NCBI GenBank assembly: GCA_916610825.1
Contig: OU744449.1
Location: forward strand, 19,251,344-19,315,343
DNA from: Haliclystus octoradiatus
Lineage: Eukaryota; Cnidaria; Staurozoa; Stauromedusae; Haliclystidae
Direction: 5' to 3'
DNA: 64,000 bases
Made by a program: the position numbers and the translations under genes. Shown one piece after another: positions 1 through 64,000 of the stretch (position 1 is its first letter; the number at the start of each line of letters is the position of its first letter). The notes beneath the pieces are model-generated. The model did no database searches and was not told where the DNA came from. It saw only the letters and a program-made list of their open reading frames with translations.

Positions 1-325
1 AATACGATATTTAGCTCAAGATGATTATATTTTTTTGAAAAGTGTCGTAAATGAGTTATTTGCCGTGCAGCATGTAAAATAAAAACACAGAATGAAATAC
101 AATTATAACCTACGCTGTTTTAAGGTAAACCTTAAATTTAGATAAAAATTAGTACATCAATTTCTAGAGAACTATGTACAATTTTTATTACATGCAGGCG
201 TTCTTCTGTAAGTCTTTCTTTATTCAACAATATATATGTTGTTGTGAGATTTCCATTTTAAATTGTGATTTCGTGAATTGAGAATTCGCCCTCGAATGAG
301 ATTCTGAAGTTTGTTTTATTTTATA
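1..325. repeat. Dispersed repeat, copy 1 (partner at 60300-60656)
   Basis: This stretch matches 60300-60656 in the same orientation, with scattered substitutions and small gaps. Shared landmarks include a run near 50-75 (GAGTTATTTGCCGTGCAGCA) and the segment just before the foldback MITE. Both copies run directly into the same MITE, so the two were probably duplicated as one unit. No coding frame is visible. The left end is cut by the window edge. Confidence 0.85.
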
Positions 326-497
326 AAAGGGTTACCACACGCTTGCAAATGTTTGTATTCATATTTACTAAACTCGAAAAAGTTGGGAGACACTCGGGAA
401 GCTAAAAATCACTCACTCGTAACTTCACTCGTGTCTCCCAACATTTTCTCATTTAGTAAATATGAATACAAACATGGCTAGTGTGTGGTAGCCCTTT
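326..497. mobile_element. Short foldback MITE, AAAGGGTTACC family, copy 1
   Basis: The element has inverted ends (AAAGGGTTACCACACGC on the left, a decayed reverse complement on the right) and inverted internal segments around TTGGGAGACAC / GTGTCTCCCAA. At 172 bp it is non-coding. Related copies lie at 40004-40191 and 60657-60847. The target duplication is not clear, so the superfamily is not assigned. Confidence 0.75.
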
Positions 498-959
498 AAT
501 AATGACAGTAAAAAACAAAGATTAGTTCCCGTTCTTGTTATTACTAATCTCTTAGCAATCGGGCTATGTAATATTAGCTATGAAAGATAAACATCGTGAA
601 TGTGCGTCTCAGATTCATGCTGTTTTGCTATGTAAATAGTAATCGCAATATGTTTTTCTCCTAACCATCGGAAGCTTTCATTGAGCAATGATTGAAAAGC
701 CGGGTATATTTTAAGTTACTTTGTTGAAATATTGTCAACTCCTTGAAAACACTGTTCAGATTGTAATTCATATGTTCGTATCAAATTAAAAGACATTACA
801 AACAATTCGGCAATTTCATACTTTTCTATCCGATAATTGATTACACGAGCAAAAGGAAATAAGAGATGAATGGTTCAATATAGTCAAAATCAGACAACGA
901 AGCAAAGTGCTATATTCACTGCACCTAAATACAAACCGATATATTCCCAAACTGCATAC
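498..959. other. Non-coding stretch between repeats
   Basis: AT-rich sequence with no supportable gene, RNA or terminal-repeat structure. A short open frame starting at 870 runs into the BEL LTR and is not credible. Confidence 0.5.
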
Positions 960-1193
960 TGTGGCAGAATGCGAAACCACTCTCATTGTTTAGATATTTC
1001 TTATTGTTTGTTAATGTTATTGTTCTTTCTCTGTTATGTAATTTTGAATACAATATATATAAACAGGAAGATTTTTGAGGGGCGTGTTTAGAGTGAGTTA
1101 ATACGAGAATAAGAGTTAGAAGTTGAAACTAAATTAGAAGAATTATGAAACGTTGAAATTATATATGAATAAAGAACATGCAGACACATTGCA
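960..1193 (+). repeat. 5' LTR of the BEL/Pao element
   Basis: Begins TGTGGCAGAATGCG and ends CACATTGCA. It contains a TATA-like ATATATATAAACAGG near 1056 and is about 95% identical by eye to the 3' LTR. The pol frame is open immediately downstream, so the leader, gag and the first part of pol have been deleted. Confidence 0.87.
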
Positions 1194-2708
1194 ATTATTG
1201 AAAGTCACTTTTCTTCTGCAACTCAACTTCATAGAGTAACAGCATGGGTCAAACGATTTATAAACAACTGTCGTTCTGTTCAAAAGACAAAAGGTTCTCT
1301 TACTGTCAAAGAATTAGACGCTGCTAAGACTATGTGGCTGAAATATGTCCAAAAGACTGAATTTAAGGAAATATTTGAAGACATCAAAAACAAGAGCAAA
1401 AATTCTATGGTTAGTCAACTTGGTTTATTTATTGATGAAATTGGAGTTTTGAGATGCCAAGGAAGATTGAGCAAAGCAGATCTACCATTAGATGCTATTC
1501 AACCAAAATCGCTTCCTAGAAAAAGACATTACACACACTTAATTATAGTAGAAATCCATCGTAAATTTATGCATACTGGAGTTTCACAGACTTTAGCACA
1601 GTCAAGATTAGAATAGTGGATACCCAAGGGACGTACAAAGATTACCTCATCATTGAAAAAATGCAAAGTTTGCCAAAGAGCTGAGGGAGGACCGTACAAT
1701 ATACCTCCTATGCCACCTCTGCCATTGAAAAGAGTTAGCAGATTCCACCCCTTTCAATACTCTGGATTGGATTACTTTGGCCCATTGTACATAAGAGAAG
1801 CTGATAAAGTCAAGAAAGTATGGATCTGCCTATTTACTTGTTTAGCTATAAGAGCCTTACATCTTGAAATGGTAACTGACAAGACTACTGAGAAGTTTTT
1901 GCTAAGTTTACGGAGATTTATATCACGAAGAGGAAAGCCAAAGGAAGTTGTATCCGATAATGCCGCTGAATTTAAATTACCAAGCAAGGTCATTGACAAT
2001 GCGTGGGTAAGAATATTTCAAGACCCATAAGTGGTAAACTTCTCCACCAATGAAGAAGTTGAATGGAAATTCATCCCTAAGCTAGCACCCTGGATGGGAG
2101 GATTCTATGAACGAATGGTAGGAATTGTTAAATGATCGTTACGGAAATCAATTGGTCAACTCTGCCTGTCATACGATCAACTTGAAACATTTATACAATA
2201 AGCAGAAGCAATAATAAATAGTAGACCGTTGACGTATGTGGGAGAATAACTAACTACCAATTCAGAATTAACTCCAAGTCATTTTCTCAACACTACATGG
2301 GATATAAACACACCGCAATTACTGCAAGATGAGGATGATGATCCCGATTGCTTTCCACAACGTCTAAACAAAGCTGAAGAAATTATGTCGAAATGGAAAA
2401 AAGGAGAAAAGCATTTAAACAGATTCTGGAAGACATGACAACTGGAATATTTATTGAATCTCCGAGAAAGATATCAAACTGAACTGAAGCAGAAAAGAAT
2501 CCGTGCAAAAAATAATCCCAAAGAAGGAGACATTGTATTAATACACGATAATGTGCGAAGAGGAAAATGGAAAATGGGCAGGATTAAAGAGCTTATAACC
2601 GGAACAGATGGAGAAGTTCGTCATGCATATGTTAGCACATCAAATAAAACGATACTGAAAAGAGCATTAATGCATCTCTATCCAAATGAATGTTCTAAAG
2701 TAGAATAA
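1194..2708 (+). pseudogene. BEL/Pao pol 3' remnant: integrase and DUF5641-like tail
   Basis: One reading frame runs across the whole span without a frameshift but is broken by in-frame stops at 1614, 2028, 2133, 2199, 2247 and 2436; the natural stop is TAA at 2706. Visible parts in order are: a pre-integrase segment; an HHCC zinc-binding region (His pair near 1557-1572, CKVC near 1659); an integrase core with GLDYFGPLY (first Asp), VSDNAAEF (second Asp) and GGFYERMVG (Glu), so the DDE residues survive; then SRPLTYV and LTPSHFLN; and a C-terminal region with GDIVLIHDN. The motif order and wording are typical of BEL/Pao rather than Ty3 elements. It is non-functional because of the stops and the missing reverse transcriptase. 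Confidence 0.9.
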
Positions 2709-2894
2709 CTGATAGAACGTTAACTTTATCTAAAACGTTATTATGCGGGGAATGTCGCAGAATGCGAAACCATTCTCATTGTTTAGATATTTCTTATTGT
2801 CTGTTAATGTTATTGTTGTTTCTTTGTTATGTAATTTTGAATACAATATATATAAACAGGAAGAGTTTTAAGGGGCGTGTTTTAGAGTGAGTTA

Positions 2895-3772
2895 GGCTAG
2901 GGTTATATGGACGCACCAAACTCAATTCGAATTAGGTGCGACACCGAATTGCATTAAATTCGCATTTGGGGTTATACAGACGAACCGAATGTCGACGATC
3001 TTTAAAAACTGGCCAAAATGTCACGTGTTAGGAAGTAGTTTTCTTGGAATTATACCGCATGGTTTGAAACCAGAGTGTTTTGTTTGCATTATTTTTCATT
3101 TTCAGCGATTTTTCCGTTCTATTTTGTCTATCTATAGTTTGAAGCTTGTATGAAGTAGTAATCTCACAGGTTTGCAAGCATTTTTATGGGAGACAGTTTT
3201 TGTTCTATCAAGGCATAGTACTCAGAGCAAATTAAATGCAAATTTCCATTATAATAACATATTATGATAAAAGCGACCCCAATTCTAGTGCTGATGCATT
3301 GTGATTGACTAAAATAAAACGTTTTTAAAATGTTTTAAATCATGATTTTGGAAAACATCAGCTTCCCTGTCAGCCATCTTTCAATCATATAAACAAGTCA
3401 CCATAACAACATCCCAAAAGCGATGTTCTTTCTATCGTATTGCCATGGAAACATCCTTTAAAATAATTTATGATTTGCACATCCCCCGGTTTATTGCCAT
3501 ATAAGGTAGATATAGGAGCTCAGTCACGGCACCGTGAGTCGAATGTATTTAGTTCGGTGCGATGATAGCTCGCTCGTATAACGCGGCGATGAATTTAATT
3601 CATGGAGAAGAGCTCCGCACGTCAAGCCTTGACGTGCGGAGCTAGCTTGCCGCATTTAATGTTTTTTGAGGAATGTTGATGAACCGAATGATGTTATACG
3701 AAGCGCGCTATCATGAGAATTAATTCGAATGAATGAATCAATTGAGTTTGGTGCGTCCATATAACCCTAGCC
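2895..3772. mobile_element. PIF/Harbinger-like MITE nested in the BEL 3' LTR
   Basis: Inverted ends of about 34 bp begin GGCTAGGGTTATATGGACGC at both termini. TTA is present directly outside each end (2892-2894 and 3773-3775), while the uninterrupted 5' LTR has a single TTA at this place. A 3-bp TTA/TAA duplication is the signature of the PIF/Harbinger superfamily. No transposase frame is present in the 878 bp, so the element is non-autonomous. Confidence 0.85.
3611..3643. other. Perfect 16-bp inverted repeat with 1-nt loop
   Basis: The arms at 3611-3626 and 3628-3643 (AGCTCCGCACGTCAAG and its exact complement) are separated by one C. The repeat sits inside the MITE and is GC-rich against an AT-rich background. 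It would form a very stable hairpin or cruciform. Confidence 0.9.
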
Positions 3773-4061
3773 TTAGTACGAGAATAAGAGTGAGAAGTTA
3801 AAAAACTAAATTAGAAGAATTATGAAACGTTGAAATTAAATGAATAAAGAACATGCAGACACATTGTAGCGGCCTCATGATTTTGGAGTCAGATTATTAT
3901 TATTATTACATATAAAGAATTAAATTCGCTACACATACTCTTTTTACATGATTGCAGAGTACAGTACAATGGACCTCATAGTGCCTATAATGGGCCACTT
4001 TACATTGCGGATGTCTTGAACATATAACGCGTGCGATTGCTCAAAATCTCTCACATGTGGG

Positions 4062-4330
4062 TAAGACAAAATGGCAAAGGTAAAGTACCCATAAAGTTCC
4101 AAAAATTCTGTTGATGCTACCCAAAAAGTGCTAGCATGTTGATTGATTTTAAGTAAATACACAAAAATGAAAAAAAAAAAATTAAAAATTCTTGAAAAGG
4201 TCAAAAATAGGATACCCAAAAGCTCCAAAAGTTGATATCTCATAACCAAAAAGTTTTTTCTCAGCTGGAATATGGACCCAAAATTTGGCACGTCCCGTAT
4301 AGCCGTCATATGGGAGTTATCCCTCCCCCG
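4062..4330. repeat. Dispersed non-coding repeat, copy A (partner 48674-48988)
   Basis: Shares ordered blocks with 48674-48988 in the same orientation: repeated ACCCAAAA...CCAAAA phrases, a TTTTCTCAGCTG block followed by AATATGGA, and CGTCCC...TAGCC near the right end. The 121-residue open frame on the minus strand here is low-complexity and lies in this repeat, so it is not taken as a gene. Confidence 0.65.
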
Positions 4331-5088
4331 GGTGAAGGGAATTTAAATTAAACTAATTACAAGGCATATGGACCGATAGTTTTTTATGTAAAATATCAAA
4401 ACGGCTTTTTATTAAAATATTTCACATTGAATCTCTATACTGAGAAGTATAGATCCTGTAAATTTACTATGATATTTATACACTTATCTAAAAACAACAA
4501 CAAACAAAAATCGAGTGTGAACATCATTTATTGCAGCGCGGAGATGTGTAAAATGCAGTGATGACATGGCTAAAACAATGGCGAGGACGAAAGATAATGC
4601 CAGTTCATTATAGGAAAATGTGTCGGAGGGGAATTTTACTCACATTTAGATCTAAAAATAAATAGAAACTGATCAATCATAGGTTTCCCTATCAGGAACT
4701 AACTGGGTTGGTGACTTCCTTTCACTATACTCAATGCCAGCTATTTTATCACTATACTCAATGTCATCTGTCGGATATCTGCTCGCGATTCGACAAGCGA
4801 TATTATACTTTGCCATACAAACCCTTGTTGATGAGTTTAAAATTGACGATGTTTGACAAGCTTGGATGGGAATTTCTTAGAAGGTAACCAAAATCTGACA
4901 TCATTTTTATGTTTCTTTTCATGTCAACTTAACATAGGTGGCTGGGTTAGAATGATTCATAATGCTTATTTATTATAATTATTATATTTCGCTTCAAAAT
5001 GCTCATACTTTTCGATGATTTGTGTGATTTTGACGCGCCCGAAAATACGCGATGGCTCGATTATTGGCACTACGTTGTTTTTTAATTC
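4331..5088. other. Non-coding stretch downstream of the fibrinogen-related exon
   Basis: The remaining C-terminal fibrinogen exons would be expected here on the minus strand, but no DRDND-like calcium segment or WWY...C motif was found. There is a local direct duplication of TCACTATACTCAATG near 4725-4762. Confidence 0.45.
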
Positions 5089-5203
5089 CCCGTAAGCTGC
5101 TTTCCACTTTCCGTGTTTCATATGTGCCTCGCAAAGCTAAGGCTGAATTCATTTGATGTAATCATAAACAAATTGTGAATATAAAACTAGGTCTATTACA
5201 GTA
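5089..5203 (-). repeat. Direct duplication, copy 1, spanning the 3' edge of the fibrinogen exon
   Basis: About 115 bp is repeated at 5786-5899 with roughly 80% identity by eye. Read on the minus strand, the copy holds the exon's donor (ACT then GTAATAG), about 60 bp of possible mini-intron, an ATTCAG acceptor-like site and a stretch reading KHGKWKAAYGE. This copy has lost the cysteines present in the other copy. Confidence 0.7.
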
Positions 5204-5462
5204 CCAGAGTAGCCACTGATTGTCAGTTTGTACTTTTCTGCCTCATTACCCAACTTGAAAATGCTGTAATCCGCGTATCGTGTCTCCTCCATGTCTTCCA
5301 ATACAAATCGAACAGATTTATCATTATCTTTAGTTAACTCGTGGATGACATCATTACCAATCCAAAACTCTCCTTGTACGTCTCCAAATCCATGTTTATA
5401 GTCATTCCATCCACGGTAAAAATCGACTGAGCCATCGAATCTTCTCTGAAGAACAGTCCACA
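5200..5462 (-). CDS. Fibrinogen-related domain, internal exon (FReD)
   Basis: The minus-strand frame reads VWTVLQRRFDGSVDFYRGW, then YKHGFGDVQGEFWIGND, then ADYSIFKLGNEAEKYKLTISGYSGT. This is the central part of a fibrinogen C-terminal globular domain, a secreted recognition module that often binds carbohydrate or acetyl groups in invertebrate immunity. The acceptor is TTTACACAG (5463-5464 side) and the donor GTAATAG follows ACT at 5200. The 2-nt starting phase matches the 1-nt end of the exon at 7636-7758, joining as GG-VW rather than the commoner GGW. The 263-nt exon is intact. The calcium-binding and C-terminal polymerisation-pocket part is not found to the left, so the gene may be truncated or its last exons may lie outside the window. 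Confidence 0.88.
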
Positions 5463-5785
5463 CTGTGTAAAAGTATGACAATTTTTTAAATAATCAAACA
5501 TATGCATTCATATCCTCAGCGAAATAAAATATTCAAAGAGATTCCTTCAACTTGTTCAAGGCATGCGAGGGCGTGACATTTGTGTACAATTATTGTACAT
5601 AGCTAGATGATTTCAAAATGCATGAAAATACATGCTTATGTTGATTTCTGAATCATTTGGCTTGGAAGGCGTCTACTATGAATAAAAGCTTATCAAAGCC
5701 TAAACGTGTTTACTTAACTCCATGTTAATGTGCAAATAGAGGAAGGCATACCTTGACAGCCTTGTAATCGGAGATATGAAATTCC

Positions 5786-5899
5786 CCGCAAGTTGCTTTC
5801 CATTTTCCGTATTTCAGACGTGCCCCACAAAGCAAAGGCTGATTTCATTGCATGTAATCATACACAAATTATGAATGTAAAACTAGGTCTATTACAGTG
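5786..5899 (-). repeat. Direct duplication, copy 2, with an exon-like segment
   Basis: Second copy of 5089-5203. On the minus strand an AATCAG acceptor-like site is followed by an open stretch reading LCGARLKYGKWKATCGEF and, after further codons, a GTATGCC donor at about 5745-5751. The two cysteines are 13 residues apart, the same spacing as the last disulfide of fibrinogen-related domains, but the WWY signature is missing. It could be a diverged or alternative exon, or chance. Confidence 0.5.
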
Positions 5900-7635
5900 T
5901 TGTGAATACAGACTTTCAATTCAGATATCATAATTAACGTAATCAATGAACTCTTTATTATAGCATATAAATTCTTATAGCCTTGCCAAGTATACATTTT
6001 TCCTGTCTCCATGATAAAATGTCTTTGATAGTATAATTAGTATATACCATCCTGACTATAGGCCCGAACACGGATTAGTCGTGGTCGTGGCAAGACCGGG
6101 TGTAACCGGCTTATGGTTATATATGGTATTTACTTCACCTTTAATTATTTCCATGTATTTAGTAATTACTGTATTATATTCTAGACCAGACTGATAGTTA
6201 ATTAGTTAATATAGACGCCATTAAAAATAGTATAAGAACAGTGTAAAATTAGAATTATTGCGGTAGCAATTGCAGCATATAGAACCTAGAAGAACCAAAA
6301 AGTTGGAAATAGCCGTCACGCCGTGGTAAAGCTACCAAAGTAAGTTAACGATGTCATTATAATCACTATCTTATAACCTTTGTATTTTATAGCCTTATTT
6401 TGTATTTATTCATTTAACTTATATTTGTATATTTCATTGCCTTTTATAGTGAATTTATTAAACTGCCAATTAATATCAATCTGCTACGACTCGACTCATT
6501 CCTATCTCTTCGAAACATACAGTACCAGCGTAGCCATTATCAAAAAATTGAGTAAATTGAGTAAAAAATTTGTCTGAAGATCGCAATAAAATGCGTGAAA
6601 CTTGAGTAACAGTAAAGAATGTGTATTATTTTACTCTTTCACCATATATTATTATTAGTTACCGCTCTGTCAAATGAGGACATAGAGCCCTATAATATCT
6701 GCTATTAGACAAACATAACTAGACCTACATGCTGTCGATGTCAGGGTTGGTAGCTGGATTCCCCCGAAGAGGGGGCTGACATCCATGAAGGCGGGCTATA
6801 TACCAAATGTTCACTTTACATAGAAACAATTTGGCAATAGTCTCTAATACTGGAATGGAATTATCCTATTGTTTTTTACGGAATATGTTAATAAAAATTT
6901 CCCTACACAAAATCCAGTCTTCCCCGACAACGAGGGCGGTAGCCTCCCTTTCCCCCACCCCACTTCAATATATTCTGAAAACTGTATCAAAATATTGGCC
7001 TTGTAAAATCTTAATCTGACCTTGTAATCAAATATTTGAAAATTATATGAAATCGAAAATCATCAATGAAGAAGTTGTAATGTATTTTGTCTTGAATTGT
7101 TGCTGCTTTAGCCGTTTTTGTAATGTTTCAAGATAGTAAAGTTTATACCTAACTGCTTTTGGAGTGCTCTTGAGAGCATTGAATTCCGAAAATAACCGAG
7201 AGGAGATGCCCCTGGACCCCTAGATTGTTCCTTTATTGTCCGATATCAGTTTCTAGTCATCCAATTTTAAAATTGATCCACACATGGAACAATTAATCTC
7301 CTTTAAGGATCATTCTAAATATTTGGGCTGGATTGTGATTTAAAATTTGGTAATGATTTTGAAAATGTCTCGAGAGGGTGGCACAGCTAGTTATTGTTTC
7401 CGATACCAACTGAGAAATTCAAGCAAGCTTCTATACTTAGCAGTTCTCAAATCCTTGTCAGAAACTATAAGTTAGTTTTGATATGCTCTGATCTGATCTT
7501 TGATACCGAAAAAGTGGCATTATTTGTTGGTAGGTGAGCTAGTAAGTGTGATGATGATGATGATATTAATATTATTGCAGAATAATGCATCAAATAATTT
7601 GAATATCATGTACATTAAGTCAATTGTATATTTAC
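5900..7635 (-). other. Probable intron of the fibrinogen-related gene (part)
   Basis: The space between the two FReD exons (5463-7635) is AT-rich. It has no credible additional exon apart from the duplication noted at 5786-5899. There is a GC-richer patch with CCCCCGAAGAGGGGGC near 6760, and a short GAT/ATT microsatellite near 7549-7575. Confidence 0.5.
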
Positions 7636-7758
7636 CGCCATCTTGTTCGAATTGACAATAAACAGGCTGAATTTTCGCATTTAATTCAATGCAGTAGACA
7701 CCATTTTGAGTCATCCCATGCCAAGAATGGTAGTCGTCACATGATTTTGGGATTGGAC
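7636..7758 (-). CDS. Fibrinogen-related domain, first FReD exon
   Basis: The minus-strand frame reads PIPKSCDDYHSWHGMTQNGV, YCIELNAKIQPVYCQFEQDGG. This is the N-terminal part of a fibrinogen-like domain: the P-x-S/D-C start, the NGVY segment and the (V/M)YC-x-(F/M)-E-x-DGG block that always precedes W-T-V-x-Q-R-R. The acceptor TTTTAG precedes 7758 and the donor GTAAATA follows 7636. At 123 nt with matching phase it joins the exon at 5200-5462 across a 2.17-kb intron. Upstream exons (signal peptide, collagen-like or other N-terminal module) were not identified with certainty; the nearest candidate is the signal-peptide exon at 25041-25367. Confidence 0.88.
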
Positions 7759-8148
7759 CTAAAACATCAAATATCATAATACTTGAATGCGAATATGATG
7801 AAAATGATAAATTTTGTCAATGAAATTTGACAGGTAAATAAATGGAGATTTAATTAAAGTAAATCCTCCAGTTATATACAACCAGCAATAAACACTAAAG
7901 ATATTGAATACATCATTATTCATATTGATAATGTAATGATGTAACAGCATGACGCTGTGAATAACATGTAAGTAGATTGTTTATGTTATAGAAAGTCAGT
8001 TGAAGTTGAGATCACGAGAGATTATAACATGGCGCAGTTGATATTTTAAACCGATATATTTAAATTAATTTTATATGTTTTATATGTCTAATTAGTGACA
8101 ACTTGAACAGCTTTTATGAATATATAGCAAAGTATATATAAGTGGTTT
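7759..8148. other. Non-coding stretch upstream of the FReD exon
   Basis: AT-rich with no supportable gene; probably intronic if the FReD gene extends to the right. Confidence 0.45.
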
Positions 8149-8489
8149 ATCATGGCTAAACCAACTAAGGAGGATTTGGAAATAGAGAAGGAAATGCTGA
8201 CTCCGTTGCTAATTTAATGAAAATGATGGTGCAACAGCAGTACCAGCAGCAGCAACAATTCAATGTTCTTCTCAAACATTCAACACTGAAAACAGAAAAT
8301 GTACAGCAGGAAGACAATCATGAAGTGCCACAAGGACAACGCCCTTCGCTTGGGGAAAGAATAACAGCAAAACAGAATCAGATTCGATTAGGTCTTGAAA
8401 TTAGCTTGAAAACGGCATTTAGAAACACTGACCAAAATGTTGTTCAAAATAAAAACATTAAACTAGAGATTAAACATTATAGATATTAA
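8149..8489 (+). pseudogene. Possible retroelement gag N-terminal remnant
   Basis: Begins ATGGCTAAACC at about 8152 with an acidic N-terminus (MAKPTKEDLEIEKEML). It shifts frame near 8210 into a Gln-rich stretch (MMVQQQYQQQQQF) and runs to a stop at 8487. A leading Met-rich, polyglutamine and charged segment is common at the start of Ty3-type gag proteins, but no zinc knuckle, capsid motif or LTR is visible nearby. It could equally be a chance low-complexity frame. Confidence 0.3.
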
Positions 8490-10261
8490 ATAGAAGACTT
8501 CTATTAAGACTTACTTTTCATTAGAAAATTGCCAGCATGTGTTCCTTCCTATTAAGTATAAAAATACAGTGTAATTGTAACTCAGTCAAAAATGAATCAT
8601 TTTATTATAAATCTAGAACTGAAAAGCATGCAGGTCCATCCTACTGCTAACAGTAACATCAAGAACTTTTCTTTTCATGAGTCATTTCATTAGAGCTTCT
8701 TATTCTTCGTGTTTGGGAATCGCAGCTCTAAGATATGACGTCATATTAGAACGTAATTCTACAATTTGATTGGCTGGTCCGTGTGTTTGAAAAGACAAAG
8801 TAAACATTTTTTCGAGAATTCCCGTCGAAATTTGTTAATAAGTTTTTGCCAGATTCTCAAAGCTGAAGAAGAATAGGAAACTGCAATGCATTACTAAAGA
8901 AATAATATCAACAAAGATATCTCCATTTAAGAAATGCTAATTTTTTGAAGTTTAATTTGATCCAAGGACACTTTAGTAAATAAAACATTGAATTTTAATT
9001 GAATTTTAAATCGTTAATTAAAAAGTCGAACGACCTTCCGCAATATAAACAAACTTGATTCTGATAATTGGTTTATTTTAGAAAATGATTACTACATCTG
9101 GGAACATCATTCCCCCTCTTTGAAAGCTAATGATATGCAACGGAAAATACTTATTTATACTTATGCTACCTATGTATGTTTATTTTTATTTATTTTTTTC
9201 TTAAATATATAAACAAGTATTCTATTTACTGCTATTACAATTACTGTTATGTATTCCCGGGTATGTATTTTACCTGTAAGCTGTATATCATCGAGACACT
9301 AAACTGTTTAATATTAAATATTCAGAAAATAAAACGATAAATTCGAGAATGTTTAATTTCGTGTGGATGAAATTTGAGAACGTTGAAAACAAAATATAGA
9401 ACCTTAGGAGTTAAGTAAATCGTCAACTAAAAACGTCATCAAAATTCTAGTAACAGATGTCGATCAAGAATGTTCCGACTCAGACAGTTCAATGTATCAG
9501 TTCAATGTATTACACAAATCAGGGTACCCAATCCATTTTACCAAATAGTCCGTAATACCATGACTGAAATACAATGAGGTAGGTGTTGGCAAGAATCTAA
9601 ACTTTTTACTGAAAGCTCTTGTTCAGAAAGGAATGGCTGATCAAGTGGATTATCCGATGGTGGAGCAATCGGTCGATTATGAGCACTGGCCAAGGTCTTG
9701 AGACGGTTGACATACTAAGCGATTGGTGCTGCTCTAGAATTATCAACAAGTTCAAGCAAAAATATACAGAAGAAAGCATTTCAATCAAGCGATATAGACG
9801 AAATTATGATAGCTATGTAACAGTTTATTTGACAAACCTTTCATTGCAATAGCTTGAGCTTCATGAATGCTATGCAACAGAAGAGCTCGTTGAACGTCGA
9901 GGTAATAAGCTGGCATCAATTGATAAATGGGGCTCACTACACCATAAGATAGAATGATGATTCTCCTGCATAGCGTCTTGCGGAGAGACTATGATCAATA
10001 GACTGATCCATAAAAATGAAAGTTTGAAAGTTGAACTGCATTCTCGACTTTATTGTTCTTATCGGTAAAAAAATTATAAGTGCAAAATTTGAGTTCAATA
10101 AAATATTGGGAAGTGTGCGCTCAATGCTCATCCAAACTAATACACAAATTCTTGCGAAAAAATTTCTTTGGGAAAATACTTCAAAATTTCAAAAATATAA
10201 TTAAATGTCAGTAAAGTATTTTTTAATGATTTGTTATGTCTATGAAGCTAACAATTTTAGA
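8490..10261. other. Non-coding stretch, no gene identified
   Basis: Overlapping open frames on both strands near 9606-9850 are mutually exclusive and match no family I recognise. The stretch contains the CRE/CCAAT pair at 8735-8775 and otherwise AT-rich sequence. Confidence 0.45.
8735..8775. promoter_or_regulatory. CRE palindrome plus inverted CCAAT box
   Basis: A TGACGTCA palindrome at about 8737 is followed some 30 bp later by GATTGGC (reverse CCAAT). The same pair occurs in several mobile elements of this window. It is a plausible RNA polymerase II promoter core, but no transcript start can be shown. Confidence 0.4.
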
Positions 10262-11146
10262 AATATTACTGTGGCAATTAAAAGTCTATTGGATGAGAAC
10301 CTGAAAAAATTGTGTTTCAAAGTGATGCATTTGAATGTATGGCTTCAACTGTGATCGTGACAATTCATGCAAGTTGTTTTCTGTTCTGTGAAGGTGTTGC
10401 CAGATTTTAATTTCAATTTAGTATGATTTGTCAAAGAATTGTTGGAAACTGTTTGTAATAGAAAAAGCTAATATAGGCCGAGCGCCACAGAACTAAAACG
10501 GAAGGTTTCTCCGGGCAATTTGAAATTCACATAAAAATTTTCATAAAAATACGATAAATACTTTCCCGTTTCCTTCTTGGTTTAGTAAAATTTCATTGAT
10601 GAGCTCACCAGAGTTGAATTTATAAATCATTTATCACGTTCAGAGCCCTCTTAACTCATGCATTTTGTGTTTTCGTCATGCTTCTTTGGATTCTCAAAAT
10701 CTTGGAAGAACAAAAGAATCAAAGACCGTGAAGCTCACATGCTGCACTTTCTCAAAATGATAAGAAGGCTTTGACCGTGAATCATGAAATTTAAATTGGA
10801 TTTTTGAATTGTTTACAATAGAATTTAATTAAAACAAGAAATAACTAATTGTTTAGCATATTTTTATGAACACTTTTATGTGAATTTCAAGTTGCCTAGA
10901 GAAACCTGCCGTTTCAGTTCTGTGGCGCACGGTCTAATAGCAATGATCCCAAAGTTCAAGAATAACTAAATCTGTCAACAACTTTCCATTTCACGTCTGT
11001 TTTAGCTTTATAGAAAACCGCACATTTCTATAATCTGTCAAAATCACAGTGGAAGCCATACATTCAAAATGCATCACTTTGAAACTCAAATTTTCAGTAT
11101 AGGTTCCCATCCAATAGGCTTTTAAAGGACATAGTAATATTTAAAA
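10262..11146. mobile_element. Long foldback repeat with nested inverted segments
   Basis: The outer arms match as inverted copies. The left has GTGTTTCAAAGTGATGCATT...GAATGTATGGCTTC near 10311-10350, and the right has its complement near 11050-11095. A second inner inverted pair is stronger: GAGCGCCACAGAACTAAAAC at 10479-10498 against its complement near 10915-10935, continuing to TGAAATTCACATAAAA. The centre (10590-10740) is related to 37990-38190. There is no coding frame. The target duplication was not resolved. Confidence 0.75.
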
Positions 11147-11886
11147 GTCAAATTTAAGGAAATATCAAAGCTGGATCCATGCATTAGAATATTGAAAATT
11201 CCTCACTAGATTGATAAGGAAATTCTTTTATATTCATTGATCGAAGACAATCCAGTCATTTTTCTGATCATAATGACATTCGCAATGTCAATGTTTTCCC
11301 TACCAGGAAAAAATCCTCATACAGAACAGCGTCTGTCCGTATTTCCCCTGATGCATGTTACAGGTTACACAGAAACGGTATGACAGTCAGGCCAAAACAG
11401 CAAAGTCTATTAAATGTGCCACATGCTCCACCACTGACCAACTTTCATCAAAGGCAAACCTTTTGATGGATGTTGTCCGTTGTTCCGAACCCATTTGAGA
11501 CGACTCATTGAGAAAACCGATTTTGGAGGGATTAGCATTAAATATCTCTCTCACCAATACAGTTTCCTAAAGAACTACAAATACAATCATGACAATTATT
11601 TCCAAGAAAAATAAAGTGAAAATAATCTACACCAGTCCCCCCCAAACAGTAACTAAGAATACTTCACTACAATGCCTATTAGTGCCCAGCAACAGAGGAC
11701 AGTAACCACCATATTCTACTTGAGCAATGCAGCTTGTACACTCTACTCCATTAAATATACAAATGCTTTCCTCCAATAAATCTGAACGGCGCACAATAAA
11801 ATTACGTTTTCACTTATGATCAGGCTAATGCTTGCGTTTTCCTTTGTTCTAATCATTCGTTGTGATGACATTCATCCTCCTCCTGA
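11147..11886. other. Non-coding stretch
   Basis: No gene, RNA or repeat could be supported. It ends at the 8-bp target duplication of the hAT-like composite (11879-11886). Confidence 0.45.
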
Positions 11887-12087
11887 CAGGGGCGGATCCA
11901 GGGGGCGCGACAGGGGCAAGAGCACCCGACAGATTTTTTAACTGTTTGATGGCGCCGCCGCTGCAGATTTTTATTAACAAACCCATGAAGCGCATCCCTG
12001 GCCATCAAGAGCATCCCTGTCTCGTTTGCATTTGGTCTATTTGGGTGAACATGAGGCGTGATCCACCCGATCACGTGATCCACCCGT

Positions 12088-12105
12088 TTAGGGTTAGGGT
12101 TAGGG
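12088..12105 (+). repeat. Three telomere-like TTAGGG units between E-boxes
   Basis: (TTAGGG)3 at 12088-12105 is bracketed by TCACGTGAT on both sides (12071-12079 and 12111-12119). It lies inside the hAT-like composite. It is too short to be a telomere and is more likely part of the element's subterminal sequence. Confidence 0.8.
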
Positions 12106-12157
12106 TCAAGTCACGTGATAACCACTCGGTCGAGTATAAATTCATTTCTGTTTCATG

Positions 12158-12487
12158 TAGTGGGGCAGCTAACGGAAATCTTACCGCAAATTGTGATACG
12201 AGTATAAATTAGTATCAAACGAAAGATAATCGTTTATACTTCAAATAGAGCCCGTGACCCCACCCAGATTCAGCCTGAGTGCCGAGAAAATGGCATCCAA
12301 AGTTTGGTTCCACCTACGTCCGTCTTGCTAAAAAATTGCGAATGTGGTGAAATATTTTTGAGTAGAATATACATAATTGTTATTTTTATTATTGTAATGC
12401 TATTATTAAGACTCCCAAATTTGTTCTGCATTGAAATTTTGTTTTTATCTATGGTATTGCGCAATTCTACAATTTGCGCATGCGCAG
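12158..12487 (+). repeat. Left arm of internal inverted repeat (partner 15421-15763)
   Basis: Matches the complement of 15421-15763 at roughly 85% by eye. Shared blocks include TAGTGGGGCAG, GATACGAGTATAA, CGAAAGATAAT, GTGCCGAGAAAATGGCATCC, GGTTCCACCTACGTCCGT, GCGAATGTGGTGAAATATTT and a terminal GCGCATGCGCAG. Confidence 0.88.
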
Positions 12488-12539
12488 AGTCAATTTCTGA
12501 ATTACAGAAATTTAGCCTTAATAAGGCCTATTAAATGAA

Positions 12540-15420
12540 TTATTGATGCTAAATTAGCTGAGAAGGCTATAAAAATAGTTTTATATATACATAAGCAAGG
12601 CACTTTTACTATGTTTTAGCATTTTTATGAAGATGACTATAAAACATTATCAGAATCATAATTATATAGTGCTGTATACTTGGTTTATTAAGCTATGTAA
12701 ACTATATCAGTTAAGAAAAAACATTTTATAATGATGTCCTTAATCTTGCTATATATAATACTTATCAATTAGAATATATTTTTCAAATGGCTGCTAATGT
12801 AAGATTCGTTTGAATACGACTTTCCGATCACGTACTATGTCAGTGACTGCTCGTATAAGCCAGCCTTGGGCTTGCAGCCTGCGCCTGGGGCAACTCAGCC
12901 TTCGGCTTCCTCAACTTTGCGTATTTTAATCGCAATTGTTGAGCAGTTCATCTCATTTTAAGCTGCAAAAATTACTAAACCTTGATTAGCTGAAGGTCTA
13001 TAGATACACAAGAAGTGAATTAGAAGTTCGGAAAAGTGCGCCGCAGACAAGGAGTTTAATTAAAAATTGTATATTTCAACCTTGTTATTATCCAAAGACA
13101 ATTGTTTTCATTCATGGCTTTTATCGGATTGCCTAGAACACGGTATACTATATTAAATAGTTAGTGTTTTATAATTTATTTTATTCCTTTAGCCATATTT
13201 AGTATCACTATTATTATCATTGTCATTGTTGACTATTCTTATTCAAATGTTGTTTTAAATTTTACAAATTATTTCGTTAATCATTTCATAAATTTACAGG
13301 TATCCCAAATAAACAAGCATTGATTGCTTCAGGGATTAGAATTATTATGTATCACTAATTAACTTTCAACTACGTCGATTTGTATATTATTATTGGTAAG
13401 TGTTTTATATGATTAATTAAACATCTATCTATCTCTGGCGTATACCTGCAAATACTTCTAACCCATACCCATGCTTAAAGAAATTATTAATATCGAGTGT
13501 CAGCTAAAGTTGATGCTCAATAATTGTTTATATTTTTCGCCAAACCAAGCTGATATGAGCCTAGTGCTGAAGAGATATTTTATAATGTCCTGTTTAAAGT
13601 CGATAACATTTATTTCTTGTATAAATGCTTCGGTTGCCTCTGGACTTGAACGCCTGCCAAGCGTCCTGTTTGTATAGAAGTCTTCTCCTTCGTCCAGTCC
13701 GGTTACAGCCTGGTGAACGTTTGTCTATCTTTTCCAACCTCTGACCACCGCTTTCATTTTCAAATCTCAAACTTTGGAAGCGAAGAGATAGCATGGGAAT
13801 AGAATATGAAATGAATAGCAATGCAATTACTTGGAATGTTATATATAAGTTTACTGTCAATGGTGATTGAACTCCTGATATTTGGTGCGCTAGCCCAGAA
13901 GAAAGGACGTGTGGCACAACCAAGTCTATATTCATATGAAGAACTTCTATATCATCGTAATGGACTTTCAATTGGGATTTTACTTCATGAGCGGGATATC
14001 CCACCTTGGCGAGACAATATATTCATATAAACAGACTTTGGTGGACCAGCCACGTTGTCATTTGATCTACGCAAGTCACAAGCGAACTAACAGATAGCTT
14101 TGGATACCAGTCACCATTTGCAGTACACATGACATTTCAGTAGTAATACTATATCGAGATTGAATTCAGCTGCAGTTCCTTATCTGTTATTTAATTTTCG
14201 AAAAGCTGAAGACACAAAAACGAAACTGGTAAAAAGATGAGGGCCAAATCGTCTCCCTATATGTCATGTTGTGCCGTTGTAGTTACTTGAACGTGGGAAA
14301 AAAACTCCCATCTAAAATCTAAAGAGGCGGTCAAAACAGGAGGTAAAATAGCCCTTCTGGACAGGGTCGCCGAAAGGAGGTTAAGCGATAGCCTGGGGCT
14401 ATGCAAATTATATTGCTCATGAGATTTTTTGCTAAATTGTGATTGTGCCATACCCGACTTGATGTCGCGTACCTCCACAGATGTAAAGTCTTGGAGTCAT
14501 TACTTACCCAACAATTACGAGATTATCTGCTTTCAAATCATTTGATATGTAACGCACAGAATGGTTTATATGCTGTCGCTAAACTTGTACACAATTGTTG
14601 CATTCATTAGATAGACTCCACACTCCCATACTAAGTTTTGAATCAAATTTCGGGCAAATTTGAGACGAAAAATTGCAAAATGTACACAAAAATTACAATA
14701 CCGAAGCTCCCAAATATGCAAATGCCACACCTTTGTTTCGGACAGAATTGACTAAACACCCCAGTCAAAGTACTGTAGTTACGGGCTGTGGTCAGAGTAC
14801 ATAAAGTTTATATAGGCGTCTGCTACTAATTTAAAGGATTGGATGGATGGATTGCCTCGTCACTGGCATGGAACTCCTGCCTAGTGAAAGAGATGAAGAA
14901 AGGAAAATCAGACCAAAGATTCTTCATTATAAAAGTATTAAAAATAACAATAATCGCCAAGAAGCAGAGTATGAACAAGATAAAAAGCATTGCCAGAAAA
15001 ACGAATTATTCAATAACTGTTTCTGCTTCCAAGTATTCTTTACATATTGTAAATCTAAATTAGTATTGCTGCACTTTCAATACTTAACTTTAAAATAGCT
15101 CCTAATAAAAACCATAATTACGTTTCTGGCGTATGATTATTCCATCATTCTAATTGTATTAGCATATTTCTACTCTTATACTTGTTTAATTTGATATGGT
15201 ATACTGAGAGTAAACGTGGGAGGCAAAAGCCCTATATTTTCATCTTTAATATAATTTGTTTACACATATCGGGATAGACATACATAATAAGTGCTAATTG
15301 AATAGAAAATGTCTTGATTGTGTAGAAAAACATCAACTTTTCAGTCCCTAAGCCAATTCAATATCAATACTACATATATAATCATTAATAACGCAAAAAT
15401 TCCGAAATTCTGAAATTTGT
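12540..15420. other. Spacer between the inverted arms
   Basis: Holds short open frames near 13594-14030 and 14257-14478 that match no family I recognise. It includes a palindromic AAGGCCT site and a GC-richer block at 12855-12915 that resembles the complement of 18660-18710 (shared GCCTTCGGCTTCCTCA). No gene is supported. Confidence 0.45.
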
Positions 15421-15763
15421 ACTGCGCATGCGTATATTTATCATATTGCGCAATGATATAGTTTTACACAAAATATTGCTGTAGAACGAAAGTGGGAGTT
15501 TTAATAATATCATTATAATAATAAAATTAGTAATTATGTGTATTCTATTCAAAAATATTTCACCACATTCGCAATTTTTCAGTGAAACGGACGTAGGTGG
15601 AACCAAACTTTGGATGCCATTTTCTCGGCACTCAGGCTGAATCTGGATGGGGTCACGGGCTCTATTTGAAGTATGAACAATTATCTTTCGTTTGATACTA
15701 AAATTATACTCGTATCACAATTTGCGGTATATTGCTGATTTAGAATCTTTATCTGCCCCACTA
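15421..15763 (-). repeat. Right arm of internal inverted repeat (partner 12158-12487)
   Basis: Inverted partner of the left arm, with the outer end at the tRNA-like segment. A further outward match to the left side exists at 15926-15965 (GGCCAGGGATGCGCTTCATG, the complement of about 11983-12003), so the symmetry extends almost to the hAT-like ends. Confidence 0.88.
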
Positions 15764-15780
15764 ATGAGTTGTCGTCGGTT

Positions 15781-15875
15781 GGCGTAGCTCATTCGGATTG
15801 AGTCGAGACGAAGTAGCAGGGTATGGGTAGAGAGTGCAGGGTATGCTGGTTCGAGTCCTGGTCGAGACGAAGTTT
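15781..15875 (+). repeat. tRNA-like segment, SINE head or tRNA pseudogene
   Basis: Contains an A-box-like TAGCTCATTCGG at 15785-15796 and a perfect B box GGTTCGAGTCC at 15848-15858. The spacing of about 50 nt is too long for a normal tRNA and suggests an insertion between the boxes (GTCGAGACGAAGT occurs twice, at 15804 and 15861). This points to a decayed tRNA-derived element rather than a working tRNA gene. Confidence 0.6.
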
Positions 15876-16164
15876 TAATTTTTCCCGAATGGAAATGTTA
15901 CTGTTCGTTCATTATACGCATGCGTTGATGGCCAGGGATGCGCTTCATGGGTTTGTTAAAAAAAATTTGAGCCACCGCTGTCGTTTTGCTTTCATTCTTT
16001 ACGAAAACAATAACTGAGAAAACGACTTGTAAATGAAATTTCATCCTGAGTACGTCATGTTTTTTGTAGCAGATTGGAAGTAGCAGTACGATTGTTATAA
16101 TAATCGTATGATTGGACACTAGACTAGAAGGAAGTAAACATAATTTGACCAATCAACGACACTG

Positions 16165-16320
16165 ATTTCGCTACAGCGGAAGTAGAGCATCCAATAGATT
16201 GCTTTGATTTCGCTCCCCTCAGATGACGTAGCTTTCAAAGAATTTAGCTATGAACCAATGATAATGCTCTATTTCACATTCCTGACATAGTTCGCTCGCC
16301 CCCCTCGGTACCCGTGAATA
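16165..16320. promoter_or_regulatory. CCAAT and CRE-half-site cluster
   Basis: Contains ATCCAATAG, TGACGTA and AACCAATGA within about 100 bp, followed by a GC-richer segment. It could be a promoter belonging to the composite element. There is no downstream coding frame to support a host gene. Confidence 0.3.
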
Positions 16321-17035
16321 GCAAAGCTTGTCTTGATTACTGTCCTGCTAGTACTTTCTTTTCTCTTTTTGTTATTTTTAAACCCTGGAATCAGTCATCG
16401 TCATCTAGACTCCTTTTGTTAACTTAATCACAAATGGCGCTTAGCGAAGGATTAAATTCATACTCATTGTTGGAAGTTTAAAACATTTAAATGGCGATCT
16501 TTCTCAAGATAAAACTGAAGCAGTTTGAAAACATATACTCCAAGGAGATTATTTCACATGAGTTCAAGGTGTCATTTTATTTGAACGATGCTGGTAGAAG
16601 TTTATGAATTTTCAGAGTTGCAGCTTACATCGTCAGAGAGGTCATCTCAAATTTGGTGGAAACTTATCTTGGTATCATGATTCACGAGGCATCCTTATCC
16701 AAACTCCGGAAATACTAAACAAGACAAATGTTCTTCTCTCTCCAGGGTACATTGTTTCAATTTGTATTTACTATTTTCTTACAAATGCTGATATATTTAA
16801 CTTGAATATATACTTGTTTTCTTGGTTACTGTAGATTTGGAATAACTATGAGATAGACCATACTTTGTAGCTTCTTGAAAGTCCGATTTTGATATGCAAA
16901 AACGATGCTACAGACATCCTAAGAGGTTTTAAATTTCAAAAAATTTCAAAAATTTCAAAACCCCCTAGATGGACTCTCTACCCCAGAATTCTTGCACCCC
17001 TCAGATTTTTTGGTGGATCCGCCCCTGCCTCCTGG

Positions 17036-17659
17036 TTCACAAAAAGCTCCAATGACCATCATGTCTTAGAATTGTAATAGTCTGCGAAGCAAAATGTATG
17101 AAATACTGGATATTTAATTACAGTTACATTACAATAATACGCAAGCAGTGTCGGTGAACATATCACTATTGTTTCATTCCCATCCTACTCCTTCTCTGCA
17201 GTGCATTCTACAAACTTCTAATACGCTTCTGGGGAATCTACAGGCCTTCAGCCATGCCCCCATCTCATTTTAACAGCTCAAAATGCGATACATTGCTCAT
17301 AAATTGCAATAAAAAAAACGTCATGTCGAAGGAAGTTGTTTGGAAATAATCTACTTTGCCTTTGTTTATCCCATCATGCCATGCAACATAATATTTTATA
17401 AAAGTATTTCATTTTTGCAAAAGTATTCCAATATGCCTAGAAGGAGAATAGGTACTGTCAGATCCAATATTACTTAAAGGCTCACAAACGGAAGACACAA
17501 ATCTCGGTAAGATATTTACAACTTTAATGTTTGGAAGCTCTAGGTAACTTTGTAAAGTTTTCCGAAGTCACTTTTGCTGCGGTTTTTACCCTGTTGAGGG
17601 CTTACATGACTCTAATGACAATCGTTACTTTTAGTTTTCTTCTAAGTATCATAACGTCT
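17036..17659. other. Non-coding stretch
   Basis: No gene or repeat structure could be supported. Confidence 0.4.
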
Positions 17660-18050
17660 GACAGCTTACTTTGTTATTAACTCATCGTTGGCAGAAAAGA
17701 TTACTGTGTAACAGCTTACTTTGTTATGATTTGCTCTTTGTTGGACGAAAGGAGTTAATGTGTCACTGTTTTATGTTAGCAGCTCTGTTATCCACACTGC
17801 ACACAGAGAGATTTGACCCGCAACAAATAAAAAATTCAAAAAGTTTGTCTTCTTTTTCCTTAACCCATCCTTGGCAGAAGAGATTACTGTGTCACTGTAT
17901 CGCCAATAGCTTGCTTTGTTATAGCCTGTTATGAACTTTACTTCAGTGGAAGAAAGGATTTACTGTATCACCGTTTTATGTCCGCACTTCTGTCATTCAC
18001 ACTGCACACAAAGAGATATGACCCATAACAAGTAAACAAATTCAAAGAAT
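17660..18050. repeat. Imperfect tandem duplication, about 200-bp unit
   Basis: Two diverged units share, in order, CTTACTTTGTTAT / CTTGCTTTGTTAT, GGACGAAAGGA / GGAAGAAAGGA, CACTGTTTTATGT / CACCGTTTTATGT, CACACTGCACACA and GAGAT.TGACCC. A shorter 56-bp partial duplicate precedes them. There is no coding role. Confidence 0.75.
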
Positions 18051-19619
18051 TAGCGTGGTACTTTTCAGTCACCAAGCAGTTGTAAGTTATACAAATACAA
18101 AATCGGAGTTTTAATTTAGCTGCCTGCTATCGTTTTATCGAAAAGCACATTTATAATGTGCCATGCATTGGCAACGTCAACACATTGTTTACTTTAATCA
18201 TCAATATATAAAGTAGGTGAATGGTGACCACTATAGACATGGGTCTTCTCTTTGAGAAGTTGGCTAAGGTTAATAAAATATTGAAGTTTGGGTCTCTCAT
18301 TTATGTAATTTATTGTATCAAATTTGAGAATCACCTGTTGTTCTTACCATTCAATGATTCATGCAGAGATGCACTCAACTGATACAGCAGTAATATTTAC
18401 ATACAAATGCCTTTCATTGTGAAAACTATGTAGTCAATACCATATACTTCACATAACCCATATTTAACTGATTTGAAATATGTAGCACAGTAGAGTATCA
18501 ATCTCATTTTTACTATAGTTTACATATTATGTAAGGATTAATTATCAACACTGAAATGCATTATCAGAGTTGTTCTGAATTATTAATTCCTTTTCATGAC
18601 TCTTTAGCTTCATTGACATCTTTGACAAGTTTTACTGCAGGATACTAACGGGAGAAAGCGACCACTTTGAGGAAGCCGAAGGCTGACTGGCCCAGGGCGC
18701 AGGCCGGTTTTATATGTTACATGTATCAGCTTGATTTAAATTTTTGTAGAAATGTTTTACTACTGTATAAATATAGCTTAATCCAATTGCAATCTATGTA
18801 CTCAAGTGTCCAGGATACTGTAGAAAAGGATGCAATAGCAAGTTCTCAACATTATTCATCATAAAACTTTTCTAGTCGAGCTGTAACAATATTCCTTTAA
18901 ATTGTTGTCCCCGAGCTAGCTATAGCATTGACAAATATAGTACGCGTTATGTGGCCATGGAAAATACAAAGCACTGTTCGGAAAAGCGACAAGCACGAGA
19001 ACGACCGCCCGGTAGGACTGAGATTAATGATACTTTATCATAATTCACTAAATGAAAATATCATACATACAAATTAATACTAACAAATCTACATATACAT
19101 AGCCCGGTACATAAGACAGTTAATTAACAAATACAAACAACTTTACTTACATCGGTGGCTATTGCAGGCGGCGGAGTATACAAATGTAGCCTTCTCCTTC
19201 TCTCTATCTCTACAACTGACAATACAATTCTACACACAAAGTTTACAGGACAAATTAACAGTGGGATATCTAATTTACGTGACATATTAGCACATTTACA
19301 ATAATTACATGCTACGCTAACAAATCTACATATACAAATAAGGTAAGATACAAACTTGATCAATATAATAATAAATCTAAATCTAAGTTACATAATATTC
19401 TTAACAAGCACTTGTTCTCCTGCAACATGTGTTAAAAGTTACCTTTACTGTGATATGTACGTCACATTCTAATCATGCTATACTGTGTTTTCAGTCACGT
19501 GACATTCCATTTAGTGGCGGATATCTTGGTGGAGATAATCTGTCTTTTGAGTTATTTCGAGACGCTACATCAAATATTGTTATACAATATATTTTTTTCT
19601 CTTAAAATGGTTTATTGTA
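18051..19619. other. Non-coding stretch upstream of the THAP transposase remnant
   Basis: Contains two diverged copies of a ~40-bp AACAAATCTACATATACATA-like phrase (19082-19105 and 19318-19345) but no gene. The 5' terminus of the THAP transposon should lie around 19480-19600. No inverted end could be matched. Confidence 0.4.
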
Positions 19620-20300
19620 TATGATAGTTGGTTGTAGCAATGACGGTAAAGCAGTCCCTGGAACTTACTATAGGGTACCTGGTGTTGTTTTAAACCAAGG
19701 AGAAAGCTGGGAAGAGTTATCGACAGAGAGACGAATAAAATGGAAAGGCTGCCATCAGCCGAGATGATTTAACAGAAAAGATCTTACAAAATGATCGCTT
19801 CAAGCACTTTGTTTCTGGTAAATATGCAAACACATGGGATAGATATAATGTTGATTAGGTACCATCTATCAACCTTAGTCACTCGAAGAGTCTAACTTCT
19901 GCTGAAAAGTGCAAAGCTGTTGAAAACAGAGCTGGCAGGGCAGTAGCAAAACGAAAGCGAGATGAAGAGAGATTGTCTCTTGATAAATGTCTCAGTTTAT
20001 CAAAACAAATATATTCATCAAGTGACTCAAACTTTGATATATCGGATATTTGTAAGTCTGAGGAGAAGGAGGGATGTCAGTCGAAAGGTACACAAACAGA
20101 CGAATTTGATTATGTTAAAAACAATTTTAATAAGTCAACATATTTTGATGAAGAGTACTTTCGTCATGACAATAATAAGGTAAAATTTTATACTGGATTG
20201 AGTTCATTTGGTCTGTTATTTACTACGTTCTTGTTTGTATCCAACCGTGTCAAGAGAAATCCAATGAACACAACTAAATTCCAGGAATTTGTCATGGTTC
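19620..20300 (+). pseudogene. THAP-domain DDE transposase pseudogene, N-terminal half
   Basis: The translation starts with a THAP-like zinc module (GCSNDGKAVPGTYYRVPG, then STERRIKW). A frame change near 19750 leads to SRDDLTEKI and KHFVSGKY, followed by a TAG in place of an expected Trp at about 19857. A basic linker and an acidic-Ser segment follow. A conserved helical part (FYTGLSSFGLLFTTF, then TKFQEFVMVL) is then cut by the LTR element at 20301. Part of the THAP zinc ligand set appears lost. The family resembles the THAP plus DDE_Tnp_4 transposases of ISL2EU-type transposons. Confidence 0.82.
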
Positions 20301-20593
20301 TGTAGGAACCTTCCTGAACCATCTAGAACATTCTAGAACATAGGAGAACCTACATAACTCCCAGCATGACTCACAATGACCATGCATGATCTAGCAGCTT
20401 CTAGCATTTATCTAAACACTATAAATACAGTAAATGAAAACTATGAAAATTATGAGAACTGAATGTACAGTCTACTATCAACATGTCAACTTGGAATTAA
20501 TATTATTATTCATAAGAAGAAATATACCATACAAATCAATTCAACCTACGTTGTTATTATTATTTCTTCAACATAATTCTACAGTTCTCATCA
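20301..20593. repeat. 5' LTR of the young LTR element
   Basis: TG...CA ends, 293 bp. Near-identical to the LTR at 23639-23931; the visible difference is CTACATAACTCC against CTACATGACTCC. Confidence 0.93.
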
Positions 20594-20628
20594 ATTGGTC
20601 CGTCGAATTATAAGAACAACTCATCAAT

Positions 20629-22361
20629 AGGCAGGTCCACTAAAAATTTCAAAGTTGATTTTATTCGTGTTTAGGATATATCATGCCCGCAGAATTCCAT
20701 AAAACTGATAAAAATTCCCAAAAAATTTCCAAAAACCCTTCATTTTTGAGTTTTAAATCCAGAAATTTCGTAGAACGTCAAAACGATTTGTGATTGGCTT
20801 GCTATATTATGACGTCATTTCCCGGACAGAACAAAATCACACTCCGCTAAACAATGGAGACTTTAGCATTTTTTGTAATTATTGGTATCGTTGAACGTCA
20901 AATTTAAATGTAATCATTTCCATTAGCACTGCTGTTCCTGTTCAAAATATTGAAGGCTGACTCCAAAAAACTTATTACTGTAACCTGAAATATTCATCAA
21001 TGGAAATCGCTCTGAAATATTGATATCAATTTATGTTGTTTTTGTCTACGTTCGAGCATGGTTCGAGTGTCGAAGCGAGAAGGAACAAGGATGGTAGACT
21101 AGCTTAGCAAATTATTTGAATTTCAAATAACACACATAAAGTTTCAAGCAAGTTGGAAAATAAGTGGAAGGAGTTGTATGATCTACCATTTATTAGCAAA
21201 TTATCCACGTTATTTTCTCGCGAATCATATGGCCTATTATAGGATCAAATTTATTGTAGCTATGATTCTACCTATATATATAGCTAATACATCAATATCG
21301 TGATAAAATATATAGCTAATACATCAATATCGTCCATTGACTTCACACAAACTGCATGATTAATCATTTGTCCAAGTAAATATTTGTTAATCAATGCAAA
21401 ATGAATCATAAATTGCTTTTCGGTTTTCAGAAAATTACGCCTCGACGTAAACTGTCGTAGCATGCGTGATTGATGCGTAAACTATTTCATTTAAACGGCA
21501 ACTTTATTGAATTTGAATTCTGATTTACTAGAATAAATCCAATTCTAGAATTGGTAAAGCGTTAATAGGTCCATTTAAAGTGTTTGTTAATTCAAATAAA
21601 TGCACACTGAATCCGATTTCACCGTCTTATATCTGGTGATAATAACACAAGCAACAGTTGATGATGCATGACAGACGAAATAAAAGAACGAAGATTTGAT
21701 AAATAAAAATAACACTACTTTGATGCTCGAGTGATGATCTAAGCCGTTTATATATGAATGAGGTTTCTTCTCTAAATATCAAATATATATATATACATTT
21801 CCAAGTGAATGCTGCCTACTTTTCGGTGAGACTTTGGTAAAGACGAGTGAACCTTTTCGTTTTGATGTGAACGAACACTTTGAAGGTCTTTGACAAAAAC
21901 AGTGTGCACGTGCAGATCGGCCTGGCTGAGAACTTTTGTTCGTTTGCGGTCGGGAATCGCGAGAGAAAGATATGGAAAAGATTTGTTTTGTTTCGCTACA
22001 AAAAGGACAAACCGAAAAAAGAAACAAAACTTTACCCTTAGTCTCGTTTAAAAATCAGCGGTTCTGATTATACTATTCACAAAAACTTTGGATAAAAAAT
22101 GACGAATTGATGGATGAACGGTTTTGGATATCAAGTCATGATAGTAGTAGATTTCTCACTTTGTCCGGATTATGACGTCAAATTCCTTCATCCACCAAAA
22201 CTTGCCGTTTCGTAACCATGGTTACGCAATGTAGTTTGAAGTCAGATATCTCGATGGTTTGTCGATATTTTTGGAAAAAAAAATCGGGAATATTAAACTT
22301 ATCCTTTCATCTTCGTATGGATATGTTTAAAGTACATACTTAAATTTTAGTGGACCTGCCT
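20629..22361. mobile_element. 1.7-kb TIR element with AT target site, copy 1
   Basis: Inverted ends AGGCAGGTCCACTAAAA(A)TTT are flanked by AT on each side (20627-20628 and 22362-22363). The host LTR interior carries a nearby uninterrupted unit reading CATCAATTGGTCC, which gives the empty site and shows that AT was duplicated. No transposase is encoded. The element carries GATTGGC and TGACGTCA near 20793-20818. A second copy lies at 42733-44522. The superfamily is inferred as ISL2EU-like from the 2-bp AT duplication, a trait I recall for that group. Confidence 0.88.
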
Positions 22362-22596
22362 ATTGGTCCGTCGAATAATAAGAACAACTCATCAATTGGT
22401 CCTTCGAATTACAAAAACAACTAATTATGAATAATCTTCAAGACTTTACAACATAATTTAAAATCTGAAAGTATTTTATTACAACATGGAATTGAACACA
22501 ACATTTTATTCACGACCGCGGCATCAAAACAATATAACTAGATTGATTTTCACACTGAAGAACAATGGCATTTTACGTAACTAATCAAAATACGCA

Positions 22597-22745
22597 GAAA
22601 ACACAAGAAATGGAACTAAACACAAGAAATGGAACTAAACACAAGAAATGGAACTAAACACAAGAAATGGAACTAAACACAAGAATGGAACTATGGAACT
22701 ACACACGAGAAATGGAAATAAACACAAGAAATGGAACTGAACACA
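22597..22745. repeat. 19-bp tandem repeat
   Basis: About seven units of AAACACAAGAAATGGAACT, the last ones degenerate, in the interior of the LTR element. Confidence 0.9.
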
Positions 22746-22934
22746 AGGAATTGGATTACCCAAAACTGAAGAGACTGAACTAAAAAAGTAAGATTTTAAA
22801 ATACTGAACATAAACTATTGAACATTCCAACATTTTGGAACTTTTAAATATTGAACACTAAACATTCAACTAAGAACATTGAAACACAATGAACACACTA
22901 AGAATACTAAATGAACTAAGAAACACACAAGAAC

Positions 22935-23290
22935 ACACAACAGAGTTTAAAATTGAACACGCAAGAATAAGCAACAACTCATGAAAATACTGAATTCATC
23001 AAACACACAAGAATAAGCAACAACTCAAGAAAATACTGAATTAATCAAGCACACAAGAATAAGCAACAACTCAAGAAAATACTGAATTCATCAAACACAC
23101 AAGAATAAGCAACAACTCAAGAAAATACTGAATTAATCAAGCACACAAGAATAAGCAACAACTCAAGAAAATACTGAATTCATCAAACACACAAGAATAA
23201 GCAACAACTCAAGAAAATACTGAATTAATCAAGCACACAAGAATAAGCAACAACTCAAGAAAATACTGAATTCATCAAACTCACAAGCAA
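22935..23290. repeat. 46-bp tandem repeat with alternating units
   Basis: About seven 46-bp units built on AAGAATAAGCAACAACTCAA. Units alternate between AATTCATCAAACACAC and AATTAATCAAGCACAC endings, making a 92-bp higher-order period. This suggests expansion by unequal exchange of dimers. Confidence 0.9.
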
Positions 23291-23638
23291 AAAATATGAC
23301 TATAAAAGAAACATTGAAGATTACCAAGCTCATAGAAGAAACTGAAATTAAACCAAATATAACACTTGTATGAAAATTTCTTTTTCTGGAAATCCAAAGC
23401 AATTAAATTGGTATGCACCAAAATTGTAATGAATTTTCTCATTAACTGTTATGCAATTAGTCTATAAGCATATCTAAAACCTTCATTAATAGCTTCTACT
23501 ATACCATAATTACTTACATTTATATTTACATACATTTATTATTTACAATTTAGCATATATTAAAGCATTAATCTTTCTCATTTTTAGCCTATATCATGCA
23601 TTTTTATTTATGGCTCCGCCATCTGGCGGGGGGAGTTA

Positions 23639-23931
23639 TGTAGGAACCTTCCTGAACCATCTAGAACATTCTAGAACATAGGAGAACCTACATGACTCCC
23701 AGCATGACTCACAATGACCATGCATGATCTAGCAGCTTCTAGCATTTATCTAAACACTATAAATACAGTAAATGAAAACTATGAAAATTATGAGAACTGA
23801 ATGTACAGTCTACTATCAACATGTCAACTTGGAATTAATATTATTATTCATAAGAAGAAATATACCATACAAATCAATTCAACCTACGTTGTTATTATTA
23901 TTTCTTCAACATAATTCTACAGTTCTCATCA
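23639..23931. repeat. 3' LTR of the young LTR element
   Basis: Same length and ends as the 5' LTR, followed by the GTTC target copy and the resumed transposase frame. Confidence 0.93.
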
Positions 23932-23935
23932 GTTC

Positions 23936-24443
23936 TAATGAAGTCAAGGTTCAATGTTACTCACCACGGCGGCTTGGCATACAGATTCGAAGTTTCATTA
24001 TCCACCATTTCTCGCATTTTTTGTTATTGGCTATTTGCATTGGATATTTCTCTTAGTCCTTTAATTTGCTGGCCTAACAGAGAGAGAGCCTTTGGAGGAC
24101 TATGCCTAATTGTTTTAAGCATTCTTTTGGGCACAAGGTCACAGTAATCATAGACTGTTTTGAACTATTCATTGACCGACCCAGTAATTTACTTGCTAGG
24201 GCTCAAACGTTTTCATCATACAAGCATAACAACACTCCTAAAGTACTAATAGGTATTACACCCCAAGGAACAATTTCCTTCATTTCAAAGGCTTATGGGG
24301 GACGGACATCAGACAAGCACACCACAAACAGCTCAGGTATATTGGATAATTTGCTTCCTGGTGACGTAGTTTTAGCTGACCGAGGATTCACTGTTCAACA
24401 ATGTCATTATCAAATGAATTTGATATCTTTCAATAACTTATAA
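23936..24443 (+). pseudogene. THAP-domain DDE transposase pseudogene, C-terminal half
   Basis: Resumes directly after the GTTC target copy with a helix-turn-helix segment ([27 protein letters not shown]). A +2 slip in an AG run at 24079-24088 shifts the frame. In the new frame the DDE_Tnp_4 core continues with [18 protein letters not shown] (first Asp), [22 protein letters not shown] and [12 protein letters not shown] (second Asp). The frame then diverges and stops at 24443, so the third acidic residue and the C-terminus are missing. The pieces are in the order expected of an ISL2EU/Harbinger-like cut-and-paste transposase. Non-functional. Confidence 0.87.
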
Positions 24444-25040
24444 AACGATATTCATTTAAAATAGTTGAAATAAGAAAGTTGAAAGTCTTATTTATAAATT
24501 TCGAAGACAGAAAAGTGTTATGCGCATGCGTATTTGACTACCGGGACTCTTTTGCTTATTTCAACCAAAAACATGGTCACTCTATCCACGTCCTTAAAAA
24601 TACATGTAACTTGTTCAAAACGTTGGCAAAACGTAAACTGTTGGCTGGATTTTAATTGTATCTCGGGGTGATTTTAACTTATTCATAAATGTTTGAAAAT
24701 AATTGCGATACTAGGAATAAATCTCGCTGCACTGGCTGGAAAATCCTATTTAAACTATCTTTCTTTGGTAGCGAGAACATATTGTTTAGAGCTCGGTTTA
24801 GAGCTCGGTTTAGAGTTGAGATTGCAAAAGAGTTTCTAGGAAAATCAAATGATTTTGAAAATGACAATGAGAAGAGCGCTAAAATATTTCCTCTGTGTCA
24901 GCCATCTTTGTTACCCATGTTGCATATTTTCGCCAGCAGTCTATATAAGTCTATGGTTTAAACCTACGCCATCGATAGTTCATTCCACAGAAGTGAATTA
25001 TTCAACTCCGTATATATTTGTAAGCATTGTAATCTCATAC
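24444..25040. other. Non-coding stretch
   Basis: A triple AGAGCTCGGTTT-type short repeat sits at about 24788-24818. Nothing else was recognised; the 3' end of the THAP transposon was not located. Confidence 0.4.
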
Positions 25041-25367
25041 CTTTGAAATTTTGAATGTTGTTTTTATTTCTTCATCATTCCGTAAACATATTTTAGGTAC
25101 CTCTTGCACTGAATAATCACATCGTGTAAGACTTTCGTCTTGTTCTACTTTCAGCCAACAGCATCCGGGATTGGTAATACAATTGGTAACACAGATACCT
25201 TTCGTCTGATTGATAGTAGAAAATCTTCGTAATACTGATCGTTCCGTACAAAAGGATTGTGTCTTAACATATGTTACATTGATGTCAGCTAGACAATACA
25301 CTGCTTCGGTACAAATAAATAGATAAAATGTGAAATAATAAATCCGCATCAAATCCATGTTCACCAT
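25041..25367 (-). CDS. Secreted-protein first exon with cysteine-rich PAN/apple-like segment
   Basis: The minus-strand frame has a start at 25367 or 25358. A hydrophobic signal peptide (MRIYYFTFYLFICTEAVYC) is followed by a mature part with seven or so cysteines spaced as FC, GIC, NC, PGCCW, RC and KIC. The short distances and the N-terminal secretory signal resemble the PAN/apple or related small disulfide folds, but no decisive motif is present. The exon ends AAG at 25041 followed by a GTATGAG donor. The next exon was not identified. Because FReD exons lie downstream on the same strand (7758 and 5462), they could belong to one secreted lectin-like gene with a TE-filled intron. That is inference; the 17-kb gap makes it uncertain. 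Confidence 0.55.
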
Positions 25368-26119
25368 TAGATGAAGCAGAAAGTTCTCAACAAATTTAAC
25401 ACGAAGGCATAAATATGTTTTCTGAATCAAGTATGCAAAATAAGATATTAAATTATTAATCATCTCAACTTATTTCTCGTAACATTGTATTTGAGAAAAA
25501 AGAAAATGGTCTGACAATATACAGGTGTATTACATTGTTGTAGTTTCAAAAAGGACCGACTTTCACAAAACAGTAATAACAATATCTCAATTAGTGCGAA
25601 ATGATCTCAAAGCATTGTATGCAAAACGTTTGGTGGTATCTATCTAAACATGTATTGTAGCGGGGTATTTATATGTCCCTTTAGCAAAGCGCGATGCGTT
25701 AAATCAGACAGGCTACTTTTGTGTGATCATTTTCATACTGTTGAATGAGTTTCAAAAAGGAAAAAGGAAATAGTCATTCATCCATCCGGTTTCTATTTGA
25801 GTAAACAATGTCTACAATATCATAGATAAGATTGGATATTGAATTTCTATTCTACCAATTTATAAAAATGACCTGTAAAACTTTGTACGTGCTAATCTCA
25901 ATAACCATGTGGAGAAATCCGGAACATTATACATCATTCGAAAGCCCTCTTTCGTGGTTTGAGTATATATATATATATATATTTATATATTTATTTTGGT
26001 ATATTAAATTTTGAAACTTCAACTGAATCCGGTGTAAAATCAAAAAATCTTCTTCGTAAAAATGCTTTCCGTAAAAGATTAGAGCCGTCATTAAAAGAGC
26101 AAAGCCGTGTGGGGCAATG
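25368..26119. other. Non-coding stretch with (TA)n
   Basis: Contains a TA microsatellite at about 25964-25987 and ends with the 11-bp GTGGGGCAATG direct repeat (26109-26119) that borders the giant foldback. No gene was recognised. Confidence 0.45.
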
Positions 26120-26580
26120 GTGGTTTTGGTGAGCGCTGAAGCGCATTCTGCAAATCCGAAATCCTTCTACGCATGTCCAGAAAAAGCTACGTCATCATGA
26201 AATAACCTAATTTGATTGGCTTATCTTGAAAGACAATGGCAGAAGCGTGCGTCAGGAGCAGACAGCGCAAATGCTAACAAAATAATTTCAAGTATCGCGT
26301 CCTTCGACGCTTTGAATATTAACTTGTCCGTAGCTGTTACGGTTCTTTCTGGTTTCTTCTTTTCTCAACCACGTGGACAGACATCAGTTCTACTCTAAAA
26401 GCTTCGATAATCATCAACAAAACACGGCGGTTACATAATATGGAACGTCAAGATGTTAGTGAAGATACATTTAATATGTATCCAGCTCCTGGAGTTTGAA
26501 GAATCACATTTTAATCGTCAATTTACCAATTTCATTCCTTCAACACAAATTCAGGTGTGGTCATTTCGCTTCATGGAATA
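26120..26580 (+). repeat. Foldback left unique terminus
   Basis: Matches the complement of 37395-37899. It is moderately diverged in the outer half and nearly identical in the inner 130 bp (CTCCTGGAGTTTGAAGAATC onward). It carries TACGTCAT and GATTGGC near 26190-26220, so it may hold a promoter. A short frame from 26216 is not conserved in the other arm. Confidence 0.85.
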
Positions 26581-28139
26581 CGTGCGATCTGACAAATTCA
26601 TCGAAAATCAGGTTTAAATCAATCGTTATAATAGAAGAACGTCAGTAAACAGGTAAATACTGTTCTTATTTGTATCTTCATCGAAATCTTAAAATTATTA
26701 GATATTTTTAAAATTTTATTTTGACCCATTCTTACTGATTCAGGTTTTGACCTCTACGCGGCAAACTTCACGGAATGCGATCTGACAAATTCATCGAAAA
26801 TCATATTTAAATCAATCGTTATAACAGAAAAACGTCAGTAAACAGGTAAATAATGTTCTTATTTGTATCTTCATCGAAATCTTAAAGTTATTAGATTTTT
26901 TTAAAATTTTATATTGACCCATTCTTACTGATTCAGGTTTTGACCTCTACGCGGCAAACTTCACGGAATGCGATCTGACAAATTCATCGAAAATCATATT
27001 TAAATCAATCGTTATAATAGAAGAACGTCAGTAAACAGGTAAATAATGTTCTTATTTGTATCTTCATCGAAATCTTAAAGTTATTAGATTTTTAAAATTT
27101 TATGTTGACCCATTCTTACTGATTCAGGTTTTGACCTCTACGCGGCAAACTTCACGGAATGCGATCTGACAAATTCATCGAAAATCATATTTAAATCAAT
27201 CGTTATAACAGAAAAACGTCAGTAAACAGGTAAATAATGTTCTTATTTGTATCTTCATCGAAATCTTAAAGTTATTAGATTTTTTTAAAATTTTATTTTG
27301 ACCCATTCTTACTGATTCAGGTTTTGACCTCTACGCGGCAAACTTCACGGAATGCGATCTGACAAATTCATCGAAAATCATATTTAAATCAATCGTTATA
27401 ACAGAAGAACGTCAGTAAACAGGTAAATAATGTTCTTATTTGTATCTTCATCGAAATCTTAAAGTTATTAGATTTTTTTAAATTTTATATTGACCAATTC
27501 TTACTGATTCAGGTTTTGACCTCTACGCGGCAAACTTCACGGAATGCGATCTGACAAATTCATCGAAAATCATATTTAAATCAATCGTTATAATAGAAGA
27601 ACGTCAGTAAACAGGTAAATAATGTTCTTATTTGTATCTTCATCGAAATCTTAAAGTTATTAGATTTTTTTTAAATTTTATGTTGACCCATTCTTACTGA
27701 TCCAGGTTTTGACCTCTACGCGGCAAACTTCACGGAATGCGATCTGACAAATTCATCGAAAATCATATTTAAGTCAATCGTTATAACAGAAGAACGTCAG
27801 TAAACAGGTAAATAATGTTCTTATTTGTATCTTCATCGAAATCTTAAAGTTATTAGATTTTTTTTAAATTTTATATTGACCAATTCTTACTGATTCAGGT
27901 TTTGACCTCTACGCGGCAAACTTCACGGAATGCGATCTGACAAATTCATCGAAAATCATATTTAAATCAATCGTTATAATAGAAGAACGTCAGTAAACAG
28001 GTAAATACTATTCTTATTTGTATCTTCATCGAAATCTTAAAGTTATTAGATTTTGTTAAAATTTTATTTTGACCCATTCTTACTGATTCAGGTTTTGACC
28101 TCTACGCAGCAAAATTCACGGAATGCGATCTGAAAAAGT
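26581..28139 (+). repeat. Satellite A array, left arm, about 8 units of ~192 bp
   Basis: Units restart at GCGATCTGACAAATTCATCG near 26585, 26776, 26969, 27161, 27353, 27545, 27739, 27931 and 28123, giving a period of 191-194 bp. Neighbouring units differ at a few positions, mainly in poly-T length and ATAATAG/ATAACAG variants. The last unit decays into the linker. Confidence 0.95.
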
Positions 28140-28461
28140 CAACAGAAACCATGTTCAAATCAATCGTTATAACAGATGATTGTACAGTATTTGTACTAAT
28201 AATTACGTTTATATGGCGATTAGTTTTCATTTTAATCCAATGCGCTTTACAATTACATAACTTTTCGATGTAATAAATAGATAACTTATATTTGTTGTCT
28301 GTGTTTTCTATATTAATTTAGATCCAGTTTAGCCGTCGTTGTGTTGACTGGGTCACAATGTCGTTTTGGTGAAGCCACCTATACGACAAATTCAATAAAT
28401 CAGTTTACTAATATGTATGTTCATGTTTATAATAAAAACTGAAACTCTTTTAATGCAGCCA
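28140..28461 (+). repeat. Foldback left linker
   Basis: A single-copy segment between the two satellites, mirrored at 33190-33480. Contains GTTGTGTTGACTGGGTCACA and ends where satellite B starts. Confidence 0.88.
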
Positions 28462-31311
28462 TGTGATAATTGTTTCGCATTATAGACTTCATGCAAAAGG
28501 GTGTATTTCCCATTCTGACTTGCATGTGTATCGATTTCATACGAAATAAAAGGTACCCATGGATAATTATTTGATACTTGTTAGGAAACTACACGAAGTT
28601 CTACATAATAAATTGTGAAATGGTATTCTCAATTAGAAAACTGAAATTCTTGTCATGCAGCTGAGTGATAATTGTTTCGCATTATATAGACTTCAGGCAA
28701 AAGGGTGTATTTCATACTCTGACTTGCATGTGTATCGATTTTATACGAAATAAAAGGTACCCATGGATAATTATTTAATATTTGTTAGGAAACTACACTA
28801 AGTTCTATATAATAAATTGTGAAATGGTATTCTCATTTAGAAAACTGAAATTCTTCTCATGCAGCCGAGTGATAATTGTTTCGCATTATAGACTTCAGGC
28901 AAAAGGGTGTATTTCCCGCTCTGACTTGCATGTGTATCGATTTTATACGAAATAAAAGGTACCCATGGATAATTATTTGATATTTGTTAGGAAACTACAC
29001 TAAGTTCTATATAATAAATTGTGAAATGGTATTCTCATTTAGAAAACTGAAATTCTTCTCATGCAGCCGAGTGATAATTGTTTCGCATTATAGACTTCAG
29101 ACAAAAGGGTGTATTTCATACTCTGACTTGCATGTGTATCGATTTTATACGAAATAAAAGGTACCCATGGATAATTATTTGATATTTGTTAGGAAACTAC
29201 ACGAAGTTCTATATAATAAATTGTGAAATGGTATTCTCATTTAGAAAACTGAAATTCTTCTAATGCAGCTGAGTGATAATTGTTTCGCATTATATAGACT
29301 TCAGGCAAAAGGGTGTATTTCATACTCTGACTTGCATGTGTATCGATTTTATACGAAATAAAAGGTACCCATGGATAATTATTTGATATTTGTTAGGAAA
29401 CTACACTAAGTTCTATATAATAAATTGTGAAATGGTATTCTCAATTAGAAAACTGAAATTCTTCTCATGCAGCCGAGTGATAAATGTTTCGCATTATAGA
29501 CTTCAGGCAAACCGAGTGATAATTATTGTTTCGCATTATAGACTTCAGACAAAAGGGTGTATTTCATACTCTGACTTGCATGTGTATCGATTTTAATAAG
29601 AAATAAAAGGTACCGATGGATAATTATTTGATATTTGTTAGGAAACTACACTAAGTTCTATATATTAAATTGTGAAATGGTATTCTCATTTAGAAAACTG
29701 AAATTCTTCTCATGCAGCCGAGTGATAATTGTTTCGCATTATAGACTTCAGACAAAAGGGTGTATTTCCCGCTCTGACTTGCATGTGTATCGATTTTATA
29801 CGAAATAAAAGGTACCCATGGATAATTATTTGATATTTGTTAGGAAACTACACTAAGTTCTATATAATAAATTGTGAAATGGTATTCTCATTTAGAAAAC
29901 TGAAATTCTTCTAATGCAGCTGAGTGATAAATGTTTCGCATTATAGACTTCAGGCAAAAGGGTGTATTTCCCATTCTGAATTGCATGTGTATCGATTTTA
30001 TACGAAGCAAAAGGTACCCATGGATAATTATTTGATATTTGTTAGGAAACTACACTAAGTTCTATTTAATAAATTGTGAAATGGTATTCTCAATTAGAAA
30101 ACTGAAATTCTTCTCATGCAGCCGAGTGATAAATGTTTCGCATTATAGACTTCAAGCAAACCGAGTGATAATTATTGTTTCGCATTATAGACTTCAGGCA
30201 AAAGGGTGTATTTCCCACTCTGACTTGCATGTGTATCGATTTTATACGAAATAAAAGGTACCCATGGATAATTATTTGATATTTGTTAGGAAACTACACT
30301 AAGTTCTTTATAATAAATTGTGAAATGGTATTCTCATTTAGAAAACTGAAATTCTTCTCATGCAGCCGAGTGATAATTGTTTCGCATTATAGACTTCAGA
30401 CAAAAGGGTGTATTTCATACTCTTACTTGCATGTGTATCGATTTTAATAAGAAATAAAAGGTACCCATGGATAATTATTTGATATTTGTTAGGAAACTAC
30501 ACTAAGTTCTACATAATAAATTGTGAAATGGTATTCTCATTTAGAAAACTGAAATTCTTCTCATGCAGCCGAGTGATAATTGTTTAGCATTATAGACTTC
30601 AGACAAAAGGGTGTATTTCATACTCTTACTTGCATGTGTATCGATTTTAATAAGAAATAAAAGGTACCCATGGATAATTATTTGATATTTGTTAGGAAAC
30701 TACACTAAGTTCTATATAATAAATTGTGAAATGGTATTCTCATTTAGAAAACTGAAATTCTTCTCATGCAGCCGAGTGATAATTGTTTCGCATTATAGAC
30801 TTCAGACAAAAGGGTGTATTTCCCGCTCTGACTTGCATGTGTATCGATTTTATACGAAATAAAAGGTACCCATGGATAATTATTTGATATTTGTTAGGAA
30901 ACTACACTAAGTTCTATATAATAAATTGTGAAATGGTATTCTCATTTAGAAAACTGAAATTCTTCTAATGCAGCTGAGTGATAAATGTTTCGCATTATAG
31001 ACTTCAGGCAAAAGGGTGTATTTCCCATTCTGACTTGCATGTGTATCGATTTTATACGAAGTAAAAGGTACCCATGGATAATTATTTGATATTTGTTAGG
31101 AAACTACACTAAGTTCTATATAATAAATTGTGAAATGGTATTCTCAATTAGAAAACTGAAATTCTTCTCATGCAGCCGAGTGATAAATGTTTCGCATTAT
31201 AGACTTCAGGCAAAAGGGTGTATTTCATACTCTGACTTGCATGTGTATCGATTTTATACGAAATAAAAGGTACCCATGGATAATTATTTGATATTTGTTA
31301 GGAAACTACAA
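28462..31311 (+). repeat. Satellite B array, left arm, 14 units of ~203 bp
   Basis: Units are marked by GGTACCCATGGATAATTA near 28555, 28758, 28960, 29162, 29366, 29609, 29814, 30015, 30259, 30462, 30665, 30867, 31068 and 31271. Twelve intervals are 201-204 bp in length and two are about 244 bp, because a ~40-bp internal piece is duplicated. The two long units are about 650 bp apart, showing a higher-order repeat. Open frames inside the array are chance frames repeated with it. Confidence 0.95.
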
Positions 31312-31519
31312 CACATGGTATATCATACAATAGCGCTAAATGCCTCAGTACTTAACATTACAAATAGCCTGCAGCATGACATCCACGATACACCATACAC
31401 ATATTAAATGACTTCACATTACTATACTACCAATAGAACTAGATGTCTCAATACATAACATTTCAAAAAGCCCTAAGCACAACATACGCAATGTAACACA
31501 TCACTATCACACATTATAG
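31312..31519. other. Central loop of the foldback element
   Basis: About 208 bp of single-copy sequence between the inverted satellite B arrays. It has no coding frame and a run of short diverged phrases (CATTAC, CAATAC, ACACAT). Confidence 0.85.
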
Positions 31520-33189
31520 GTCAGAATGGGAAATACACCCTTTTGCATGAAGTCTATAACGTGAAACATTTATCACTCGGCTGCATAAGAAGAATATCAG
31601 TTTTATAATTGAGAATACCATTTCACAATTTATTATATAGAACTTAGTGTATTTTCCTAACAAATATCAAATAATTATCCATGGGTACCTTTTATTTCGT
31701 ATAAAATCGATACACATGCAAGTCAGAGTATGAAATACACCCTTTTGTCTGAAGTCTATAATGCGAAACATTTATCACTCAGCTTCATTAGAAGAATTTC
31801 AGTTTTCTAAATGAGAATACCATTTCACAATTTATTATATAGAACTTAGTGTAGTTTCCTAACAAATATCAAATAATTATCCATGGGTACCTTTTATTTC
31901 GTATAAAATTGATACACATGCAAGTCAGAGTATGAAATACACCCTTTTGCCTGAAGTCTATATAATGCGAAACATTTATCACTCAGCTTCATTAGAAGAA
32001 TTTCAGTTTTCTAAATGAGAATACCATTTCACAATTTATTATATAGAACTTAGTGTAGTTTCCTAACAAATATCAAATAATTATCCATCGGTACCTTTTA
32101 TTTCGTATAAAATTGATACACATGCAAGTCAGAGTATGAAATACACCCTTTTGTCTGAAGTCTATAATGCGAAACATTTATCACTCAGCTTCATTAGAAG
32201 AATTTCAGTTTTCTAAATGAGAATACCATTTCACAATTTATTATATAGAACTTACTGTAGTTTCCTAACAAATATCAAATAATTATCCATGGGTACCTTT
32301 TATTTCGTATAAAATCGATACACATGCAAGTCAGAATGGGAAATACACCCTTTTGCCTGAAGTCTATAATGCGAAACATTTATCACTCAGCTGCATTAGA
32401 AGAATTTCAGTTTTCTAAATGAGAATACCATTTCACAATTTATTATATAGAACTTAGTGTAGTTTCCTAACAAATATCAAATAATTATCCATGGGTACCT
32501 TTTATTTCGTATAAAATCGATACACATGCAAGTCAGAGCGGGAAATACACCCTTTTGCCTGAAGTCTATAATGCGAAACAATTATCACTCGGCTGCATGA
32601 GAAGAATTTCAGTTTTCTAAATGAGAATACCATTTCACAATTTATTATATAGAACTTAGTGTAGTTTCCTAACAAATATCAAATAATTATCCATGGGTAC
32701 CTTTTATTTCGTATAAAATCGATACACATGCAAGTCAGAGCGGGAAATACACCCTTTTGCCTGAAGTCTACAATGCGAAACAATTATCACTCGGCTGCAT
32801 GAGAAGAATTTCAGTTTTCTAAATGAGAATACCATTTCACAATTTATTATATAGAACTTAGTGTAGTTTCCTAACAAATATCAAATAATTATCCATGGGT
32901 ACCTTTTATTTCGTATAAAATCGATACACATGCAAGTCAGAGTATGAAATACACCCTTTTGCCTGAAGTCTATATAATGCGAAACAATTATCACTCAGCT
33001 GCATGACAAGAATTTCAGTTTTCTAATTGAGAATACCATTTCACAATTTATTATGTAGAACTTCGTGTAGTTTCCTAACAAATATCAAATAATTATCCAT
33101 GGGTACCTTTTATTTCGTATGAAATCGATACACATGCAAGTCAGAAAGGGTGCATGAAGTCTATAATGCGAAACAATTATCACAAGGCT
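31520..33189 (-). repeat. Satellite B array, right arm, 8 units of ~203 bp
   Basis: Inverted relative to the left array. TCCATGGGTACC-type landmarks lie near 31679, 31880, 32083, 32287, 32488, 32691, 32893 and 33097. It has six units fewer than the left arm and no 244-bp variant. Confidence 0.95.
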
Positions 33190-33480
33190 GCATTAAAAGA
33201 GTTTCAGTTTTATTATAAACATGAACATACATATTAGTAAACTGATTTATTGAATTTGTCGTATAGGTGGCTTCACCAAAACGACATTGTGACCCAGTCA
33301 ACACAACGACGGCTAAACTGGATCCAAATTAATATAGAAAACACAGACAACAAATATAAGTTATCTATTTATTACATCGAAAAGTTATGTAATTGTAAAG
33401 CGCATTGGATTAAAATGAAAACTAATCGCCATATAATCGTAATTATTAGTACAAATACTGTACAATCATCTGTTATAACG
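33190..33480 (-). repeat. Foldback right linker
   Basis: Inverted, nearly identical copy of 28140-28461. The 97-residue open frame from 33250 runs through this linker and is not supported as a gene. Confidence 0.88.
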
Positions 33481-35052
33481 ATTGATTTGAACATGGTTTC
33501 TGTTGACTTTTTCAGATCGCATTCCGTGAATTTTGCCGCGTAGAGGTCAAAACCTGAATCAGTAAGAATTGGTCAAAATAAAATTTTAAAAATATCTAAT
33601 AACTTTAAGATTTCGATGAAGATACAAATAAGAATAGTATTTACCTGTTTACTGACGTTCTTCTATTATAACGATTGATTTAAATATGATTTTGGATGAA
33701 TTTGTCAGATCGCATTCCGTGAAGTTTGCCGCGTAGAGGTCAAAACCTGAATCAGTAAGAATGGGTCAACATAAAATTTTAAAAATATCTAATAACTTTA
33801 AGATTTCGATGAAGATACAAATAAGAATAGTATTTACCTGTTTACTGACGTTCTTCTATTATAACGATTGATTTAAATATGATTTTCGATGAATTTGTCA
33901 GATCGCATTCCGTGAAGTTTGCCGCGTAGAGGTCAAAACCTGAATCAGTAAGAATGGGTCAACATAAAATTTTAAAAATATCTAATAACTTTAAGATTTC
34001 GATGAAGATACAAATAAGAATAGTATTTACCTGTTTACTGACGTTCTTCTATTATAACGATTGATTTAAATATGATTTTCGATGAATTTGTCAGATCGCA
34101 TTCCGTGAAGTTTGCCGCGTAGAGGTCAAAACCTGAATCAGTAAGAATGGGTCAACATAAAATTTTAAAAAAATCTAATAACTTTAAGATTTCGATGAAG
34201 ATACAAATAAGAACATTATTTACCTGTTTACTGACGTTCTTCTATTATAACGATTGATTTAAATATGATTTTCGATGAATTTGTCAGATCGCATTCCGTG
34301 AAGTTTGCCGCGTAGAGGTCAAAACCTGAATCAGTAAGAATTGGTCAATATAAAATTTAAAAAAAATCTAATAACTTTAAGATTTCGATGAAGATACAAA
34401 TAAGAACATTATTTACCTGTTTACTGACGTTCTTCTGTTATAACGATTGACTTAAATATGATTTTCGATGAATTTGTCAGATCGCATTCCGTGAAGTTTG
34501 CCGCGTAGAGGTCAAAACCTGAATCAGTAAGAATGGGTCAACATAGAATTTTAAAAAAATCTAATAACTTTAAGATTTCGATGAAGATACAAATAAGAAC
34601 ATTATTTACCTGTTTACTGACGTTTTTCTGTTATAACGATTGATTTAAATATGATTTTCGATGAATTTGTCAGATCGCATTCCGTGAAGTTTGCTGCGTA
34701 GAGGTCAAAACCTGAATCAGTAAGAATGGGTCAATATAAAATTTAAAAAAAATCTAATAACTTTAAGATTTCGATGAAGATACAAATAAGAACAGTATTT
34801 ACCTGTTTACTGACGTTCTTCTATTATAACGATTGATTTAAATATGATTTTCGATGAATTTGTCAGATCGCATTCCGTGAAGTTTGCCGCGTAGAGGTCA
34901 AAACCTGAATCAGTAAGAATTGGTCAAAATAAAATTTTAAAAAAATCTAATAACTTTAAGATTTCGATGAAGATACAAATAAGAATAGTATTTACCTGTT
35001 TACTGACGTTCTTCTATTATAACGATTGATTTAAATATGATTTTCGATGAAT

Positions 35053-36814
35053 AGGGCTCTTTCACGCCTACGTCACACATTTTTCGCGAAAAGCATTGTG
35101 GGATACCTCAACGTACATTGCATTTTATTGCGTTGTCGAATTTGTTGAGCCGCGGCTGAATTTTATCTCACAACATCATTTATTTTAGCTGTTTTACTTG
35201 CTGCTATCAGATTCACTATGGATCTTGACCATCCTATGATTGTTCTAGATGGAGTAAAGGTGCCTGGTGCTGTTTTACCTCATATTCCTTCAAATTGTTG
35301 ATTTGTTCAAGTAAAACGTTGGCTTGAAAAATGTCATGGTGAAAACAACTGGATTGAAATCTTTTCTGTTGTGTCGAAGGGTCAAAGGCATGTTTATCTG
35401 TTGCAAAAGCAGTTGACCCAAAAATTGATAGTGGATATTTAGTATGGATTTAAATATATTTCCCTTTCAACTTCAGCATTATCTTGTGATAGTTTTAGTG
35501 TTGGTCTGTTGCAAATACCAACAACAGACTGGCGTGAATTTCTGTCAAGAGACTTGGCTTCTTGCTATTCTTGCTTTAATTATGGTCATATTTATCATTA
35601 CATTGTGGAGTCATCGTCAGAAAATGTGTTTTATCAATATAACAACAGTGAAGAAGAAGAAGATGTGTGTGAGGATCCATATACTACATGTTACCAGCCA
35701 AACCCTTGAAGAAAGGTAGGCATACAGCATACATTTTGTAGCACGTCGTTTTGTTGAAACATTTATGATATTGTTATATCGAACTAGCAAATTACTTTTG
35801 AGGGCTTATGTTCAACATAAATTCCATGGAAAAAGAATTTTCGTCAAAGGTGAATATTGTTTTAAGTAAGGCAAGTGGATCGGTGTTCATCCTCTTGTAT
35901 TGCAAATACGCAGATGTTGTTTAGGCTAAATCAGAACTACGTAGTAACGTAGGCTACCTATCCTATTTATCATCAGTGTTTATCCACTCTTGTCATCCCC
36001 ATTAGGGCATTCCGGGGCTATTTTCATGTGTATTATTCTCAGTTAGTGTTATTTAGTGTTTCAAATTATCAATTTTCAGGAGAGATCAACTATGTAGCCT
36101 CAAGATGTCACTATGGTGTATTTCAGATTATTATGTGGTTACGATGATTGCTATTTACTTGGGTCTGTTTATAATTGATTTACAATATATAACTATTTAT
36201 TAAGAGATTATCGACTGTATTTACTGGTTATATATTTCATCATTATTAATTGAAATGTATTATGTTTAAAAGTTGTCATTTGATAGCGACGAGAATATCG
36301 ACTATAAGCCGACCGAATGATATGTTGCTAATACTCATTTGTAGTTAAAATACTATTTATAAAATAATTGAAAGGAAATTCTACGTGTCTTCTTGGTAGT
36401 TTTGAATATGTGTGTTCATGTGTATTACTTGCTACAAGTCCTTATTTTATTTCTAGTAAAACTGGTATACATTTTTAAATTTAGTTGTTGTTATTGTTTT
36501 GTTGTTTTCTACCAATTCACACTTTTTGCCAAGATTTGGGAAGCGAATACAAAACGTTCATACGGCTTATTTCTACGGATTTCAGGAATCTGATTTACAG
36601 GTACCCCAACAGTAATGCTTCGTGGTACCTTTCGTTTTTGGTTTATCACGTTCTGTGGATTGCATATCGAGTAAATTAGTTTTTAACTTGGGCAATAAAC
36701 ATCAACGAACGCGGTCAAAACGCAGCTAACTCAGAAATGATATCGAAGTGTTGTACGTTGTGCTATCCCATAAGGCTTTGGGCGAATCTATTTATAAGTC
36801 AGTGAAAGAGCCCT
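35053..36814 (+). mobile_element. ISL2EU-like TIR element nested in satellite A
   Basis: Inverted ends AGGGCTCTTTCAC are flanked by AT (35051-35052 and 36815-36816). Neighbouring satellite units give the empty site GATGAATTTGTCAG with a single AT, so the duplication is AT and not TA. The 1762-bp element carries a damaged ORF near its left end and no transposase. Confidence 0.88.
35217..35709 (+). pseudogene. Remnant of the accessory ORF of an ISL2EU-like transposon
   Basis: Starts ATGGATCTTGACC at 35217 with a short segment (LDGVKVPGAVLPH) that stops at about 35300. It then gives VKRWLEKCHG in another frame, and later WREFLSRDLASCYS and FNYGHIYHYIVES (frame from 35509) before an acidic tail and stop at 35709. 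The order recalls the N-terminal part of the SWIM/YqaJ-nuclease-type protein that accompanies the transposase in ISL2EU elements; this is from memory of that family. The nuclease part is absent. At least two frame breaks make it non-functional. Confidence 0.55.
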
Positions 36815-37394
36815 ATTTGTCAGATCGCATTCCGTGAAGTTTGCCGCGTAGAGGTCAAAACCTGAATCAGTAAGAATTGGTCAATATAAAATTTTAAAAA
36901 AATCTAATAACTTTAAGATTTCGATGAAGATACAAATAAGAACATTATTTACCTGTTTACTGACGTTCTTCTGTTATAACGATTGACTTAAATATGATTT
37001 TCGATGAATTTGTCAGATCGCATTCCGTGAAGTTTGCCGCGTAGAGGTCAAAACCTGAATCAGTAAGAATTGGTCAAAATAAAATTTTAAAAATATCTAA
37101 TAACTTTAAGATTTCGATGAAGATACAAATAAGAACATTATTTACCTGTTTACTGACGTTCTTCTGTTATAACGATTGACTTAAATATGATTTTCGATGA
37201 ATTTGTCAGATCGCATTCCGTGAAGTTTGCCGCGTAGAGGTCAAAACCTGAATCAGTAAGAATGGGTCAACATAAAATTTTAAAAAAATCTAATAACTTT
37301 AAGATTTCGATGAAGATACAAATAAGAACATTATTTACCTGTTTACTGACGTTTTTCTGTTATAACGATTGATTTAAATATGATTTTCGATGAA

Positions 37395-37899
37395 TTTGCC
37401 AGATCTCATGTAGCCTATTCCGTGAAGTGAAATGACCACACCTGAATTCATGTCGAAGGAATGAAATTGGTAAATTGACGATTAAAATGTGATTCTTCAA
37501 ACTCCAGGAGTTGGATACATATTAAATGTATCTTCACTCACATCGTGACCTTCCATATTATGTAACAGCAGTATTTTTGTGGATGGTTATCCAAGATTTC
37601 CAAGCAGGAATTGACCTCCATGCCTGTGGTTGAGAAAACAGCGAGAAATGATCAGGATGACCGTAACGGCTGCGGACGAGGGTAGCAGCAAGACGTTTCT
37701 GCTCACGATGATGTGCGATGATGGTTGATTTTCTTCACATGGTTCTTCAAGAGCATTGATACTAGTTGTCAAAGTTTGTCTCAGACGCACGCTTTGCCAA
37801 GCGTCATTCCATTGTTTTGAGAAATCAGCCAATCAAATTACTTTTTCTGAGCATGCGTAGTAGAATTTCGGATTTGCAGAATGCGATTCAGCGATGACC
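37395..37899 (-). repeat. Foldback right unique terminus
   Basis: Inverted partner of 26120-26580. The outer half is more diverged than the inner half. An 81-residue minus-strand frame (37587-37832) has no counterpart of the same frame in the left arm, so it is not called as a gene. Confidence 0.85.
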
Positions 37900-37958
37900 G
37901 TGGGGCAATGAACTCTGAATATGATCAAATGTTTTGAAATCTTGAACAAAGCTAAAAA

Positions 37959-38190
37959 TAATTAGACTGAGCGCCACATGTCTAAAACTTCCATAACAAT
38001 ATATTAAACTCTACTCTTAATCAAATTTTATTGTGCAGCTCACTAACGATGAATTTATAAATCATTTCACGGTACAGAGCCCTCTTAATTCATACATTTT
38101 GTGTTTTTGTCATGCTTCTATGGATTCGCAAAATCATGGGAAAACAAAATAAATAAAAGACCATGAAGCTCACTATTTTCAACAGTATGC
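37959..38190. repeat. Partial copy of the 10476-10937 foldback family
   Basis: Shares GAGCGCCACA at its left end, then GAATTTATAAATCATTT, CAGAGCCCTCTTAA, CATTTTGTGTTTT and CCATGAAGCTCAC in the same order as 10479-10740. The right half is missing. Confidence 0.75.
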
Positions 38191-38409
38191 TATTGTGACA
38201 TTGAGATACCATTTTTTGAGGAAATTAATTCCAGAATGTTCGGCCTAGATTCAGTATCCAAAACAAAACTGGAAACATTCAGATCGATATTTGTACCGCA
38301 ATCGTCCACTCGGTGTGAATACTCTGAACATTGCAGCATCACAACAACAGACCAGCTACCACACAATTTAGGCAATGTAGTACAGTTCTCTCTGGTTTAC
38401 TTGTTGAAC

Positions 38410-39454
38410 TAGCCTGCGGGCAGACCCAAATCTTTTTTTATGATTAATAGGGTCTGCGTAATATCGACAGAAAGCTTGCGCTGGACTAAATTAGGGGGAG
38501 TGGCAGAAACGTGAGAAATCTATTGTTTGTCTATTGTTCATCAGCCAATCGCTAGCGAGTTCTCCAAAACTAGAACCAGAACATGATTGGTTGATAAATA
38601 TAACTTTTTGACGCATTCCTTTTCAAGTAAGTGCTACACGCAAGCCGAATAATAAAACGTCGTTCTTCGTCGATAAAATTTATTTTGCTTGTGTTCGTTT
38701 CAGTTTTGTACGAGGGAGACCTCAGACTTTTTTATTCCATACAGACTTTTTGTAATTATATTTGTAGTAAAATGAACATAGTGTATTGACAAAAACGATT
38801 TCTTGTTAATTTGCCTTTCACGGAGGACGGGACATGCTATATTACATGCAGCTTCGGCCAACAAAGACTTGATTTCAAGATACTGGAATTCATTTGGATT
38901 GTGTTTGTGTTCGTCGTAAAAGCCAATTTGTCATGGGTAATATCGAAAGAACAATTCATTTTATTAGATATAGAACTATTTAATCTCTGGATCTTTTTCG
39001 CTGCGCCATGGCAATGGATTACAAAAATATTTCTTTACGAAAGACTCATCAAATTCTCATCATCGTTTTATTACCGATGTCAATTTTCGAGTTTCTTTGT
39101 CGAAAACAAATGCATTAACAACATTGGACAACTTAGATCACTTCATATTGAACAGAAATAGTACGTTGTATTAAGTTAGTATTAATCATTTGAACGTGGT
39201 TATGAATCAACTCATCTTATTTCGTAAATAATAAGTGTCAATTTGATTGTGAAAAGTTTTGTTGTTTACGAAAATCGGACTTGCAGAAATGCCGTTTGTG
39301 ACGCCGCCTGTAGTTGAATAACGCTGAACAGCAGGAGTTAAAGTGTAATGACGTTCCGCCACTCCCTCCAACTTCCGCCCAGCGCAAGCTTTCTGTCGAT
39401 ATTATGCAGACCCTACTAATCATAAAAAAAAGATTTGGGTCTGTGCGCAGGCTA
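38410..39454. mobile_element. Mutator-like TIR element with 9-bp target duplication
   Basis: Inverted ends of about 80 bp begin TAGCCTGCG and include AGACCCAAATCTTTTTTT, AGGGTCTGC and ATATCGACAGAAAGCTTGCG. A perfect 9-bp direct repeat TTGTTGAAC lies at 38401-38409 and 39455-39463. Long TIRs with a 9-bp duplication fit the Mutator/MULE group, but other groups with 8-10-bp duplications are possible. The 116-residue plus-strand frame at 38811-39161 shows no transposase motif. Confidence 0.85.
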
Positions 39455-39463
39455 TTGTTGAAC

Positions 39464-40003
39464 GTACAGAAAGCAATTCATTTCGTAGAAGAAGTGAGGA
39501 AGAGCAAGGAAACACGAGTTCGGTTACCATAAACACGACGAGTGAAAATGGATCAGTTGCAGCAGAAGCATGAATTTTAATTACGCATCAGGCTTCGGTT
39601 CCATCTTCAACAATTGTACAATATCAAATGTAAATTTAAATATACAATCTTCAAAATAAGATCATGTATAAATTTAAACGGTTTTTAGAAAGATTTGATG
39701 CTGGTTGATAAAATTATAAATGTTGATTACTCTGAAATCAGATCTGATCATCTGAAATTCCGTTTTTGCAAGAAAATAGTCACGCGGTCGTCGCAGGAAA
39801 AACGGTGATTCCTATTGGCTCATTGCCGACCCTTTGTTATTCCTGTTGCTATGATTCGTTGGTCGAATTCTTTTGAGTTCTTCTGACGCTTTTCAGGAGC
39901 AAATGAACTTATCAGTTTCGATCATATAGTGCTGCAGTGTGGTCCGATATTCTGTAAAAAATACTAATAATTTATAATATGTATTACATGGAATCGATTT
40001 ATA
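39464..40003. other. Non-coding stretch
   Basis: No gene was recognised. Contains ATTGGCTCATTG (reverse CCAAT) near 39816 and AT-rich sequence. Confidence 0.4.
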
Positions 40004-40191
40004 AAAGGGTTACCGCACGGCAGCCGTGTGGTGATTACCTCATCCAAACACGAGGGGTGTCGGGAGACACTTTAAAGCTGAAAAGCACTCGCTCTACGGG
40101 CTCTTGTTTTTCTGATGCTTTCTCGTGTATCTCAGCACCCCTCGTGTTTGGATGAGGCGATCCAAACACGGCTGCCGTGTGGTAACCCTTT
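40004..40191. mobile_element. Short foldback MITE, AAAGGGTTACC family, copy 2
   Basis: The ends are AAAGGGTTACCGCACGGC and its near complement. Inner inverted blocks are CATCCAAACACGAGGGGTG and its complement, so almost the whole 188 bp folds back. It is related to 326-497 and 60657-60847 by the terminal 11 bp and the GGGAGACAC block. Confidence 0.82.
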
Positions 40192-40649
40192 ATTCGTAGA
40201 GTTCGGATGATTATAACCTCGTTTTCGAAAATTTTGTGTTGATTTGGCCGCACCAAAAGCTAAATCGCCGATTGCACGCTTGATAATTATAATTATGGGA
40301 AAAAATGTTTTGATCAGTAATGATCAGGGCGTGATCAAACATTTAATACCAAATTCGGTTTATTATTTTTTGTCGTTCGGATTTTCGGTGTTGAGCCAGC
40401 CGTACATCTTGAATTCGCTTATATTTCGCTGATCAAAGCTGATCAAAAAGTATAACATACGGATCAAGTTTGATCAGGCTGTGACCAAGACCAAAATGAA
40501 TGCATCGAAGAAAGTGGTGCGGCCAGCTCGATAGAGGTTTGCTAATTTCACCTATCTATCGTCATCCTAAAACAAATTGTAATTTTTTCTCACACCAATA
40601 GTCAGTGCTTTAGATACTGAGAATAGTAAAGCAATTTTTTAGGTGATTA
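40192..40649. other. Non-coding stretch with repeated TGATCA-type words
   Basis: The words TTTGATCAG, AATGATCAGG, CTGATCAAA and TTTGATCAGGC recur within 40305-40480. The significance is unclear; no gene was found. Confidence 0.4.
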
Positions 40650-41957
40650 TAGCATCAACATGCTTATTAAACTGTCTCCAGATGTTAATCAATTTAGGTC
40701 TCTAATAGAAGACTTCAATTTTAAACAATTAATAAAAACTCCTACAAGAATATGCCCTTCAAGCTCAACTTGCATAGATTTAATAGTGAAACTTAGAAAA
40801 TGAATTCGAGAGTGGGGTACTACTTAACAGAATTGCTGACCATCGAAGTACTTTTTTGTCCTAAAGAATGTTCAGCGCTTAGTGGCATCCCATATATTTA
40901 CGATGACACGGAATTATAAAGCAATAAACATATTAAACCAGGTGATATCTATATCATCTCATGGGATATTCATAATCCTATTAACAATGTAAGTGACTGC
41001 TACTATGCTTGGCAAGCAGTGTTCTCGACGATTATCAACGAAATTGCACCTCTAAAGAGAATTGGAATTAAGGCATATAACAAAAAATTAATTTGGACGC
41101 TACAGCTTATCAAATTAAAAAGATAGAGACCTTTTATATAAGAAATCATCGAAACAAAAGAGAAGAAATATTTTGATCTATAGAAGCAAAAAAGAAATTC
41201 GTTTGTTAGCTATTTTCGAAAATTCAAGACAGATTATTTCAACAAAATTATTTTGGAAAACAACAATAAAGTTACTGAAAGAAATTCTTCCTTCAAAAAA
41301 GAAAGCCCAGATGATAAAATCAATATTTTCCAATAATATGGAGATTACTGATAAAAGTGAGATCGCAAATTCTTTCAATGACTTTTTCATAAACATTGGT
41401 TTGTGATAAGCTCAAATAATTTCAGAAATCACTTACAATCCTATGGAGGCTGTAAAATACTATATTTGCAACTTTACAGGAAATTTCAAATTTGATCGTA
41501 TGGATCCTGAAATTATGGAGACACTTTTGACTAAACCAAATGTAAAAAACTGGTATTGATTCCATTGATGTTAATATTTTAAAACTCTTCTCAAAATCAA
41601 TTGCACCGTCCGTGTGTGTCATTTTTAAGAAAACTCTAAAAATGGCAAAAATCACACCCATCCACAAAGCATTGTCTAAATAACAATATCGGTTCCATCA
41701 AAAATTCTAGAAAGAAATATACACAATCAATTATATAATTATCTTACTGAAACTTACCTTTTTTCCCTCTACCAGTTTGATTTTCGCAAAAAGCACTGTA
41801 CTGCAAGTAGCATACTTACCCTGACGGAATCTTGTTTCCGAAAATGCATTCCAAAGAAGGTGTTGGAGTCGTCTCCATAGATTTAAAAAAGGCTTTTGAT
41901 ACTTAATCAATTGGGCGGCTGACTGTGCAAGAAAGAATTAAATACAACGGTGTAATC
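40650..41957 (+). pseudogene. Non-LTR retrotransposon (LINE) remnant: endonuclease end to RT motif A
   Basis: Broken frames give, in order: the end of an AP-type endonuclease (LIEDFNFKQLIKTPTR, TCIDLI); a linker typical of CR1/Jockey-like LINEs (CYYAWQAVFSTIINEIAPLK); a segment with ITDKSEIANSFNDFFINIG (41341-41400); then reverse-transcriptase entries (ILERNIHNQLYNYLTE, LYQFDFRKKHCTASS) and motif A (VSIDLKKAFDT, catalytic Asp present). It ends soon after motif A. Many stops and frame changes make it dead. The rest of the RT is not adjacent. Confidence 0.82.
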
Positions 41958-42732
41958 TAGATGCACAGAGTAGACAATGGCAATGCCCCCATAGCAATTG
42001 GACATTGCCTTGTGAGAAAAAAAACAAGATTTCAATCAAACAATAACTTTCTAATTCGATCCTGTCATCCCCGATCCTTTCAAGCTTCCGGTGTACACTC
42101 ATGGAACTGATGTCCAACGGACATGAAATTGACAAAAAGTCTTGTTAAATTTAAAAACTGCACAGAGCAGAATATGTTGAAATTTTATAACCAATATTCT
42201 TTGTTTTAATAAACTTAGAATGGAATCCTGAGTACTAGAGATATTATTCCGTGCTTCTTCTGCGCATGCGTAATGTGTTGTTTGCGTTTCTCTCACGTTC
42301 TTTCAAGATGCAATGGCGACGGACGGTCCTGTTCCTCGATCACGTTAATAACAATTCTGTTCATCAATTTAATAATAGAATATAAAATAGTTTAAATTTA
42401 AAGTGTTAGAGGTTGAAAACACTTTATATGAGGGATTCACGACGCTAGATGCCACACCAAACCGTTCTTTTAAACTTATAGAAAAAGTGAACGATTCAAG
42501 CAAGTTTATTTACATTTTCAGTATTTTTTTCATCAACCAGTGCTCCATAAAACTTCACGTGATACCAAGGTGCGCTGTGATTGGGCACACCATATTTTTG
42601 GTTTCTGGCGCACTTTTTAACCTTCAGTTTTCTCAGGCCCTCACTGAAGAAATGAAGGCCATGATGGAATGAGGCTAAGTACGGCGTATCTTGCTGAGGT
42701 CGAATTTTTTCATGTTCTGAGAGCGTAACAAT
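41958..42732. other. Non-coding stretch
   Basis: No gene was recognised. The open frame 42403-42672 overlaps another on the opposite strand and matches nothing known. Confidence 0.4.
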
Positions 42733-44522
42733 AGGCAGGTCCACTAAAAATTTCAAAGTTGATTTTATGCTTGTTTCGGGTATATCATACCCACCGAATT
42801 CCATTAAATTGATAAAAATTCCAAAAAAAATTCCAAAAACCCTTCATTTTTGAGTTTTAAATCCAAAAATATCGTAGAACGTCAAAACGATTTGTGATTG
42901 GCTTGCTATATTATGACGTCATTTCCCGGACAGAACAAATTCAAACTCCGTTAAACAATGGAGACTTTAGCATTTTTTGTGATTATTGGTATCGTTGAAC
43001 GTCAAACTTGAATGTAATCAAAATCGCTCTGAAATATTTATATCAATTTACGTTGTTTTTGTCTACGTTCGAGCATGGTTCGAGTGTCGAAGCGAGAAGG
43101 AACAAGGACGGTAGCCTAGCTTATTATTTGAATTACAAATTATTTGAATTTCAAATTACACACATGAAGTTTCAAACAAGTTGGATAGTAAGTTAAAGGA
43201 GTTGTATGATCTACCATTTATTAGCAAATTATCCACGTTATTTTTTGCGAATCATATGTCCTATTATAGGATCAAATTTATTGTAGCTATGATTCTACCA
43301 TGATTCTACAAAAACAGCATTCGCTGTCATCGCTGATGAATGGGATAACATAGATATATAGCTAAATCATAGCTACTACATCAGTATCGTCCAGTGCCTT
43401 CACACAAACTGCATGATTGATCATTGGTCCAAGTAAATATTTATTAATCAATGCAAAATAAATCATAAATTGCTTTTCGGTTTTCAGAAAATTATACGCC
43501 TCGACGTAAATTGTCGTAGCATGCGTGATCGATGTGTAAAATATTTCCTTTAAACGGCAACTTTATTGAATTTGAGTTCTGATTTACTAGAATAAATCCA
43601 ACTCTATAATTGGTAAAGCGTTGATTGGTCCATTTAAAGTGTTTGTTAATCCAAACAAAAGCACACTGAATGCGATTTCACCGTCTTATATCTGGTGATA
43701 ATAGTAACACAAGCAACAGTTGATGATGCATGGCAGACGAAATAAAAGAACGAATATTTAATAAATAAAAATAGCACTATTTTGATGCTCGAGTGATGAT
43801 CTAAGCAGTTCATATATGAGTGAGGTTTCTTCTCTAAATATCAAATGTATATATATATTTCCAAGTGAATGCTGCCTGCTTTTCGGTGAGGCTTTGGTAA
43901 AGACGAGTGAACCTTTTCGATTTGAAGTGAACTAACACTTTTAAGGTTTTTGACAAAAACAGTGTGTTCACACGTCGTGCACGTGCAGATCGGCCTGGCC
44001 GAGAACTGAAGAGAAACAATAGATTTGTGATGACGTTTTCAGCGTCAATGATGTAAAGCCTGGGCTTTTATAGGGCTTTTAGAAATCGAATATGGAAAAC
44101 TTGATTTTGTTTGTTGGCGGTCGGGGACCGCGAGAGAAAGATATGGAAAAGATATGTTTTGTTTCGCTACAAAAAGGACAAACCGAAAAAAGAAACAAAA
44201 CTTTACCCTAAGTCTCGTTTAAAAATCAGCGGTGCTGATTATACTATTCACAAAAAATTTGGATAAAAAATGACGAATTGATGGATGAACGGTTTTGGAT
44301 ATCAAGTCATAATAGTAGATTTCTCACTTTGTCCTGATTATGACGTCACATTCCTTCACCCACCAAAACTTGCCGTTTTGGTTACGCAATGTCATTTGAA
44401 AACATATATCTAGATGGCTTGTCGATATTTTTGAGAAAAAAAAATCGGGGATATTAAACTTATCCTTTGATCTTCGTATGGATATGTTTAAAGTACATAC
44501 TTAAATTTTAGTGGACCTGCCT
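42733..44522. mobile_element. 1.7-kb TIR element with AT target site, copy 2
   Basis: Same ends (AGGCAGGTCCACTAAAA) and same orientation as copy 1 at 20629-22361, flanked by AT (42731-42732 and 44523-44524). It is collinear across its length with indels, for example an extra ~55 bp near 43293-43350 and ~75 bp near 44005-44085. The shared GATTGGC...TGACGTCA pair is near 42895-42920. Open frames in the two copies do not correspond, which argues against a coding function. Confidence 0.88.
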
Positions 44523-44524
44523 AT

Positions 44525-45196
44525 TGTTTAATTTTTTTGCTATTTAGTAATCTGAAAGTTTTTTATCACCCAAGGTCCAATACTGGGGCTACATACATTG
44601 TTAGGAAGCTACATTTTCAAGAAAAAATCATTCTGTTTTTGTTGAAATCAAATATGCATAATTATTCATCGCTTCGTTGATGTTTTGAAGAACTGCTTTG
44701 AAAACCGTTCTAGTACAAAATGACTTCGAAACTCCAACTTAAGTGAATTCGGAACTCAATCCTAACCTTATTAAATGGGTAAGTAGCCTACTGTTGGAAT
44801 AGGAAATTACTACAGCTGTCTTAGCTGTACATAATATTTATCTTTATTTTGATAACAAGATTATATTTTATACAATTTAATGCCAGCTCGCGATTGAAAC
44901 ATCTAATTACAATTCACTCAATTTTCATATTACATTAGGGTTAGAGACTTACCGCTCGTGTTTTAGTTATGAATAATTGCACTTGTAAGCTATACAATTT
45001 CTCGTTCATTAAACAGACAACTCATTTCATAACCAGAACACTCCCGTCCGTCTCTTTAACCCCTAATTATATGCAATATACTCATATTATATTCACATAA
45101 TTTACAAAGGCTACAAAATACAATTTACAGTGTATTCATATTCGTTCACCAATTCGTTTTATTGCATTAAAAGCTAACCAATAAAACTTCAATACA
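44525..45196. other. Intergenic stretch downstream of IFT56
   Basis: AT-rich, with no gene or RNA recognised. It lies immediately 3' of the IFT56 polyadenylation signals. Confidence 0.45.
45158..45163 (-). terminator. Alternative IFT56 polyadenylation signal
   Basis: AATAAA on the minus strand about 70 nt downstream of the stop codon; a second candidate after the one at 45197-45202. Confidence 0.5.
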
Positions 45197-45202
45197 TTTA
45201 TT
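45197..45202 (-). terminator. IFT56 polyadenylation signal
   Basis: AATAAA on the minus strand 30 nt downstream of the TAA stop, implying a very short 3' untranslated region. Confidence 0.7.
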
Positions 45203-45231
45203 AGGTAGGCTAGTGATATATATTGGATGAC

Positions 45232-45346
45232 TTAAGTAACAGCTAAACGATTTTCACCAGCCCATTTCTTCATTGTACGAATGATGTATTCAACTTGTGG
45301 GTTTGATGTAGTACGTAACAGATTAAGAACATCACACAAAGTCTCC
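45232..45346 (-). CDS. IFT56: IFT56 last exon
   Basis: 115 nt after a TTGAAG acceptor, starting with the third base of a split Arg codon. Reads [20 protein letters not shown], then [17 protein letters not shown] and TAA at 45232-45234. It matches the C-terminus of vertebrate IFT56 in length and wording. Confidence 0.97.
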
Positions 45347-48300
45347 CTTCAAAGACATAAACATATATACTATTAATTAAATATCGTAACCATCATTTCT
45401 GAAAGTAGCTATCCGCTAAAATATCCACATTATAATTCACATTAAACGAACTATAAAAAAATATATTTATTCTCAAAAAAGAAAAAGACCTCTTTCTTGA
45501 TAAATTAAGCAAAATTTTACTGAAACAAAACCAAGCAAATCTGCCAATAAAAAGTGGCTAGAAAATCTCAATTAATTTCTACGATAGATTTTTCCAGAAG
45601 ATGTACTCTTATTTTGCCTACCAATAAAAAACAAGATCATGTACTTTTTGGACAAGAAGATTTTCTGTGTAGATAAGTTGACAGACATTTTTATACCAGC
45701 CGAATTATTCTGTCTATTATATTGAAGGTGATTCCAAGTTACCCGTTCGGGTTTTTTCATGCATAATATCAAATATTTTAACGGTCAGTTTTCATTTAGT
45801 TGAAGCTGGCTGGTTAAAGCTGGCTACACTGTATCATACATAAATTGAATCTAAATTTCTGGGAGCGATTAAACGTCAAATAATTGTATATTGGTACACG
45901 CTTGGGTGTACGCTCTCAGGTGGTGGTTAAATGTTAGTTAAGAAAGGTTTGATTCCGTATGATTGGTTAAATTAAATAGACACACACTTGATACGATTTC
46001 AGATGTGCTTATTACGCAAAGTTACCGCTGACAAGAATATTCCTCGTATTGGAAAATTTGTTGTAAAACGCTCCAAACCTTTCGTGTACATTATAAATAC
46101 GTGGAGCAAAATGAAAATCATGCAGTGGGCCACCCATAACCAGCTAACAATGGCATGCCATAAATGCGGAGTATTACATTTGGGAAAAATAATCCCAAGC
46201 AAAATTATCATCTTGGAGAAGTAGATTTAGAATATATTGATAAAATCAGAGATCTAGGTGATTTAATGACATCAACGTATATGACATCGAATGTAAAAAA
46301 TGCAGCTATTCGTAGCAGAATGATTAATCGTGTATTTTATAGCAGAGACTGTTCATTCAAAATCAAACTATTTATGATGTATGTGCTTTCCATCCTTGAA
46401 TATGCCAGTGAGGTTTGGTCACCAATTTTGATAAAAGATATCAAATTGCTAGAATCTGTGCAACGACGATTTTCAAAAACATTGCTGCATCAATACGATT
46501 TAATTTACAAAGAACGCATCGTTAATTTGAATATCCAAACATTTGAAAATAGAAGATTGATTGCTGACCTATTAGTTTATTATAAAGTTATTAATAGTTT
46601 TGTTGATATTGACTCCAGTAATATTACTGTCACTCCACAGGGTCGACCTGTGTCAATGGAGCATTCAAATCGTCAAACCTTTTTTGTAAGATGTATAAAT
46701 GTATAGAACTCGTTAAGCCTGGAAACACGTCAGGCACCCAATGTTCATAAATTTAAAATATACGTCTCCAATGACAATCTATAAATTCTTAATTATGTAA
46801 AACTATTTAATCATTTGTTAATTTATGTTAAATTATTCTGTATGTAATTCACATTTATACGCTGTAGACAGAAATAAACAAATCATTCATTCATTTATTC
46901 ATTCATTCAAAATTAATTGACAAGGGATTTATTGAGAATATTCGATGAAAGTTATTTCAAATGTTATTCAAAGTGGAATTGATCGTTTTTCTTAGCTGGT
47001 AAGGCTGTTTTTGGCGGATGTTTCAAGAGAGTGGAAGTGCTAGTACACTCTAGAGTGCAAACTGCTATAGTACATTCCTACAATTAATAAATATATAGAA
47101 CTTTATTTTATGGCGTGTTTCTATCTGAGGATAAATAAGACAACATTTGAAAACCTTTGAAAATTGCAGAGATGTTTCACAATCCATATACAATTATTAT
47201 GAACTTATATATTCATCATATTTTAAATGCTTTAATTTGTAATATTTTGTAATTATCTTAATCATCAATCTAAGAGAATTCTACTTCATGATAGTACGTC
47301 TGCGAAATAGAGCTAACTACTGTATAAAGATAAGCTGGATCAAACAAATGTTCGCATTGGAGAGTTGTGTTTCTGTCATTAGGGAGGTTTAGATTTAGTT
47401 CCTGTACCGGTCAAGTTCATGTTTTGTCGATAAGAAGACTGGGTTATACCTGTACTCGTTCTTTCAATACAACACGTTTAGATTCAATAACATAAAACCT
47501 CAGTTTCTGTTTTCCAGGTAAAAACAAAATTCTTACAATTTGTTCAGGATTCATTTTGATTCTATGTATAAATTTTATAGCGACAATAAAATTTTATTCA
47601 AAAAAGCTAAAGTAAAACTAAAACAAAACAAAACAACGAAATCAAAACATGTATTCCGTGGTTCATGTTTCGCGCCGAAAGGAGTTCCGAAACGAGGAGG
47701 TCAGTACAGGTTTCAGAGCATAGGGGCTTCCCCCAATGCGCAGAAGTGATGCGCAACGAGAAAGCTGTACTCGTAGCTGTACCTGTACTAAATCTAAACC
47801 TCCCTAATAACGTATGCATAACGTTTGGAAATCTATATAACTTGATCGATGATCACGAGAATCATCGTGAGTATCGTGTAACATTATCATGCGTTAACGA
47901 AAGGGGATGAAATAGCAATTCGAAAAAACAGTCTCACTACAAGAGTGCATGAGTTCAATCATCATCAGAATCAACTGTCAATGCATTCGGGGTTCAAAAC
48001 AACCAAGCGAACACCATTCACAAACACCCTACAAGATGCCAATATAACGATGTGGTAGGATCCATCCATCAACTAATGATGGACCCATATCATATTAAGT
48101 AAAAAATTAAAAAACCAAAAACTTAAAAATTAATTTGAATTACAGTGAAACCTGTATATAACAGCCATCAATAAAAGGTAGATAAGTTGACCACTATATG
48201 CAGGTGACCTTTATAAACAGGGTTTATTTCGTATAATATATTATTTTAGACAATGCCAAAGTGACTGCTATAGACAGGTGGTCGCTTTATAGAGGTGACC

Positions 48301-51300
48301 GCTATAGCAGGTTTGACTATACATATAATTTGTAAACTTCTCCTTTGTATCTCCTTGGTATGTTTTTAATAAAATTTGCTATGATTTAAAAAAAAACATT
48401 ATAGATGGTATAGATTAAATGTTTACCTTGGTTCATGACGTGCAATAATCATTTGAAATATTCCAATACATGCACCACGTTTCCCTTCCCAGTACTCTGG
48501 GTTAGGATCAAGCCTTTCCAAAACATCAAATGCTTTAGCAGCGTAAAAGAATTGACCCATCTGTAACAGATAGGGAACATATTATAATTAGTCACGTAGG
48601 TCCAAACTATCATCTGAACATAAGAAATTCCTCGTCATCGTTTTAAGGCATTCTGTTAGTTCAAACAGCGTTAGTGGCCCAGGGGTGACTCCAGCTCTGC
48701 ATGAATAGGCGAGACACCCAAAAAGTTCCCAAAATCCTGTAAATGATACCCAAAACTTCCAAAACTAGAAAATTTGAATCTCACAGTTTTGTTTTTGAAT
48801 TATCATTTATCTACAAGCTATATAGGTTTAGTTTCTCAAATTATCTAGAAAGTCAAGAAAAGGAGACCCAAAATGTTTCAAAATCTAAAAGTTTCTACCC
48901 AAAAAATAGTTTTCTCAGCTGCAATATGGATCCAAAAGAAGTGGAACGTCCCTTTTAGCCATCATAATTATGTGAGTCACCCCCATGGCCAGTAAGCTTG
49001 GTTGAGTATTTGTGATGAGGAACTTTGAAAAGTCAATTTCGTTAATTTTTACATAGTAGTGAATTATAATGTTCCAAAATAAAAATAAAAAGCTGTTTAG
49101 ACTACCATTTCAGTAACTGGGGAATGGAGGTACTCCATTTCACAGCAATAGTCTGACGTCTCACTTATGTAATGTATTAACTATCAGCCTCTCTATTAGA
49201 CATTTAATGGATTAATTTAATTGCCAGCCTCTCATCAGGCGTTTAGTCTTTATGTAACATCTAAGGATCAATTTGTTCATGCTTTCTCATAGATTACCAC
49301 GATGGCTTTCATTAGAACTATTTGTAATAACAAACCCCTGCTGAAATCATCGGTAACGCTCAATGTTTCATGTTTAATCTATAAACTTGTATATTTTATC
49401 AAAAATTGAAATGCGTCTGATTCGTCGCCGTTACCCGGTATATCCACCTACACCTATACCAACGCTTGCCGTATCTACAGATCCATCTGGCACAAACACG
49501 TCAACTACTACTACTTCACAATCTACTACACAAAATCAACCTCGTCGAAGTAACCGACAGCGTAATCCACCTAGTAGATTAATTGAAGAATGCTAACAAA
49601 GTCAAATCTAATTCGTTATTTTTGTACCAAAGAGTGAAATTTTATTTCGTTAAAGGATAACTCGTTTTATTTCGTCCAAGAGTTCAAATACTCCGTCACA
49701 TGTGTTACTAATTTAATATTAATTTACAATTATCATATTTTATTGTATTACTCTATAATCAATTTTACACATTCATATTCCATTTTAGTATATCTAGGTT
49801 ACTATTAATAATAATATTTTAGTCTATATAACAACTTTACCAATCAGTCATATAGACTTGAAAGGGAGATGTGCGATATTCAGTTTAACTCAAAGTCATG
49901 TAACCTAGCCTCTTGTTCATGTAATATATACAATCTGTTCTCTACTCAATATATTCATTCTGTTGATAACTCCACTGCGTGTTTATCTTGAGCCATCGTA
50001 ATATCGATTATCATACACCATGTTTCATGTTTTAATCTACAAACTTAGAGATTTTATCGAAAACTCAAATGCGACAAATTTGTTAAATTGCAGATAATCA
50101 CGTGCCATTATTTTTAGTCGAGTTCATTACAAAGATAGACAAATAATACTTAACATGATCTATGTAAAAGAACAGGTGTTAGGGGTCAGTCATTATTAAC
50201 GGTGGGGGGAGGGCGGGCTAATTTTCGGAGGGGTACGGAACCTTTTCGACCAATCGAAAGGGGGATACGGAATTTATTAAGCATTTTTACAAACAGACTG
50301 TACATTTACATTTATGTAAGAAATTAGTTATTTTTAAAATACGAAGATAATTGTTTTTGTTTCGAACTGTTCTCCAAAGAATTTACTTTTCGAGTTTTTT
50401 TCATAGCAGATATTTTAGCTATAATTTCTAACTTGGCATCTAAATCTTCAATTATATTGCTTATTGTTTCATTAGTACCATCATGCTCTGAAAAAACTTT
50501 CCTTTTTAGCAAATACTTGACCCCGAATGTGGAATCTTGGCACTAAATCATCCAATTTTTCTACCAAGTCTTCCATGTGATCACAAAATCATATTTGTCT
50601 TTTTCTATTTTACATTTTATCTCCAATTCTTTGCTTTTATTCACAATTATAACCACCACGTCAATGGCACTCTGTATCAGTCTTTTTTCCTCTCTGCGTC
50701 TGCTTTCTTTTATTTTCTCTTTTCCTCTATTTAGCTCTTTTCTCTCCTGAGGTTGAACTGAGAGTGTTGGTCACCCTGTGCAGCATACAGTTTATAAAAA
50801 TATAATGTAGGCCACGAAATTATGAAAACATGGGTAGTAATAGATTTTGATGGGGTGCGAAACTTATTTAATAATTTTAGATGGGGTATGAAATTTTTCA
50901 AAAGAATTCTAATGGGGTTTGAAATTTTTAAGAATTTTTGAAAAGTTAGCCCGCCCCCTCCCCACCGTTATTAATGACTGACCCCTTATTCATGATGATG
51001 ATGATGATGATGATAAAAGATTACCTTGTAACAGTCATTGGCAATCAACTGCAGCAAACTAAACGATTCAGATGATGTTTCCATTTTCAAGTACATATCC
51101 CAAGCTAATTGAGCTTTACGATTCATAATATCTACAAAATGGAAGCATGTGGACATTACATTGGAATTCTATACTAGTAAAGTGTGTTTCATTAATTTCC
51201 CAAGTTGATGATGTGAAAATACCCATAAATAGTTATATAAAAATGATAACTTTTCCTTTCAATATACAATTGAACTGTGACGCAAAGCACCTTATAATAT

Positions 51301-54300
51301 TATTTCACGTGATATTCTAGGTATATTCTGCTTGTTTTCAGCGCAAATCTAAAATCTGTGTAGTAGTATAGTCCAATTGAAAAACTCAAACAATCATACA
51401 GACACTTTTACTATCAGATAATTATTGGAGATAGTCTATGAAATATCTACCATGATATTCTAAACTAATTAGAGTCAAAAATATTTTCAAACGTGCATCG
51501 GAACTAGATCCAGACTCTTATCGTTAAAAGTCAGATAGATATGAAAAGGGCCTGTAACTAGTTCCGGTGCACATTTGAAAAAGTTTTTTGACTATAGTTA
51601 GTTCAGAATGTCATGGTGAATAATTCTAGACTATTTCTAATAACTATGTGATAGTAAAAGCGTTTTACTGATTGAACATCTATATAGTCAATGATATACA
51701 GCAGAGCTTTGAATAATATGTGAAATGACGATTGTCAAATTTTCTATGGGATTTAAGTACTACACAAATTGTAGATTTGCTGCTTTCAGCAACAAACTAA
51801 TTTTGTGACCAAATTTCCAAAATGTTTGAATCTAAAACTCTATAAAATAGTCTTGTACATAAAATCCTTAAAGTTTAATATCGCAACTGATACAGAGATT
51901 ACAAACTGCATGATCACTCGTTTTTCACAATGTTTGGGACGTCTATGTCTGCTACCTATGTAGTTGGGTGAATCTGATTCAAAGGTGATAGATAGAAACA
52001 CTGAAGTGAAAACACTCGAACGAATAAATTGAGAAAGTGGAGATGGAAGTAAATAGTAATTCATTGATACTCACAGCAACGTGCCAACCAACTGACGTAG
52101 CAGTAATCATGACGAATTTTATCATTTTGAATAAGTAGAAATAACTAAAGATCAATAATAGATATACATTATAGATTTTAACAGAAAGACAATATATTGC
52201 ATATTGGTAATCAATTTCATTTAATGAGTGACAGTGGGTATTGGCCAGAAAATAAAAGGGCAGTTCAATTATCTATTCGATGGTGAATTCATCTATACGT
52301 CGTGCCCGAGGCATTACATCATTGCTCAAAGCGAAAGAAATGACTCTTCTAGAATGACAAAAGTGGTTTAGCGCCTAAGGAAGATTAGCTCAGATGGCAG
52401 AGCAACCGAAATTCAGATCGGATCATATCTGATCGACTGCGTTCAAATCTCCCGAAGGTCAACTCAGCCTTGACCTTATCTAAAACATCCATCTTAGTAT
52501 CATCTAAGGATGGCAGATGGAATGGTCCAGATAGAATTGCATTGTGAGTAGCTGCGGTGGATCGTTACGCATTGACAATCGAGACTTATCTGCCATGAAA
52601 TCTGTTGAAATTGATATGCAGTGTCGCGGCTGAGGTCAGTACAAGAGTGCCTTCGGTAGGATGACACCGTCTAAATTACTTACTTCATTTAGTGCTTAAT
52701 TATTCATCATGTGCGTTACCGGGAAAGGGTGGCACGATCTGAATAACAGCAGTACTACACTAACCTATATATGATACATGATAAACTCTACATTCATTAA
52801 ATGGGAAACTGCTTCTCAAGTTTTCATAAACAAATACAGTGAGCAGTTTGTGTGACTTATTCATCAAAAGTATTAAATTTAATTTTCTTTGACATCATTA
52901 ATTTGCCCATGAAGAAACGATATAAGGTTACATGAAAGAAATTGGCTTCCACTTAATTTTCCCATTCTTTAAAGGCCAACCATAGGTTTTTCACTGTAGC
53001 TGATAGGCTAGATTCACAGCTATCACTTGAAAGGAAACTTGAATATGCATTCAAAGATTGACTAAAGGTTTAATTGTTTACATACTTCTTCAGCTTCCTT
53101 GTAGTTACCAATTGATGCTTTTGCTTGGGCAAAATCAAAATTAAATGAATCATCATTGTAAAAGTAATTCTAAACAAATCATAATCAAATAAACATCTGT
53201 TATTAAAAACGATCCAAGATAATCGAATTAGAAGAAACACTGTATAAGATATTTGATTTGATTTAATTTATTCATCATATAAAATACAACAGGCAAATAC
53301 AGGGAATTATATTCATAATTAGTACAACCAACATGCAAATAAAACTGCCAATGATATAGTGGGTAATGGAGATTGAAATTTCTATTCGCATAAAAATTTA
53401 TTTAAACGGAATGATATCTTACTCAAATGTTACTGCCTTCGGCGTTCCCAATGTTCAGACTGCGGAAATGGTAATGAACAATGTCATGGTAACTCTGTAT
53501 TTATGTCAATTTCGAGGATTGATTTATAGCAAAAATAAACGTTTATGTCTCCTTTGAAATCTCATGGATTCCACTCAAGCTAGATATTGTTTTAGTGAAG
53601 ATATGTATATTGCTTCTTTAGGTGCGTTGTGAATGTTGATGTAAAATTCCCGGTAAAATTAAGAAGAAAAAGTCCAGGCATGAGAGTCAAGTTCAGCATA
53701 AAACTTAGATGAACTTTCTTTGTTTGTGGGCTGACAAGAACGAGGAACTCTCTCGTGCCCGATAATACTATAGTCGTTTGGATTATCAAATGTAGTGTTT
53801 GACAACAAACCTTAATTGAGTTCAGATAGATGAGAACATCATCAAATTGTTTCAAGAGAAAGAAACAAGATGCCATACATTGTCGACCATGGATTGTATC
53901 TACAAACAAATAAAGTAAACAAATCAAACAATCCCCTTTTGAAATTGATTCGGGAACAATCAACAAACAGCTACAAATAAAGTGAAGTTCATAAAACTCG
54001 TAAACAGATGATGGAAAGGTCACAAACAACCTAATTGTTCAAACTACTCAAATCATTGAACTGCTCACAAAAATTCACCGTTAGAAAAGTGCTAAACTTC
54101 TAAAAAAAAGCTACTCCTGCAAAGCTAATGAAAACTTGAGACGATTAAGCATTCCCATATTTACAAATTATTTGATTTAGAGTTCTTGAACTCATGAGCC
54201 ATTTGATTTAGAGTTATCGAACTCGTGAACTATTTGATTGAGCGTTTTTGAACGTATAAACTATTTGATTCAGCGTTCTTGAACGTATAAACTATTTGAT

Positions 54301-57300
54301 TCAGCGTTCTTGAACGTATAAACTATTTGATTTGGCATTCTTGAGCTTATGAGCTATTTGATTTAGAGTTCTTGAACGTATGAACTATTTGATTTGGCAT
54401 TCTTGAACTTATCAACTAATTGATTTAGCGTTTTTGAGCTTTAAGCAAACACAAAACCATAATATGAGAACAGTGAAATAGCTCAATCAAGTAACAAGTT
54501 TAATTCTCTTTACATTTGGGGTGCATTGGGATGGCAAATGATTATTGTGTAATCTATAATCAATCACGTAGCCTCATTAATCGTCAATAACATGTGGCCA
54601 AAAGCTGTAAAATTATGTATTGATATTGTAAAACGCTGTCAGAATTGTGATTTTGTCTTCAAAGTATCAATAGCTGTGACCAACTTTTGAAAACTCGATA
54701 AAATGGATAAACAAACTTTTATCTCTAAATATTCGACAATATCACTAAATGTCGTTTATTCGAGGCTTTGGTCATATCACCGACACAATTGTAGCATGCG
54801 TTCTTATTTTACACAGTCACAATCAACACAGAAAGAAGAAAAGGAGAAATGCAAACTAGACAGTGGTATTGAATTCTTACCACATTCACTTGCAGACCCG
54901 CCAACGAGTTGAAAATACTGCTGAGCAATTTTAAGATGTTCTCTCTGTAAGAAATATGAATGAGTAAATCCTAATGCCATCTATTCACAAATGAAGTATA
55001 TCTCGGAATACTCCTACGGTTCGATAAAGATGCTCCAAAAGTTATTAAGTTGTTCAAAGCTTTATGCATTACGCTTCACACTAAATCAGAGCAACTTTTA
55101 TCCCTCTCAAGAGGCATATATGATCAAATTTGTTTTTATGAATTTCCATGTGGTGTGCATAGTCACAAAGCATAGTCATACCCCTGCGATACACAGTTCA
55201 GGAGTTCATGAACAGTTCATTAACCTTTACGGACAGTCCATGGACAGTTCATGAAAATTTGGGGCCATTTAACATTCACAAAATGCTCATGAACTCCTGA
55301 ATTGTTTTTTGCAGGGGCGAGAGAAAATTCATAAGAAAATTGATAATTTTCTGATTTACTGATCTAGGATCCCAGAATCCCCATATTTTTCCGACCCTGT
55401 GCATGTGCTTGTCTATTTGAGGAATGTGTTATTTTGAACTAACAACAAGATGAAATTACAATTGATAATAGGGGAAAATACATGTGCTGTGCACTGACGA
55501 GGTAATCTAGCCCTGGTTTCTCTTGCATGTGATGCAGGCAATTTATTACTGATTATAATACTCTAATACTATATTATAGGTGAATGATATGATTAAAAAT
55601 AGAATTCTTTATGAAATATAAATGCATATGTTTTCTTATCAAATTTACGTTTCTTTTGTGTCAGCCGAAAAAGTGGTTTACATTAGCCTGGATGATTCAA
55701 GCAAACCAATCGACACACAGCTTTTCAAATAATGCATCATGCTATTAACAAAAAAGTTTGTTGTTCGAAAAAGGTTATTGTCCATATTGCAGCATAACAG
55801 ACAAAATTGAACAATGGATTGGATATGAATGAAAAGACTCACTGATTCTGTTTCTTGTCCTACAGAGGCATTTACTACACCTTTGAGAATATATTCATTT
55901 GGAGTACTTGGTTCCATCTCTTTTATAAATTTATATGCTTCATTTATATCATCTAAAGAAGAGAAGATATCATTTTGGAGTAATTATTATTGATGAGAAG
56001 GTAGAGACATAGAATAAACTTGTCATAAATAGTTCAAGAACAATCTATGGAGCTCATGGACAACTTCTGAACAATTTATCAGCGGGCCATTTAATAGGTT
56101 CATAAGCAATGTATTATCTGCCAATGAAGTCTCTATGAGATGTTGATGAACCTGTGCTATCCACATTCATGAATTTAAATTATCATCGATGAAGAATAGT
56201 TCATGAAATCATGAATGTTGAATTTTTGGAGACTTTTTACTTTTATACTTTTTTGCTACTTCCCCAGCGAAAAACAGTTACGGAACAGTTCATGAAAATT
56301 GGGGCCATTTAACGTGCATGAACAGTTCATGAACTCCTGAACTGTTTATCCCTGCTTCTTATGAAATAGAACTGAATATATAGTACAAGAACAGTTTTAC
56401 AAGACTTGACAGGACAATTGATATTGCTAAATTGCTATCACAGGCCTTCAAGAAATCCATCTAATTTAGGATCAGTCTTTTTACTAACCTTGTTTCAAAT
56501 AGTAAATGACCTAAATGCAAAGGAAAATAGAAAACATCATATAAGCAAGCATAGCAATTAAACCACTTCAATTTGCTAAATAAACAATTATTAAAATAAA
56601 AATATCTATAGTCTTCTCATGTAGGTTTGCTATTGAAACCATAGGGTCTGTGAACCGACCCCTGCAAAAAAAGTTCATGAATTGTCCGTGAAAAGTTTGT
56701 CAATCTAGGTTGAACATACAGTTGATGAACTGGTTCATGAACTTTTCACAAAAAGTTCATGAACTCAAGTTTTGATTGACAGTTCATGAACCTTTCCTAA
56801 AGTCCATGAACTGGTTCATGGGGTGTCTGAAAATAGTTGATCAAATTAGGCATTCAATGAGAGTTCATGAACTTGACAAACGTTCATCAACAAAAGTTCA
56901 TGAACTGGAAAAGTTTAACAATTCCTGAACCTATTCATAAAAGTTTATGAACTCGTTCATGAACTTAGTTCAGGAACTGAGAGATGACAAAAATTATTGA
57001 AAAGTTCATGAACTGACTTCCTGAACTTATGTGCCATTTCACGTTCATGGGACTGTTCATGAACTAGTTCATGAATAGTTCATGGAATTGTTCATGAACT
57101 AGTTTCATGAATAGTTCATGGGATTGTTTACGAAGTTTCGCAGGGGGATGTGTGATTTTCTGTCCAGCGAAAATAGAATCTGAATAAATTTGGTATATTG
57201 CTACTGTCACATAACATCACAAAACATAGCCATCAGACGCCATAATGAAATTAATGATAATAAGATGTAATGCATAAATTTCATCCACAACACAGTGGAC

Positions 57301-60300
57301 CTTGTTGAGCGAAAAATTAGATGTTGCTTCCAAGACCCTATGGTTTCGGAAATAATTCGGATCGGAACTGGTGAACAGGTTATTTTCCCTGCAAAAAATG
57401 TTCATGAGTTCATGATAGGGAAATTGCCCAAAAGTTCATGAATTGTTCATGAACTTTCAGGCAGTTTCACATTCATGAACCAGTCCATGAACCAGCTCAT
57501 GAAATGTTCTTGAACCCTTTGTGACTGTTCATGAACTGTTCATGAACCCAAAGAAAGATGTTCATGAACTGTTCATGAACTCGTTAATTTTTTTCACAGG
57601 CCATTTACCCTGATTCTTCTACTACAATGTATATGTGTTCCATGTGGCTTAAACAATGAGTATATAGGAGGCAAAGAATTATATCCAGGGAAGCATTGAG
57701 TGAAAAAGTAGAATTTATCTTACTAAGTTTAACTTTGCTTCTGGTAAAACATCAACCAAAGGGGGTAATACTTGCAAAGCACCTTCACCACTTCTAAATA
57801 CAACCTAAAAGAAAACAAATTGAGTGTGATATATTCTGTTGAAATGAGATCAAAGTAATCTTGGATTATACAAATTCCAGGGTACTTGAAATTTAGCATT
57901 ACAAGAATCATAAGATGCTCCTGAGAATATAATCCATGAATAATTAGCAGTCTAATTTTCATGAACTGTGAACTGTTACGGTTCATGAAGTATTTATAAA
58001 GTTTGTGAGATTCATGAATAGTACAAGAACATCAAGAACAGTTTATGAACTCAGTAATCTTTTATGCAAGGATGAAAGTGAATGTGAACACATCAGTGTA
58101 TTCCTCTGCAACGCAATTTGAAACTGTTGTTAGCCTCCTGAACTGTACATGAACACCTTATAAATGGTTCATGAACTAGTTCATCAATGTAAAATGGCCT
58201 GCTTTTCATAGACGTTTCCATGGACTGCTCATCCCCTGCGAAACAAGTTCATGAAAGTTCATAAAAGTTCATGAACGTTCATGAACGTTCATGAACTTTG
58301 ATGAACAGTTCATGAAATGTAAGGAAGAGTTCAAACTGAAGCATCAATAGCCAATGTGTGAAGAAGTAAATTTTTAACTATTTGATGACACATCTCACAA
58401 ACAGGAAGTGCTAAGTGGGTGTCTAAGTGAGAAGCTAATAAATTTATAAATAAAAATGTAATGTAGACGGTGTCGCCCTACCGAAGGCACCCGTACCACT
58501 CCTCTATTTCTAGATGAGTGGCTTTTTTCGCTGAGAGCAATGATTTCAAACGCTCTTTGTTGATCTCAGCCGCGACACTGCAGATCAATTTCAACAGATT
58601 TCATGGCAGATTCCTGCGATTCCTGAGAATTGTGCAATTCCTTCTGGATCATTCCATCCGCCATCCTCAGATGGTACTCATTTGATATTTCAGATAAAGT
58701 CAAGACTGAGTTGACCTTAGGGGGATTTGAACTACGGTCGATCAGATATGATTCGATCTGAAGTTCGGTTGCTCTGCCATCTGAGCTAATCCTCCTAATG
58801 AATTCATGCTTAGCTCATGCTGTCATCTCATGCTGATAGTAAGGTGATAAGCTGTCTATACTGTCTATATGTAGACTAGGTGCTTGGACCTGGGTACCAG
58901 CTATTGTTATTCAAAAGAAAACTGGCTTATGAAGTCAGTTAGTAATTTATATCATTCCTTACTTTTGCTGCTTGTTTACTTGAGCCAGAGAAAGAATCTC
59001 ACAAACTTGAAAAATGAGTTTAATTCAGTAATATGAAGAATTTAGCTGGTGGATAGATATTCTACAAAGTTTTACATAAAAATATATGGCTTCAACATGA
59101 TTGAAAAGATGATTTCCAGGTGAAACTAAAGTTTGACTTTGGAATAGCCTACTAATTAGATGAAACTGTGGTTTTCAAAACTCAAACAGAATTTACTACA
59201 GTAGGCCTACTCCTCACGTGGTTGTTTGGTTGTTCATATCTGGTGTTGGTGTATACATTGAATATCATGCAAAGAATATGAGGCCAGATTTTATATTTCC
59301 TTTTAATTATACACAAAAAGATAAATCAGAGATGCAAAGCTTTGCAAGACTTAATTTACGCCCACAACAAAACCACATAAAGAGTTTTAATGCATAATTA
59401 TTCGTGTTGCTTGCTGTTTTCAATTCAAACACTGGACATGTCATAACTTCAAGCTCTTGTACATGTAAAATCCAAAGGTTGATAATAATATTTTAAAATT
59501 ATCATTATTATTAAAAGCGCTTCCTAAAGTAGGTGCAAAATATCATTACAGGATAAAGTAAGTTTTGAAATGAATCATGGCAAGAAAAGAATATCCCAAC
59601 AGAGAACCTTTTTTTCACATCCAAACGAGAAAACCTAAAAATAACGAAAACCCCTCATTTTCATTATGTTTGGTCAAACAGTCAGTGATACGTTTTTGTG
59701 AAAATTTCATAATTGAGGTCAATAAAAACACAATATTGAGGATAATAATAAGGATGATATTGATATCGGTCAGAGAAACTGTTTTTAGATTTGACATATT
59801 CAGTGTCTGAAGATGTTAATTGCAGCTTAGTTGACTATTTAAATAAAGGTAAGATTTATGACCTTTTAAAACTCTTGAAAATGCAAGAGTGACCACTATT
59901 GACCGCCATAAGGCCGCTATATAGAATCGATTCCTACAAAGGTTTGAATGTAATAAAATTCTGCAAATTTCAACCAAGATAGTGTTTCTTTGTTGTGCAA
60001 TGAGTCATCTTGCTTTACAAATCACAATTATCGAATGTTCAAATGTATTTAACAATCAATATCAGACCATTCTTTCCACTGCAATATGCATCCTGACAAC
60101 ATTATCGAGCTTTGTAAAATATCATGAAGGTTTTCTGCGATCTGATTGGTCGAAAGAGCGTGTATAAAATCCTAAGGTAAAACCTCGCTCCAAAAACCGG
60201 GAAAAACCGCTAGCTTCTAAAGTTTGATCTGTGATAAAAAGCAGAAATTATAACTTTACGATAACAATCCAATAAATATCTCAATTATGGCAACGATTTA

Positions 60301-63300
60301 CAAACCGATATTTGGCTCAAGATGTTTAGATATTTATTGAAAAGCGTCGTAAATGAGTTATTTGCCGTGCAGCATGCAAAATAAAAACACAGAATGAAAG
60401 ACAGTTATAGGCTACACTGTTTCAAGGTAAACCTTAAATTTAGATAACAATTAGCACATCAATTTCTAGAGAAATATGTACAATATATATTACAGTTCAT
60501 TACAGTACAGTATGTGTCTTTCTTTATTCAACAATAAATATCTTGTTGTGGGATTTTCTTTGCTTGGTTTATGAATTGAAATTGAATTTTAAATTGTGAA
60601 TTCGTGAATTGAGAATTCGCCCTCGAATGATATTCCGACGTTTGTTTTACTTTAGAAAAGGGTTACCACACGCTTGCAAATGTTTGTATTCATATTTACT
60701 AAACTCGAAAAAGTTGGGAGACACTGGGGAAGCTAAAAATCACTTGCTCGGAGCTCGTGATTTTTTAGCGCTTCACTTGTGTCTCCCAACATGTTTTCGT
60801 TTAGTAAATATGGCAATACAAACATGACAAGCATGTGGTAACCCTTTAATCACAGCTACCAGAGTCATCTCATTCAAAATAGGCTAACTAAGTTGCTAAA
60901 AAAGTAACTTAATACAGAATAACAAAGTTACTCATCCAAGCAACAACATACATGAGATTAAAGTGCAGTCAAAAAGGAAGAAAACCCTCAAAAACCTATC
61001 AAAACAATATCTAGTCTAGTCTTCTTTGTTTTGGAGCTGATAGAAAAGGAGGAATTCCGCTGATCGGAGGAAAGTTCACAAAAATTAGTTAAATGGTGTA
61101 CGTATCGTGAAATTTTGCAAGAACTGTTCATGACCAGTTCGTGAACAGTTCATGAAGTTGTTTTTGCAGGGGAATTGTTATAAATTTTATTTGACATAAT
61201 ATTTATTGATAAGATATCAACGACAAACAAAAACAAAGCAGAAACAAAAAAGAAATAATGCATATTTCTGAAACAATTTTCATCTATGCAGTATCATGTA
61301 ATAAACACACTTACAAGGTTATGTTTGATGAGATCTTTAGCAAATGTGAAAGAAGGTGATGCACTTTCCTGAAGAGCTCTAACTTCACCCTAACAATTGA
61401 ACATAAAATTCAAATTGGATGGAATTTCGATTTAAAATAGCTTACCCAACACATCTACCAAACTACTAATTGTGTGAACTATTTACGTTTGTCATCTACA
61501 CATAGACGGTCGCAAATCCAGTATCAAATGTTTGTATTGAATTCATGTTAAATAAATATTACAAAGTGCGGTTTCCTACCATCATTCCAATTTCGAATTG
61601 TTTTCAAAATACTTGTGTTGATTGTCTACCCTTGCGAAAAACAGTTCAGGAGTTTATGAACAGTTCATCAACGTTAATGGCCCCAAACTTTGATGAACTG
61701 TTCATGAGCTGTTCATGAACTATCCGCGAGTGTTCATGAACTGTTCATGAATACCTGAACTGTTTTTTGCATGGGTAATGCTCTATTCACATATTTTATA
61801 AGCCAATAACAATCATAACACGCTACTAAAAATGATGTTAAAATATAGTTTAGTTGGATTACATGCGCACATGTAAGACAATGTTATGATATGTTTACAA
61901 CTCTTGAGAATGCAAATTTGAGTTTCACTATCTTACTTCTCATTATAGTATCATGATGGTATACCTACATAACATTCTACGCATAGCCTGTTATAAATGT
62001 TGATCATAAACGTTGTGTCAGTTATGCAAGGATAAAAACTCAAATATGTCAATCTGATGTTTGCCCAAATGCAAATTTAAACAAACAAAAACATTATCGC
62101 TAAATTTTACCTCTGCAGCTTTTCCATTATATAGCTTGAAATGATTACACGCTTTCAAATTGATTGCAACAGCACTATGAAGGAATGGACATTATTAGAT
62201 GCAATACATTATGAATTTTCAAGAATTGAAATCGTACTGAAAACCTATTGAAAAATTGCTGGATAGGTTACTGAATTTGGTCACCTTTCAATAGCTTTTA
62301 ACTTTAAGCTGAGTTTCAGTAGTTTTTCAGTGGAATGAGAAGAATCTACATACAGATTAAAATGCATATATCGCTTGAGGGACAGAACTGATTTTGATCG
62401 AATTTTTTTTCTTTCAATACAATTGTCATTACCGTGTTTTAAAAAAATGGTATTTTGGTGATTCTTGTGTTCCACTTTTTGAAACCAAAAAAAGGAACAA
62501 TATTATTAACCACAAGAGACTATTCAAAAAACAAAACTCAGATCATTTGAATTAATTTAATAAATATTCAACTGATCATCCCGATCCTGCTAGATACTCT
62601 TCTTATAGTTAAACAATAAACACATTCCAAAAAGAGCAATTACCTTCAAAGTTAATACTTTTTGTTTAAACATTTTCTAGCATATACTTATCACATCAGC
62701 AGGATTGTAGTGTTGCTATTGTTGTGTTATTGTAAGGTTTTTGTCTCAAAATTGATCTCAAATCTATTTCTGTCATAATTAACCGGAGTTCCAGTATCGT
62801 TGCGCAGCAACACAATAATCCTCCTGATGTGTTAAGTTTGTGCTAGAAAGTATTAAAACAAAAAAGTTACAACTTTGAAGGCATATAGCACTTTTTGGGA
62901 TGTCCCCTGCGAAAACAGTTCAGGCGTTCATGAGCAGTTCATGAACAGTTCATGAACTGTAAATGGCCCCAATTTTATGAACAGTTCAATTGAGCAATTC
63001 ATGAAAATTTGGGGTCATCTAAAGTTCATGAACCGTTTTCAGCAAGGGATGTTATAATCTAAGAAGAATATCTAACAGGATCGGGATAAACAGTTGAATA
63101 TTTAATTTTAGAAATTTCAAATGATATGAGTTTTGTTTTCCGTGTAGCAATGCGAACGTTGGCCGAAAATAATGGTCAAACTCTCTTGTGGTAAATAATA
63201 TTGTTCCTTTTTTGGATTCAATAAGTGGGACACGAGAATCTCCATAACACCATGTTCAAGGCCAATTTTTGACAGTAAAAGCGTCAAGCTCTGCAAAAGC

Positions 63301-64000
63301 GCAACAGTTACATGTTTCGATAGCAAAAAAGTTGTAACCAAAAACATTGTGTCCCAAAAGGCGATATATACACCTTACAGTGTCTGTTGAATTTCAGGTT
63401 CATTTCAGATTCTAGTATGCTTTCAATAAGTTATCAGTATCAATTCATCATACCCAATATTTATAATGATAGCGGCTTAAATAAGTCAATATCATAAGTG
63501 TAAGATGCAGACTTCAATTATACAATCATAATTAAATTATCCTACCTACCTGTCAGGATTGCCTTGTAAATAAACTGACAAAACTTCCTGAAAACAGATA
63601 GAAAAATAATGGATGTTAAGAATACCCTTTACAATTAATTCAAATTAATGATTCTGAGTAGCATTATGGGACCACATCAAAAAGGGGGGTCGTATGGGGA
63701 TGTAGCTGTTGAAAATATAGCTCTGGTTAAAGTCATTACAGTTACAACGTCTTCTATCCAGGGTCCGACAAAAGTGGGAATCTCAGGATCGCAGATCGCG
63801 GAAGGCTACATCAAATTCATAAGAAAATTGGTATTTTCATGATTTATTGGTCAATTGTCAACAAAAATATTCATAAGAAAATGACGAAACGTTTCAAGAT
63901 TCCAGAAGGCTAAACCTTTTGTTGCGCCCTTCTTCTATAAATAATCTTCAAAGATGTTGAATAATTTGTTCTATGACATACCTGTGAAACATCAAAGTAA
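45232..64000 (-). CDS. IFT56: Intraflagellar transport protein 56 (spliced, 3' part of gene)
   Basis: This is the span of 14 exons encoding about the last 357 codons; vertebrate IFT56 (TTC26) is about 554 residues, so some 200 N-terminal residues lie beyond 64000. IFT56 is a TPR protein of the IFT-B complex that helps carry motility cargo into cilia. Conserved blocks recognised from the family are [109 protein letters not shown] and MKKWA.ENR. Every junction keeps phase and has GT-AG sites, with no stop or frameshift, so the gene looks functional. Introns range from 394 to 3510 bp and are full of mobile DNA. Confidence 0.97.
45988..46706 (+). pseudogene. LINE reverse transcriptase C-terminal remnant
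   Basis: A first frame gives [20 protein letters not shown] and KCGVLHLG. It shifts near 46190 into a second frame, which gives the C-terminal RT domain: [43 protein letters not shown] and [19 protein letters not shown], then a stop at 46704. This is the standard tail of CR1/Jockey-like LINE ORF2. It is 5'-truncated, as usual for LINE insertions, and lies antisense in the last IFT56 intron. Confidence 0.88.
46707..46916 (+). repeat. LINE 3' UTR with ATTC-type microsatellite tail
   Basis: Follows the RT stop and ends AATAAACAAATCATTCATTC with about six ATTC/TTCA units to 46912. Short 3' microsatellites instead of poly-A are typical of CR1-like LINEs. Confidence 0.75.
47382..47804. mobile_element. 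Tc1/mariner-like MITE
   Basis: Inverted ends GGGAGGTTTAGATTTAGT are flanked by TA on both sides (47380-47381 and 47805-47806), with 423 bp between. The short overlapping open frames inside are not a transposase. Confidence 0.75.
48143..48319. mobile_element. pogo/Tc1-like MITE
   Basis: The ends are CAGTGAAACCTGTATATAAC and, on the other strand, (T)AGTCAAACCTGCTATAGCGG, flanked by TA. Inside are repeated GTGACC-type and TATA...CAGG phrases in inverted order. CAGT(G/C)AAACC ends with a TA site are typical of pogo/Tigger-group elements. Confidence 0.7.
48427..48560 (-). CDS. IFT56: IFT56 exon with [20 protein letters not shown]
   Basis: 134 nt, acceptor TGTTACAG, donor GTAAAC. It begins [19 protein letters not shown], continues through [20 protein letters not shown] and ends RHEP plus two bases of Arg. 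It is the best-conserved exon in the window. Confidence 0.98.
48674..48988. mobile_element. Dispersed repeat with possible TIRs, copy B (partner 4062-4330)
   Basis: The outer ends GGCCCAGGGGTGACTC and GAGTCACCCCCATGGCC are near-inverted, suggesting a MITE. The interior blocks match 4062-4330. A 71-residue open frame inside is low-complexity and is not conserved in the other copy. Confidence 0.6.
49362..49415. repeat. Direct repeat flanking the Ty3-like remnant, left copy
   Basis: ATGTTTCATGTTTAATCTA...AAATGCG, repeated at 50020-50074 with a few changes. The two copies bracket the retroelement end. Confidence 0.75.
49387..49596 (+). pseudogene. Ty3/gypsy-like pol C-terminal tail
   Basis: Reads a Pro/Thr/Ser-rich linker and then [17 protein letters not shown] and a stop at 49594. 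A basic RRS.R.R.PP.RLIEEC end is common at the C-terminus of Ty3-type pol. No integrase core precedes it, so this is a fragment. Confidence 0.6.
49870..50017 (+). repeat. Likely LTR at the end of the Ty3-like remnant
   Basis: A purine tract AAAGGGAGA precedes TGTGCGATATTC at 49870. The segment ends ATCATACA at about 50017, TG...CA, with palindromic ATATCGAT near its end. No second LTR was found in the window, so the boundary is tentative. Confidence 0.55.
50182..50985. mobile_element. PIF/Harbinger-like TIR element
   Basis: Inverted ends GGGGTCAGTCATTATTAACG (left) and the complement (right) are flanked by TTA at 50179-50181 and 50986-50988. The subterminal (G)n-rich GGGAGGGCGGGCTAA is also inverted. 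The 804-bp element has no full transposase, but a minus-strand frame in it ends in a PIP-box-like motif. Confidence 0.85.
50324..50512 (-). pseudogene. Transposon-borne C-terminal ORF fragment with PIP-box-like end
   Basis: A 62-residue frame inside the Harbinger-like element: coiled-coil-like [16 protein letters not shown], a basic KKTRKV, then [11 protein letters not shown] at the very C-terminus. Q-x-x-L-x-x-Y-F is the PCNA-interacting peptide pattern. It may be the last exon of a lost transposase or accessory protein; no other domain remains. Confidence 0.4.
51025..51131 (-). CDS. IFT56: IFT56 exon with [12 protein letters not shown]
   Basis: 107 nt, acceptor TTTTGTAG, donor GTAATC. Reads (Y)[20 protein letters not shown], then [13 protein letters not shown]. 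The first two bases complete the Tyr codon split with the preceding exon. Confidence 0.97.
52075..52144 (-). CDS. IFT56: IFT56 exon with YVSWLARC
   Basis: 70 nt, acceptor CTTTAG, donor GTGAGT. Reads [20 protein letters not shown], then ARC and one base of Tyr. Confidence 0.96.
52372..52690 (+). repeat. tRNA-derived SINE, copy 1
   Basis: The head has a tRNA-like A box (TTAGCTCAGATGGCAGAGC) and B-box-like GTTCAAATCTCCC. It is followed by a conserved body: AAGGTCAACTCAGCCTTGAC, GCCATGAAATCTGTTGAAAT, GTGTCGCGGCTGAG and a GCCTTCGGTAGGATGACACC tail. It matches 58464-58800 inverted. It lies in the 941-bp IFT56 intron, antisense to the gene. Confidence 0.88.
53086..53169 (-). CDS. IFT56: IFT56 exon with [18 protein letters not shown]
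   Basis: 84 nt, exactly 28 codons, acceptor TTGTTTAG, donor GTATGT. Reads [20 protein letters not shown], then GNYKEAEE. Confidence 0.97.
53254..53330 (-). repeat. Possible LINE 3' tail
   Basis: On the minus strand, ATGATGAATAAATTAAATCA runs into a short ATCAA/AAATC microsatellite, resembling a CR1-like LINE terminus. No coding sequence is attached. Confidence 0.35.
53811..53899 (-). CDS. IFT56: IFT56 exon with [18 protein letters not shown]
   Basis: 89 nt, acceptor GTTTGTAG, donor GTTTGT. Reads (D)[20 protein letters not shown], then VLIYLNSIK. Almost identical to the vertebrate protein. Confidence 0.98.
54170..54446. repeat. 31-bp tandem repeat, about 9 units
   Basis: Units read ATTTGATTCAGCGTTCTTGA followed by ACGTATAAACT, with drift in outer units. 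The repeat is intronic, between the exons at 54881 and 53899. Confidence 0.92.
54881..54944 (-). CDS. IFT56: IFT56 exon with [11 protein letters not shown]
   Basis: 64 nt, acceptor TTCTTACAG, donor GTAAGA. Reads [20 protein letters not shown], then C and one base of Asp completed by the next exon. Confidence 0.97.
55181..55317. repeat. TTCATGAAC foldback repeat, copy 1
   Basis: Inverted ends CCCCTGCGA...ACAGTTCAGGAGTTCATGAA and TCATGAACTCCTGAATTGTT...GCAGGGG, 137 bp, with a TTGGGGCCATTTAAC core. Non-coding, in an IFT56 intron. Confidence 0.85.
55843..55952 (-). CDS. IFT56: IFT56 exon with [15 protein letters not shown]
   Basis: 110 nt, acceptor TTCTTTAG, donor GTGAGT. Reads (D)[18 protein letters not shown], then [18 protein letters not shown]. 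Confidence 0.97.
56262..56354. repeat. TTCATGAAC foldback repeat, copy 2 (short)
   Basis: CCCCAGCGAAAAACAGTTACGG at one end and CTCCTGAACTGTTTATCCCTG at the other, with the TTGGGGCCATTTAACG core between. The left inverted segment is shortened. Confidence 0.8.
56489..56510 (-). CDS. IFT56: IFT56 22-nt microexon
   Basis: 22 nt, acceptor TGCATTTAG, donor GTTAGT. Reads VIYYLKQ plus one base of Asp. The phase fits both neighbours, and the peptide matches the family sequence at this place. Confidence 0.93.
56659..57147. repeat. TTCATGAAC foldback repeat, copy 3 (long)
   Basis: CCCCTGCAAAAAAAGTTCATG to TTTCGCAGGGGG. About 490 bp with some twenty GTTCATGAAC-type palindromes, much longer than the other copies. 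It was either expanded internally or made of several insertions. Confidence 0.8.
57387..57600. repeat. TTCATGAAC foldback repeat, copy 4
   Basis: CCCTGCAAAAAATGTTCATGAG to CTCGTTAATTTTTTTCACAGG, with clustered GTTCATGAAC palindromes between. Confidence 0.8.
57724..57804 (-). CDS. IFT56: IFT56 exon with [14 protein letters not shown]
   Basis: 81 nt, 27 codons, acceptor TTTTAG, donor GTAAGA. Reads [20 protein letters not shown], then PEAKLNL. Confidence 0.97.
57957..58325. repeat. TTCATGAAC-rich cluster, copies 5 and 6
   Basis: Two or three incomplete copies: 57957-58075, 58133-58200 and one with a clear CCCCTGCGAAACAAGTTCATG start at 58233. The last contains four successive GTTCATGAAC-type words. 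Confidence 0.7.
58464..58800 (-). repeat. tRNA-derived SINE, copy 2
   Basis: Inverted relative to 52372-52690. On the minus strand the head is GATTAGCTCAGATGGCAGAG and GTTCAAATCCCC, followed by the same body. An extra internal stretch (58505-58560) makes it slightly longer, and the tail is GCCTTCGGTAGGGCGACACC. It lies in the 3.5-kb IFT56 intron in the sense direction. Confidence 0.88.
58801..60299 (-). other. IFT56 intronic stretch without recognised elements
   Basis: Part of the 3510-bp intron. A plus-strand frame at 59577-59810 and its antisense partner match nothing. No exon signal fits the protein here. Confidence 0.5.
60300..60656. repeat. Dispersed repeat, copy 2 (partner 1-325)
   Basis: Matches the left edge of the window in the same orientation, then continues into the same MITE. 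It has extra short insertions relative to copy 1, for example near 60551-60580. Confidence 0.85.
60657..60847. mobile_element. Short foldback MITE, AAAGGGTTACC family, copy 3
   Basis: AAAGGGTTACCACACGCTTG to CATGTGGTAACCCTTT, with an inner palindromic CTCGGAGCTCGTGA block that is absent from copy 1. Confidence 0.8.
61117..61172. repeat. TTCATGAAC foldback repeat, copy 7 (half)
   Basis: Only the right half: AACTGTTCATGACCAGTTCG to TTTTTGCAGGGG. Confidence 0.75.
61315..61389 (-). CDS. IFT56: IFT56 exon with [10 protein letters not shown]
   Basis: 75 nt, 25 codons, acceptor TTGTTAG, donor GTAAGT. Reads [20 protein letters not shown], then IKHNL. Confidence 0.96.
61629..61775. repeat. TTCATGAAC foldback repeat, copy 8
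   Basis: CCCTTGCGAAAAACAGTTCAGG to CCTGAACTGTTTTTTGCATGGG, 147 bp, with an AATGGCCCCAAACTTT core and four GTTCATGAAC-type words. One of the most complete copies. Confidence 0.87.
62111..62174 (-). CDS. IFT56: IFT56 exon with [17 protein letters not shown]
   Basis: 64 nt, acceptor CTTCATAG, donor GTAAAA. One base completes the split Ser; then [20 protein letters not shown] and E. A canonical TPR segment of the protein. Confidence 0.96.
62904..63049. repeat. TTCATGAAC foldback repeat, copy 9
   Basis: CCCCTGCGAAAACAGTTCAGG to AACCGTTTTCAGCAAGGGA, 146 bp, with ATGGCCCCAATTTT and its inverted echo AAAATTTGGGGTCAT. Confidence 0.87.
63550..63587 (-). CDS. IFT56: IFT56 38-nt exon with EVLSVYLQ
   Basis: 38 nt, acceptor GTTTTCAG, donor GTAGGT. 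Reads [12 protein letters not shown] plus two bases of Ser. The phase fits both neighbours. Confidence 0.95.
63982..64000 (-). CDS. IFT56: IFT56 exon, partial at window edge
   Basis: Last 19 nt of an exon that continues past 64000. Reads YFDVSQ in phase 0 and then a GTATGT donor, matching Y-(F/Y)-D-V-S-Q before EVL in the family. Confidence 0.88.

What the first reader, a model, noticed from the sequence alone, without database searches (positions are those of the whole stretch)
26120..37899. Giant 11.8-kb foldback element with mirrored arms of two satellites
Seen directly: the order unique end, satellite A (~192 bp), linker, satellite B (~203 bp), 208-bp loop, then the exact reverse. The boundaries coincide with an 11-bp direct repeat GTGGGGCAATG. 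Known: FB-type elements of Drosophila have long inverted arms made of tandem repeats, and Mutator-group elements make 9-11-bp duplications. Inference: this is a non-autonomous foldback transposon that carries and spreads two satellites together, a plausible source of the genome's satellite DNA. I know of no described family with this layout.
Basis: partly seen in the sequence, partly recalled or inferred. Interest (0 to 1): 0.88.

Follow-up and report, generated by a model that had tools for sequence, protein, structure and literature searches.

The report
Mobile hairpin element with satellite arms
The mirrored 11.8-kb stretch is one of five similar copies of a jumping DNA element that carries two tandem satellites in each inverted arm, and the same genome also holds elements with a Merlin-type transposase gene built on the same mirrored, satellite-armed plan.

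Summary
The window holds a low-copy foldback transposon, 26128-37899: terminus, satellite A (193 bp), linker, satellite B (202 bp), loop, then the reverse order. Four more copies with the same plan lie elsewhere in the genome (one has lost its loop and part of one arm), plus older relics. All ten ends of the five copies begin GGT. All five are bordered by a direct repeat of 9 bp or more: three abut the termini exactly, two stand 8-15 bp off. So it moves and is not an assembly artefact. It is not an exact mirror: unit numbers differ between arms, the two termini are distinct, and a separate 1,762-bp transposon sits in the right arm. Matches to both satellites were found only inside this family, so it is not shown to feed genomic satellite DNA. 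Its transposase source was not found. Nine-bp duplications fit Mutator or Merlin; GG ends are reported for all Merlin families. In this genome Merlin transposase frames lie between inverted arrays of a 203-bp satellite, beside a decayed inverted copy of the gene. I favour a non-autonomous Merlin-type foldback (0.55), but no sequence homology links the two, so membership is unproven.

The parts
26109..26119 (+). left copy of the direct repeat GTGGGGCAATG (target-site duplication; a 9-bp duplication would be its first nine bases)
26120..26127 (.). eight extra bases between the left repeat and the terminus, not present at the abutting ends of three other copies
26128..26582 (+). left terminus LT (455 bp, begins GGTGAGCGCTGAAGCG); 1-5 differences among four copies
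26583..28176 (+). satellite A, left arm, about 8.3 units of 193 bp
28177..28434 (+). linker, left; its first bases are a partial satellite A unit, and about 80 bp of it (134-212) resemble an old dispersed repeat
28435..31310 (+). satellite B, left arm, about 14.1 units of 202 bp
31311..31529 (+). loop (last 10 bases overlap satellite B); related to part of an older dispersed repeat; inverted in the C10 copy
31520..33211 (-). satellite B, right arm, about 8.4 units
33211..33468 (-). linker, right (99.2% to the left one)
33469..35052 (-). satellite A, right arm, first part
35053..36814 (+). later insertion of another transposon (ends AGGGCTCTTTCAC inverted, AT at both junctions); not part of the foldback family
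36815..37409 (-). satellite A, right arm, remainder
37410..37899 (-). right terminus RT (490 bp, begins GGTCATCGCTGAATCG on the minus strand); 2-6 substitutions among five copies
37900..37910 (+). right copy of the direct repeat, abutting RT

Best explanation
A non-autonomous foldback DNA transposon. A transposase made elsewhere recognises the GG-ending termini, cuts the whole element out with its satellite arms and inserts it with a 9-bp duplication (inferred from termini and duplications). The arms are inherited as ordered arrays; unit number then changes copy by copy, and recombination between arms can flip or delete the centre (shown as pattern, mechanism inferred). The most likely transposase is of the Merlin (IS1595-like) superfamily, because in this same genome Merlin elements have the same plan: inverted arrays of a ~203-bp satellite around the transposase gene, with a decayed inverted copy of that gene, as if a whole element had been duplicated head to head. 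The window's family would be a relative that lost the gene and kept arms and termini.
For: Five copies with different flanks and arm lengths (4,984-11,772 bp), ten termini all GGT, 9-bp abutting repeats in three, an 11-bp and a 9-bp repeat standing off in two. Each copy has one LT and one RT type terminus. Unit order is kept between copies: same-rank units are closer than in 1,000 of 1,000 shuffles for A and for B. The loop is inverted in C10 against three others; C7 lost loop, right linker and right B. Merlin: GG ends and 8-9-bp duplications (PMC8101967, passages). Five Merlin-domain matches in this genome; two fetched, both with a 315-317-codon open frame hitting PF12762 between inverted 203-bp arrays and an inverted half 78-79% alike over 705-711 bases, with tblastn E 1e-18 and 6e-11.
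Against: No sequence homology was found between the window family and the Merlin elements: of 18 comparisons the best two reach 10 of 200 shuffles each, and tblastn with the Merlin protein finds nothing in the five copies. The genome also holds 85 matches to the MULE domain, and animal foldbacks in print are mostly put in Mutator (PMC4079207). No element with these termini and a transposase was found. Mirror ranks agree within a copy for B (0 of 1,000 shuffles) but not for A (632 of 1,000).
Confidence: 0.55

Rival explanations
1. A non-autonomous foldback mobilised by a Mutator-like (MULE/Phantom) transposase, as for Tm1 or, from recall, FB with NOF.
For: 9-bp duplications. 85 MULE-domain matches in this genome. 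Tm1 has composite foldback ends, mostly 9-bp duplications and short extra motifs outside a GGA (PMC3169594, abstract and passages); Tetris, with 220-bp units and 8-10-bp duplications, was assigned to Mutator by its authors. Ten of 12 long-TIR MULE families in Aedes have subterminal tandem repeats (PMC5225508, passages).
Against: No MULE with these termini. The one MULE group whose 5' end I read (two copies, 886-aa frame) begins TCGCCG and shows no similarity to LT or RT beyond chance; the other groups were not read. The repeats in the Aedes and Tm1 MULE ends are 9-15 bp, not about 200 bp.
Confidence: 0.3
2. A foldback mobilised by another superfamily, or by a lineage now absent from the genome.
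For: No autonomous partner found by termini; foldback plans arise in unrelated superfamilies (Galileo is a P-type element, PMC3573991, passages).
Against: Galileo has 7-bp duplications in its paper; the duplications here are 9 bp.
Confidence: 0.13
3. Assembly artefact or a plain inverted duplication of ordinary satellite DNA, not a transposon.
For: Long near-identical arms are a known assembly risk; unit numbers here rest on the assembly alone.
Against: Five copies with different flanks, different unit numbers and direct repeats at their borders; neither satellite was found outside the family.
Confidence: 0.02

Closest known systems
Tetris, Drosophila virilis (PMC4079207; abstract, section 10 and first part of section 16 seen)
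   Same: Non-autonomous foldback, outer unique domain then ~220-bp tandem units then inner domain in each arm, variable unit number, no coding capacity, few complete copies, 8-9 bp duplications in the complete copies, no autonomous partner found.
   Different: One satellite per arm instead of two; TIRs up to 1,735 bp against several kb here; its units also form separate satellite arrays, not seen here.
Tm1, Meloidogyne (PMC3169594; abstract and passages seen)
   Same: Composite, variable-length inverted ends with tandem repeats, 9-bp duplications, non-identical outer motifs at the two ends.
   Different: 13-15-bp units, elements of about 1-2.6 kb, a Phantom-type MULE transposase.
Merlin superfamily (PMC8101967; passages seen)
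   Same: 5'-GG ends, 8-9 bp duplications, internal tandem repeats in several families (52, 163 bp), one with an oppositely oriented repeat block.
   Different: A foldback form with long inverted satellite arms was not described in the passages I saw; no transposase in the window's family.
Galileo, Drosophila (PMC3573991; passages seen)
   Same: Long internally repetitive TIRs with ~210-bp tandem units of variable number; copies without transposase.
   Different: P superfamily, 7-bp duplications.
Drosophila FB elements and sea-urchin TU elements (recalled; named in PMC4079207)
   Same: Long inverted arms made of tandem repeats.
   Different: From recall, much shorter repeat units; not compared by sequence here.
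Rehavkus (PMC6446971; passages seen)
   Same: 9-bp duplication, minisatellite inside the element.
   Different: PHD-finger transposase, minisatellite before the 3' TIR only.

Membership tests
Foldback-type transposon (structural class) | long inverted arms largely made of tandem repeats, with little between them | tested here: met
Foldback-type transposon (structural class) | several dispersed copies with target-site duplications | tested here: met
   five copies; exact abutting 9-bp repeats in three, 9-11 bp standing off in two
Merlin superfamily | termini begin 5'-GG | tested here: met
   ten of ten ends of the five copies; feature from PMC8101967
Merlin superfamily | 8- or 9-bp target-site duplication | tested here: met
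   9 bp; also met by Mutator
Merlin superfamily | DDE_Tnp_IS1595 transposase in the family | tested here: not met
   no Merlin protein match in the five copies; the family is non-autonomous. Merlin transposases exist elsewhere in the genome
Merlin superfamily | termini shared with an autonomous Merlin element | tested here: inconclusive
   no LT/RT-like end near any of the five Merlin-domain places; the Merlin elements' own ends were not read
Mutator superfamily (MULE) | 9-11-bp (8-11) target-site duplication | tested here: met
   9 bp
Mutator superfamily (MULE) | MULE transposase sharing the termini | tested here: inconclusive
   85 MULE-domain matches; one group's 5' end read and unlike; none within reach of the 13 terminal-pattern places checked by eye except C5:28422170, about 18 kb from the C5b copy
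P superfamily (Galileo type) | 7-8-bp duplication | tested here: not met
   9 bp; 7 bp for Galileo, 8 bp recalled

The most novel reading that the evidence does not exclude
Merlin transposons in this genome have become whole-element palindromes: an ancestral Merlin with tandem-repeat ends was duplicated head to head, one transposase copy stays open while its inverted twin decays, and the satellite arms spread with the element; the window's family is a second, gene-less lineage of the same design with two unrelated satellites per arm. This would make Merlin a superfamily with foldback elements and give a case where the origin of the foldback shape (inverted duplication of a coding element) is still readable.
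Probability: 0.45. Interest if true: 0.75.

Novelty: new variant of a known kind. Interest (0 to 1): 0.6.

Why it matters
How foldback transposons arise and how satellites start are open questions. Here the arms of five copies can be compared unit by unit, and in the same genome an apparently autonomous satellite-armed element still shows a decayed mirror copy of its own transposase gene. That makes the inverted-duplication origin of foldbacks testable, and it offers transposition as a way for ordered satellite arrays to spread inside one element family without leaving it.

Tried and rejected
Autonomous partner by termini: pattern of the first 24 bases with up to 3 mismatches gives 13 places, all this family; the reversed control gives 1. 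LT and RT as DNA queries find only this family and small old fragments.

Loop as remnant of the autonomous element: rejected. The loop resembles an older dispersed repeat; 4 of 28 matches are in the family, and in the 7 of 13 fetched loci that I compared, the shared stretch reaches well past the loop, up to about 580 bp. None of the 13 loci has the family's other parts in the family's order; one (L025) has 73-bp tandem arms in inverted order but no GG ends.

Homology of the satellites to each other or to the 203-bp Merlin satellite: none convincing. The similar unit lengths (202 and 203 bp) may be chance.

Within-copy homogenisation: rejected as dominant. Mean unit distances within and between copies are alike (A 0.025-0.026 against 0.027-0.028; B 0.044 against 0.046-0.047). 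Full-length units only were used (66 A, 69 B; partial units dropped).

In one search the C7 left terminus was left out because it has an internal deletion.
Full report
What is there. The window is C5:19251344-19315343 of a 262-Mb assembly in 33 contigs. Species not named; flanking frames looked animal to me by eye, not tested. At 26128-37899 lies: terminus LT, satellite A (193 bp, 8.3 units), linker, satellite B (202 bp, 14.1 units), loop, satellite B inverted (8.4), linker inverted, satellite A inverted (11.3), terminus RT. Satellites A and B show no similarity to each other. No open frame over 100 aa lies in this copy (the longest is 100 aa); the other copies were not scanned for open frames. 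A 1,762-bp transposon of another family, with 13-bp inverted ends, is nested in the right arm.

It is a family. LT, RT, A, B and linker searches find four more copies with the same order: C5:28439829-28448901, C10:5792516-5798889, C8:2486248-2493794 and C7:25932150-25937133, of 9,073, 6,374, 7,547 and 4,984 bp, plus half-relics at C6, C4 and C14 and small LT-like fragments at C1 and C7. Every one of the five has one LT and one RT. LT differs by 1-5 of 455 bases among four copies, RT by 2-6 substitutions of 490 among five, the linker by 0-5 of 258 among nine, the loop by 2-4 of 219 among four. Spread was therefore recent relative to the divergence of LT from RT; I have no clock.

It moved. All ten ends begin GGT. 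The flanks carry exact abutting 9-bp repeats in C5b (GGAGAAGAT), C10 (ATACTAAAT) and C7 (ATTCCAGCC). In the window copy the repeat is 11 bp, abuts RT and stands 8 bp off LT (10 bp if the duplication is 9 bp). In C8 a shared 9-mer stands 15 bp off RT and 8 bp off LT; such a 9-mer in two 25-base flanks is expected about 0.001 times (my arithmetic). The extra bases may be donor flank carried along by imprecise cutting (inference).

How the arms behave. Mean unit distances are almost the same within and between copies, but units of the same rank in different copies are closer than in any of 1,000 rank shuffles, for A and for B. So ordered arrays were inherited through transposition, then changed in number. 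Within a copy, left and right units of the same rank agree for B (0 of 1,000 shuffles) and not for A (632 of 1,000). The loop is inverted relative to LT in C10 and not in the three others that have it; C7 lacks loop, right linker and right B. Exchange between arms explains both (inference).

Not a satellite source so far. All 87 matches to A and all 91 to B lie in copies or relics of the family. The tool gives lower bounds and skips very common words. The loop and about 80 bp of the linker resemble older dispersed repeats, so the centre was patched from other sequence.

Which transposase. Paper passages give Merlin 5'-GG ends and 8-9-bp duplications (PMC8101967) and Mutator 8-11 bp (PMC6446971, PMC5225508, passages). 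The genome has 85 MULE-domain matches and 5 Merlin-domain matches. I fetched two of the five Merlin places. Both have an open frame of 317 or 315 codons that hits PF12762 at 3e-15 and 7e-17. Both lie between inverted arms of a 203-bp tandem repeat, 92-96% alike over about 785 bp and running off both ends of the 3.8-kb pieces. Downstream of the frame lies an inverted half, 78-79% alike to the transposase half over 705-711 bases (30 shuffles all lower); the Merlin protein matches it at E 1e-18 and 6e-11, and the whole-genome protein search lists the same places with stops (C7:9547957 minus, C10:16599859 minus). So these elements are palindromes with one open and one decayed transposase copy.

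That satellite is widespread: 410 matches, 294 first-look candidates of which 39 were scored, list cut short. In the printed part I count 12 places: 9 have a plus array followed by a minus array, one (C15) has the reverse order, two show one strand only. One of the nine, C5:17761446-17765749, holds a decayed transposase piece between its arrays. At C2:38523108-38527549 the 80 bases outside the outermost listed units are again satellite and identical on both sides, so that copy's end was not reached.

Link to the window family. Shown: same genome, same plan, similar unit length, GG ends and 9-bp duplications in the window family. Not shown: any sequence homology (18 comparisons, the best two at 10 of 200 shuffles each), shared termini, or the duplication length of the Merlin elements. 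I therefore put the Merlin reading at 0.55 and Mutator at 0.30.

Known relatives. Tetris (PMC4079207; abstract, section 10, first part of section 16) is the closest layout: outer unique domain, ~220-bp units, inner domain, 8-9-bp duplications, few copies, no autonomous partner. Tm1 (PMC3169594; abstract and passages) is a Mutator/foldback with 9-bp duplications. Galileo (PMC3573991; passages) has ~210-bp units but 7-bp duplications. Several Merlin families carry internal tandem repeats, one with an inverted repeat block (PMC8101967). A search for Merlin with foldback, transposon and inverted repeats gave one review, seen as a listing only; searches listed no foldback Merlin in the titles and abstract starts shown (15 of 61 papers were listed). 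The library is open-licence only, so this is weak evidence of absence.

Verdict. A real, recently mobile foldback family with two satellites per arm: a new variant of a known kind. The more surprising thing is outside the window: satellite-armed, palindromic Merlin elements.

Noticed in passing
L038:1-3801 (C10:16597300-16601100) and L039:1-3801 (C7:9545300-9549100): Merlin transposase frames between inverted 203-bp satellite arrays, with a decayed inverted copy of the transposase gene.
   Followed up: partly
C6:6448448-6456740 (genome coordinates): Twelve Merlin-protein match rows in 8.3 kb; several cover residues 1-106 and follow each other every 370-400 bp, as if a transposase fragment had become a tandem repeat.
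   Followed up: no
L016:2758-5637 (C4:19070757-19073636): About 1 kb from a relic of the window family: an old 203-bp Merlin-type satellite array (about 81%) directly joined to a 119-bp tandem array of 14.6 units.
   Followed up: partly
L025:827-5923 (C5:10081326-10086422): Inverted arms of a 73-bp tandem repeat about 4.4 kb apart, a possible third foldback family.
   Followed up: partly
window 35053-36814: 1,762-bp transposon with 13-bp inverted ends AGGGCTCTTTCAC and AT at both junctions; 349 first-look candidates, 40 scored, 96-100% identical: a young, abundant family.
   Followed up: partly
window 54169-62957: Many short arrays of units around the palindrome GTTCATGAAC, with periods of 10-36 bp.
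   Followed up: no
window 22599-23287: Two neighbouring minisatellites of 19 and 46 bp.
   Followed up: no
C15:44482-49375 (genome coordinates): 203-bp satellite arrays in minus-then-plus order, the reverse of the nine paired arrays counted elsewhere in the printed list.
   Followed up: no
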